From Prochlorothrix hollandica PCC 9006 = CALU 1027 (GTDB taxonomy: Bacteria; Cyanobacteriota; Cyanobacteriia; Prochlorotrichales; Prochlorotrichaceae): 41,522 nt of DNA. Made by a program: the position numbers and the translations under genes. The notes below the pieces were generated by a model that searched no databases, was not told the DNA's origin, and saw only the letters and a program-made list of their open reading frames with translations. Shown here one piece after another: positions 1 to 41,522 of this stretch. Position 1 is the stretch's first letter. Every line of letters starts with the position of its first letter. Location of the stretch: contig NZ_KB235933.1 in NCBI RefSeq assembly GCF_000332315.1, positions 889,020-930,541 of the forward strand, in the 5' to 3' direction.

Positions 1-90
1 GTCAAGTCTTTGATTAAATTGACTGAATTTCAACGTCTAGTCTTGAGGTTTTTGGGAAGCCACTGTCAAAAATACTATTGCTTGAGTTGA
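1..90 (+). CDS. C-terminal end of a transposase (partial, runs off the left edge)
   Basis: Frame 1 is open from the first base to a TGA at 88-90 and ends in residues such as VLRFLGSHCQKYYCLS. I read this as a transposase C-terminus because of its general look and because a minus-strand methylase gene loses its normal sequence about 115 bases further on. I cannot assign the family from 29 residues. The insertion sequence end probably lies between 91 and about 205. The alternative is a chance open frame. Confidence 0.5.
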   Translation, partial: VKSLIKLTEFQRLVLRFLGSHCQKYYCLS

Positions 91-165
91 GCATCCTGCT
101 CTCTCAAGGGAGGAACAGCTCTATCCCCTTGATCTTGCTCTATCCCCCTCTGGCTCTGGGTTCCC

Positions 166-2064
166 TTAATTTTCTGTTTGTCTTAGAAACCTGCTGAATG
201 TGGGCTGTAATATTGAATTAGAACAAGATTCCCAGTTACCTCTACCCAAATCTGCAAACACGCTGTTTTCAATAGTTGTCGCTTTAGGATGATAATTATT
301 GTTGGCAAACATTGGTTCCATTTTGTCGGCTTGCTGGTTCCAAAGTGTAAACATATTCTGATTTCTCAGATATTGTTGAAATGCGCCAAGAACATACTCT
401 CGTGTTTGCCACGAGTAACTCTGTCTACCTTCACAGCTAATTACACGAAGTAACTGAGCATGAATTAAAAGCTGACGAGAATTGAACATCTTCCACCAAT
501 GGGTGTACCCATGGTTTGGAATCCCACCATTATTCATGGAGGTCATAAATCCAAAAGGAACTTCGCTTTTAGGATAGTAATTTGCAAAATCCTCAGCTTT
601 TCGTTGTGCCCATTCAAAATCAGCGGCATCAAAAGTTGCTGTGTCTACCACTGGAGAGAAAAAACGTCCGCCATAGGATTGACTTTCAAGGTCACAGCTA
701 GGGCAATATCCCTGAATGGCATACATAGCAGTTGGGCCTGTCTTTTGTGTTGCCTTCACTGCTGTCAAAATATCTTGAGGAATCCCACAAGAACCGCAAG
801 TAAAATTTGATTTTTTTGGTACAGTTCCCTGGTTCGTTTTGATGGTGATACCTGTTTCTGGGCAGGTGATTTCATCAGGAAGAACACCCCTCACCTCAAT
901 TAACTTAATCTTGCTTGCTCGTTCGCGATTCCATGCAGCCGTTGTTTCTGGTAAATCTGTGACGCTACCACCATACTCAGTCCCATCAGATGCAGTCTTT
1001 GGTGAACCTGCCAGCCACTCAGGATGAATAAGCAAATGAAGTGAAACCTTTTTGTTTTTCCACTTTTGGTTAACAATTCCTTTCGAGTTCTGTCGATGGT
1101 TACAGTGAGGGCAAGTCACCATCTTGTCTTGATCCAATACGGCATAGGGCTTTTCATCCTCAGCCACTACCAACGGCACACCCGGAGCCATGCGTGCTTC
1201 GTCTTTTTCCTCATCAAACACACCGCCACACTCATCACATTCTCGGTCTTCCCACGCTTTCACTGTCAGCGTCTTCACTGCCATCACTGGGCTAGACGTA
1301 ATCGGTGTGCGGTGTCCACACTCCCGAATTGAGCAAGGTCCATGCTTTGCCCAGAAGACGTAAATAATTTCGGGTCCCTGATAGCGGTAGTCTTTGCGCT
1401 GCTCTGGAGTCAGTGCCAGCGGATCAAACGCCTCGCCCATCACCTTACCCGTCGCAATCTGCGTCCACTTGCCCTTGTGCCCTCTAGGACAATCGCAAGT
1501 GTAGAACGGCATAATTTGAGGCTTCACCTCCGCCTCAATATCTGCTAACAGCGCCTTGACTTCTTCCACATCAACCTGGGCCAGTTCATTCTTCACTACA
1601 AACCAGGCCACCGGATTCAGGTCACAGCCAAACATCTGCATCCCCAGCCGGGAGCCTTCCACAACGGTTGTGCCACCGCCCATAAAGATGTCAGCGACCT
1701 TAAGATGGCTGAGTGCGCCCTTCTTTTGATGGTTGGCATAATAGACATCCCAAACCGCCTTCGCTGCCTCCGCTGGATCATCCGGCGCTTTCATGCTGGC
1801 TGCTAGCAACATTGCCCGAAACACGCTAGATCTGCGTCGTGCCCACCACTTCGACATTTGATAGATTGGCTTACCCGCATTTCCCTCGATGATGGCGATC
1901 TGGTTAATGGGTAGAATCGGGAAATCGACCTCTAAACAGGTTTTTGGACGATTGGGATCAGAAAAATCGACCGTTTCGACGGCAACCGCCTTACCAGCCC
2001 CCACCGCCTTGGCAACTTCTTCTGCCAACCATTCCTTTTTCGTCTTTCCGTCTTTACGAGCCAT
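166..2064 (-). CDS. DUF1156-type adenine-specific DNA methyltransferase, C-terminally truncated
   Basis: This resembles the COG1743/DUF1156 family of adenine methylases with Zn-ribbon inserts. Seen in the sequence: KWWARRRSS (about 72-80), the SAM-binding ADIFMGGGTTVVEG (about 124-137), GCDLNPVAW (about 146-154), and several paired cysteines (CDC, CDECG, CPHC, CGSCG, CPSC) that fit zinc ribbons. Family members are usually about 900-1000 residues, with a DPPY-type catalytic motif after this point. Here the protein stops at 632 with no DPPY, and its last dozen residues look foreign. It is the last gene of a minus-strand operon, 87 bp after the nuclease-like gene. Methylation activity is therefore probably lost unless the missing part lies beyond position 1 as a separate piece. 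Confidence 0.82.
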   Translation of the reverse strand: MARKDGKTKKEWLAEEVAKAVGAGKAVAVETVDFSDPNRPKTCLEVDFPILPINQIAIIEGNAGKPIYQMSKWWARRRSSVFRAMLLAASMKAPDDPAEAAKAVWDVYYANHQKKGALSHLKVADIFMGGGTTVVEGSRLGMQMFGCDLNPVAWFVVKNELAQVDVEEVKALLADIEAEVKPQIMPFYTCDCPRGHKGKWTQIATGKVMGEAFDPLALTPEQRKDYRYQGPEIIYVFWAKHGPCSIRECGHRTPITSSPVMAVKTLTVKAWEDRECDECGGVFDEEKDEARMAPGVPLVVAEDEKPYAVLDQDKMVTCPHCNHRQNSKGIVNQKWKNKKVSLHLLIHPEWLAGSPKTASDGTEYGGSVTDLPETTAAWNRERASKIKLIEVRGVLPDEITCPETGITIKTNQGTVPKKSNFTCGSCGIPQDILTAVKATQKTGPTAMYAIQGYCPSCDLESQSYGGRFFSPVVDTATFDAADFEWAQRKAEDFANYYPKSEVPFGFMTSMNNGGIPNHGYTHWWKMFNSRQLLIHAQLLRVISCEGRQSYSWQTREYVLGAFQQYLRNQNMFTLWNQQADKMEPMFANNNYHPKATTIENSVFADLGRGNWESCSNSILQPTFSRFLRQTEN

Positions 2065-2151
2065 ATTTACTACCAGCCACTTTTAAGGTTACATTCAGAG
2101 AAATCGGAATTCTCCGTCTACATTGACTACAGTTCACCGTCACATCGGAAG

Positions 2152-2802
2152 TCATGCAGTTCCATTGTGATCGTCTTTCTGAACCAGCGCCACCATATGT
2201 TTCAAAACTCCCAGGACTGTGTATAGCTCATTGCCAGGATTGACCAAACTGAATAACCGAGAAAGCGCATATCGCGGCGTAGGTTGTTGAATTAGCTTTA
2301 CGAATAAGAAATTCCTGCCATTGGTAATCATGCCAAACACAGGTTTTTCAATCGTCGGGCTTGCCAACATATACGACAGCAGTTGTGCCCTCCCTTCATC
2401 CACATCCACCGCTGCTCGCTTCGCCTCAATCACCATGACCCAGAGCCGATCGCGCAATACCAACACATCGACATCGCCCCGAATCACCGTCCCTTCGTCT
2501 TCAGTCGCGATTTGAAACGATGGCTCTGACTTAATGTGAAACGGTTTCTGATACACATTAGCTAAGTCTAGAAGCGGTGATAGAACTACCATCTTGACCG
2601 TGTTTTCTAACAGGGAAGGATATTCCAGCAGATTGGAAAAACTTGATTTGACGCGATCGAGCCGTTGCTTTTCGGCTGCTGTCACTTCTGGTAGGTCAAT
2701 CTGCCACTCCTGAAAAAACTGCTCATCTTCGGTCAGTTCCAGGCTGAAGCGATCGCTCAACTCGTTAAGGGTTACGTTTTTTGCTTGAAGGGTCTGTACC
2801 AT
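2152..2802 (-). CDS. PD-(D/E)XK-type protein, type I restriction HsdR_N-like
   Basis: This 216-residue protein carries a nuclease-fold signature: RGDVDVLVL (about 108-116) followed by VMVIEAKRA (about 122-130). That gives the acidic residue and E-x-K spacing of the PD-(D/E)XK superfamily, as in the N-terminal domain of HsdR. Similar short stand-alone proteins are common in cyanobacteria and are often annotated as restriction endonuclease subunit R. It has no helicase motor. It starts at ATG 2802 with a GGAG about 9 bases upstream and lies 23 bp after the PglZ gene, so it is probably co-transcribed. I infer a defence role from its neighbours; no nuclease activity is proven. Confidence 0.72.
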   Translation of the reverse strand: MVQTLQAKNVTLNELSDRFSLELTEDEQFFQEWQIDLPEVTAAEKQRLDRVKSSFSNLLEYPSLLENTVKMVVLSPLLDLANVYQKPFHIKSEPSFQIATEDEGTVIRGDVDVLVLRDRLWVMVIEAKRAAVDVDEGRAQLLSYMLASPTIEKPVFGMITNGRNFLFVKLIQQPTPRYALSRLFSLVNPGNELYTVLGVLKHMVALVQKDDHNGTA

Positions 2803-2825
2803 GTCGTTTACTCCGCTTTAGTTGG

Positions 2826-3818
2826 TTACTCTGGTTTAAGCAGCTCAATGAATGGGGAAGCTATCTCCAGCACCGATAGCCCACCATGAGCTAGGGTCGG
2901 ATAGCCGCCTGCGCTCTTCCACTTCCGCCGCCCCAGCACAAACCGTTTCTGCCCATGCTGGGAAGTCAATACTAAATCAATCGGGGGAAACCAGGAACTC
3001 GTAGTGGTTACATCGTCAGACGATCGCCCACTCCTAAACACAGTTTTGAGATGTTTCGCTTGTTCCTCGGTTGCATCAGAGAATAGACCGCTGGCAGCAT
3101 AACCATGATCAGATGTAATGACGAGCTGCCGCTCTAGCGTGAGGCGATCGATGAGATCCCAAAACTCAGGGCTAGTTAACTTACTGGCTGCTTCGGTTGC
3201 CAGAGTCGCAAGCCCTTTACCTGGATCAGCGAAATCATGAATTCGAGAATCGGGCCACTGATGCCACAACACCCAGTTCGGCTCTAACCCCACTAAATCA
3301 AGACAGTCTAACCAGGGAAGATCAACACAGTCAGTTTGTGCCCCCTGTAGACGGTGAGTTCGGCTGGCTCGATTGTTTTCTAGATCAGAGCGTTGACCAA
3401 ATCCAAGTGCTTTTGCAAAAGGCGTTGTATCCCCTGGCAATTCTGCCCCCGTCACCCTGGCAGAAACCTGAAACCCTCGTTCTTTCGCACCATCCAGAAT
3501 CCAGGGTAATTCTCGAAGTGAAAGCCCATCCAGAATCAGCACCGCTTTTCCAGTTGACCGCGCTGCCCACCAATCTGCGAGAGCCTTCGAGGTTTGCTGT
3601 ACACTCTGCTCAAAATCATGCCAGAGTTCCCACCCACTGGAGGATAGCACCAAATCCAGATCTGCCAATGCGGTATCTCTTGCAATCACCTCTTTACTGA
3701 CTGATGTAGCTGTTAGAGGCGAACTACAGATCTCCCAGGCATATTCAAAAATCGCTTTCCACGCGATGTCTGAGGGAGCCGTCTGAATTTTTTCGAGTAG
3801 GTATCGGGGAGTAGTCAT
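2826..3818 (-). CDS. pglZ: PglZ-domain protein (BREX-like, alkaline phosphatase superfamily)
   Basis: This 330-residue protein has the landmarks of the PglZ domain: AVLILDGLSLRELPWI (about 92-107, metal-binding Asp), LVITSDHGYA (about 232-241) and AHGGLSVLEIASPFI (about 310-324). PglZ is the common marker of BREX systems and belongs to the alkaline phosphatase fold. At 330 residues it is much shorter than the usual BREX PglZ, so it is close to a bare catalytic domain. Its ATG shares one base with the TGA of the ATPase gene (TGATG) and follows a GGAGGAGA ribosome binding site, so the two are translationally coupled. The family is clear; the substrate is unknown. Confidence 0.82.
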   Translation of the reverse strand: MTTPRYLLEKIQTAPSDIAWKAIFEYAWEICSSPLTATSVSKEVIARDTALADLDLVLSSSGWELWHDFEQSVQQTSKALADWWAARSTGKAVLILDGLSLRELPWILDGAKERGFQVSARVTGAELPGDTTPFAKALGFGQRSDLENNRASRTHRLQGAQTDCVDLPWLDCLDLVGLEPNWVLWHQWPDSRIHDFADPGKGLATLATEAASKLTSPEFWDLIDRLTLERQLVITSDHGYAASGLFSDATEEQAKHLKTVFRSGRSSDDVTTTSSWFPPIDLVLTSQHGQKRFVLGRRKWKSAGGYPTLAHGGLSVLEIASPFIELLKPE

Positions 3819-6586
3819 CAGTTCTCCTCCTTTTCCAAATCAAGTTCATAGGTCAATCCGTCCGGCAAGCTCTTCAGCAGCTTCTGAAGTTGTGCCCCAG
3901 TAAGTGCCCCCACTTTCAGGGAAAGATTCTGGACAGGTGTAGCAGGCCCAATTCCCCACTCATCAGACACCTTGGCATAGAGATTCAAAGCAGACGTAGC
4001 AGGAGATGTCCGTCGAGCCACGCTCGTGGGCTGGGGATCGTCAAAAATTGAGCCATCGGATGATTCATTGGCACTAGAGGACGGTGGCAAGTCACCTGGA
4101 TAGCCATTACTACCAGAGTTCTCAGCATCACTCGGAGTTGCTGTTGGCAAAGAAACATCGTCTGTGATTCCATTACCAAGCTCAAGGTTAGGTTGAGGAA
4201 TTGAAGATGTCGGTACATTAGGTTGCGGCTCTACTCCATCTGAACTGGGAACAGATTGAGTCGGTAACAGTTTTGTCTCATCTAAATGTCTGCCAGTGCC
4301 CAGTTGTCGTCCTTTCATTCGATGCCAAGCAGCAGCTTCGTCCTCTCCAGGATTAGCCTGTAAATACTCCAAGTCGCGCAAGTTAATCGCAATGCCACCT
4401 CGGGCGCACACTCGAATCAGCCTTTCTTTAACCTGGGTTTCGCCTAGCCACGGGATGCAGTCTTTGCCTCCTGGTCGTGGCTCCTGCAATTCCCGTAAAA
4501 GCTTACCGACTGAATCCCTGTTTTCTGCGGCATCCCGCACATACTCCTCAAAATCTTCAGGAATGAAGACATCTTTACGAATGCGATCTTCAATAGCATC
4601 CGGAATCTTATCTCCCTGAGCTTTTACACCCTCAACGATAAATTCACAGCGTTTAGGGTCAGCATAATTCCAACTATTCAGTAGGGCAAAACGATCAAAC
4701 TGATTTTTGAGTTTATCTTTCAGTTCTTTTTCATAGCGAGTCTTAATCCCTCGATATTCGGAACTTTGGGCTTTCCATTGGTCCGCCACCATAATTGCTC
4801 GCGCCAAGACAAGCAATTCCCGATCCTGATAAATATTGGTAGTTCCTGACTTGGGCAATAGAAACCGAATGGTATTCCGCAGTCTTTGTACATGCTCTTT
4901 TAACCAAGTGCCTAGACGTTCATTGAACTTATCAGGCTCCTCTGGTAAGACGAGAATAGGTAGGCGATCGCCCCATCGGTCTGGATGCTCAGATGGATCT
5001 AAAGTGCTCCAAGGATCTTTTAGCCAAGTTTGTGGCAGAACGATTAGCCGAAACGATCTGGCTACAGCCTCAGAACCACCCAAGATGTAGCGAACTTGCT
5101 TGGCTAACTCTGCATCATCAGACCCGTCAGTAAACAGGCGATCGTTGCGAGCGTGTGCCATCAACTTTGTGGTGGCGTTCTCATCTTCACGGAAACTGTA
5201 TCGGTTGCCGTGGGGGTGAATGTTGAAACTATTATCAACGATCGTGGCTAACTCGACCTGGAAAGCATTATCGTCAATAGGCTGCGATCGAGTGATGTCA
5301 ATCTGAAGCGTTGCAGGTTCCGCACCCGCTAAATTTTCAACGGCAAGAGATCGCAACCACAATGCTCCCACAATTTCAGACAGATGAGGAACTTCATTCC
5401 CTTTAACAACAGCCTGTACTGCCGTCAAATTTCGCTGCGCTTTCTCCCTTAAAGAGGCATGATACTGATTTGAAACAGAATCTAATAGGGTTGCAATTTG
5501 CGTTGCGTCATCATCTAACTTAAAGTCAGCCGCTGTAACGATCGGGTTGCTCGCACCAGCCCCCTTAAACAGGTCTGCCAAAATTTTGATGAGGTCACGA
5601 GTTTCCTGAGCACTCGTCGCCACTAATACCTGATCCTCCAACAATCTCATTAAGATTGGAGAGTAGGGCCACGACTCAATAAATTCTCGCTGGTGGCGCT
5701 CAAAATCCGCTGGAGGAACTAAGGTTAATCGGAAATATTCAGAAACATGGGTTGCAATTAAGGTTGCAATATCGTCTTCATTAAGCTGCAACCGATTCTC
5801 AAATAAACGGTGCAGCAACAGACGACGGCGATCAAGGGCAGCATTTGGCCCTTTGAAGTCCACAACTACTGGATTAATCCGGTGAATCTGTTGATAAGCA
5901 TCCGTCGATCCATTACGAACTGAAACCACGAGCACCAGCAAATCTGGCTGCTCTTGCGCAATTTCAGACAAGAGCTGAATAAAATTGAATGCCCAGGTTC
6001 GCCAGGGATACTGTTTTGTATTCGTTAACCCGTCATACCAGGTTTGAAATTCATCCAGGATGAGCGCCGTTGGTTGGTTCTTGAGTAACTTTAGGAGTAA
6101 ATCGTAGGGCGGGACATCTGTCTTCTTATCCCCCATTGCCTCCCATTTTTCTCGGATGTACTGCCCATGCGGGTGGCGATCTAAGATCAAATCCCAAAGG
6201 AACTTATACTGCTGTCGGTGCAAACTCTCGCTAATAACATGCATTCCGCTCCGCAGATCCAACTCTGCTAATCGGGAATTTTCTAACTGGCTAGACCAAT
6301 GCTGCAACCAACTCTTTGCTTCTTCAGCATTCGTCAAAATATGGTAGAGCGCAGCTTCAAGATGGGATTTTCCCTGCCCCCGTTCACCTTTCAATACAAC
6401 AGGTAGACTCTGGTTTGGCCCGATCGCCTCGATCGCCTTCAGTAGATCGTAAGAGGGATAGGTAATTCCCAAGAAATTTGACGCTGGGATCTGTGTTGCC
6501 CCAGTATTTTTGTCGTTTGTCAATTCAATTGCTGTGCCCTTCAGTCGTCCGCCTTGGAACTCTTGACGTAGCTTCAGTCCAAGCAT
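3818..6586 (-). CDS. Large AAA+ ATPase of the DUF499/COG1483 type, BREX-like
   Basis: The protein is about 922 residues. It has a Walker A GERGQGKS (about 67-74) and a Walker B LILDEFQ (about 175-181) with the arginine-rich C-terminal half seen in large defence ATPases. I chose ATG 6586 rather than the upstream TTG at 6610 because GAGGAG sits about 10 bases before it. Residues about 770-880 are a low-complexity Ser/Pro/Asn-rich linker before a short C-terminal domain ending in a charged tail. It heads a minus-strand operon and overlaps the PglZ start. By analogy with BrxC/PglY and DUF499 proteins it is the energy-coupling component. The exact family needs a profile search. Confidence 0.75.
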   Translation of the reverse strand: MLGLKLRQEFQGGRLKGTAIELTNDKNTGATQIPASNFLGITYPSYDLLKAIEAIGPNQSLPVVLKGERGQGKSHLEAALYHILTNAEEAKSWLQHWSSQLENSRLAELDLRSGMHVISESLHRQQYKFLWDLILDRHPHGQYIREKWEAMGDKKTDVPPYDLLLKLLKNQPTALILDEFQTWYDGLTNTKQYPWRTWAFNFIQLLSEIAQEQPDLLVLVVSVRNGSTDAYQQIHRINPVVVDFKGPNAALDRRRLLLHRLFENRLQLNEDDIATLIATHVSEYFRLTLVPPADFERHQREFIESWPYSPILMRLLEDQVLVATSAQETRDLIKILADLFKGAGASNPIVTAADFKLDDDATQIATLLDSVSNQYHASLREKAQRNLTAVQAVVKGNEVPHLSEIVGALWLRSLAVENLAGAEPATLQIDITRSQPIDDNAFQVELATIVDNSFNIHPHGNRYSFREDENATTKLMAHARNDRLFTDGSDDAELAKQVRYILGGSEAVARSFRLIVLPQTWLKDPWSTLDPSEHPDRWGDRLPILVLPEEPDKFNERLGTWLKEHVQRLRNTIRFLLPKSGTTNIYQDRELLVLARAIMVADQWKAQSSEYRGIKTRYEKELKDKLKNQFDRFALLNSWNYADPKRCEFIVEGVKAQGDKIPDAIEDRIRKDVFIPEDFEEYVRDAAENRDSVGKLLRELQEPRPGGKDCIPWLGETQVKERLIRVCARGGIAINLRDLEYLQANPGEDEAAAWHRMKGRQLGTGRHLDETKLLPTQSVPSSDGVEPQPNVPTSSIPQPNLELGNGITDDVSLPTATPSDAENSGSNGYPGDLPPSSSANESSDGSIFDDPQPTSVARRTSPATSALNLYAKVSDEWGIGPATPVQNLSLKVGALTGAQLQKLLKSLPDGLTYELDLEKEEN

Positions 6587-6587
6587 T

Positions 6588-6822
6588 GGAACAGCTCCTC
6601 GTAAATCCAATCTATATAATTACCATTCCCCAAGCCTCAGATGCACACTGCCTTAAACGTCTGGCAATTAGTCATTGACAGGTGCTTTGATAACACTCTG
6701 AATCCATAGTAATCATTGATTGAAGAAAACGTCAACCAAAAACTTGATGAAAAAGTCAATACGAGATTACGCTGTGCATGTTGATGTGAAAAGTAAGCTC
6801 TCGTAATACAGCTTCTGAGTTA
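6588..6822. other. Upstream region of the defence operon
   Basis: This AT-richer stretch lies between the ATPase start and the DUF29 remnant. It must hold the operon promoter if the operon is transcribed on its own. A TATATA-like box lies at about 6612-6619 on the minus strand, but I see no convincing -35 partner. I see no gene and no strong operator palindrome. Confidence 0.3.
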
Positions 6823-7047
6823 CTACAAGAGGCGCAGGTGTTCCAAAATCACCATCAGGCGACTTACTAGGGCGTTACGCTGGTCAATCCCCAAGGATTC
6901 CACCTCCTCGATTCAATTATCTAGGTCTAGATGCTCAAAGTCTTTGGTCTTGAGTTTGGCGACGGTATCCTTCACCCACAGCAGAATATCGCGTTCATAG
7001 AGGGAGTCTGGGGGATGAGCGGGGTGTAGGGGTGGGGTGGGGTTCAT
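6823..7047 (-). pseudogene. DUF29-family remnant with an internal stop
   Basis: Reading from ATG 7047 gives SLYERDILLWVKDTVAKLK and then EHLDLDN, a stop (TGA at 6915-6913), and in the same frame IEEVESLGIDQRNALVSRL and VILEHLRLL before a TAG at 6825-6823. This matches the start of DUF29, a small cyanobacterial family of about 140-150 residues, with a nonsense codon where a Leu is expected between DLDN and IEE. The second half of the family is missing. DUF29 genes are multi-copy and often decayed in cyanobacteria. The function is unknown. Confidence 0.72.
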
Positions 7048-7127
7048 GGGGATGTACCAGTGGCTTGCTGCCCTGATAGGGGAGGGTAAAAAGGCTTTCA
7101 GTCACCTAGGGTTAAGGGTGCTTTTCT

Positions 7128-7209
7128 GGGGTATCAACTTAAGCCAGGACAGTGGGGCGCGGAGCGCCCCACTGTCCCGTTAATCTTGTCCCGCTTTAAG
7201 CGGGAACCC
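7128..7209 (+). repeat. 80-bp dispersed repeat R1, copy 1 (two hairpins)
   Basis: The element runs from GGGTATCAACTTAAGCC to AGCGGGAACCC. It holds two inverted repeats: ACAGTGGGGCG / CGCCCCACTGT and TCCCGCT / AGCGGGA. Near-identical copies lie at 11781-11862 and 36691-36771. This copy overlaps the 3' end of the glycosyltransferase gene and supplies its stop codon. Confidence 0.85.
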
Positions 7210-8034
7210 TTTTCCTGATCGCAGTTCCCAAACTTTTAAGACAATGAGATATTCATAAAAGGATTGGAGGACACACCAGGTAAAGCCTGCTCGACCATCC
7301 CACACGGAACCGAGGAGAAAATACATATAGAGGAAACGCAATAGGGGACGAAAGGGTAAGCGTAGAGACAGGTTTTTGAGAGCGCGGCGACGATCGACCT
7401 CCGTTTTACCCCACAGCAAATCCCCCCACTGGACTGAACCTTGGGATAACTGCCGGAGGGTTTCCTGGGCTTCATCGGTGGAATAGCGGTTATGTTTTTC
7501 GATCCAACGACTCAATCCCTTGCTATAGGTGTAATGGGGATAGGTTTCCTTTAAAAAGCCCGTCGATCCGTCGCACACTTCCCGTTCCGTGTGGCCATAG
7601 TCATCAAACCAAACCCGCCCCACCCGCAGCAATCGCAATTGGTAGCGGGGATACTGGGTGCTACGGCGGATCCAAGTGCCCATGAACATGACCCGCTCCG
7701 CCACATAATAGCCCACATGATCCGGGCGTTGGGTGGCCTGGGCACACTCCCGGAACAGGGCCGGAGTCATGCGCTCATCGGCCTCTAGGATATAAATCCA
7801 GTCGTATTTGGCGGGAATTTCCCGTAACATCCAAGTGCGCTGTTGCCCATGGCTGGCGAAGGGATGTTGGACAAAGCGCAGGGGCAAGCGGCTGGCGTAG
7901 TCTTGGACAATGGCCGGGGTGCGATCGCCACTACAAGAGTCCACCACCACAATGTCGTCGCAGAGGGCGGCGGACTCCAGGCAAGCCCCAATGTCCACTT
8001 CTTCATTGTGGGTCAGAATGTAGATTGAAAACAT
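7180..8034 (-). CDS. Family 2 glycosyltransferase (WaaE/KdtX-like)
   Basis: I chose ATG 8034, which gives the typical GT2 opening MFSIYILTHNEEVDI; an in-frame TTG 42 bases upstream is possible but less like the family. The GT-A core shows DDIVVVDSCSGDRT, a DYASRLPL region and the metal-binding stretch YILEADERM. The C-terminal part has a hydrophobic segment (FLYMYFLLGSVW) that may rest on the membrane. The protein probably transfers a sugar to a lipid- or polysaccharide-linked acceptor; the acceptor is not evident. The last nine or so codons (GFPLKAGQD) and the stop come from repeat R1, so the native C-terminus has probably been replaced. Confidence 0.82.
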   Translation of the reverse strand: MFSIYILTHNEEVDIGACLESAALCDDIVVVDSCSGDRTPAIVQDYASRLPLRFVQHPFASHGQQRTWMLREIPAKYDWIYILEADERMTPALFRECAQATQRPDHVGYYVAERVMFMGTWIRRSTQYPRYQLRLLRVGRVWFDDYGHTEREVCDGSTGFLKETYPHYTYSKGLSRWIEKHNRYSTDEAQETLRQLSQGSVQWGDLLWGKTEVDRRRALKNLSLRLPFRPLLRFLYMYFLLGSVWDGRAGFTWCVLQSFYEYLIVLKVWELRSGKGFPLKAGQD

Positions 8035-8125
8035 AGGGTTTGAGATAGCCTCAAAGACTAGGAATGCTAGGCCCAAGGCAACAGCAGCAAAGCCACGCCC
8101 CTTGAGGAGGCTAGGGTGTCAATCC

Positions 8126-8899
8126 TTAACCATTACGGGAGTTCCGCAGTCCTGTCCAGCCCACGACGGCATAGCCCACCGCCAAAATCAAGCTATTGAG
8201 GGCCGTGCGAATTCCGGTTTTCACCGTTGCTTCCTTAGCCCGCTTTTCAGCATCCGCCTTTTGGGTGGCGATAGTCTCTTCGGCATTTTTCCGTTCTGTG
8301 TCTGCCTGTTGGGTCAGGTACTCATCCAAACTGGCAGGATTATCCCGAAATTGCTGCAATAGGGTGGCTTGATCCACCGATAATTGCCCACTGCTGATGG
8401 CCTGGTTCAGTTGCTGCTCATTTTTGAGCAGGGCGGTGATCCGTGCCCGTTCCTGTTCCACTTGGGTCTCTAGGGTTTGGGCGGCTTGGGTGGTGAGTTG
8501 TTCTGCTTGGGTTTGAATGCTTTTCAGGTTTTCGGATCGATCGACAAAACTATTACGCAAATGAAAGGGCACAAACAGCAAAAAGACCAAGCTTAAAATG
8601 CTGGCCACAATAAAGGCAGTCATGGGCAGGGGTAGGCGGGTGATGCCTTGCACCAGGGGAGTGGGAACCTGTTCTGCGGCCCAGAAGCCCACCAAAATAA
8701 AGACGATGCCCACCAGGGGCACCACCCCTCGATCGACGGTGTTGCTGACCACCTGTAATTGCCATTGCCGCTCCAAAAACTGCGGCCACAACAGAAAAAC
8801 CCCATAGTCCAGCAAGACCGAGATCACCATGATGGAGCCAGCCACGATGAGACTGAGGGGGGTAAGGGAGGCAAGTTGTCGTTGACTACCGGCTTTCAT
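8126..8899 (-). CDS. HpsJ-like membrane protein
   Basis: This 257-residue protein has N-terminal hydrophobic segments (about 15-35 and 50-70), a third near 92-110, and a long polar coiled-coil rich in Gln, Glu and Lys (about 115-225). A final hydrophobic segment ends the protein (LNSLILAVGYAVVGWTGL). This layout fits the cyanobacterial HpsJ family, named for hormogonium polysaccharide secretion genes in Nostoc, where the mechanism is unclear. It is on the same strand as the downstream glycosyltransferase, 91 bp away, which suits a role in surface polysaccharide. No clear Shine-Dalgarno precedes ATG 8899. The assignment rests on layout and family memory. Confidence 0.6.
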   Translation of the reverse strand: MKAGSQRQLASLTPLSLIVAGSIMVISVLLDYGVFLLWPQFLERQWQLQVVSNTVDRGVVPLVGIVFILVGFWAAEQVPTPLVQGITRLPLPMTAFIVASILSLVFLLFVPFHLRNSFVDRSENLKSIQTQAEQLTTQAAQTLETQVEQERARITALLKNEQQLNQAISSGQLSVDQATLLQQFRDNPASLDEYLTQQADTERKNAEETIATQKADAEKRAKEATVKTGIRTALNSLILAVGYAVVGWTGLRNSRNG

Positions 8900-9203
8900 A
8901 GGCGTGACGGGGGCATAACAGGGTTATAGGGGAGGGGCAGTGGGTCGGTGACCCTGATGCTGCGACCCTGATACTACCCTGGAATGGCCTGGAATGGATG
9001 CAGCCGTCCTTAATATTTCCAGAAATTCTGGCTTCCTTTGCCCCTTTGCCCTTTAAGGTTTGGGGGGGCAGTCGTTTCCCTGAACCCTAGCCCAGGCTTA
9101 GGCCGGAGCCGTGGGACACCGGGCTGGCTGTAGGGGGGTTCTCTGCTGCCCTGGCTTCCGGGTTGGATCGCCTGATTTATCCCCTGATTTATCCCCTAAT
9201 TTT
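8900..9203. other. Divergent intergenic region between the hpsJ-like gene and pgl
   Basis: The region separates a minus-strand gene from plus-strand pgl, so both promoters should lie between 8900 and 9390. I see no convincing sigma-70 boxes. It is GC-rich, and towards its right end it grades into repeated TTTATC(C/G)CCTGA motifs that lead into the HIP1 array. Confidence 0.35.
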
Positions 9204-9323
9204 GCGATCGCCTAATTTATCGCCTGATTTTGCGATCGCCTAATTTATCGCCTGATTTTGCGATCGCCTAATTTATCGCCTAATTCTGCGATCGCCTAAT
9301 TTATCGCCTAATTCTGCGATCGC
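9204..9323 (+). repeat. 28-bp tandem repeat carrying HIP1 octamers
   Basis: Four 28-bp units begin at 9204, 9232, 9260 and 9288, and a partial fifth starts at 9316. Each opens with GCGATCGC and continues CTAATTTATCGCCTRATTYT. HIP1 (GCGATCGC) is the classic over-represented cyanobacterial palindrome, but tandem arrays of it are unusual. The array ends about 70 bp before the pgl start. Confidence 0.9.
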
Positions 9324-9390
9324 CTGATGGTGCCCTGTCCCCTGATCTTGTCCCCTGATCTTGTCCCCTATTAGTTGGTGAATCCCTGCC

Positions 9391-10155
9391 ATGGTCGTGA
9401 TTTCCGCCCCGTCTGCCTCCTCCTCAGCGTCCCAGCCCCCCATCGTCGAAATTGTGGCCGATCGCGACACCTTAATTGCCCAAGCCCTGAACGTGGTCAT
9501 GACCCACATTGCGGCGGCGATCGCCGATCGCGATCGTTGCACCCTAGCCCTTGCCGGAGGCAGCACCCCCAAACCCCTGTACGCCGCCCTGGCCCAGCAG
9601 GATCTGCCCTGGGACAAAATCCATATTTTTTGGGGCGATGAGCGCTATGTGCCCCCCAGCCACCCCGACAGCAACGAAGCCATGGCCCGCCAAGCCTGGT
9701 TGGATCAGGTGCCCTTTCCGCCGGCCAATATTCACCCCATGCCCACCCTGGGGGGCGATCCCGCAGGGGATGCCCTGGCCCATGAGCAGGAGTTGCGGGA
9801 CTTTTTTCAAGTTGCGCCGGGGGAGTTCCCCGCCCTGGATGTGGTGCTGCTGGGCATGGGTCCCGATGGTCACACCGCTTCCTTGTTTCCCCACACCGCT
9901 GCCCTGGATGTGGTCGATCGCTGGGTCACCGTGGGCGATAAAGACGGCGAACCTCGGATCACCCTGACCCGGCCTTTTTTGAACCAGGCCCGCCTCGTTT
10001 TATTTTTGGTCACGGGGGACAATAAGCAGCCTGCCCTTCGGGAAATTTTCTCCCCCACCGGGGACGATCGCCAGTACCCCGCCCGTTCTATCCAGCCCCA
10101 GGGCACCCTCCACTGGCTTCTGGATCAAGCCGCTGGTGCCGTCCTCCAAGGTTAA
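9391..10155 (+). CDS. pgl: 6-phosphogluconolactonase
   Basis: This enzyme hydrolyses 6-phosphogluconolactone to 6-phosphogluconate, the second step of the oxidative pentose phosphate pathway, in the cytosol. The 254-residue length fits the DevB/Pgl type. Clear family motifs are LALAGGSTPKPLYAAL (about 52-67), IFWGDERYVPPSHPDSN (about 78-94), LGMGPDGHTASLFP (about 154-167) and the ITLTRPFLN stretch. The first 15-20 residues are a Ser/Ala/Pro-rich extension that may be dispensable. A four-base gap separates it from the zinc-ribbon gene, which suggests co-transcription. Confidence 0.95.
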   Translation: MVVISAPSASSSASQPPIVEIVADRDTLIAQALNVVMTHIAAAIADRDRCTLALAGGSTPKPLYAALAQQDLPWDKIHIFWGDERYVPPSHPDSNEAMARQAWLDQVPFPPANIHPMPTLGGDPAGDALAHEQELRDFFQVAPGEFPALDVVLLGMGPDGHTASLFPHTAALDVVDRWVTVGDKDGEPRITLTRPFLNQARLVLFLVTGDNKQPALREIFSPTGDDRQYPARSIQPQGTLHWLLDQAAGAVLQG

Positions 10156-10159
10156 GGCC

Positions 10160-10432
10160 ATGGCCACACCCTGTCCCCATTGTTGCTACACCAACCCCGC
10201 CGGAGCCACCACCTGCGAACGATGCTATGCGGCCCTGGATACCCTCCTCGGTTGCAGTAATTGCGGGGTACTGTTGCCCAACTCTGCCAACTTTTGCAGC
10301 CAATGCGGGTTTCCCCTGGCCATCAGCCCGATTCCCAGGGTTCCCACCTCCTCCCCTGTCCCGAAGCCACCGGAGGGATTCGAGGACAGTCAACCCAGGG
10401 GTGATGGCTCCAGGGTTGATCCCCAGGGCTGA
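10160..10432 (+). CDS. Small double zinc-ribbon protein
   Basis: A 90-residue protein reads from ATG 10160, four bases after the pgl stop. It shows two CxxC pairs typical of zinc ribbons: CPHCCYTNPAGATTCERC (about 5-22) and CSNCGVLLPNSANFCSQC (about 33-50). A Pro/Ser-rich tail follows. Such proteins bind structural zinc and often mediate protein contacts; no partner is evident. The gene ends eight bases before the coaX start, so the three genes probably form one transcript. The frame could also start at GTG/ATG 10136, but that would overlap pgl. Confidence 0.75.
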   Translation: MATPCPHCCYTNPAGATTCERCYAALDTLLGCSNCGVLLPNSANFCSQCGFPLAISPIPRVPTSSPVPKPPEGFEDSQPRGDGSRVDPQG

Positions 10433-10439
10433 GGTCACC

Positions 10440-11378
10440 ATGGCAACCTTTAGATCCCCTAGATCCCCTAGATCCCCTAGATCCCCAGCCTCGGCGATCG
10501 CGCTGTCCCCGCTGTCCCCCTACCTGGCCCTGGTGGTGGGCAACAGCCGTCTCCATTGGGCCTTGCTTCAAGGGTTTCACGGCCATGGCGATCGATCGCA
10601 CCATCCCAGCGGCTCCGTGGTGGCTCGGTGGGACACGGCCCACAGCCCCGCCCTGGGGATCCCGGATCCAGTTACCCCTGCTGATGCTGCGGCGATCGAT
10701 CGGGTCTGGCTGGCCTATGTCCAGGGCTTGCCCCTGCCCCCCCTGGCGCAGGCTTGGCTCCAGCCCCAAACCACCCCGCCGCCCCTGGTGTTGGCCTCTG
10801 TGGTTCCTGCCCAAGCCGCCCTGTTCCACAGCTATCCCCAGCTTTATCCCCTCAGCCTGAGCCAGATTCCCCTGGGCCATGCCTACAGTAATTTGGGCCT
10901 CGATCGGGCCTTGGGACTCTGGGGAGCGGGCCACACCTATGGCTGGCCTGCCCTCGTCATTGACGGGGGCACCGCCTTAACCTTGACCGGGGGCGATGGG
11001 TCCGGCAACTTGGTGGGGGGTGCCATTCTGCCGGGGTTGCGGTTACAGTTCCAAAGTTTGAGCCAAGGCACGGCGGCACTGCCCTGGGTAGACGGGGACT
11101 GGATGGCGGACCCACCGCCCCGCTGGGCCAGGGACACCACCGGAGCCATTGCCAGTGGCGTGTTGTATGGGGTCCTGGGGGCGGTGCAGGGGGCGATCGA
11201 TCACTGGCTCGGACAATTTCCCCACAGCGAGATCGTCTTCACCGGGGGGGATGGTCAGTTGCTCTGGAGTCTGGCGCAGGAGGATCGCAGCCCCGGCCCA
11301 GGCCACCCTCCAGGGCGCTGTTACCATTGGGACCCAGACTTATTGTTTAAGGGCATTCTGGCCTTAGGTTTGTCATAA
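10440..11378 (+). CDS. coaX: Type III pantothenate kinase
   Basis: CoaX phosphorylates pantothenate, the first step of coenzyme A synthesis. The 312-residue product shows LALVVGNSRLHWALLQ (about 26-41) in place of the usual D-x-G-N-T/S phosphate motif, then the dimer-core stretches VIDGGTALTLTG, GGAILPGLRLQFQSL and VFTGGDGQLLW. Loss of the first Asp is something I recall from other cyanobacterial CoaX proteins. I chose ATG 10440 because it places the GNS motif near the N-terminus. The N-terminus RSPRSPRSPRSP is encoded by a 9-bp DNA repeat (AGATCCCCT), so it is probably a recent repeat expansion rather than a functional segment. Confidence 0.88.
   Translation: MATFRSPRSPRSPRSPASAIALSPLSPYLALVVGNSRLHWALLQGFHGHGDRSHHPSGSVVARWDTAHSPALGIPDPVTPADAAAIDRVWLAYVQGLPLPPLAQAWLQPQTTPPPLVLASVVPAQAALFHSYPQLYPLSLSQIPLGHAYSNLGLDRALGLWGAGHTYGWPALVIDGGTALTLTGGDGSGNLVGGAILPGLRLQFQSLSQGTAALPWVDGDWMADPPPRWARDTTGAIASGVLYGVLGAVQGAIDHWLGQFPHSEIVFTGGDGQLLWSLAQEDRSPGPGHPPGRCYHWDPDLLFKGILALGLS
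10448..10485 (+). repeat. 9-bp tandem repeat inside the coaX 5' end
   Basis: About four copies of AGATCCCCT encode the RSP repeats at the CoaX N-terminus. The unit length keeps the frame. Confidence 0.8.
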
Positions 11379-11780
11379 CGCGATGGGCAACGTTTCCGAA
11401 GACCCTCACCCTCAATCCATAAATAAATTCACGGCAAATAAATGCACGGCACTTGATACCCGATCGCCGTACCGGATCCCCTCATCCTTGGATCCAGTCA
11501 ACCGTGGGGCTGAAAGCTACTTGGGCAATTTGTAATGCTGCAAACGGTTTTTTAAGGTTAAGATCTGAGAATATTATTAAGATAGTTTGCTGATTTTTGG
11601 GCCAGGGTGATCCCATTCCCCAAGGTTAGTGACAGTGGATCGCCTTTGACTAACTTGACTAGGAACCCATTAGAGCATTGTGTTTCACGTTGTCAAGATG
11701 GGCAATGCAATGTTTCTAGGCACGCTACAGGATTTTTCGCAGCAATGGCGGCAAATTTTTGTCCTAAACCATCCTGCAAA
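11379..11780. other. Non-coding region downstream of coaX
   Basis: About 400 bases carry no gene I can support. Short open frames on the plus strand have no ribosome binding site or recognisable residues. The part near 11540-11600 is AT-rich (AATATTATTAAGATAG). Confidence 0.4.
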
Positions 11781-11862
11781 GGGGTATCAACTTAAGCCGG
11801 GACAGTGGCGCGTGGATCGCCCCAGTATCCCGTTAATCTTGTCCCGCTGTCAGCGGGAACCC
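11781..11862 (+). repeat. 80-bp dispersed repeat R1, copy 2 (diverged first hairpin)
   Basis: Same orientation as copy 1. The second hairpin (TCCCGCT GTC AGCGGGA) is intact, with a different loop. The first hairpin has lost pairing (ACAGTGGCGCG versus CGCCCCAGTAT). Confidence 0.8.
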
Positions 11863-12131
11863 CTGCAAAGTGCTGTCTCCAGAATTGTGGGATTTGGGAT
11901 TAGATCAGTCTTCCTTAGGGCGGGTTATCGTTCTAGCCCCTCAGTCTAGCCCCTCAGTCTAGCCCCTCAGTGTTTCGTTACCTGCTCCTCAAGGGTTCAC
12001 CAGCCCGATCCCTCGATCGATACGCCCACCCACCATTCCCCCCCTGTCTCCCCCAGTCCACGGGATCCTGATTGCTCCCCCCAGCGCCATCCCCACTCAG
12101 CACAAATCTTACCCACCCCCCTATCAGGTTT
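11863..12131. other. Upstream region of the APH-like gene with a short repeat
   Basis: About three copies of a CTAGCCCCTCAGT unit lie at about 11933-11971. The rest is GC-rich and featureless to my eye. The promoter of the kinase-like gene should lie here. Confidence 0.4.
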
Positions 12132-13124
12132 ATGGTCGCTAGCAATACTTTCCCGGTGCTCTATTCCACCCTGGCCTGCCAAGCCCTTAGCACAAAGGTG
12201 TTACCGCTGTATGACCTGGGAACAGTTCAGGACTGTCAATTTTGGAATCGGGGTCTGAGCGATATTTACCGGGTTGAGACCAAAGCCAGTTATTACATTC
12301 TCCGCATTTCCCATACCCATTGGCGTTCCAAGGGGGATATTAATTTTGAACTGGAATTTTTAGATTTTTTACAACGCCAGCGCATCCCCGTGGCCTATCC
12401 CCTGCGGACCCGTGACGGTCAATTGTCCGTGGAACTGGATGCGCCGGAAGGCAAGCGCTATGCCGCTCTGTTTGTCTATGCACCGGGGGATATTCCCCTG
12501 GGGGATCTCAATATCCACCAAAGCCACAAGTTGGGGCAGATTCTCGCCCAAATCCACCAGGCGGGCTTAGAGTTCCACACCGACCAACCCCGCCAGCCCT
12601 TGGATTTGTCCCAACTCGTGGATCAGTCCCTGGAGACCATTGCCCCCTTCCTCAAACGGCGGGCCGCTGATCTCCATTATTTGCACCATGAAGTTAAGGA
12701 AATTCGTCGAAAGCTTCAAGCATTACCCCAAACTGGACCCTTTTGGAGTGTTTGTTGGGGCGATCCCCACAGTGGCAATGCCCACTTTACCCCCGATAAC
12801 CAGGTGACGCTGTTTGATTTTGATCAATGTGGCTATGGTTGGCGGGCCTTTGATGTGGCTAAGTTTTGGCAGGTGGCCATTCGCACGGGCATGAATCGGC
12901 GGGTGCGGGATGCCTTTTTGGCGGGCTATGGCCATTGTCAGCCCTTAGAGGCGGTGGAGTTGGATTTATTGCAACCCTTGACCCAAGCAGCCCATCTCTG
13001 GATGTGGAGCATTAATCTCAAAATGTCCACCTTTCACCAATATAGCCGCCTTGATCATTACTACTTCACCCAGCGCCTGGAGCAGTTAAAGCGTCTCTCT
13101 AATGCTGACTGGCAGTTGTTCTAG
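12132..13124 (+). CDS. Aminoglycoside phosphotransferase-family kinase
   Basis: This 330-residue protein has the APH/choline kinase fold markers. It has the catalytic loop SVCWGDPHSGNAHF (about 209-222), with Asp and Asn in the family's HxDxxxxN spacing, and the metal-binding LFDFDQCGYG (about 231-240). The N-lobe has the YYILRIS beta strand that carries the ATP-binding lysine equivalent. I chose ATG 12132 over an upstream frame start at 12072 because that extension (PPAPSPLST) is low-complexity. Members phosphorylate small molecules such as homoserine, choline or sugars; the substrate cannot be read here. It is monocistronic as far as I can see. Confidence 0.8.
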   Translation: MVASNTFPVLYSTLACQALSTKVLPLYDLGTVQDCQFWNRGLSDIYRVETKASYYILRISHTHWRSKGDINFELEFLDFLQRQRIPVAYPLRTRDGQLSVELDAPEGKRYAALFVYAPGDIPLGDLNIHQSHKLGQILAQIHQAGLEFHTDQPRQPLDLSQLVDQSLETIAPFLKRRAADLHYLHHEVKEIRRKLQALPQTGPFWSVCWGDPHSGNAHFTPDNQVTLFDFDQCGYGWRAFDVAKFWQVAIRTGMNRRVRDAFLAGYGHCQPLEAVELDLLQPLTQAAHLWMWSINLKMSTFHQYSRLDHYYFTQRLEQLKRLSNADWQLF

Positions 13125-13520
13125 AACCGGGCACCTTGAATCATTGCCCATCGGGTTCATCACTGCGACAAGGCAAAAAAAATCCCCGACCCACGCCAGC
13201 AGGTCAGGGAGTTGAAATCAGGGTGCATCTACCACTCCTCTTTACCCCTAGGGACCAAAAATATCCGGACAATCTGGGGGTCGATCGCCAAAATTTCCTT
13301 CCCTGGGCATTTTGAAAAAGATTCCCCTGTCCTTGGTTGCCCCCTTGCGGGACAAATTTCGGGTATTGGCTTTGACGCTGTAGATCGCTGCCCCTGCCAC
13401 AACCCTGATTCTGGTGTGGGTATTGCCCCTAAAATTTGAATTATTCGAGGTCCCCGTTAGGATGACTATAGGGGACTGGTGCCCCGCTGTTGTGTTGGCC
13501 CATGGTACAGGGAGGATCTT
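13125..13520. other. Intergenic region with an imperfect hairpin
   Basis: An imperfect inverted repeat, TCCCCGACC ... GGTCAGGGA (about 13181-13210), sits next to an A8 run on its left. It could form a bidirectional or reverse terminator, but the downstream side lacks a T-run for plus-strand transcripts. The remaining bases show no gene. The promoter of the SRPBCC gene should lie near 13440-13500. Confidence 0.35.
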
Positions 13521-14138
13521 GTGAGTAATCAAGCGCGTGAATCGGTAAACCAGCCCGTGGGCGAGACGGTTAAACCCCCGGCGACTGCTATCCCCAATCC
13601 GGTCAGTTCAGATCCTCAAGTTTTAGCTGATGCACTCCGTAGCGCTGAAACTAAGGGCGGTGAGACCGATGACGATGAAACTAGTGACGATCGCTGGCTG
13701 GAACATAGTATGCAGGTGGACATTGAAGCGCCGATCGATCGGGTCTGGGCAGAGTGGGCCAACTTGGAAAATATGTCCCAGTGGATGCGCTGGATCCATG
13801 GGGTTGAAATTTTGCCGGAGGATCCGGGGTTGTCCCGCTGGACGCTCAAAAGCGGGCTTTGGGAATTTAGCTGGCTGGCGCGAACCCTCAAGGTGGTGCC
13901 CAACCAAATTATTCAGTGGAAGGCGGTGGATGGGTTGCCCAACCGGGGGGCCATTCGTTTCTACGATCGCAAAGACAGCACCGTGGTCAAAATGACCATT
14001 GCCTATGCCATTCCGGGGCCGATCGGTCAGCTTATGGATAATCTTTTCCTGGGGCGCATTGTGGAGTCCACTATCCAGGGCGATCTGAACCGTTTTCGTC
14101 AGTTTGTTTTGGATGCGATCGCCGCCGAAACTCCTTAA
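13521..14138 (+). CDS. SRPBCC-family protein (polyketide cyclase/dehydrase-like)
   Basis: This is a 205-residue protein. The GTG at 13521 follows GGGAGG by five bases, which favours it over another in-frame GTG at 13479. The first 60 residues are polar and Asp/Glu-rich. The domain starts near SMQVDIEAPIDRVWAEWANLENMSQWMRWI and continues with LARTLKVVPNQIIQWKAVDGLPNRG and a C-terminal helix (IQGDLNRFRQFV), the START/SRPBCC pattern of a lipid- or pigment-binding cavity. Similar proteins are common in cyanobacteria and plastids. The ligand is unknown and no operon partner is evident. Confidence 0.82.
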   Translation: MSNQARESVNQPVGETVKPPATAIPNPVSSDPQVLADALRSAETKGGETDDDETSDDRWLEHSMQVDIEAPIDRVWAEWANLENMSQWMRWIHGVEILPEDPGLSRWTLKSGLWEFSWLARTLKVVPNQIIQWKAVDGLPNRGAIRFYDRKDSTVVKMTIAYAIPGPIGQLMDNLFLGRIVESTIQGDLNRFRQFVLDAIAAETP

Positions 14139-14337
14139 TGCTCACCTCGGCAACCCTAGGACATCTCAAAGGGTCTCTTGAAGCCCAGATCCCCGGTTTC
14201 TGGGGCGGGATTGTCAACGGGTTTGCGTTGTTCCATAAGAAACCGGGGATGTTCGAGATCCTCGACTCGATCGCCAGTTGTTTCTGTGCCCCAGGCTCCA
14301 ACAGCCTCAGGCTCCAACAGCCCCACCCTGCAACCTG

Positions 14338-14476
14338 GTTGACTGACCCAAGATGGTCGCTGTAGGTTGGGTTGAGGTACGAAACCCAACAGCCACAATG
14401 GTTGTGTTGGGTTTCGCAAGGCTCTACCCAACCTACGGAAACATAAGCCTTTCAGAAGTTATGTCAGTCAAGCAGC
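14338..14476 (+). repeat. MITE-like repeat R2, copy 1
   Basis: The element starts TTGACTGACCCAAGATGG and ends GTTATGTCAGTCAAG, giving terminal inverted repeats of about 12 bp. Inside, GTAGGTTGGGT and ACCCAACCTAC form a second inverted pair. A near-identical copy lies at 33699-33836, and a shortened copy with an expansion lies in reverse at 25138-25290. It has no coding capacity. Confidence 0.85.
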
Positions 14477-14540
14477 CCTGCAACAGCCCCAGGCTCCAAC
14501 AGCCCCACCCCGATCGCCGGTTGCTTCTGGGCTGACAGCC

Positions 14541-14602
14541 GAAATCTTGACATCTTGGCACAGAAAAATCTTGGCACAGAAAAATCTTGGCACAGAAACC
14601 GG
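14541..14602 (+). repeat. 15-16-bp tandem repeat downstream of the symporter gene
   Basis: About three copies of ATCTTGGCACAGAAAA lie in the 3' flank of the minus-strand symporter gene. They are non-coding. Confidence 0.7.
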
Positions 14603-14625
14603 AGATCTTAACCCGTGTTGAGGGA

Positions 14626-16062
14626 TTAGTGGGGTGGGGCATCGTCGATCGCCGACGACTGGGGCCACAGCAGCGACCCCAGGAGATAGCCGCCACAGCA
14701 CAGCAGCAACCCGTAGAGATTGACCCCCAAATCCAAGGCATACTTACCACCCCCCAGGGCTATCCAATCTGGGAACAGGCTGGCACCCGTGACCCCTTCC
14801 ACAACCCGCAACACACCGAACAGCAAACCGGGCCAAAAGGCCAGATGGAAGCTGGCGGCTCCGGCAGGTACCCAAAAGGCCAGCAGAAAAATGGGAGCCA
14901 ATCCCATGACCATGGTGCCGCTAATGGTGGTGGCTTGGATAATGGCGGGACCCACCTTATCCCCCAGGTAAATGCTCAGCAGGGGTAAGTTGCCCACGAT
15001 GGCAATGGCGACCATGGCCCACCGGCCCCACCGGGCTTGGTATTCCGTCGGCTGGCCCCGCTGGTTGAGCCAGTCCCGTCCCGCCAGCTTGGCAACGCTG
15101 GCAAAGGTGGAGTCCAGGGTGGATCCGGCACTCGTCAGCATAATCACATTGAAGACCAGCAACAGGGGCAGGCCAAACAGTTGGGGCACTGCTAAGGTGG
15201 GGTGGCCTTCGATGCCATAGGCGCGGCTGTAGAGACCGACGGCGCTAAAGAGAAAAATAAAGCCACCGCTGAGGAGTCCGGCCCCAATGAAGCCCTTGAC
15301 CATGGTTTTGGGGGAGGTGATGAAGCCCCGATCGGTCAGCACCGGATCATGGAAGGGGTAGCTAAAAATCTGTACTGCCGCTAAACCACAGAAGGTTAAC
15401 CCGGCGGTGTGGGTGTCGGCATCCACCCCCGGCAATCCGGCTTGCACCAGTCCCGGAGCCAACACGGCCAGAATCACCACCAGCAACACCGCCGCCAAGA
15501 TCATTTGCGCCCCATCGGTGAGCAGGCTACTGCGCAATCCCCCCAGCAAACTGTAATAGACGGTGAAGCCCGTCACCAGAAGGGCAGCTAGCCAATAGGC
15601 GGGGCTACCTTCGGGTCCAAAGTAGAGGGAGAAAACTTTGGTGTTAGACCACACTTCGTTGAGGAGGCGGATGGCGATCGCCCCCAAAAACAGCTTGGAG
15701 CAGAGAACCCCATAGCGATGCACCAAAAAGTCCGGCAACGATCGGTAGCCCCCTTTAACCCGAATTTGATAGAGGGCAAAGGCGGCGGTGACAAAGCTGA
15801 GGTAATAGATGGCATAACCCACTCCCCCCAGAATACCGAAGCTATTACCAAGGCTGGCGGCATTATCGATGGATTTAGCGAAAATCCAGGAAATGGCTGC
15901 ACTGGACACCAATAAGCCGAGACCAGGAGCTTCGCCCTGGGCCGACTGGCCTTCAAAAAATGCGGTGGCTGAGACGCGATCGGAGGCGGTTTGTTGGACG
16001 ACTTGGTAGATAAAGGCTACATAAGCCAGCAACATCAGCCAAGGTAAGGTGGATTGCAGCAT
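14626..16062 (-). CDS. Sodium:solute symporter family protein (SSS)
   Basis: This polytopic inner-membrane protein of 478 residues has about 12-13 hydrophobic segments. It fits the SSS family, whose members import small organic solutes with Na+. The family-like core includes ISWIFAKSIDNAASLGNS, VYYSLLGGLRSSLLTDGAQMIL and LTSAGSTLDSTFASVAKL, where the last resembles the Na+ site region. I chose ATG 16062, which opens directly on the first membrane segment (STLPWLMLLAYVAFIYQVV). The longer frame to 16230 would be encoded partly by a 17-bp tandem repeat and is unlikely. The substrate is unknown. Confidence 0.82.
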   Translation of the reverse strand: MLQSTLPWLMLLAYVAFIYQVVQQTASDRVSATAFFEGQSAQGEAPGLGLLVSSAAISWIFAKSIDNAASLGNSFGILGGVGYAIYYLSFVTAAFALYQIRVKGGYRSLPDFLVHRYGVLCSKLFLGAIAIRLLNEVWSNTKVFSLYFGPEGSPAYWLAALLVTGFTVYYSLLGGLRSSLLTDGAQMILAAVLLVVILAVLAPGLVQAGLPGVDADTHTAGLTFCGLAAVQIFSYPFHDPVLTDRGFITSPKTMVKGFIGAGLLSGGFIFLFSAVGLYSRAYGIEGHPTLAVPQLFGLPLLLVFNVIMLTSAGSTLDSTFASVAKLAGRDWLNQRGQPTEYQARWGRWAMVAIAIVGNLPLLSIYLGDKVGPAIIQATTISGTMVMGLAPIFLLAFWVPAGAASFHLAFWPGLLFGVLRVVEGVTGASLFPDWIALGGGKYALDLGVNLYGLLLCCGGYLLGSLLWPQSSAIDDAPPH

Positions 16063-16183
16063 GGGGGCGAGAGGGTGTGTAATCAAGAATGCCCTGTCTG
16101 ATACCTGCATGGCCAGTGTTATCAGAACCCTAGGGGTAGACATCATCAGAATAGCAAGCTCAGTCCCCGGCAGATCTTCAGGT

Positions 16184-16234
16184 GTTGCTGAAGCAAGGGT
16201 GTTGCTGAAGCAAGGGTGTTGCTGAAGCAAGGCT
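16184..16234 (+). repeat. 17-bp tandem repeat, three units
   Basis: Three units of GTTGCTGAAGCAAGGGT lie at 16184, 16201 and 16218. Each unit contains TTGCT/AGCAA, a small palindrome. The array lies upstream of the symporter start. Confidence 0.9.
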
Positions 16235-16267
16235 AAGCATGGGGTTTATGGACTGGGTTTATGGAAC

Positions 16268-17077
16268 CTACGGGGTGGGGCTAGGGGTGATGGGGATACT
16301 GGCGTTGAGGTCCGTGGTTGCTGTGGTTTGTAACGCCACAAAGGCGGAACCCACTTGGCGGATCGATTGCCCCAGGGCCACAAAGGCAGAGTTTTGGTGC
16401 AGGGCAGTCAGGGTTTCAGGACTGGCACTGAGGACAACATTGTTATAGGTTTTAACGCTGGTGATCAGATGTTGGGTCAAGGTTTGGGCGGTGGTGGGAT
16501 CCAGCAGGCGATCGGGATCTGGAATCTCCATCTGGGGATTTTGGGCCAAGGTGTTATTGAGGGTTGTCGGATCCGTAAAAAACTGGTTTAGGTGGGTGAG
16601 ATCCGTCCCCAGACCTTGGAGGACTGTTGCGATTTCCGTCAGAGTCAGGGTCAGGGTCTGACGCTGCTCCGGGGTGGCCGATTGGAGCGCCCCCGCGCCT
16701 ATCCATTGCTGAGCCTCTGCCACCTGTCCCCCAATGGCCTGGAGATCCTGGTGAAGCTGTTGCCATTGCCCTAAATTACCCTGCATGGCGGCGGCAAATC
16801 CGCCGATCGATCGGCTATTAATTTCCTCCAACTCCCGTTGCAGTGCCCGACTCAAGGCGGGATCATCAAAGTTAATATCGGCAGGGATGGGGCTGACTTG
16901 AGCCACGACCGGCCTAGGCGGGGAGGCTGTCTGGGGGGAGGGACTAGCCCAGGCTCCAGTGGCCAGGGTACTCAGCAACCAACTGACCACGACGACAGGC
17001 CAACGGATGGCAGGGAATGGGGCGATCGCCCTTGGGCTTGGGGATACGGGCGATAGACACACTGGTTTTTGTCCCAT
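16268..17077 (-). CDS. Secreted hypothetical protein, helical
   Basis: I do not recognise the family. From ATG 17077 the product is 269 residues with a signal-peptide-like start: a long basic region, then VVVVSWLLSTLATGAWA followed by SPSPQ, a plausible cleavage site. The mature part is Gln/Leu/Thr-rich and probably alpha-helical, with a Pro/Thr-rich C-terminus (ITPSPTP). A start at 17149 is also open but passes through a CTTGTAAC tandem repeat, so I rejected it. It is expected in the periplasm or thylakoid lumen. Nothing in the neighbours explains its job. Confidence 0.6.
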   Translation of the reverse strand: MGQKPVCLSPVSPSPRAIAPFPAIRWPVVVVSWLLSTLATGAWASPSPQTASPPRPVVAQVSPIPADINFDDPALSRALQRELEEINSRSIGGFAAAMQGNLGQWQQLHQDLQAIGGQVAEAQQWIGAGALQSATPEQRQTLTLTLTEIATVLQGLGTDLTHLNQFFTDPTTLNNTLAQNPQMEIPDPDRLLDPTTAQTLTQHLITSVKTYNNVVLSASPETLTALHQNSAFVALGQSIRQVGSAFVALQTTATTDLNASIPITPSPTP

Positions 17078-17250
17078 GGGCTTTTGTGACCTTGTAACCT
17101 TGTAACCTTGTAACCGAATCGCCAATGCTGTTATGACAAGCCCCAGCATAACAAAGGGATGTAGACCCGCGATCGTCTACATCCCCCTGTGATTATTCAA
17201 TTTTCGATCCTAAATGACCCCATCAACGGTGATTGAGCTGAGGCAGACAT

Positions 17251-17520
17251 CTAGGGGGCAACGGGGGCAACGATCAGACCACCAGGAAAGGCCTTACGCT
17301 TCACGTCGGTCAGAGTTGCTGCGATGGCTCGCACCTCTTCTGAAACATTGAACGTACTTTTTCCTACCCCAGAAGCCCCGGTGACAAAGAGAAACTGCCC
17401 TCGGTTTAGATTTAAACTCACCTCCGATAGCCCCAAACTCCCATTGGCATACATTTTAGTCACCTGCTCTAGGGCAATAAATGCCTTACTTTCCGGCTTA
17501 ATATCGCTTTCGGGAACCAT
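17251..17520 (-). pseudogene. ftsE: N-terminal fragment of an FtsE-like ABC ATPase
   Basis: Residues KAFIALEQVTKMYANGSLGL followed by SEVSLNLNRGQFLFVTGASGVGKST match the start of FtsE-type ABC ATPases up to and including Walker A (GASGVGKS). The next residues should be LLKLLYG or similar. Instead the frame runs into FNVSEEVRAIAATLTDVKRK and stops after 89 residues. The Q-loop, signature motif and Walker B are missing, so it cannot hydrolyse ATP. An inverted repeat GCGAGGT / ACCTCGC lies at 17528-17546, just before the ATG. Real FtsE is about 230 residues. Either it is a dead fragment or a deletion fused it to other sequence. Confidence 0.65.
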
Positions 17521-17666
17521 ATTTATTGCGAGGTCTGCAACCTCGCCGGACATTAAAAAACGGGTCGACTGGCCTATGGGATATGGGATGATCGATCCGT
17601 TTAAGTGAATTGTAGGGAAGTTTCTTTAGAACGTTGGAAGCATCCCGCCAGACAAGCTATAACCGA

Positions 17667-18380
17667 TTAACGACCTCTTGCCCCGCTAAGGAGAGCAGCA
17701 ACAGCCCGGCCAGCAGTCCGAAGTTCCGCATTATTAGGGGTACTTCTCAGAGCCGTCAGAATCGCAATGGAGGCATCATTTATTGCTGTGGGTAGGACTA
17801 CGGCATCGCCTCCGACCAAGGCCGCACTCAGGTTATTGAGTACTGCTCCGATCGTTACGGTCGTCCCTGAAGGCATGATGACGCTTACATTGGCCACCGC
17901 AGGTACATCAGCGAGGGTGACAATGGCCGCAGAGGGAGAGGATGAACCTTGAAGCCCCGCGCCGGATACTGCTGCCCCACCACTGCTGTTAGTAGATGCA
18001 GCAACGATCGCTGCTACGACTGGAGCCTCTAGGGTGACGACAGCCCCTCCGCTACCCAGCCCTGTGTCAGCCTGAGTTTGGGTAATGGTACCAGCATTCA
18101 CCGCAGTAGCTTGGGATGATACCGTTGCCTCAACGCCGGGAGCAATGCTTACGGTTATTGAAGTACCTGCGGTGCTTAGGGTTTGAACACTCACTCCAGC
18201 AGCGGATCCAGCGTTTGCGTCAAAGTTGACGGTGCCTCCGGCACTGCTATCGGAGGTGGTAACAACCGTCGCTTCACCCGCCCAGGAGAGGTTTGCCCCG
18301 ATGGTCAGTAGGGCACTAGAGGTGGCGGCTACTCCTAGAACCTTGAGGGTTGTTTTGAGGTTCACCAAAGTTGGGTGCAT
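17667..18380 (-). CDS. Secreted Ala/Ser/Thr/Gly-rich hypothetical protein
   Basis: This 237-residue protein starts at ATG 18380, which has an AAGGAGA ribosome binding site six bases upstream; a longer frame to 18530 would run through repeat R3. The N-terminus is a signal peptide (TTLKVLGVAATSSALLTIGA, with a cleavage site near SWAGEA). The mature chain is almost all small residues and Val, with a repeating beta-like pattern (TVTIGAVLNNLSAALVGGDA) and no cysteine. This suggests an extended or beta-helical exported protein. I do not recognise a family. It lies downstream of the disrupted outer-membrane protein gene on the same strand. Confidence 0.65.
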   Translation of the reverse strand: MHPTLVNLKTTLKVLGVAATSSALLTIGANLSWAGEATVVTTSDSSAGGTVNFDANAGSAAGVSVQTLSTAGTSITVSIAPGVEATVSSQATAVNAGTITQTQADTGLGSGGAVVTLEAPVVAAIVAASTNSSGGAAVSGAGLQGSSSPSAAIVTLADVPAVANVSVIMPSGTTVTIGAVLNNLSAALVGGDAVVLPTAINDASIAILTALRSTPNNAELRTAGRAVAALLSGARGR

Positions 18381-18441
18381 AGGATGTCTCCTTAAATAAA
18401 AAATAAAGGATCGAGAACGAACGATCGCCATCAGCAGAAGA

Positions 18442-18544
18442 TACAGCAACCCTAAATCAGTTGTAGGCGTCTCGATGGCTGAAACCCTTGGTGTGGTGTG
18501 CCCCCGGAGGGGGCACACCACACGACCCATTTAGGACTGCTGTA
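18442..18544 (+). repeat. 103-bp MITE-like repeat R3, copy 1
   Basis: Terminal sequences TACAGCAACCCTAAAT and ATTTAGGACTGCTGTA are imperfect inverted repeats. The centre is a perfect hairpin, GGTGTGCCCCC GGA GGGGGCACACC. Copies of exactly 103 bp lie at 25381-25483 (reverse) and 38716-38818. Confidence 0.9.
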
Positions 18545-18621
18545 AGATTCCCTCTGGGTTAGGTTGTCCACGGTGGATCCCTTAATCCAGAGGAAGGAAT
18601 GTGGTCTTAGAACTTGTGGTC

Positions 18622-19273
18622 TTAGAACTTAATGGAATAACCAGCATTGATGTTAAAACCGGATCCATTAACGGTGTTATCGGTTACATCCGTAAAGCCC
18701 AGGGTGAAGGTCAGGGGAACCCTGAAGGGAGCGATTCCCATCCCTAAATTCCATTGACTTCCCGTCCAACTGGTGGCGAGGGAAACCTGGGGAATCAGCA
18801 CTACCCCAAGACTTCCAAATAGGTTGGGAACATTATCCCCCGCAGCGATCGCCCCGGTGGAGCGGAAACTACCCGTACCCAACCCTAAACTGACGGACAA
18901 AGGCAAGCGATTGTTGTTGTTAGGGCGCAGGGCAAAGCTCTTACTGGCTACCCCATAAATGGTTTCAGCCGCATCTTGCGTGTCACCCCAATCTAAAGCA
19001 TTTGACCAGCCTACCGCTAAACCTAGTCCATTGGTATTGGGTACAATTTTGTGGACTTTCAAGCCAAAGGAACCGCTATCGGCAAAATCATCCGGGGAAA
19101 CGCTGGTGACGCTCATGGACACCTCAACCCCCACGGAACTTATAGAGTTACCAAACCCAGCACCCACGGAGAAAGACCCATCGGTTCTACCTGGGCCTTC
19201 AAAGTCGATAATACCGGAGGTACCCACAAAAGCTTGCCGCCAGTTTGCCCCATAGGCCGTGGGAGTCCCAAAG
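18622..19273 (-). pseudogene. C-terminal part of an outer-membrane-type protein split by ISAs1
   Basis: The frame continues upstream from GTG 19227 to the ISAs1 boundary as FGTPTAYGANWRQAFVG. It ends in GFNINAGYSIKF, with the C-terminal Phe typical of outer-membrane beta-barrels, and shows alternating polar/apolar Gly-rich strands (LSVSLGLGTGSF, LTFTLGFTDV). Joined to the piece at 20657-21004 it gives one frame of about 329 residues. On its own it lacks a signal peptide and could not be exported. The family is not recognised; a barrel or beta-rich surface protein is my inference. Confidence 0.7.
19264..19273 (+). repeat. Target-site duplication of ISAs1, left copy
   Basis: AGTCCCAAAG directly precedes the left inverted repeat and is repeated at 20657-20666 after the right one. 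ISAs1-family elements make 8-10-bp duplications. Confidence 0.92.
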
Positions 19274-20656
19274 CAGGGTAAGCGCGTCTAGAATGTTTTT
19301 GACACAAGGGATACAGCCATCAGGGTTCAGAGGGAGAGAGACTGGGGTGTCCCCTGAGAGACTCCAGTGCCTCCTAGGGGACAACCGCCGTTGTAGTGTT
19401 TGAGAAGCCCAATGTCCAGCAAAGTCAGTTCAGTGTCCTTCGAGAGCGAGTTAGAACAGCTCAGTCCTCACCGTCTCAAAGAGAGCTTGGAAAGTGGATT
19501 TGAGAGGTTACCGGATCCCCGTCGTCGTCCCTACCGGTGTAAGCACCCGCTCTTGAGCGTGATTGGGATCGCAGTCCTGACCATCATTGCGGGAGGGAAA
19601 GGATGGGAAGATATGCAGTTGTATGGTCAGTGTAAGAGAGAGTGGTTATCCAAGTGTCTAGACCTGTCCGAGGGGGTTCCCAGCGCAGACACGTTTCGTC
19701 GAGTCTTTGAGTGTCTGCATGCTGGGTTGTGGGAGGAGGCATTCCGCTGTTGGGTCCAGGGACTGACCCAAGGACAGCCGCTAGACGTAATCGCCATAGA
19801 TGGCAAAACCCTCAGAGGGTCTTATGACCGAGAGCAGGAGACCCCAGCCCTGCATCTGGTCAGTGCCTGGTCGAGCCAGCATCAAATCGTCTTGGCCCAA
19901 GAGGCAGTAGACGAGAAGTCTAACGAAATAACGGCAATTCCAATTATTTTGGAGAGTTTAGAGCTAAAAGGAACTGTGGTTACCCTGGATGCCATGGGAA
20001 CCCAGAAGACTATTGCCGCTCAGATTGCGGAGGCTCAGGGCGACTACATTCTCAGTCTCAAAGCCAACCATCCGACTCTATTTAAACAAGTTCAGGCTTT
20101 CTTTGAGACGGCTAACGCCTACAAAGGCTTACCAGAACCCTTGCAGTTTAAGGTTGAAGGTGGGCACCACCGTCGTGACACACGACAGGTCTGGGCCTTT
20201 TCGCTCCACGACTTGCCCCCCTTGCATGAAGCCCATCTGTGGCCGAATCTGTCGTCCATCGTTGTCGTCCGACGACAGCGACTGCTTTGGAACCGTTCCA
20301 CCGAGGAGGTTCAGTTTTACCTCTCCAGCTTGCCTGCGGACTCCCCTCGCATCGCCCCCGCGATCCGGTCTCATTGGGGCATTGAAAACTCTCTCCATTG
20401 GGTTTTAGATGTCAATTTTGGCGAAGATGATTGTCGCGTTCGCTCCCTCCATGCGACTCGTAATCTCGCTCTCATTCGACGCTATGCCCTCAATATTCTG
20501 CGCAGTGACACCACTGTGAAGGGGAGCTTGCGACAGAAAAGTAAGCGAGCAGCTATGGATGATTCCTATATGACCTCCTTGATCACTCAAGCTTTCTCCC
20601 AGACCCCAGCATCCTAGACTCTCCCTGACAAAGGCGTTCCAGACGCGCTTACCCTG
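19274..20656 (+). mobile_element. Complete ISAs1-family insertion sequence, 1383 bp
   Basis: The ends CAGGGTAAGCGCGTCTAGAA (left) and the complement of CAGGGTAAGCGCGTCTGGAA (right) are 20-bp terminal inverted repeats with one mismatch. A 10-bp direct repeat flanks the element. It holds one full transposase gene. Because the split host gene stays in frame on both sides, the insertion is probably recent. Confidence 0.93.
19412..20617 (+). CDS. ISAs1-family transposase, intact
   Basis: This is a DDE transposase of about 401 residues from ATG 19412; a TTG four codons upstream is also open. Landmarks are DPRRRPYRCKHPLLSVIGIA (N-terminal DUF4338/H-repeat-associated region), DVIAIDGKTLRGSYD (first Asp), VTLDAMGTQKTIA (second Asp) and the C-terminal SHWGIENSLHWVLDVNF followed by EDDCR (Glu region). 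All are typical of ISAs1/H-repeat proteins. No frameshift or stop is seen, so it may be active. It inserted opposite to the direction of the host gene. Confidence 0.93.
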   Translation: MSSKVSSVSFESELEQLSPHRLKESLESGFERLPDPRRRPYRCKHPLLSVIGIAVLTIIAGGKGWEDMQLYGQCKREWLSKCLDLSEGVPSADTFRRVFECLHAGLWEEAFRCWVQGLTQGQPLDVIAIDGKTLRGSYDREQETPALHLVSAWSSQHQIVLAQEAVDEKSNEITAIPIILESLELKGTVVTLDAMGTQKTIAAQIAEAQGDYILSLKANHPTLFKQVQAFFETANAYKGLPEPLQFKVEGGHHRRDTRQVWAFSLHDLPPLHEAHLWPNLSSIVVVRRQRLLWNRSTEEVQFYLSSLPADSPRIAPAIRSHWGIENSLHWVLDVNFGEDDCRVRSLHATRNLALIRRYALNILRSDTTVKGSLRQKSKRAAMDDSYMTSLITQAFSQTPAS

Positions 20657-21004
20657 AGTCCCAAAGGTACTACCAGGAGTGGGACGGGGGGTGCGGGTAT
20701 CTACTAGGGGAGCTAGATCATTTAGTAATTGTTGAAGATCCTCTGAGGGGCTAAAACTATCCCCAAATTGATCGGATCCAGTCGCCTGGGCTAAGGTAGG
20801 AGCTACTTCTGGAGGATCCAAACTTAGGAGGGTGGACATGGCCGGTTCTTGGGCCAAGGAGGTCAGTGCCTGATCTGCGGGCTGTTGTTCCCCTTGTAGG
20901 ATAGAGGACATATCTGGGGAATTAGTTTCCTCTGCAAGACCCGGAGCCGTTGCACCCATGAGGGCAGCGATCATGGTTATCGGGATTAATGCTCTATGCA
21001 TCAT
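20657..21004 (-). pseudogene. N-terminal part of the split outer-membrane-type protein
   Basis: From ATG 21004 (GAGGAG about eight bases upstream) the frame gives a signal peptide, RALIPITMIAALMGATAPGLA, then a Glu/Gln/Ser-rich segment. It ends in PTPGSTFGT exactly at the IS boundary, with codons aligned to the duplicated AGTCCCAAAG. The frame runs on into the IS and stops at 20405. Removing the IS and one duplication joins it in frame to the piece ending at 18622. Confidence 0.75.
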
Positions 21005-21066
21005 AATGCAAGCTCCTCACACACAGCTAATATATTGATGAATCTGATGAATCCAGCTAATCCAGT

Positions 21067-21402
21067 TTAACGCCTATAGCAGGGTAAGCGCAAGAAAAAT
21101 ATGGAGAGAATGTGCCATGCAGGAAGACCTGAGGCCAAGACTGTCAGCATGTAGTCAGGACTCATTGAAGCCCGCTTCCCCTTCTGCTTGAGGCTGCGCT
21201 TGCGGGAGGTTTCTTGATTGAGCAGACTGATGGCTAAGCGCCGCAATAGGGCCATATTCTCCCCCCTATGGCCGCGCCGAATGCGGGAGCGATCCTCGCC
21301 CCAGGTGACATCAAGAACCCAGTGCAGTTGATTCTCAATGCCCCAGTGGGTACGAATGGGCCGCCCAATCTGGGCTGCATCACAATAATTCTCCAAATTT
21401 GA
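21067..21402 (-). pseudogene. 3' fragment of a second ISAs1-family transposase
   Basis: Residues RPIRTHWGIENQLHWVLDVT followed by WGEDRSRIRRGHRGENMALLRR match the C-terminal quarter of an ISAs1 transposase. They differ clearly from the intact copy at 19412, so this is a different ISAs1 lineage. A terminal repeat CAGGGTAAGCGCAAGAAA lies at 21078, so only the 3' end of the element survives. The 5' side is cut at about 21402, where repeat R4 begins. Confidence 0.82.
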
Positions 21403-21404
21403 CT

Positions 21405-21496
21405 AAGTAGGTGGGGGAAAATAAACAGGGTTGAAAACGGCTGTAACCCTTACTCTGCCGTCATCTCTACCTCGGATTAATTATCCTGACCTACTT
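21405..21496 (+). repeat. 92-bp repeat R4, copy 1
   Basis: Ends AAGTAGGT and ACCTACTT are inverted repeats. A copy with about five mismatches lies in reverse at 24261-24352. The two copies flank the DUF4335-like gene. Confidence 0.85.
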
Positions 21497-21832
21497 AACT
21501 TGCCTCCTGGACTAACCTATTCTATTGAGCATTAAGGTGCCAGCGTAAAAACTTATTTTTTTCACCATAAAATTCATACCCAAATAATGATTACTAAAAC
21601 CAGATCATCCAGTCAGGAATCTATGGGAATAAACCATAAATTTGACGTTGGAATTAAATCGGCAGTGCTGTAATACCTGTATGAAACTTCCTGAGACTAT
21701 CATCTCGTGGCTCTGTTGCTCAGGATGCTCAGAGTTGATACCTTTCAGAACTATAGTCGAGGGGCTATATTATGCTGAATGTTTTAGCGTTTATGTGTTG
21801 GTATTAAGAGGTGTTAAGACTGCTCTCTGTCA
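21497..21832. other. AT-rich intergenic region, no gene seen
   Basis: This region contrasts with its GC-rich surroundings (for example around 21540-21600). A 71-codon open frame at 21642 has no ribosome binding site or recognisable motif. It may be a remnant of mobile DNA. Confidence 0.35.
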
Positions 21833-21898
21833 CCATAGGGGTTGTGGCGGGCGGTGAAGCTGCCCAACTCAATTAATCCACAATTAACCGAGGTGCCC
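21833..21898 (+). repeat. Repeat R5, partial copy (right half)
   Basis: ATAGGGGTTGTGGCGGGCGG to CCGAGGTGCCC matches the right half of the 99-bp repeat at 24366-24464, in the same orientation. Confidence 0.72.
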
Positions 21899-22248
21899 CG
21901 TCTACGATCGCTTTCATCCGTACTTCCTGTCGATCAGGATTAATGGAGATCAGGATTATTAAGCTGAGGGGATGTGATGACAGAATAAGAGCAGAGTGAC
22001 TCACAAAAATGGCCAGAACCCCACACCACCGGTAGAGTCAGGACACCTGACCCCTACAGAGACAAAAAGACCCAGGTTGGCCTGTGGCTGGTTGCCTCCA
22101 AGGCGGATTGCCCCCAATCCCCTTGTTCCCCAGCGTGTTTATCATAGAGTTTGCCCTAGTGCTGCGATCTCGATCGTTCTGAGTTCGTCTCAGGTTGTTT
22201 GTGCTGAGCTTAATCTCCCCTTTATGCGGGCATTGCCCTTTCCCCCCT

Positions 22249-24204
22249 ATGGCCACCCAGACCCTACATCACTATCTATCTCCGTCCTGGAAACTGGTTA
22301 TTCAGAGTCAGCCCTCTGTCCTCTCCCAATGGATGGAGCAACTGGTCGTCCAACAGCTACAATTTCAGCTTATTTCGGTTCAAGGGCCGTCCCTAGGGTC
22401 AGAATCGCAACCTGAGGAGATTCCAGATCCCGGATCAGGGGCAAACTCCAGGTGGAGGGTGGAGCCGTCCCCTGCTGCTGTCGAGGCTAAGGGACAGGTG
22501 CCAGTTTTGATCGGGGATCAAGATGTGTTGCAACAGCTTCATAGAGCGCTTCAGACCTATGTACAGCAGTATCTAGGGCAGCAGCACCTAGGGCAGCAGT
22601 CCCATCGCTCCTGGTGGCCAGAGACGGAGGGCTGGAGGGGTACAATCGCCGAGGCAGAGGATGACCGGGTGGATCCGATCGCCGATGCCAATCCCCCACG
22701 ATCGCCGTCGGATCTGGGGTTACCGCCGTTATCCCCTAGCTCTACCCCTCGTCCCACCCCTGAGGGTGCCGCTGCTGAATTATCCAAACCTGACCCGTCT
22801 GCCGGCCCATCTGCCGACCCCTTGCCCGATAGGTTTCAAGGCAACTCGTCTGCCCCTGGGGACCTGTTACCCATTGAAGATGCGGCCTTGGGGAACGTTG
22901 GGGTTCCCCTGGATCTGGATTTAGATCCGGAGACCCTTGCAGCCCTGGAGAACCATCCCAATCAGGATTCTCCCCCAGGGAGTCAACCCTGGGGATGGGG
23001 GGGGGAGGCTGCTGGATCCGATCGTCCCCCAGCAACCCAGCCCCTGGATCCCTTTGCTATTCTCGATGGCGATCCTGTCCCCAATCCCCTCCAGATGGAA
23101 TTCCTGGGGGGGCTGTGCCATCGCCTGTCTGGGGCTGGGGATACCACCCTCGACTTCAGTACAGTGGAGTTGTTTGATTTGGTGGACGTGCTGGACCAGT
23201 GGAATGGAGCCATGGCCTTGGTCCCGGAGTTATGGCCGGCAGGGCGATCGCGGCAATTTCCGGCTTGGACGCGATCGGCGGCCCTCGTCTTGGTGACAGT
23301 AGGGGTAACGGTGGCCGGTCTGGAACTGGTGCAACGCTATGGACGGGATAACGTGGCGGTGGCTCCCCTCACCGAAGCGGCCAGCCCAGACAACGCCGGT
23401 CAGGAACCGCTACTGTTCCCCTTGGGCGACTTGCCCCCCTTGGGGGAGGGTTCCCCGGCCTTAACCCCTGGGATAGGGGATGGGATGGGACAGGGTCTGC
23501 CCCCGGTGCCGGGAACCCCTGGCTTGAATGGCCAAGTCACCCTGGAGGGCGATCGGCCCTTGCCCCAGTCCGATGCCTCCACGTTGCCCCCGCCGCCCCC
23601 CCCCAATTGGCTGATGCTGCCGCCGCCCCCTAGCAGCTCTTACACCTTTCCCACCTTCGCCCCCCCCGCCACGGTTTCCCCGCCCCAAGCCGTCTCCCCC
23701 AGTCTACCTGCCCCCCCTGCCATCGCTCGGTCCAGTAGTGGTGCATCGTCTGGCGCATCGTCTGGTGCGTCGTCTGGTGCGTCGTCTGCCCTGGCTCCTT
23801 CCGGATCTACCCAGGGATCTGTCTCGAAAACCAACGAGGCGGAAGCAGTTGCAGGGGCTGCGGCTTCCAGTCCAGCGGCTCTGGAGTCTAGGGATCAGGT
23901 CGCCGTGGATGCCGCCACCACCGGGGCACAGTTGGCAGGATTGCAGGGCTATTTCCAAAGCACCTGGCAACCCCCCGCTGCCCTGACCGAACCCCTGAGC
24001 TATCGTCTGGTGGTGGGACCCAGTGGTTCCCTCCAAAGCATCACGCCCCTGGGGGGATCTGCGGGTACTTTTATCGATCGCACCGGGATTCCACTCCTGG
24101 GGGAACCCTTTGTTTCCGCTGCTGCTGATGGCTTTAGCCGTGTGGTGGTGGCGACCCTCTATCCCGATGGGGGTGTGGAGGTCTATTTGGAAGGGGTGCA
24201 GTAA
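22249..24204 (+). CDS. DUF4335-like cyanobacterial protein
   Basis: This 651-residue protein starts at ATG 22249. The N-terminal domain (about 1-115: HYLSPSWKLVIQSQPSVLSQ and later VLIGDQDVLQQLHRALQTYV) and a second block around 290-350 (LDFSTVELFDLVDVLDQW) fit DUF4335, a cyanobacteria-specific family of unknown function. A hydrophobic segment, RSAALVLVTVGVTVAGLELV (about 345-364), follows. Then come a long Pro/Gly/Ser-rich linker with a 12-bp repeat (SSGA units, near 23735-23785) and a C-terminal beta-rich domain (YRLVVGPSGSLQSITPLGG). It is probably membrane-anchored with its C-terminus outside the cytoplasm. It is flanked by repeats R4 and R5 on both sides. Confidence 0.7.
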   Translation: MATQTLHHYLSPSWKLVIQSQPSVLSQWMEQLVVQQLQFQLISVQGPSLGSESQPEEIPDPGSGANSRWRVEPSPAAVEAKGQVPVLIGDQDVLQQLHRALQTYVQQYLGQQHLGQQSHRSWWPETEGWRGTIAEAEDDRVDPIADANPPRSPSDLGLPPLSPSSTPRPTPEGAAAELSKPDPSAGPSADPLPDRFQGNSSAPGDLLPIEDAALGNVGVPLDLDLDPETLAALENHPNQDSPPGSQPWGWGGEAAGSDRPPATQPLDPFAILDGDPVPNPLQMEFLGGLCHRLSGAGDTTLDFSTVELFDLVDVLDQWNGAMALVPELWPAGRSRQFPAWTRSAALVLVTVGVTVAGLELVQRYGRDNVAVAPLTEAASPDNAGQEPLLFPLGDLPPLGEGSPALTPGIGDGMGQGLPPVPGTPGLNGQVTLEGDRPLPQSDASTLPPPPPPNWLMLPPPPSSSYTFPTFAPPATVSPPQAVSPSLPAPPAIARSSSGASSGASSGASSGASSALAPSGSTQGSVSKTNEAEAVAGAAASSPAALESRDQVAVDAATTGAQLAGLQGYFQSTWQPPAALTEPLSYRLVVGPSGSLQSITPLGGSAGTFIDRTGIPLLGEPFVSAAADGFSRVVVATLYPDGGVEVYLEGVQ

Positions 24205-24260
24205 GTCCAGGGATTGAAAGGTCTCTACGCCATGAAAAACTTAGATTACTCCAATGGAAC

Positions 24261-24352
24261 TGAGTAGGTCAGGATAATTAATCCGAGGTAGAGATGACGG
24301 CAGAGTGAGGGTTACAGCCGCTTTTAACCCTGTTTATTTTCCCCCGCCTACT
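24261..24352 (-). repeat. 92-bp repeat R4, copy 2 (inverted)
   Basis: The reverse complement matches 21405-21496 with about five differences, including the internal stretch CTCTGCCGTCATCTCTACC. Confidence 0.85.
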
Positions 24353-24365
24353 GAACACAACTATG

Positions 24366-24464
24366 GGGCACCTCGAAAAGTCCAAATTCTCGCCCCTGTA
24401 GCAACGCAAGAATAGGGGGTGTGGCGGGCGGCGGAGCCGCCCAACCCAATTAATCGAGGTGCCC
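24366..24464 (+). repeat. 99-bp repeat R5, full copy
   Basis: Bounded by GGGCACCTCGA and TCGAGGTGCCC, a perfect 11-bp inverted repeat. The centre has the hairpin GGCGGGCGGC GGA GCCGCCC. A diverged copy lies at 34709-34808 and a half copy at 21833-21898. Confidence 0.85.
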
Positions 24465-24872
24465 GATGGATGAACACAACGTGGCGTAAAGAATCATGGC
24501 GAAAGGGATCGAATCCCCTCTTTTCCTCATATTCTTAAGGTTAGTAACGACGGGTTAGTAACGACAGGTTAGTAACGACCTAAAGCCACTGCTTAACGCT
24601 AACGCCACGACTGATGGGCTGCTGTTGCCCCTGAAGCACCCTGAGCCTAAACCATCAGCTCCCCTAGGGCTTACGGATACCCCCCCCATTAACACCGTCC
24701 CCTCGCTAGTTCATTATCTTTTGACCATTTTGGGTTGGGTAGTCCTCCAGCGGTAAGGATCTGTGGCTCTTTGGAGTCATCGTTCTCACCCTGTTTTATC
24801 TTCACCTTTGATACACCACCCTTTTTTCAGATACGGAAAACGTTTTAGTTCGTCTCCCAGGAGGATTGGATT
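24465..24872. other. Intergenic region with a 14-bp triplet repeat
   Basis: Three units of TTAGTAACGACRGG lie at about 24541-24579. The segment then leads to the strong ribosome binding site of the 54-codon gene, so that gene's promoter should be here. A TTGACC at 24720-24725 could be a -35 box, but I see no clear -10. Confidence 0.4.
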
Positions 24873-25037
24873 ATGAAACTCCTACAGCGCATGAAGGATA
24901 TGCTTCAGTTTGTATCTGAAGGATTCATTTCTATTTTCAATAAACCTAAGGATCACTATCCCCTGACAGGGGTTCAACCCTTTGACGGAGAACCCCATTC
25001 CCGGTTGGCTCAATCGAAATCCAGTGACCTTGGCTGA
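24873..25037 (+). CDS. Short conserved cyanobacterial-type protein, 54 residues
   Basis: ATG 24873 follows CAGGAGGATTGGATT, one of the best ribosome binding sites in the window. The product has a Met/Lys/Phe-rich amphipathic start (LLQRMKDMLQFVSEGFISIF) and then DHYPLTGVQPFDGEPHS. I recall small cyanobacterial proteins with a YPxTGVQPFxG motif, sometimes annotated as isochorismate synthase with no real basis. The function is unknown. It stands alone, with long non-coding flanks on both sides. Confidence 0.68.
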   Translation: MKLLQRMKDMLQFVSEGFISIFNKPKDHYPLTGVQPFDGEPHSRLAQSKSSDLG

Positions 25038-25137
25038 CAGATGGATTGAGGGGCGCACGGGGTACTGTCCTGATGCTCCCACACAACAAAATTTAAGCTG
25101 GTGGCACTCTGCAATCCTGTAGGGTGCTTTTGTTGTT

Positions 25138-25290
25138 GAGGCTTGTGAAACCCAACACAACCATTGTGGCTGTTGGGTGTGGCTGTTGGGTGTGGCTGTT
25201 GGGTGTGGCTGTTGAGTGTGGCTTTCGGGTGTGGCTATTGGGTTTCGTGCCTCTAGCCAACCTACAGCGACCATCTTTTATCAGTCAACC
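25138..25290 (-). repeat. MITE-like repeat R2, copy 3, with internal 13-bp expansion
   Basis: The reverse complement matches the R2 copies from the end TGAYANAAGATGGTCGCTG inward. The other end is truncated. In the centre a 13-bp unit TGTGGCTGTTGGG is repeated six times (25165-25242), where other R2 copies have it once. Confidence 0.82.
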
Positions 25291-25380
25291 CGCTCTGGCC
25301 CTCTGGTTCCATGCTCAGTGCTTTGGCCAGAACAGGAGAGCAATGGGGATGGACCCCTGTCATACCCAAGCGTTAGCTGC

Positions 25381-25483
25381 TACAGCAGTCCGAAATGGGT
25401 CGTGTGGTGTGCGCCCTCCGGTCAAATACCACCCAAAGGGTTTCAGCCATCGAGATCCTTACAACTGATTTAGGATTGCTGTA
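25381..25483 (-). repeat. 103-bp MITE-like repeat R3, copy 3 (reverse)
   Basis: Starts TACAGCAGTCCGAAAT and ends GATTTAGGATTGCTGTA, exactly 103 bp like the other two copies. Its central hairpin has lost pairing on one side (TGTGCGCCC versus GGTCAAATACC). Confidence 0.88.
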
Positions 25484-25677
25484 TATCCTTGAAGTAGGAT
25501 AGGAACCTCAGGATAGGAACCTCAGACCCTTGAGATCCATGGCAGGGACAGGGAACGCTGAGGGAGGGTGCGCTTTCCCCAGGGTTGTCCGGTCCCTGAC
25601 TAGGGGGCAGGTACAGGGGGACTGCCTCCAGTTGTATCTTTTGGGTAGCTCTGGGTACCTCGATTATGTGCGTTTTC

Positions 25678-25957
25678 TGTACCGTGTCTCCTGTACCGTG
25701 TCTCCTGTACCGTGTCTCCTGTACCGTGTCTCCTGTACCGTGTCTCCTGTACCGTGTCTCCCGATCGTGTCTCGTGAGGGTGTCTTCTGTACTATTTCTG
25801 TACCCTGTCTTCTGACCGTGTCTTCTGACCGTGTGTTCTGTACCGTGTGTTCTGTACCGTGTCTTTTGTACCGTCTCTCTTGCACCGTGTCTTTTGTACC
25901 GTCTCTGTTGCACCGTCTCTCTTGTACCATCTCTCCTATACCGTCTCTCCTATACAA
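25678..25957 (+). repeat. 14-bp (2 x 7) minisatellite
   Basis: Six near-perfect units of TGTACCGTGTCTCC run from 25678 to 25761, then about 13 degenerate units to 25957. The unit splits into two heptamers, TGTACCG and TGTCTCC, in the manner of the heptameric STRR repeats known in cyanobacteria. The array keeps an open frame on both strands only because of its periodicity. It ends about 100 bp before the FHA gene. Confidence 0.92.
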
Positions 25958-26054
25958 TGGGGGGAATGGTTGTCCCCTAAAGAGACACCTCTAGGGATAC
26001 GCTGAAACCTGTCTCTGACCTTGTTTACCCCTATCTACTAGTGACGCTGCTCGT

Positions 26055-26426
26055 GTGATTACTCTGGCTTTATTACACCCCTTACAAGAAACCCCTGTGC
26101 AGAAATGGTCATTTAAGCCGGACTCCGTGGTTCGCATTGGCCGTGCTAATGACAACCAGGTTGTGTTGTATAGTGCAGTGGTTTCCCGGCACCATGTGGA
26201 GATCCGGGGTCATGGTCATGGTTGGGAAGTGGTGAATCTTGGCACCAATGGCACCTATCTGGAGGGACAGCGGGTTGACCACTTTAAGGTGGAGGATGGT
26301 ATGGTGATTCGCCTCGCCCGATCGGGTCCCATGATCCAAATTCGTCTGGATGACCTGCTGCCGGATATTTCTACCCAAACCATGGTTGATAGTGCTGACG
26401 CTGGCTTGGCTTTTGGGGCATCTTAG
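26055..26426 (+). CDS. FHA-domain protein
   Basis: This 123-residue protein is almost only a forkhead-associated domain, which binds phosphothreonine peptides. Landmarks are VVRIGRANDNQVVL (about 25-38), SRHHVEI (44-50) and NLGTNGTYLEGQRV (61-74), including the conserved Gly, Arg, Ser, His and Asn residues. The start is a GTG at 26055; no strong ribosome binding site is visible. A short C-terminal tail (STQTMVDSADAG) contains Thr residues that could themselves be phosphorylated. It lies 230 bp upstream of the PP2C response regulator on the same strand, which suggests Ser/Thr phospho-signalling in common. Confidence 0.9.
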   Translation: MITLALLHPLQETPVQKWSFKPDSVVRIGRANDNQVVLYSAVVSRHHVEIRGHGHGWEVVNLGTNGTYLEGQRVDHFKVEDGMVIRLARSGPMIQIRLDDLLPDISTQTMVDSADAGLAFGAS

Positions 26427-26554
26427 GGCTATGGATTAGGCGTGACTCTCCCTGGGCCGTGTCATGGATGGGGGCCGATCGCCCCTGCTGACGCTGGGTG
26501 AGGCGGACGCTGGATGAGGCGGTACTATGGATGCAATTCAGGATGTCAGAAGCC

Positions 26555-26600
26555 CCGTCAGGTCAGGCCAGGTCATCAGGTCAGGTCAGGTCAGGTCAGA
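26555..26600 (+). repeat. GTCAG tandem repeats upstream of the response regulator
   Basis: GTCAGGTCAGG-type 5-bp units, partly interrupted, lie about 55-100 bp before the PP2C regulator start. They could affect spacing of a promoter or leader. There is no coding content. Confidence 0.75.
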
Positions 26601-26652
26601 TAATCGTTAACCGTCCTCGCTAACTGTGGCCCTTGGAGCAACAACAGAATTC

Positions 26653-28365
26653 ATGATCCGTGGTAAATCCCAAAAGCTGAAGTTAATGGTTGTGGACGAT
26701 GAGCCAGACAACCTAGATTTGCTCTATCGAACGTTCCGCCGTGAATTTGATGTGTTCCGAGCTGAGGGTGGATCTAAGGCTCTATCGATGCTGGAGGAAA
26801 GCGGGGAAATGGCGGTGATCATTTCCGATCAGCGTATGCCCGGTATGAGTGGCACAGAATTTCTGAGCCGCACCGTCGATCGCTTTCCCAATACCATGCG
26901 CATCGTGCTCACGGGCTACACCGATGTGGCGGATTTGGTGGAAGCCATTAACTCTGGCCAGGTGTTTAAGTACATCACCAAGCCCTGGGAACCGGAGAAC
27001 CTCAAGGTGGTGGTGGCCCAAGCGGCTGAGACCTACGAGGCCATCTCGCGCCGAACCCAGGAATTGGGCCGTGCCCTCCAGCGAGAATCCCTATTTAATG
27101 AAATTGTCAGCGCTATTCGGGAGTCTTTGGACTACCACGGGATGCTCCAAACCATTGTTGAAACCATTGGCAATAATCTGGGGGCTGACCTGGGTCTCCT
27201 CTATGCCTATGGCCACGATTGCCTGGTGTCGCCACCGTTTCTGTTCCAGAACCTTCAGGGGGAAGCGTCTTGTACCCTGCCCAGCTTAACGGTGGGGGGG
27301 CAATGGGTCGCAACGGATAATGCCATGGTGCAAGCCTTGGAAGCCATGGTGTCCCACATTTGCGACCACCCTAAACAACGCTCCTGCGAAGTGCGCAGCA
27401 TCCCTGAGGGCCATTATGTGGGGTTACCCCTCACCTATCAGCAGGAGTTGTTGGCGGTTCTCGTGCTCTATCGCCAAGGACAACAGCTCCGGTGGCAGGA
27501 GGATGATTTGCAACTGCTGGAAAACGTGGCGGAACAGTCGGCGATCGCCGTCTCCCAGGCCCGACTGTATCAATGGACCCAGGAACAGACGGAGCGGCTC
27601 CAAGCAGAACTGGAGGTGGCGCGGCACATTCAGGCCAATTTGTTGCGGCAAGATATGCCGATTCTGGAGGGGCTGAAGGTACAAGCCTGTTGCCATCCCG
27701 CCCGCGCCGTGGGGGGGGACTTTTTTGAGGTCTATGCCCATCCCCAGGGGGATGTGTGGTTAGCGGTGGGGGATGTGTCGGGCAAGGGGGTGCCAGCGGC
27801 CCTCTATATGGCTAGTACCCTATCCCTGTTGCGCCGGGAATTAACCCAGGAAATCTCCCCAGAGCCGGAGGCGGTGATTCGCAATCTGAACCACAGTTTG
27901 CTCCAGGATTTGGTCAATAACAACTGCTTTGTGACGGCGGTATTGTTGCGGTATCGTCCGGGGGATGGCACCTTGGCCTATACCAATGCAGGGCATATTT
28001 ACCCGATGATTTGGAACCCGTCCCAGGTGGCTCAGGGGCTGCAAACGGATCCCAATTACTTGACCACGCGGGGAATTCCTTTGGGGATTTTACCGGAGTG
28101 GAAAGGTCAATCGGGGGTAGGCTGTTTGCAGTCTGGTGAGGTGTTGTTATTGGCCAGCGATGGCATTACCGAGGCCAGCATTAGCCCGGACCCCGCCGAT
28201 CCTAAGGGGGGCGTAGAAGGGCTGATGTTGCAACAGGGGGGATTATGGGATATTTTGGCCCAGTATTCCCAGGCACCGGCCCTAGAGCAGTTATTGGACT
28301 TTATTCAGTCCCACAGTCCCACCCAGGACGATGATCAAACCCTTGTTTCCTTGGAGATCTTCTAG
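26653..28365 (+). CDS. Response regulator with GAF and PP2C (SpoIIE-type) phosphatase domains
   Basis: A 570-residue soluble signalling protein. It has a REC domain (about 9-125) with acidic pocket VVDDEPDN, phospho-acceptor Asp in IISDQRMPG (about 59) and lysine in YITKPW. A GAF-like domain spans about 160-305, then a short coiled linker and an RsbU/SpoIIE-type PP2C domain (about 330-570) with AVGGDFFEVY, VGDVSGKGVPAALYMA and LLLASDGITEA metal sites. Phosphorylation of REC probably switches phosphatase activity towards an anti-sigma-antagonist-like protein. ATG 26653 is my choice; GTG 26626 is also open. The RsbW-like gene follows after three bases. Confidence 0.92.
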   Translation: MIRGKSQKLKLMVVDDEPDNLDLLYRTFRREFDVFRAEGGSKALSMLEESGEMAVIISDQRMPGMSGTEFLSRTVDRFPNTMRIVLTGYTDVADLVEAINSGQVFKYITKPWEPENLKVVVAQAAETYEAISRRTQELGRALQRESLFNEIVSAIRESLDYHGMLQTIVETIGNNLGADLGLLYAYGHDCLVSPPFLFQNLQGEASCTLPSLTVGGQWVATDNAMVQALEAMVSHICDHPKQRSCEVRSIPEGHYVGLPLTYQQELLAVLVLYRQGQQLRWQEDDLQLLENVAEQSAIAVSQARLYQWTQEQTERLQAELEVARHIQANLLRQDMPILEGLKVQACCHPARAVGGDFFEVYAHPQGDVWLAVGDVSGKGVPAALYMASTLSLLRRELTQEISPEPEAVIRNLNHSLLQDLVNNNCFVTAVLLRYRPGDGTLAYTNAGHIYPMIWNPSQVAQGLQTDPNYLTTRGIPLGILPEWKGQSGVGCLQSGEVLLLASDGITEASISPDPADPKGGVEGLMLQQGGLWDILAQYSQAPALEQLLDFIQSHSPTQDDDQTLVSLEIF

Positions 28366-28368
28366 GAT

Positions 28369-28806
28369 ATGAAAAGTGAATTGCGTATCCCTAGTGACTT
28401 AAAGTTTTTGGCTGTGGTGGAAAACTGGCTCCTGGGCTGCTTGGAAACGGAGTTGGGCGATCGGGTCGATTGGCCACGGCAGGCCAGCCGGTTCCGGTTG
28501 GTGTTGGTGGAAGCCTATTCCAATGTGGTGCGCCATGCCCACCGGGATCAGCCCAATCTCTCGGTGTTGGTGCGGCTGGATCTCTGCGATCGGGATATTG
28601 CTTTAGAAATTTGGGATCAAGGCTCTGGCTATAACATTGAGCACTATTTACCGCCGGAACCTGCCGTGATGCGGGAGGGGGGATATGGCTGGCTGATTAT
28701 GCAGCGCCTCATGGATCGGGTGGAATATTCCCTGCAACTGGATGGCCATAATTGCTTGAAACTGCTCACCAGTTTGCCGGAGTCAGGGGACGTGAACGAA
28801 GTCTAA
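28369..28806 (+). CDS. RsbW-like anti-sigma/Ser kinase, HATPase_c fold
   Basis: A 145-residue GHKL ATPase with N box LVEAYSNVVRHAH (about 47-59), G1 box IWDQGSGY (81-88) and G2 box GGYGWLIMQRLMD (104-116). Proteins of this size act as anti-sigma factors and kinases of STAS-type antagonists (RsbW, SpoIIAB). With the upstream PP2C it forms the two catalytic halves of a partner-switching module; the antagonist substrate is not in the window. Three bases separate it from the regulator, so it is surely co-transcribed. The target is unknown. Confidence 0.88.
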   Translation: MKSELRIPSDLKFLAVVENWLLGCLETELGDRVDWPRQASRFRLVLVEAYSNVVRHAHRDQPNLSVLVRLDLCDRDIALEIWDQGSGYNIEHYLPPEPAVMREGGYGWLIMQRLMDRVEYSLQLDGHNCLKLLTSLPESGDVNEV

Positions 28807-28880
28807 ATCTTGGGGATTTTAGGGGACTGTTAGAGATAGGTCACCTTGTTTTTACGGCGTGCATCCCGCTTTGGCTGCCC

Positions 28881-28980
28881 TCACCCTAAATCCCTCTCCC
28901 AGAACAGGAGAGGGACTTTGAACGTTCTGGCTCCCCGTCTCCCAGGGTGGGAGACGGGGCTGGGGGATGAGGGATGAGGG
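28881..28980 (+). repeat. Dispersed double-hairpin repeat, possible terminator
   Basis: Two perfect hairpins lie side by side: TCCCTCTCCCAGAACAGGAGAGGGA type (about 28891-28916) and CCCCGTCTCCC / GGGAGACGGGG (about 28932-28958). They sit between two convergent genes. I know this CTCACCCTAAATCCCTCTCCC sequence as common in cyanobacterial genomes. It may act as a bidirectional terminator, but there is no T-run. Confidence 0.6.
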
Positions 28981-29049
28981 ATTAAGAGCAAGTTGCCAAA
29001 CTGGGCTGCTCCCGTTCTACGGCGTGTCATGGCCTGAGGGGGGAGCGGG

Positions 29050-30180
29050 TTAGATGGCGGCGATCGATAACACATATTCCCCCTGGTTCATGCTTTCATT
29101 GGTGGAGCAGTCAAAGACAAAGCCCACATCCTGGGACTCAATGGTAATGGTGGCGGGGAGGGTGCGGTATTTGTTGTAGGTCACCAGGGTATAGAGGGGA
29201 TCCCCCACCTGTACCGCTTGCCCCACCGCTACCCGATCGCGCAGGAAGCCCCCCGCCACCGCATAGTAGCGCCGCAGTTGGCTTTTGCGCACCAGGGGAA
29301 AGGGTTCGGCACTGGGGGGTAGGGGATAGCCCGGTGCTTGCAGCACCCCTTTATGGGCTAAGTAGTTGAGAATTCCGTCATAGCCCCGGCTGAGGGATTG
29401 GGGGTTCGTGGCCATGCCCGATCCCAGTTCCAGGGTCCACGACTCCAGATCAAACTGCACCGATCGGCCCAACAGCCGTAGCTCTCGTTCTAGGGCAACC
29501 CAGGGCTTGAGAAAGGCTTCATCCAGGGCATTGCCATCATACTGATCCAAAACAATGCCAAAGGCCACCTGAAAGGATTGGGCGCTGGCCGATCGTCCCT
29601 GGCCACAGTAAAGATGATCCAAGGCTTGATTACTGGAACTGTGGAGATCCAACAAATAGTCGGCATCAGCACAAAGGGATTGCAGGCGATAGCGGTAAAT
29701 ATCCGTTAGGGCTGCACCCCTGGACCCCTGGCAGTGGCTATGGTGCTGGGCAAAACTGTCCAGCAGCCGGTGGCGATAGCGGGTTTGGAGGCTGTCCAGA
29801 TCATCCTGGTGGTGAGCCTGGGCAAAATCCTTGAGATCTGGGCAGAATTGTTCGTAATCCCAAAAAATACGGTTCCAATCTTCGCCACTGTAGGGATTAT
29901 ACCGTCCGGTAGCAAAATGGTGCGATCGTTGGTTGACCCCCAAGGGATTACACACGGGTACGAGCCAAATTTCTCCCCGTAAACACTCAGTCTCCAGATC
30001 CTGCAACATCGTCAGCAGATCAAAAATCACCCCATTACCCGCAATTTCTGCCCCATGGAGATTGGATTGAATATAGACTTTTTTGCCGGGATGGTGGCCG
30101 ACAAAGCGATAAACCTGAAGGGAGAGGCGATCGCCGGAGGCCATTTGGCAGAGGGGCAAGGTGGCAATATTGGGTTGCAT
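29050..30180 (-). CDS. Succinylglutamate desuccinylase/aspartoacylase-family zinc enzyme
   Basis: A 376-residue protein of the AstE/AspA (M14-like) fold. Zinc ligands are H42 and E45 in LHGAEIAGNG and a later His in LLDLHSSSN (about 175-183); the general acid/base Glu lies in WTLELGSG (about 247-254). NPLGVNQRSH and FATGRYNP fit the arginine-rich carboxylate site. These enzymes remove an acyl group from an amino acid or related amide. The C-terminal 80 residues (VGQAVQVGDPLYTLV) look like a lipoyl-type barrel extension. It is on the opposite strand to both neighbours. The substrate is unknown. Confidence 0.85.
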   Translation of the reverse strand: MQPNIATLPLCQMASGDRLSLQVYRFVGHHPGKKVYIQSNLHGAEIAGNGVIFDLLTMLQDLETECLRGEIWLVPVCNPLGVNQRSHHFATGRYNPYSGEDWNRIFWDYEQFCPDLKDFAQAHHQDDLDSLQTRYRHRLLDSFAQHHSHCQGSRGAALTDIYRYRLQSLCADADYLLDLHSSSNQALDHLYCGQGRSASAQSFQVAFGIVLDQYDGNALDEAFLKPWVALERELRLLGRSVQFDLESWTLELGSGMATNPQSLSRGYDGILNYLAHKGVLQAPGYPLPPSAEPFPLVRKSQLRRYYAVAGGFLRDRVAVGQAVQVGDPLYTLVTYNKYRTLPATITIESQDVGFVFDCSTNESMNQGEYVLSIAAI

Positions 30181-30379
30181 AGGCAGGAACGGGAGCAGTT
30201 AGATCAGCGGGTAGCCCAGGGGTCATGGCGGCATTGCAAACTCACCTTGCCCTGGATTCCCTGTCCTCCCCGTGAGGCTCAGTTTACGGGAATGGGGGAC
30301 ACTTGACCGAAAAGTATATTGCCTACTGAGCAATAGCGTGTATGATGTAGCCGCTGCCCTCGTTCACCCACTACGAGCC

Positions 30380-31636
30380 ATGACACAGAATTTCCTGGAA
30401 CTAGCGAAAAAAGGCGATCCTAGGGTTCTTGCTGGCCTGATCAATCGCGCATTGCAAAGTAAAGGCATTGCCGTCAAAGCAACTCAGCAGGGGGACATAA
30501 CCCACTTTCTGTTTGAGTGTAGCCAGGACATTCCAGAACCCAATGCATTGACAGACTATCTGATTCAGGCGCTAACTCGTCTGAAAGCTCCGCCCCTGTC
30601 ACTGCTTCTATCTGTCAGAAAAACGGGGCAGCGCGAAGTCGCGTGGCAACGTCGATTAAATTTTGATCCCGATGCAACAGAGGCATTGCCTACGGTCTCT
30701 CCGCCCCCAGGACTGGGGGTAGATACTGCGGCACCGATCGGTCACAGTATCCCCCAGGCCAGTAACCCCCAGGCCAGTAACCCCCAGGCCAGTAACCCCC
30801 AGGAATCTACAGAAGACACGACCCAATTGTGGGATGACTGTGTTTCCAGTCCCCCGACGGCGGATTTATCCATGGCTGCAGCGGCTGGAGTGGCGGGGGC
30901 TATCCTCGGTACTGCCTCGTCTACCCTCCTGGGGGATAGTGCTGAGGGGGAGGCTGAGGCCGGGGATGATGGTACCCACCTGGACGAGGCTGACAATTCC
31001 TGGGATCAGGAGGATGGATTGGCGGGCAGCGAGCCTGCGATCGATCCAGTGAGCGTTACCCTGGATCCGGAAGCCCCCGATCCCTACGATAGTAATACTG
31101 AGGATCCAGAAGCCCGATCCCTGTCCTTTTTCCCCTTTGTGACCTCTGCGATCGTGGCTCTGTTATTTGCGTTAGCGGGGCTAGGATACCGTTTCTTTTA
31201 TTACCCCTCTCAACAGAATCCGTCCTCAGCTAATCCCGATGTAGTGGTGACAACGCAGCCGGAGATTCCTGCCGATGGCGGAGTAACCCCCGATGGCGGA
31301 GTAACCCCCGATGGCGGAGTCATGCCTGATGTCTCCCCGGATCCCGTGGTGCCAGACCCCACTGAAACCCCTAGCGCTTCAGACTTGGGTTCCCGCCTGG
31401 AGACCTTAGGGCAGAATCCTTGGTATGAAGGGGTGACCGTTGCCATGGAAGCGGCCATTTTGACCCAAAATGCAACCACCTATGAAGAATGGGACGAAAT
31501 CGCCACCTATTGGGAAAAGGCCATTGAACTCATGGCAGCCGTACCACCGACGGATCCCAACTATGCCCAAGCCCAGGAGCGGGTGACCACCTATGGAAAG
31601 AATTTAGATTACGCGCTCCAAAATGCGGGTTTCTAA
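30380..31636 (+). CDS. Single-pass membrane protein, tandem paralog A
   Basis: I do not recognise a named family. From ATG 30380 the 418-residue product has an N-terminal domain (about 1-100) with GDPRVLAGLINRALQSKGIA and HFLFECSQDIPEPNALTDYL. A low-complexity linker contains NPQAS repeats (near 30751-30807), followed by one membrane helix (SAIVALLFALAGLGYRFFYY, about 253-272). A PDGGVTP repeat (31273-31327) precedes a C-terminal helical domain with NATTYEEWDEIATYWEKAIE. The N-domain is probably cytoplasmic and the C-domain periplasmic. The following gene has the same layout. The ORF opens at 30272 but I see no start signal there. Confidence 0.65.
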   Translation: MTQNFLELAKKGDPRVLAGLINRALQSKGIAVKATQQGDITHFLFECSQDIPEPNALTDYLIQALTRLKAPPLSLLLSVRKTGQREVAWQRRLNFDPDATEALPTVSPPPGLGVDTAAPIGHSIPQASNPQASNPQASNPQESTEDTTQLWDDCVSSPPTADLSMAAAAGVAGAILGTASSTLLGDSAEGEAEAGDDGTHLDEADNSWDQEDGLAGSEPAIDPVSVTLDPEAPDPYDSNTEDPEARSLSFFPFVTSAIVALLFALAGLGYRFFYYPSQQNPSSANPDVVVTTQPEIPADGGVTPDGGVTPDGGVMPDVSPDPVVPDPTETPSASDLGSRLETLGQNPWYEGVTVAMEAAILTQNATTYEEWDEIATYWEKAIELMAAVPPTDPNYAQAQERVTTYGKNLDYALQNAGF

Positions 31637-31643
31637 AGGACTG

Positions 31644-31673
31644 ACAGCAGTCCGAGATAGGTGGTGTGGTGTG
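31644..31673 (-). repeat. Repeat R3, partial copy
   Basis: ACAGCAGTCCGAGATAGG followed by TGGTGTGGTGTG matches the left third of reverse-oriented R3. The rest is lost. Confidence 0.55.
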
Positions 31674-31772
31674 GGAGATGCCAGGGGTACAATGCTATCC
31701 TCTGGATAGTTCTGGCCGAGAATCTAACCCTACCGTCAGGGTTGAGGGGAAGTCCCCATCGGCAGTCGGTTT

Positions 31773-33461
31773 ATGCAGCCGCGATCGCCCATGTCTCCTT
31801 CAGCAAAAACTCTCCAGGTCTTGGCGACCATGTTAAATCGGGGTCTCAAGCCCCGAGGTGTGGTGGTGCGGGTATCCTATCGCGATCGCCACCTTCACTT
31901 TCTATTAGAGGGATCCCCACTGCCCTCAGAGGCGGTGTACACGCCCCTGCTACACCAAGGTTTTACCGTGTTGCAGGCATCGGCAGCATGGCAGGAAGGC
32001 CAGCCCCTGGCTGAGTTCAAGTCCTTGGCAGGGGTGATTATTTATGGTCGAGTCCGGGGACAAAAACAGATCGGATGGATCAGCCGTTTTTCCTTGGATG
32101 AGGCCATCACCCCCGACTCTCCCCAGGGTCAATTGTCCCCAGAAGCATCCCCCGCCGTCCTGGAGGAGGAAGAAACCCTGGCCTTAACGCCGGAGGCGAT
32201 CCTAGCCCCTGACTTATTTGGTGCTGCGGCCAATGTTCCCCTGGTGGTGCCTGCTGCGGAGCCATCTCCTGTCACCGATGATCTGTCCCCAGGGTTGCCC
32301 ACCTTGGTCTTAGATGCCCCAGCCTCCAGGTCTTCGCCACCCCCTGCACCTGCCTGGGATCTGGTAGAAGACAATACCGCCGTTCAGGAACTGTTGCAGT
32401 TAGATGCTTTGATGCCGGAACCCAATACCCCCCCCATCTCTGAACCCTGGCATAATAGCCCGGATACTAGGCACTCTGACCGGGAACCTGCCACGCTGCC
32501 CGGTTTCAATCCGTTTCCAGGCAAAGCCGATGCAACCCTGCCTGAGGGACGATCGGGGGCCGATCGCGATCGCACCCTCCAACAACCGAACCCCGATCGT
32601 TCGACTCCGGCTCCGTTGCCCCCTCCGGGCCATAGTCCCCCGCGCACCCCTGAAGGGGCAGAGACCCAGGCTGCTGCGGCCTTGGACAGAATTCCCACCT
32701 TGGGATCCCAAGGTTTGCTAGCCAAGCTGCTGTTAGCGGGATCCTTGGTGTTACTGCTGGGGGGCGGTGGCTTCTACCTCTGGTTTATGCCCCGTCAAAC
32801 GAAGGTTCTGGCCGAAATTCAACTCCAGCTTTTGGCGGTTGAGGATTTACCAGTGCAGAGCTTGGATCAGTTGAAAACCACGGAGTCAACCTTGCAGACC
32901 CTCCTCGATCGCCTCCAAGGCATTCCCTGGATTGCTGGTTCTGCCCATGGCCAAGCCCAGGAGCAGGCGGAACAGTTGCGCCAGAACCTGGAGGTGATCC
33001 AACTGCGCCGGGAGTCTGAGACGGCAGCGCGGGACAATTTGCAAGAGGCCAAACGGTTAGGGGCGGAGGCCACCCAAGCCTGGGAAACACAGCAGATCAC
33101 GGATCCGATCGTTCTCCAAACCATTTATGAAAAGTGGGTGGCGGCTCAGTATTTCTTGACCCTGATTCCCCCTGAAAGTTGGGCCTATGGGGAAGCTCAA
33201 CCCCTCAAGGTGAGCTATACCCAGAACCTGTGGCGGGTTTCCCAATTGCAACAGCAACCCGATCGCCCCACCAGCGTCCCCCTGGGAACTCTGGGGAATC
33301 CAGATGGTGTAAACCCTGACTTGGCTGGGATTCCGGGTGCTGACGATCTGGATCCGGAGGCTTTGACGGATCCAACCGTGGGTACTGACCTGGAGACCTT
33401 GCCCTTTGAGTCCCAGGAGTTGACCGAGGAGGAAACGGATCCCACTTTCCCCAACCCCTGA
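31773..33461 (+). CDS. Single-pass membrane protein, tandem paralog B
   Basis: A 562-residue protein with the same layout as its upstream neighbour. It has a short N-domain (about 8-125: TLQVLATMLNRGLKPRGVVV and LHFLLEGSPLPSEAVYTPLL), a 190-residue Pro/Ser/Ala-rich linker and one membrane helix (LLAKLLLAGSLVLLLGGGGF, about 316-335). A C-terminal helical domain (LNRGL-independent, with LGAEATQAWETQQ and YEKWVAAQYFLTLI) and an acidic tail follow. N-domain residues align loosely with paralog A, so I infer duplication and divergence. No ribosome binding site decides between ATG 31773 and ATG 31791. The function is unknown. Confidence 0.65.
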   Translation: MQPRSPMSPSAKTLQVLATMLNRGLKPRGVVVRVSYRDRHLHFLLEGSPLPSEAVYTPLLHQGFTVLQASAAWQEGQPLAEFKSLAGVIIYGRVRGQKQIGWISRFSLDEAITPDSPQGQLSPEASPAVLEEEETLALTPEAILAPDLFGAAANVPLVVPAAEPSPVTDDLSPGLPTLVLDAPASRSSPPPAPAWDLVEDNTAVQELLQLDALMPEPNTPPISEPWHNSPDTRHSDREPATLPGFNPFPGKADATLPEGRSGADRDRTLQQPNPDRSTPAPLPPPGHSPPRTPEGAETQAAAALDRIPTLGSQGLLAKLLLAGSLVLLLGGGGFYLWFMPRQTKVLAEIQLQLLAVEDLPVQSLDQLKTTESTLQTLLDRLQGIPWIAGSAHGQAQEQAEQLRQNLEVIQLRRESETAARDNLQEAKRLGAEATQAWETQQITDPIVLQTIYEKWVAAQYFLTLIPPESWAYGEAQPLKVSYTQNLWRVSQLQQQPDRPTSVPLGTLGNPDGVNPDLAGIPGADDLDPEALTDPTVGTDLETLPFESQELTEEETDPTFPNP

Positions 33462-33698
33462 GGCTGGTGCGTTGTTTTAGGGAGTGGGTTGGGGTTAGGG
33501 CTTCAGGTGCTGCCCGTGGGTTGATCAATAAACTCAGGACTACAAACTGAGCACTACGACCAGGTTGGGGCATGGATTTGTGGCCATCGAGCGCTATGGT
33601 CGATCGCAGCAATCCTGGCTGGAGATAGGGGGGTGGCATCAGGATTTAGAACTGACTTCCCCAATCTGGGGATGCGCCCTTGACAGAGACTGGGGTCT
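33462..33698. other. Intergenic region, no gene seen
   Basis: About 240 bases between paralog B and repeat R2 contain no gene I can support and no clear terminator. Confidence 0.4.
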
Positions 33699-33836
33699 GA
33701 CTGACTGACACAAGATGGTCGCTGTAGGTTGGGTTGAGGTACGAAACCCAACAGCCACAATGGTTGTGTTGGGTTTCGCAAGGCTCTACCCAACCTACGC
33801 AAACATCAGCCTTTCAGAAGTTGTGTCAGTCAAGCA
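33699..33836 (+). repeat. MITE-like repeat R2, copy 2
   Basis: Starts GACTGACTGACACAAGATGG and ends AGTTGTGTCAGTCAAG; terminal inverted repeats CTGACTGACACAA / TTGTGTCAGTCAA are nearly perfect. It differs from copy 1 at a handful of positions. Confidence 0.88.
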
Positions 33837-33840
33837 GGCT

Positions 33841-33945
33841 TGGGGTACCCCCAGAGATTGGGGTACCCCCAGAGATTGGAGTACCCCCAGAGATTGGGGT
33901 ACCCCCAGAGATTGGAGTACCCCCAGAGATTGGGGTACCCACAAA
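33841..33945 (+). repeat. 18-bp tandem repeat with GGGGTACCCC palindrome
   Basis: Five full units of TGGGGTACCCCCAGAGAT start at 33841, 33859, 33877, 33895 and 33913, plus a partial at 33931. Two units read GGAGTACCCC instead. The array ends ten bases from the ctaE stop, so it lies in the 3' leader of the cta transcript. Confidence 0.92.
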
Positions 33946-33954
33946 ACCAAGGGC

Positions 33955-34584
33955 TTAGGCTGCCAAGTTGGTCAGAATGTAGAGCAGAGCAAACAGCACA
34001 ATCCAGATGATATCGACAAAGTGCCAGTAGATTTCCGCCATTTCCACGCCGGTGTGCTTGTGGTCAGAATAGTGACCTTCCCGCCGCGATCGCCACAACA
34101 CCCCCAGGATCAACAGTAGCCCCACAAAAACATGGAGACCATGGAACCCTGTCATTAGGTAAAAGCAATTGGCAAAAATATTACTGGTTAAGCCATAGCC
34201 CAGGGTGAGATACTCATAGGCTTGGCCCCCTAGGAAAATCGCTCCCATCAGGGCCGTTAGGCCATACCACAGCCGCAGACCTTTAATATCATTGTTTTTG
34301 ACGGCCACATCCCCCTTGTGGATCACAAAGCTGCTGGACACCAGAATAATGGTGTTGATGGTGGGCAACAGTAACTCCACCTCGGTGCCTTCGGGGGGCC
34401 ACTGGGCCGTGCTGCTGCGGAGGATCAGATAGGTGGCGAACAGTCCCCCAAACATCAGGGACTCAGAAATCAGAAAAATCCACAGACCCGTTACCCGTAG
34501 GTCGGGATGGGCTTCATGGTGCCCCGCCGCTGCTGCTGCTTCCACGGGGGCAGGACTGGACAAAGACTCGGTTAAATTAGCCAT
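33955..34584 (-). CDS. ctaE: Cytochrome c oxidase subunit III
   Basis: Subunit III of the heme-copper oxidase, a 209-residue integral membrane protein with five predicted helices. Family marks are GLWIFLISESLMFGGLFATY, NTIILVSSSFVIHKGDVAVK, GFHGLHVFVGLLLIL and EIYWHFVDIIWIVLFALLYI. It helps stabilise the subunit I core and proton uptake. It is the last gene of the ctaCDE cluster on the minus strand, but a 370-bp gap holding repeats separates it from ctaD, which could mean separate expression. Confidence 0.95.
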   Translation of the reverse strand: MANLTESLSSPAPVEAAAAAGHHEAHPDLRVTGLWIFLISESLMFGGLFATYLILRSSTAQWPPEGTEVELLLPTINTIILVSSSFVIHKGDVAVKNNDIKGLRLWYGLTALMGAIFLGGQAYEYLTLGYGLTSNIFANCFYLMTGFHGLHVFVGLLLILGVLWRSRREGHYSDHKHTGVEMAEIYWHFVDIIWIVLFALLYILTNLAA

Positions 34585-34708
34585 AGACGATCGCGCCTTG
34601 CAGTGACAGTTTCAAAAGTGACAGTTTCAAAATAGTCTGGATCTAGCCATTCAGGGATCTAGCGCTCCTCGTGCCTAACCCTTTGACATTCAACCCCTTT
34701 AGCCTTGA

Positions 34709-34808
34709 AGGCACCTCGAAAAATCCAGATCTTCGCCCCTGTACCCACGTAGGAGTCGGGGTTGGGGCGGGCGGCAGAACCACCCGCCACCATGAATCGA
34801 GGTGTCCT
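34709..34808 (+). repeat. Repeat R5, diverged copy between ctaD and ctaE
   Basis: GGCACCTCGAAAAATCCAGA to GAATCGAGGTGTCC aligns with 24366-24464; the central hairpin is changed (GGGCGGGCGGC AGAACC ACCCGCC). Confidence 0.8.
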
Positions 34809-34855
34809 TGAGGGGATAACCGGGCCAGACTCCGGCGCTAGGGAGATGTCTGGCA

Positions 34856-34908
34856 ACGTGCTGGCAACGTGCTGGTAACGTGCTGGTAACGTGCTGCTGG
34901 CAACATCC
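34856..34908 (+). repeat. 12-bp tandem repeat upstream of ctaE
   Basis: About four units of GTGCTGGTAAC-type sequence lie between ctaD and ctaE. Confidence 0.75.
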
Positions 34909-34956
34909 CTAGGCCATCAGCCTAGACGGTCACAACTGGGGGGGTAGAACGACTCC

Positions 34957-36639
34957 CTAGGGTCCCCAGAGATCGGAACCGGTGACGCTGTCGATGGTGC
35001 GTCGCCCCGGTTTGTGGCCATAGCCATAGGGATCCCCTGCCTTGGGGACGGCTCCGGGCCAGTTTTCCACGATCGGTGGCGAACTGGTGGTCCATTCCAG
35101 GGTCAAGGCATTCCAGGGATTATCGGAAGCCTTCGGCCCGTAGAGCCAGCTCCAAATGACATTGGCGAAGAAGGGCAGCACCGACAGCCCCAACAACATG
35201 GCCCCATAGGTACAGAGTTGGTTCAGGGCTTCAAACTGGGCATCATAGAGGGCCACCCGGCGGGGCATCCCCTGGAGACCCAACTCATGCATGGGCAGAA
35301 AGGTGAGGTGGGTGCCCACAAAGGTCATGGCAAAATGCACCTTACCCCAGGTTTCGTTTAACATGCGTCCGGTCATTTTGGGGAACCAGTGGTAAATCCC
35401 GGCATAGATGCCAAAGACCGACCCCCCAAACAAGACATAGTGGAAATGGCCCACCACATAATAGGTGTCGTGGACATGGATATCGAAGGGCACAGCCCCT
35501 AGGGTCACGCCACTGATGCCCCCAATCACAAACATGGAAATCAGGCCCACCGCAAACAGCATGGCGCTGGTGTAGCGGATTTTGCCGCCCCAGAGGGTGG
35601 CCACCCAACTAAAGATTTTGACCCCCGTCGGGACCGAGACGATCAGGGTGGAAATGGTAAAGAAAATGCGCATCCAGGGGGGGGTGCCACTGGTGAACAT
35701 GTGGTGAACCCAGACAAACAGACCCACCACACAGATGGCAACACTGGAGTAGGCGATCGCCTTATAGCCAAAAATAGGCCGTCGGGCGTGGGGGGGGATA
35801 ATTTCCGACATAATGCCGAAAATCGGCAGGATCATCAGATAAACTGCCGGGTGGGAATAGAACCAGAATAAATGCTGGTAGATAATGACATTTCCCCCCT
35901 CATCCGGGCGAAAAAAGGAAGTGCCAAAGTTAATGTCAAACAGCAACAGGATCAGGCCCGCCGCCAAAACGGGGGTGGATATTAACGCCAGGGCTGAGGT
36001 GGCCGCCATGGCCCAGCAAAACAGGGGCAACTGGGTCCAGACTAAACCGGGCTGGCGCATTTTGATCAGGGTCACCAAAAAGTTGACGGCCCCCATGATC
36101 GAGGAGGTCCCCACCAGCACAATGCTCAGGATCCACATGCTTTGGGCCATGGGAGCGGTGATTAAGCTGAGGGGCGGGTAGGAGGTCCAACCACTCTGGG
36201 CACCGCCAAAGTAGAAGCTACTTAACAGCAATAACCCCGCTGGGGGGTTGAGCCAAAAGGCGATCGCGTTCAAGTTGGGGAAGGCCATGTCCCGCGCCCC
36301 CACCATCAAGGGAATCAGGTAGTTACCAAAGCCCCCGATCGCCGCCGGAACCACCCACAGAAAAATCATGATGGTGCCGTGGTTGGTCAAAAAGGCATTG
36401 TAGAGGGTGGGATCCACCACATCAGGGTTGGCCGTATAAAGCTCGGTGCGCATCGCCAACGCCATCAACCCCCCAACGAGGTAGAAGAAGAAGGACAGCA
36501 CCAGGTATTGAATCCCGATGACCTTGTGATCGATGTTGTACCCGAAATAGTGGTACCACTTCCACGGGGGAAGATGCTCAACACCGCCTGACGGTTCAAG
36601 GGCTGGAGCATTATCCAAGGGAATCTGTGCTTGTGCCAT
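34957..36639 (-). CDS. ctaD: Cytochrome c oxidase subunit I (type A2 motif)
   Basis: The 560-residue catalytic subunit of an aa3-type oxidase, with 12 expected helices. It has the conserved heme/CuB motifs HTLFWFYSHPAVYLMILP-type HPAVY, WVHHMFTSG and HDTYYVVGHFHYVLFGG. The Glu of the D-channel is replaced by the YSHPAV motif that, from established classification, marks type A2 oxygen reductases. The C-terminus GHKPGRRTIDSVTGSDLWGP is typical in length. It follows ctaC after a 309-bp gap that contains repeat R1. It is the terminal electron acceptor of respiration in the thylakoid or plasma membrane. Confidence 0.96.
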   Translation of the reverse strand: MAQAQIPLDNAPALEPSGGVEHLPPWKWYHYFGYNIDHKVIGIQYLVLSFFFYLVGGLMALAMRTELYTANPDVVDPTLYNAFLTNHGTIMIFLWVVPAAIGGFGNYLIPLMVGARDMAFPNLNAIAFWLNPPAGLLLLSSFYFGGAQSGWTSYPPLSLITAPMAQSMWILSIVLVGTSSIMGAVNFLVTLIKMRQPGLVWTQLPLFCWAMAATSALALISTPVLAAGLILLLFDINFGTSFFRPDEGGNVIIYQHLFWFYSHPAVYLMILPIFGIMSEIIPPHARRPIFGYKAIAYSSVAICVVGLFVWVHHMFTSGTPPWMRIFFTISTLIVSVPTGVKIFSWVATLWGGKIRYTSAMLFAVGLISMFVIGGISGVTLGAVPFDIHVHDTYYVVGHFHYVLFGGSVFGIYAGIYHWFPKMTGRMLNETWGKVHFAMTFVGTHLTFLPMHELGLQGMPRRVALYDAQFEALNQLCTYGAMLLGLSVLPFFANVIWSWLYGPKASDNPWNALTLEWTTSSPPIVENWPGAVPKAGDPYGYGHKPGRRTIDSVTGSDLWGP

Positions 36640-36690
36640 AGACGCTGGTTAGTCGGGATAAAGAGTTAAAACAGAAACGGTAGTCCTAGA
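36640..36690. other. Leader of ctaD
   Basis: Short ctaD leader between the start codon and repeat R1. It has no strong ribosome binding site (TTAACTCTTTATCC). Confidence 0.3.
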
Positions 36691-36771
36691 GGGTATCAAC
36701 TTAAGCCGGGACAGTGGGGCGCGGAGCGCCCCACTGTCCCGTTAATCTTGTCCCGCTTAAAGCGGGAACCC
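36691..36771 (+). repeat. 80-bp dispersed repeat R1, copy 3
   Basis: Both hairpins are intact (ACAGTGGGGCG / CGCCCCACTGT; TCCCGCT TAA AGCGGGA). It lies in the ctaC-ctaD gap, so read from the minus strand it sits between the two genes' transcripts and could attenuate or terminate. Confidence 0.85.
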
Positions 36772-36948
36772 GTCCTAGACAAGTAAGGGTTTGGCTAGCC
36801 ATAGCCCTGATGCTAGGGTTCCATCAGCCTTACTTCTGGAGGACTACCAGAAAAACGAGGGAAGCATCACCGGGAGGAATCCTAGTCCAGGCCACAGGTT
36901 TAACCGAAGGGGTTGTGTACCCGTGTCCTGGCAATGGGTCGAGGATGG

Positions 36949-38001
36949 CTAGAGGGCGTGGTGGTGGGACAGGTGCTGCACCAGGCTGTCATCAATGCCC
37001 ATGGCTTGGCCGTAGGGAGCGAGGAACTCCCCAGGGGTGAGATCGGCTGGATTGGCGGCTAGGATGGGGATCACACCACCGCCTTGGGCGATCGCGTTCT
37101 CCGTTAGCCAAGCCTGATAATCCTCCGGCTCATCCACAAACAACTCAGCCCGCATCCCGCCGTGGTAAGAGCCACAGAGTTCGGCGCAGACGATGGGATA
37201 GGTGCCCGTCTTGGTGGCCACAAATTGCAATTCTGTTTTCTGGCCGGGGATCACATCCTGCTTAATGCGGAACTGGGGCAACCAGAAGGCATGGAGCACA
37301 TCCACGGCATCCAAGTTGAGGTGAACGGTCACCCCCACGGGGACATGCATCTCGGCGGTGTAAACCCCTTCATTGGGGTAATTAAACAGCCATGCAAACT
37401 GCATCGCTGTTACATCCACCGTCACGTCTGGCTCCAGGGCTTCCATCCCTGGCTTGGCCCCCAGGCCGTAGCTGCGGGCAATTTGGGCTTCGGCCATGGG
37501 CATGTCATCCCCCAGGCCGGGAGCGGTCAGGTTGGGCGCATCTTCCAGGGATGCCGCTAGGGCGCTGCCTTTGGTGCTGGAACCGCCATGGTTATGGGAC
37601 ATCATCATGGCCCCCCCCTCTGGCGTAAAGCCTCCCATTTCGGCATAGACTTCAACGCTATAAATCCCTAAGCCAATGACAATGACGGAGGGAATGGCAG
37701 TCCAGACGATTTCTAGGGGGATATTGCCCTCAATGGGGGAACCGTCGGACTCATCCCCCGGACGTTGGCGGAATTGAATCATAAATAACAGCAGCGCCCC
37801 TTCCACGATTAAAAAGATCGCTGTGCCGATGATGACCATGACGTTGAAGAGGTCATCCACTAGGGGAGCTTGCTCTGATGCCTGAATCGGGAGCAGGTGA
37901 TTGTTTTGGCCAACCCACAGGCTAATGAGGGTCACCACTACACCGGTGACCAGGGTGAGAATTGAAGCTGGAACTGTTTTCATAAGTGAAGGGGCTACCA
38001 T
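36949..38001 (-). CDS. ctaC: Cytochrome c oxidase subunit II
   Basis: A 350-residue subunit carrying the CuA centre that accepts electrons from cytochrome c or plastocyanin. CuA ligands are His in VDVLHAFWLPQ and CAELCGSYHGGMRAE (Cys, Glu, Cys, His, Met). Two N-terminal membrane helices precede the cupredoxin domain. Between them and the cupredoxin is an insert of about 70 residues rich in Met, His and Gly (GGAMMMSHNHGGSS). ATG 38001 is chosen; ATG 37983 (MKTVPAS) is also possible. It is first in the ctaCDE order. Confidence 0.95.
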   Translation of the reverse strand: MVAPSLMKTVPASILTLVTGVVVTLISLWVGQNNHLLPIQASEQAPLVDDLFNVMVIIGTAIFLIVEGALLLFMIQFRQRPGDESDGSPIEGNIPLEIVWTAIPSVIVIGLGIYSVEVYAEMGGFTPEGGAMMMSHNHGGSSTKGSALAASLEDAPNLTAPGLGDDMPMAEAQIARSYGLGAKPGMEALEPDVTVDVTAMQFAWLFNYPNEGVYTAEMHVPVGVTVHLNLDAVDVLHAFWLPQFRIKQDVIPGQKTELQFVATKTGTYPIVCAELCGSYHGGMRAELFVDEPEDYQAWLTENAIAQGGGVIPILAANPADLTPGEFLAPYGQAMGIDDSLVQHLSHHHAL

Positions 38002-38383
38002 GAGACTCAGGGGGCGGCGGCGGGTATTTCCAGGGGGAGGGTCTCCAAGGCTGGAACCCCTCCAGGCGAGAACCCTCTAGTCAAGGAACGCCCTAGCCTA
38101 CGCTCTTCCATGGCCCATCTTCTGGTACGACTTCGGAAAAGGAAGATAAGTTAATTAAGTTTTTAGAGTTAGTCTTGTAAAAGAGAATAATTTCCAACCT
38201 TTTTTCGCCAGGAAACCATAGGTTATCCCTTAAAATTAGTATTGATCTGGAATACTGCGATGTTAATAGCTATGAAAAACAGTGTTTAATGTTGATGGTT
38301 ACGATCGTAAACAGAGGCCGAAAAACCATTTAGATTCATTATATTTTTCTGTGTTTTAAGACGATTTTTCATGGCTTTTATGT
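38002..38383. other. Upstream region of ctaC
   Basis: AT-rich from about 38150. A TATAAT box on the minus strand lies at about 38338-38343, some 340 bp before the ctaC start, but no good -35 accompanies it. No gene is seen. Confidence 0.35.
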
Positions 38384-38626
38384 GTAACTATTCAGGGGGG
38401 GACGAAGTTAGTAGGGTTTCAGCTTACTGGGGAACCCTCGACCTCGGGTAGGGGTCGCGCCCCCGTGCCGACCCTCTTGGGGACCCACAACCGGGGCAAC
38501 CACGGGGGGTTTGCCCCTACCAAAATCAGTGAACCCACCCCAGTGAGATGGACCCTCTCACATCGCCTAAGGTCTGTTGTCTAGAGTCTGAAACCCTCAT
38601 TCTCCCGTGGCCCCCTGAATAATTAC
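38384..38626 (+). mobile_element. Non-autonomous 243-bp element (MITE) of the right-edge IS family
   Basis: The ends GTAACTATTCAGGGGGG and CCCCCTGAATAATTAC are inverted repeats. CTTTTATGT is directly repeated at 38375-38383 and 38627-38635, a target duplication of 8-9 bp. The same terminus, GTAACTATTCAGGGG, starts the insertion sequence at 41373. The interior is GC-rich with repeat GGTAGGGGTCG ... GGGGCAACCACGG and no coding region. Confidence 0.82.
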
Positions 38627-38715
38627 CTTTTATGTATTCACAGAAGACTAATAAATAAGACGGTAAAACAGGCTTAAAGCTGAAAGCATTGCTCTAATCA
38701 TACCTACTAATCCTG

Positions 38716-38818
38716 TACAGCAACCCTAAATCAGTTGTAAGGATGCTGATCTCTGAAACCCCTTGAGTGGTGCGCGCCCGGAGGGCGCGCACCACACGAC
38801 CCATTTAGGACTGCTGTA
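38716..38818 (+). repeat. 103-bp MITE-like repeat R3, copy 2
   Basis: TACAGCAACCCTAAATCAG to ATTTAGGACTGCTGTA, same length as the others. The central hairpin GGTGCGCGCCC GGA GGGCGCGCACC keeps full pairing with substitutions on both sides relative to copy 1. Confidence 0.9.
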
Positions 38819-38870
38819 TCGTCCCCAGAATGATCTTTGAAGAGTCAGTTCTTGTGACAGTTGCGAGTAA

Positions 38871-39688
38871 GTGATCGGAGAGTTTCAATCAGATAATGAT
38901 GAGCTAAAATAGATTACGGAGTTTAGCGTAAAGGAGAGTCTCATGCCTAAGTGCTGCCCGAAATGTGATCACCCTCACTTTGTGAAAAATGGGTTTGTTG
39001 GGGAAACTCAGCGGTTTAAGTGTAAATCCTGTCACTACCAGTTCACGACGGAGCAACTGGAGCGAGGAAAACCGTTGTGGATGAAGTTAGAAGCAGTCCT
39101 GCTCTATCTCGGCGGTTTGTCCCTGAATGCCACGGCGAAGCATCTCGACGTATCCGTGCAGTCCGTGCTGAACTGGGTTCGAGACTTTGCCAAAGCAAAC
39201 TATGAGAAGCCAGAACCTGAGAAAGTGGTTGTGGTCGAGTTAGATGAGTTCTGGCATTTTGTGGGGTCAAAAAAAACGAGTTTGGATCTGGAAAGCATAT
39301 GACCGTGATCATGGGCGACTCATTGACTGGGAACTGGGGGATCGTGATCGTGAGACCTTAGAAAACTGTTGGAGCGTTTAAGCCAATGGGAGGTCACCGT
39401 ATACTGTACAGACCATTGGAAAGGCTTTGAAGCCCCTCTGGGGAATCATTCGGAGGCCCATCATGTGGCCACCAAGACCGAGACTCTAGCCATTGAACGG
39501 AACAACTCAGACCAGCGCCATTGGTTTGCTCGCTTCAGAAGAAAAAGCAAGGTTGTCTCTAAAAGTGAGGAAATGGTCGAACTGACCATGGCATTATTTG
39601 CGAAGTTTCACGTCAATGGCAGTATTGACTTGCTACGCAACTGGCGACTCTCATTACTTACTTGAAACTCTCAGTGATCGCTACTCTG
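38871..39688 (+). mobile_element. Decayed IS1-like element
   Basis: Imperfect inverted repeats lie at GTGATCGGAGAGTTTCAA (38871) and at the complement of GCGATCACTGAGAGTTTCAA (near 39665-39684). They enclose a transposase pseudogene. I cannot define a clean target duplication. Confidence 0.6.
38943..39665 (+). pseudogene. IS1-type transposase with two frameshifts
   Basis: Frame one (38943-39302) gives the IS1 InsA-like zinc finger CPKCDHPHFVKNGFVGETQR with CKSC and a helix-turn-helix, then VVVVELDEFWHFVGSKK. An A8 run (39269-39276) shifts the frame. RVWIWKAYDRDHGRLIDWEL continues in another frame (39277-39368). A second shift near 39360 returns to the first frame with RLSQWEVTVYCTDHWKGFEA to the end. 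The DDE Asp/Glu residues are present but split. The two shifts cancel, so this is decay and not programmed frameshifting. Confidence 0.8.
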
Positions 39689-41113
39689 CAATAGCTGATC
39701 CCATCCAGTTGAGTTAATGTTCTCCAAATGCTCCATTCGTAATTTGTGTTGGTCGAATACCCAATATTTGATGCTTGGAAGAAGATAGCGACTAAAAGCC
39801 ATCCACTCTGCATAGTTAATCGCTAAAGGATTGCCCTGCATCAATGTAATTTTACCAGCATTCCCCAAGGTTGCAATGCCATGAGCCATCAGCAGCATTG
39901 TTCGGTACTTTGGATGAGAGGCTAGATCAAATTTCGTTTCCCCATATTCAGAGTAATGTCTCAACATGATATAGGCACGAAGAGAAATTTCGATAACCGC
40001 AGGTGTAATTCCAGAAACTAGAAAATGTCTAAAATCGTATCCATTGAGATACATCCATCGAGCAATCTCTCCAACTGTGCGCCCCTTCTCTCCAAAACTA
40101 CCAGCATTAATCCCCTGCATTAATGTCATAAAGGGTGCTGGTAAACCCATTGGTGTAGCCACATCAGAAATTAGGTGTCCAAGTTGGCGAAGAATTGCTT
40201 CAATGAGTCCAACAGGTTCATGATTAGACCAAACGGTTCCTTGCATCCATGTATGGTTATGGGTCAGATTATCATAGGAGAACCCAGTAATCGTTCCCCG
40301 CATAATATCTAAAACACCAAAAACAAAGCCGAGAACTGGATCATGCCCGAAAGATTGAATGCGATGTGATTTAGGAAACATCCCAGCAATATGTTCAACT
40401 CCCCCTGCACCTGTGTAGCTCATTGAGTCATAAGGAACCTTACAGGTCTCAGAGAGATTTTCTGCCCACCGAGCAAACCAATCGTTTGATTTTGTGCTGT
40501 CATAGCTCTTCAGCCACTCAGTTATGGGGCTACCTACTTGACCAGCATATTCACCTGTTGTTAGTGTTGTAGGAATTTTAACCAGGAGATAGTCAGTTAA
40601 GGATGCAAGAACTCCACTAGCCAAAACAAAGATGTAGTCGAATTTATCCCACTTATATTGAGCATTATAAGATTCATCTTGAAGTTGTTTGAGATCTGCT
40701 TCTGTTAAGAAAGCCTCATAGGGAGCTAGCGGATCGACCCCCTGATATAGCACATAGGATTGGCATTGCCTCACAAAGCTATCCCAATCCTTGAACCCAA
40801 TTTTAGTTAGTTCTCGAAAAATAGATTGCTGGCGATTTTCATAGAGACTTAAAATTTGATTTGGATCGAAATCACCAAAGTCTTCTTCCTCAATCCAATC
40901 CTGATCAGCCTCAAGCTCATCCATTAAAGCTTCAAGTTCTCTAAGTTGATGCGTTGTTTCGCTAACACTAGAGAGTTTTTGGGCGGATTCTGCCAAGCTA
41001 GTATCTAGTTCAGAAACTGCTAATTTAAGTTCCTGGAGAACACAATTTTGGGCTTGTAAAGCAATACCAAGCTCCACAATAGCTTTATCAGAAAGCATCT
41101 TAGTTTTCTCCAA
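39671..41113 (-). CDS. Unknown protein, coiled-coil plus hydrophobic core (3' end possibly IS-altered)
   Basis: I do not recognise a family with confidence. The 480-residue product has a coiled-coil N-terminus (about 10-75) and an acidic patch (EEEDFGDFDPNQ). A hydrophobic segment is FDYIFVLASGVLASLTDYLL (about 154-173). A conserved-looking core follows: FGHDPVLGFVFGVLDIMRGT and QLGHLISDVATPMGLPAPFM. The last codons lie in the inverted repeat of the neighbouring IS1-like element, so the true C-terminus may be lost. It overlaps the upstream small gene by 14 bases (ATG at 41113), which implies translational coupling. Low codon GC and AT-richness set it apart from the core genes. Confidence 0.55.
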   Translation of the reverse strand: MEKTKMLSDKAIVELGIALQAQNCVLQELKLAVSELDTSLAESAQKLSSVSETTHQLRELEALMDELEADQDWIEEEDFGDFDPNQILSLYENRQQSIFRELTKIGFKDWDSFVRQCQSYVLYQGVDPLAPYEAFLTEADLKQLQDESYNAQYKWDKFDYIFVLASGVLASLTDYLLVKIPTTLTTGEYAGQVGSPITEWLKSYDSTKSNDWFARWAENLSETCKVPYDSMSYTGAGGVEHIAGMFPKSHRIQSFGHDPVLGFVFGVLDIMRGTITGFSYDNLTHNHTWMQGTVWSNHEPVGLIEAILRQLGHLISDVATPMGLPAPFMTLMQGINAGSFGEKGRTVGEIARWMYLNGYDFRHFLVSGITPAVIEISLRAYIMLRHYSEYGETKFDLASHPKYRTMLLMAHGIATLGNAGKITLMQGNPLAINYAEWMAFSRYLLPSIKYWVFDQHKLRMEHLENINSTGWDQLLQSSDH

Positions 41114-41372
41114 ATTCTAGCTTCCGCTTGCTAACTGTTTGCCGCATAAACTTCAGACGCTCAAGCAGCAGCTTAATTGCCTCGCGGTTTGCCTCTGCAT
41201 CAGAAGCACTAGCCTCAAGGTTGAAAGCTTGCTCTTGAAGATCAGCGATTTTCTCTACTAAGCTATTAATGGCTCCTTGCATATTTTTAATGACTAGCTG
41301 CGCTTTACGTTCTTTGTCAGCTTGGAACTGTTCCTTCTTGGATTTGTCTCCTGTATCAAGTAAGGCATTAAC
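41100..41372 (-). pseudogene. Small coiled-coil protein, 5' part lost to an insertion sequence
   Basis: The frame reads VNALLDTGDKSKKEQFQADK then AINSLVEKIADLQEQAFNLEA and ends after KRKLEFGEN, about 90 residues of charged, heptad-like helix. The open frame begins directly at 41372, where the insertion sequence terminus GTAACTATTCAGGGG starts, so the real N-terminus is beyond the element. An internal ATG at 41282 could restart a 60-residue product. It overlaps the 39671-41113 gene and is probably its partner. Confidence 0.6.
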
Positions 41373-41522
41373 GTAACTATTCAGGGGTTGACGGAAGAAA
41401 GGGGGTTTAAGGGGAGTCCGTAGGGTGTAGAGTCATAAGCATGAGTCAATCCGAGCCAGCCATCTGTCCCCCCATACCTGTGCCCATCGAAGCCTGGGAG
41501 CAGACCCCGGCCTGTGTCAAAG
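41373..41522 (+). mobile_element. Left end of an IS66-like insertion sequence (runs off the edge)
   Basis: The terminus GTAACTATTCAGGGGTTGACG matches the 243-bp MITE at 38384. It is followed by the start of a transposase-like gene. It cuts the small coiled-coil gene. Confidence 0.65.
41441..41522 (+). CDS. N-terminus of an IS66-like transposase (partial)
   Basis: From ATG 41441 the product reads MSQSEPAICPPIPVPIEAWE then QTPACVK and runs off the window. The W-E-Q-T-P-x-x-V pattern is what I associate with the start of IS66-family TnpC proteins in cyanobacteria. Only 27 residues are visible, so the family is a tentative assignment. Confidence 0.55.
   Translation, partial: MSQSEPAICPPIPVPIEAWEQTPACVK

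Follow-up and report, generated by a model that had tools for sequence, protein, structure and literature searches.

The window, that is, the whole 41,522-nucleotide stretch of Prochlorothrix hollandica DNA that was analysed, contains two genes that lie on the same strand and are separated by 136 bp (Table 1). The ATG at 30380 agrees with the start typical of the family (MTQNFLELAKKGDP, as compared with the consensus TQxNxxELAKQGDP). In the upstream protein the order is N-domain, linker, membrane helix, short linker and C-domain, and each of the two proteins has one hydropathy-predicted helix between its N- and C-domains. The initial annotation described tandem paralogous membrane proteins in which an N-domain, a low-complexity linker, one helix and a helical C-domain follow one another. 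Both the relationship and the layout are borne out in the two proteins by the reading frames, the domain matches and the hydropathy helix. Similarity between the two N-domains, on which that description had been made to depend, was found by sequence: they match at BLASTP E 3e-9 with 30% identity, and an HMM built from 20 relatives, with no window sequence, matches the upstream (2.9e-23) and the downstream copy (6.6e-17, both single-comparison E-values). Between the C-domains the evidence for paralogy is weaker (BLASTP 0.02). A C-domain HMM of 82 rows, with all window rows removed, gives 9.8e-28 for the upstream and 5.2e-10 for the downstream copy, while one of 36 rows, with the window rows removed, gives 1.8e-31 and only 1.5e-5, and the downstream C-domain is absent from the matches of a 37-row genome search at E 0.001. 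By these comparisons the two genes hold as paralogues, each predicted to encode an N-domain, an acidic low-complexity linker, a single membrane helix and a helical C-domain.

Table 1. Features of the gene pair, with positions in the window
Feature	Positions	Strand	Basis
Upstream gene, 418 aa	30380..31636	+	ORF, ATG start, family-type start
N-domain, upstream, residues 8-94	30401..30661	+	HMM borders; HMM 2.9e-23; AlphaFold2 pLDDT 85.9
Acidic low-complexity linker, upstream, residues 101-245, net charge -29	30680..31114	+	Composition
Tandem DNA repeat, 15 bp x 3.9 (NPQAS), upstream gene	30745..30803	+	TRF score 111
Predicted transmembrane helix, upstream, about residues 250-268	31127..31183	+	Hydropathy
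Tandem DNA repeat, 18 bp x 2.7 (PDGGVT), beyond the membrane helix, upstream gene	31272..31320	+	TRF score 98
C-domain, upstream, residues 347-409, three-helix bundle	31418..31606	+	HMM 9.8e-28; AlphaFold2 pLDDT about 97 over three helices
Downstream paralogue, 562 aa	31773..33461	+	ORF, ATG start
N-domain, downstream, residues 14-108, short insertion	31812..32096	+	HMM borders; HMM 6.6e-17; BLASTP 3e-9 to upstream
Pro/Ala/Glu/Asp-rich linker without tandem DNA array, downstream	32097..32711	+	TRF, composition
Predicted transmembrane helix, downstream, about residues 314-332	32712..32768	+	Hydropathy
Possible degenerate half C-domain copy, downstream, residues 362-406	32856..32990	+	4.6 bits only
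C-domain, downstream, residues 422-486	33036..33230	+	HMM without window rows 5.2e-10; unlisted in genome search
Acidic low-complexity C-terminal tail, downstream, net charge -15	33258..33458	+	Composition

The linkers of both proteins had also been described as rich in DNA-level repeats, which is true of the upstream gene only. Its two arrays are beyond chance, as a TRF score of 98 or more was reached in 0 of 300 whole-ORF and 0 of 300 linker-only codon shuffles, the highest shuffled scores being 66 and 59, respectively. The downstream gene has no tandem array with a TRF score of 50 or more, and the PDGGVTP array of the upstream gene lies after the membrane helix.

The relatives favour a topology in which the N-domain would be inside and the C-domain outside. 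Among 31 single-helix relatives with both domains, lysine and arginine are commoner before than after the helix in 27, with two reversed and two equal (97 residues before the helix and 33 after it in total), and some relatives with only the C-domain resemble lipoproteins. Kinase and NB-ARC domains precede the helix in relatives and PGA_cap follows it. Ankyrin repeats (L077) and GUN4 (L082) also follow a predicted helix, and this placement counts against an inner N-domain because a cytoplasmic-type domain would be unexpected there, if these helices are real. The initial annotation had likened the layout to a cytoplasmic sensor joined to an outer domain. The division into inner and outer parts draws support from the relatives but not from the window pair, which has no charge bias (lysine and arginine before/after the helix 1/1 and 1/2), a point that also counts against the adaptor reading developed below.

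In the AlphaFold2 model, which is of the upstream copy only, the downstream copy being a row of the model's alignment, the N-domain is a small mixed alpha/beta module of about 88-100 aa in the order alpha-beta-beta-alpha-beta-beta. Invariant residues are few, with only L41, L68 and W89 reaching 90% in a 62-row alignment. Neither protein of the pair has a match at an accepted score in Pfam or NCBIfam, PADLOC reports none for either, and the N-domain has no convincing match in Pfam, NCBIfam or the PDB sequences. In a Pfam scan of 20 N-domain members at E 1, 14 families were touched by weak matches only. We rejected as family assignments DacZ_P (2 of 20 members, best E 0.0009), Flagellin_IN (3 of 20 members, best 0.0015) and RM44 (one member at 0.0015), and the best PDB sequence matches of the N-domain profile, 9om3 ('C2-B') at E 0.021 and then mostly TRPV1 chains, were taken as chance. 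In the accessible text of the open-access PMC literature, to which the search was confined, subscription journals being outside its scope, we recognised no description of the N-domain.

Foldseek found nothing at E 0.001 or better for the N-domain model, and its resemblances to KH, ring-building and prodomain structures are fold leads only. The order of helices and strands is like that of the alpha-lytic protease prodomain-like fold (4hlb, Z 8.8, rmsd 3.3, 85 residues), the KH type II fold (KhpB, Z 7.7, rmsd 2.3, 72 residues) and the BolA fold, but identity to these is 8-16% and the Foldseek E never reaches 0.001. The KhpB/EloR match, together with matches to ribosomal S3 and BolA-type folds and a weak HTH_24 match, under the cut-off, in one carrier (L078), would suit a KH-like nucleic-acid-binding domain. 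KH domains are marked by a GXXG loop between two helices. By eye this loop is absent from the N-domain alignment, strands 2 and 3 of the model are separated by a single helix, and the other recognised partners of the N-domain are not nucleic-acid proteins, so that we regard this identity as very improbable. Ring-building motifs also turn up as weak matches in fold (FliF RBM2, Z 6.3; PrgK, Z 6.1) and many carriers are predicted membrane proteins, which would suit an N-domain that formed homo-oligomers in the style of FliF and PrgK, or sorted its carriers to one membrane, with no recruitment of other proteins. These Z values, however, are within the tool's range for common arrangements, and several carriers (for example L071, L084 and L103) have no hydropathy helix, and a role in localisation or oligomerisation seems unlikely.

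Homologous N-domains with recognisable borders occur in many fusions and in terminal position, and same-strand tandem copies recur. The domain was found in 100 of 386 genomes; all matches are from cyanobacteria, the phylum to which most searches were restricted. This genome has 11 copies on 8 ORFs, a relative has up to 13 matches, and 18 of 20 searched genomes contain the domain; copy numbers in some surveys are lower bounds, the best 6, 4 or 12 candidates per genome having been scored, and weak carriers may be missed. With one strong N-domain as query, tblastn matched two cyanobacterial plasmid records and nothing among the phages. Merging ORFs whose N cores were identical reduced 231 to 172; the domain begins no more than 70 residues from the ORF start in 166 of these, is near the end in two and is internal in four, and it is clearly C-terminal in one ORF of this genome (L070). 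Two to four copies are present in 29 of the 172. The fusions include NB-ARC/STAND-type with HYDIN-type Ig (NB-ARC over the cut-off in L080 and under it in L075), Ser/Thr kinase with ankyrin, TPR with GUN4, CheW, EcsC, pilin_GH with CD225, capsule-type PGA_cap, WD40, PrsW and GRAM. Loci were found by two peptide patterns, which recover close relatives only, and 80 of 120 were covered. Same-strand N genes recur in 18 of these 80, 15 of them apparently representing one Nostocales arrangement, and further tandem genes are the window pair, two triples and other pairs. In Nostocales the gene next after a stand-alone N gene sometimes has its own N-domain and sometimes does not. A FastTree tree of 88 sequences places the two N-domains of the window pair in one clade (local support 0.87), yet measured along the branches each lies slightly closer to L107 than to the other. 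In L088 one copy has its neighbour as closest relative, which does not hold for the copies of L096, L097 and L185. Against 12 loci from other genomes and one more from this genome, the window showed similarity in the N- and C-domains. A weak match to the response-regulator gene was also noted in L094, as was an aspartoacylase-like neighbour in L081.

That one domain heads very different outputs could mean that it is a cytoplasmic sensor of small molecules or metabolites (of the ACT, PAS or DacZ_P type) that regulates whatever is fused to it, with the window pair as receptors signalling between the N-domain and the outer C-domain. The weak DacZ_P matches already mentioned and one ACT match at E 0.11 point the same way, while the scarcity of invariant residues, the multiple copies per protein and the stand-alone N genes beside N fusions fit an adaptor better. 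We consider a sensor possible but doubtful, and the word 'sensor' in the initial annotation goes further than the data: as a promiscuous module at the ends of widely differing proteins, the N-domain would suit an adaptor no less well. Our tentative preference, held with less than even confidence, is that the pair are membrane-anchored proteins whose N-domains belong to an undescribed cyanobacterial adaptor-like family, in which binding between N-domains recruits the carriers at the membrane, with the C-domain outside. We infer the adaptor function of the N-domain from its distribution on carriers. The two would be single-pass proteins with the N-domain most likely in the cytoplasm and the three-helix bundle of the C-domain on the opposite side of the membrane. 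The N-domains would most likely bind one another, homotypically or among paralogues, and in this way STAND-type NTPases, a kinase, GUN4/TPR, PrsW, CheW, capsule-type and pilin-like proteins may be gathered at the membrane. The long acidic linkers of the pair would serve as flexible tethers and the outer C-domain may meet a partner in the cell envelope. Several results count against the adaptor reading: the relationship between the pair's N-domains is only moderate (their tree distance, 1.64, falls at the 28% point among all pairs), the fold is general in kind, 2 of 20 members weakly match the sensor-domain model DacZ_P, several carriers have no recognised partner, and each partner family listed (25 of 108) occurs in at most 4 of 73 representatives, a set from which ORFs truncated at the ends of loci and N cores agreeing at more than 60% of positions were removed.

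Some proteins have the C-domain, in up to three copies, but no N-domain, and in fold its model comes closest to three-helix designs, MIT domains and TPR proteins, at Z about 10. The C-domain might therefore be what does the work, as an extracytoplasmic MIT/TPR-like bundle that binds peptides, with the N-domain only an anchor. We think this quite improbable, as Z falls short of 13, the value advised by the tool for helical bundles, the Foldseek E is 0.3 and the C-domain from the window has no Pfam match over a cut-off; Foldseek and VIA place the model at the level of a helical bundle only. A search for 'Tri-helical' PF24465, a possible family of the C-domain, matched 0 of 20 genomes, with the positive control likewise silent. 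The model is like the MIT domain of Vps4, spastin and MITD1 as a three-helix bundle of similar size, but there is no significant match, the C-domain is predicted from relatives to be outside the cytoplasm, and of the 42 Pfam families weakly matched by 37 C-domains, the 25 listed do not include MIT; the resemblance seen is one of fold.

Returning to the adaptor reading, cyanobacteria join this small unnamed N-domain to many different signalling and cell-surface proteins, probably bringing them together. Because the N-domain is shared by many different proteins, the pair seems to be one exposed part of a large protein network not described before. Many cyanobacteria have up to a dozen copies of the domain in the genome, and nothing in the Pfam and NCBIfam collections searched models it; its carriers seem unrelated, yet the module is common to STAND-type NTPases, kinases and surface proteins. 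More tentatively still, we speculate that it forms a widespread, undescribed homotypic adaptor system, in which one small domain on about ten proteins in many larger cyanobacterial genomes links surface modules (capsule-type enzymes, pilin-like proteins and the three-helix C-domain) to STAND-type NTPases, kinases, chemotaxis-type and GUN4 proteins, in the manner of animal death-fold adaptors. If the domain is an adaptor, one domain model would unite many unannotated membrane proteins and would offer a directly testable interaction network for cyanobacterial signalling, perhaps defence.

The adaptor reading draws on published features of the effector-associated domains (EADs), in the accessible parts of PMC7159879 and PMC8195603. 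As described in those parts of the former, EADs are small, non-enzymatic domains at protein ends with many copies per genome, they are fused to STAND-type NTPases, kinases, GUN4 and repeat domains, adjacent genes share a domain, and EAD4, EAD5 and EAD10 are alpha+beta (PMC7159879). As far as this description goes, the N-domain is alike in being small, non-enzymatic and terminal, in occurring more than once in a genome, joined to effector or signalling domains, and in being shared by adjacent genes. It differs in that no EAD is among the 14 Pfam families touched, the Pfam copy used containing models for EAD4 (PF19959), EAD5 (PF19957) and EAD6 (PF19958), each of which matched 0 of 20 members at E 1. 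The hhalign probability against four EAD4 sequences, from 4 of 6 loci, is 0.4%, and the one EAD4 of this genome lies elsewhere, away from the pair. Genome searches for EAD5 and EAD6 matched 0 of 20 genomes, the positive control being likewise silent in both. Fusions to the core components VMAP, iSTAND and GAP1 were not met in passing among the ORFs scanned, which counts against the adaptor reading, and no link to the core of the EAD ternary system was seen in passing. The two-gene membrane system EACC1, likened here by its description alone in the accessible part of PMC7159879, differs in its hosts, which are actinobacteria and some proteobacteria, and in its caspase-type partner gene; like the window pair, it has short domains on either side of a single membrane helix and a multi-gene setting.

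Both genes of the window pair encode proteins of the same build: an N-domain of some 90-100 residues, a low-complexity acidic linker, a single hydrophobic helix and a C-terminal domain (C-domain) that is helical. Both ORFs and the build proposed for the tandem pair at 30380-33461 in the initial annotation are present. The two N-domains are homologous: BLASTP relates them at 3e-9 with 30% identity across 96 columns, and an HMM from 20 relatives, with the window sequences excluded, matches them at 2.9e-23 and 6.6e-17. The case for C-domain homology is weaker. The C-domains reach an E of only 0.02 when compared by BLASTP, a C-domain HMM minus all window rows gives 9.8e-28 (upstream) and 5.2e-10 (downstream), a smaller one minus window rows gives 1.8e-31 and 1.5e-5, and the downstream C-domain is not listed in a whole-genome search with a 37-row profile. 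Their kinship is also suggested through relatives, since the C half of the downstream protein matches L032 (8.5e-19) and L033 (3.5e-13), both of which match the C-domain model. In a tree of 88 N-domains the window copies form one clade (local support 0.87), and the pair therefore probably arose by local duplication, though an old one. The DNA-level repeats that had been ascribed to both linkers are real, two tandem arrays being beyond chance (0/300 shuffles in each of two controls), but both lie in the upstream gene, one ahead of the membrane helix and the other behind it.

Features of the window and of other loci (positions without a prefix refer to the window; L-numbers are loci or ORFs of relatives or of the P. 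hollandica genome)
Feature	Position	Strand	Description
Upstream gene (L001)	30380-31636	+	ORF, 418 aa
Downstream gene (L031)	31773-33461	+	ORF, 562 aa
Tandem array	33840-33940		18 bp x 5.6, TRF score 188, GGGGTACCCCC-like units; just beyond the pair
Aspartoacylase-like gene	29050-30180	-	adjoins the pair
Signalling genes	26626-28806	+	response regulator-GAF-SpoIIE-type phosphatase, then histidine-kinase-type ATPase gene; shortly upstream of the pair
DUF4335 protein	22195-24204	+	Pfam E 4.4e-9; by eye laid out like the pair, with an N part, a linker rich in Pro and a hydrophobic segment
Gene cluster	166-6610	-	DUF1156/HmaB-type DNA methylase-like, PD-(D/E)xK-like, PglZ-like and large ATPase-like genes
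Aspartoacylase-like gene beside an N-C gene, genome G292	L081:1-495	-
Four-N-domain protein, P. hollandica	L071:1657-5493	+	1279 aa; weak DUF1574 match, E 1.3e-6, slightly under cut-off
Multi-helix protein, P. hollandica	L070:2813-4144	-	C-terminal N-domain, complete up to the stop

The aspartoacylase-like genes of the window and of G292 share 74% identity over 89 aa and differ in relative orientation. The DUF4335 protein is perhaps a member of a second cyanobacterial family of like build. The gene cluster may perhaps be a defence cluster; PADLOC matches its methylase-like and PD-(D/E)xK-like genes only, the PglZ-like and ATPase-like genes having been recognised by eye.

The window pair is a further case of tandem N genes. 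Two N genes occur in 18 of 80 named loci, always on the same strand (18/18); 15 of these 18 apparently represent one Nostocales arrangement, and other cases are L173/L174 and L185. Tandem N genes in other genomes number three (L088, L083) or two (L096, L097), and on contig 89 of genome G297 two N-domain matches lie about 1.5 kb apart in separate ORFs. Adjoining copies are not always mutual closest relatives in the 88-domain tree. In Nostocales, at about 5.6-7.0 kb in L111, L115-L118, L122 and other loci, a stand-alone N gene is followed by a gene for a C-domain protein of about five predicted helices, with or without an N-domain of its own.

Among 172 non-redundant ORFs, the first N-domain begins no more than 70 residues from the ORF start in 166 cases, is internal in four and finishes near the ORF end in two; 24 ORFs have two copies, two have three, three have four, and 44 also have the C-domain. 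Because L070 bears it C-terminally and intact, the N-domain is a terminal rather than a strictly N-terminal module. It is fused, according to Pfam, to NB-ARC/STAND-type with HYDIN-type Ig domains (L080, exceeding the NB-ARC cut-off, and L075, under it), Ser/Thr kinase and ankyrin (L077), TPR and GUN4 (L082, L172), CheW (L084), CD225 and pilin_GH (L072), pilin_GH (L170), EcsC (L074, L158, L164; L183 slightly under cut-off), PGA_cap (L085, L087, L105), WD40 (L145), GRAM (L176) and PrsW (L152, L214). At E 1e-5 in 73 representatives, the commonest partners among the best 25 of 108 families are EcsC (4) and PGA_cap, pilin_GH and PrsW (3 each). P. hollandica has 11 N-domains on eight ORFs: the window pair, L070, L071, a 295-aa protein built like the pair, a CD225/pilin_GH protein, an EcsC protein and a 231-aa protein predicted to have two helices. 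Several relatives have multi-copy proteins of 1,066-1,223 aa that resemble L071.

With few candidates scored per genome, the upstream protein matches at least 71 of the 292 genomes searched in the phylum, the downstream protein at least 29 of 292, and the N-domain alignment at least 100 of 386 (59 of 143 genera). The domain was found in 18 of 20 genomes including that of P. hollandica, with up to 13 matches in others. When the genomes of 84,980 species were scanned with sequence patterns, 120 stretches were confirmed, and the 80 listed are all cyanobacterial by title; two plasmid records, both from cyanobacteria and both annotated 'hypothetical protein', and no phage records were found. By these searches the N-domain is probably absent outside cyanobacteria.

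The family is likely to be oriented with the N-domain inside and the C-domain outside, a topology supported by relatives. K/R residues within 15 positions of the helix in 31 single-helix N+C proteins are in excess ahead of it in 27, behind it in two and equal in two (97 versus 33 summed); of the remaining N-C ORFs (44 in all), 12 have several helices and one has none. C-only relatives such as L003 and L024 have a lipobox-like motif past a hydrophobic start, which L004, L011 and L015 resemble by eye, and kinase and NB-ARC matches precede a predicted helix while PGA_cap follows one. The L077 ankyrin repeats and L082 GUN4, also behind a predicted helix, speak the other way, or question the reality of those helices. 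Both window proteins are exceptions to the bias (upstream 1 ahead, 1 behind; downstream 1 and 2), and their presumed orientation is carried over from relatives.

Pfam and NCBIfam families give only weak scattered scores for 20 N-domain members (best DacZ_P, 0.0009, two members; Flagellin_IN, 0.0015, three members), and a sequence search of solved structures gave no good match (best E 0.021). The AlphaFold2 model (62-row alignment, mean pLDDT 85.9) has two helices, two strands, a third helix and two further strands, in that order. Its nearest fold is 4hlb, alpha-lytic protease prodomain-like (Z 8.8, rmsd 3.3, 85 residues), followed by the C-terminal portion of a fatty acyl-AMP ligase (3lnv, Z 8.4) and a KH domain (Z 7.7), with BolA and ring-building motifs lower; by the comparison tool's guide such values border on a common arrangement, and Foldseek gave no E down to 0.001. 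The C-domain is modelled as a three-helix bundle of 63 residues, with pLDDT near 97 across its helices. It resembles MIT and TPR folds, with a Z of about 10 that is not decisive among helical bundles. Its sequence scores are weak and TPR-type (TPR_12 at E 7e-4 in one of the 37 members, ARM_TT21 in 11 of them), and the P. hollandica search lists it six times on four ORFs.

Among the papers listed in searches of the open PMC library we recognised no description of the N-domain, which does not prove that none exists. Effector-associated domains (EADs) are described as small terminal non-enzymatic domains whose homotypic contact unites effectors and signalling proteins (PMC7159879, PMC8195603). 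By analogy we consider it possible, if somewhat short of probable, that the N-domain works like an EAD-type adaptor. N-domains would bind each other and so recruit their carrier proteins, and the outer C-domain would meet an outer partner. Binding, recruitment and the outer partner are putative; the homology, the fusions, the position of the domain and its tandem recurrence are established. Weighing against the adaptor role are the weak scores to the DacZ_P sensor, the neutral charge balance of the pair and the carriers with no recognised partner. No EAD model in Pfam matches the 20 N-domain members, the EAD4 of P. hollandica is sited elsewhere than the window and does not align with the N-domain alignment, and EAD5 and EAD6 searches gave 0/20 genomes, with no positive control giving a match. 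We therefore liken the N-domain to an adaptor and keep it apart from the EAD class proper. The EAD class is the nearest published principle, and the N-domain shares with it the small, terminal, non-enzymatic character and the several copies per genome joined to effector or signalling domains.
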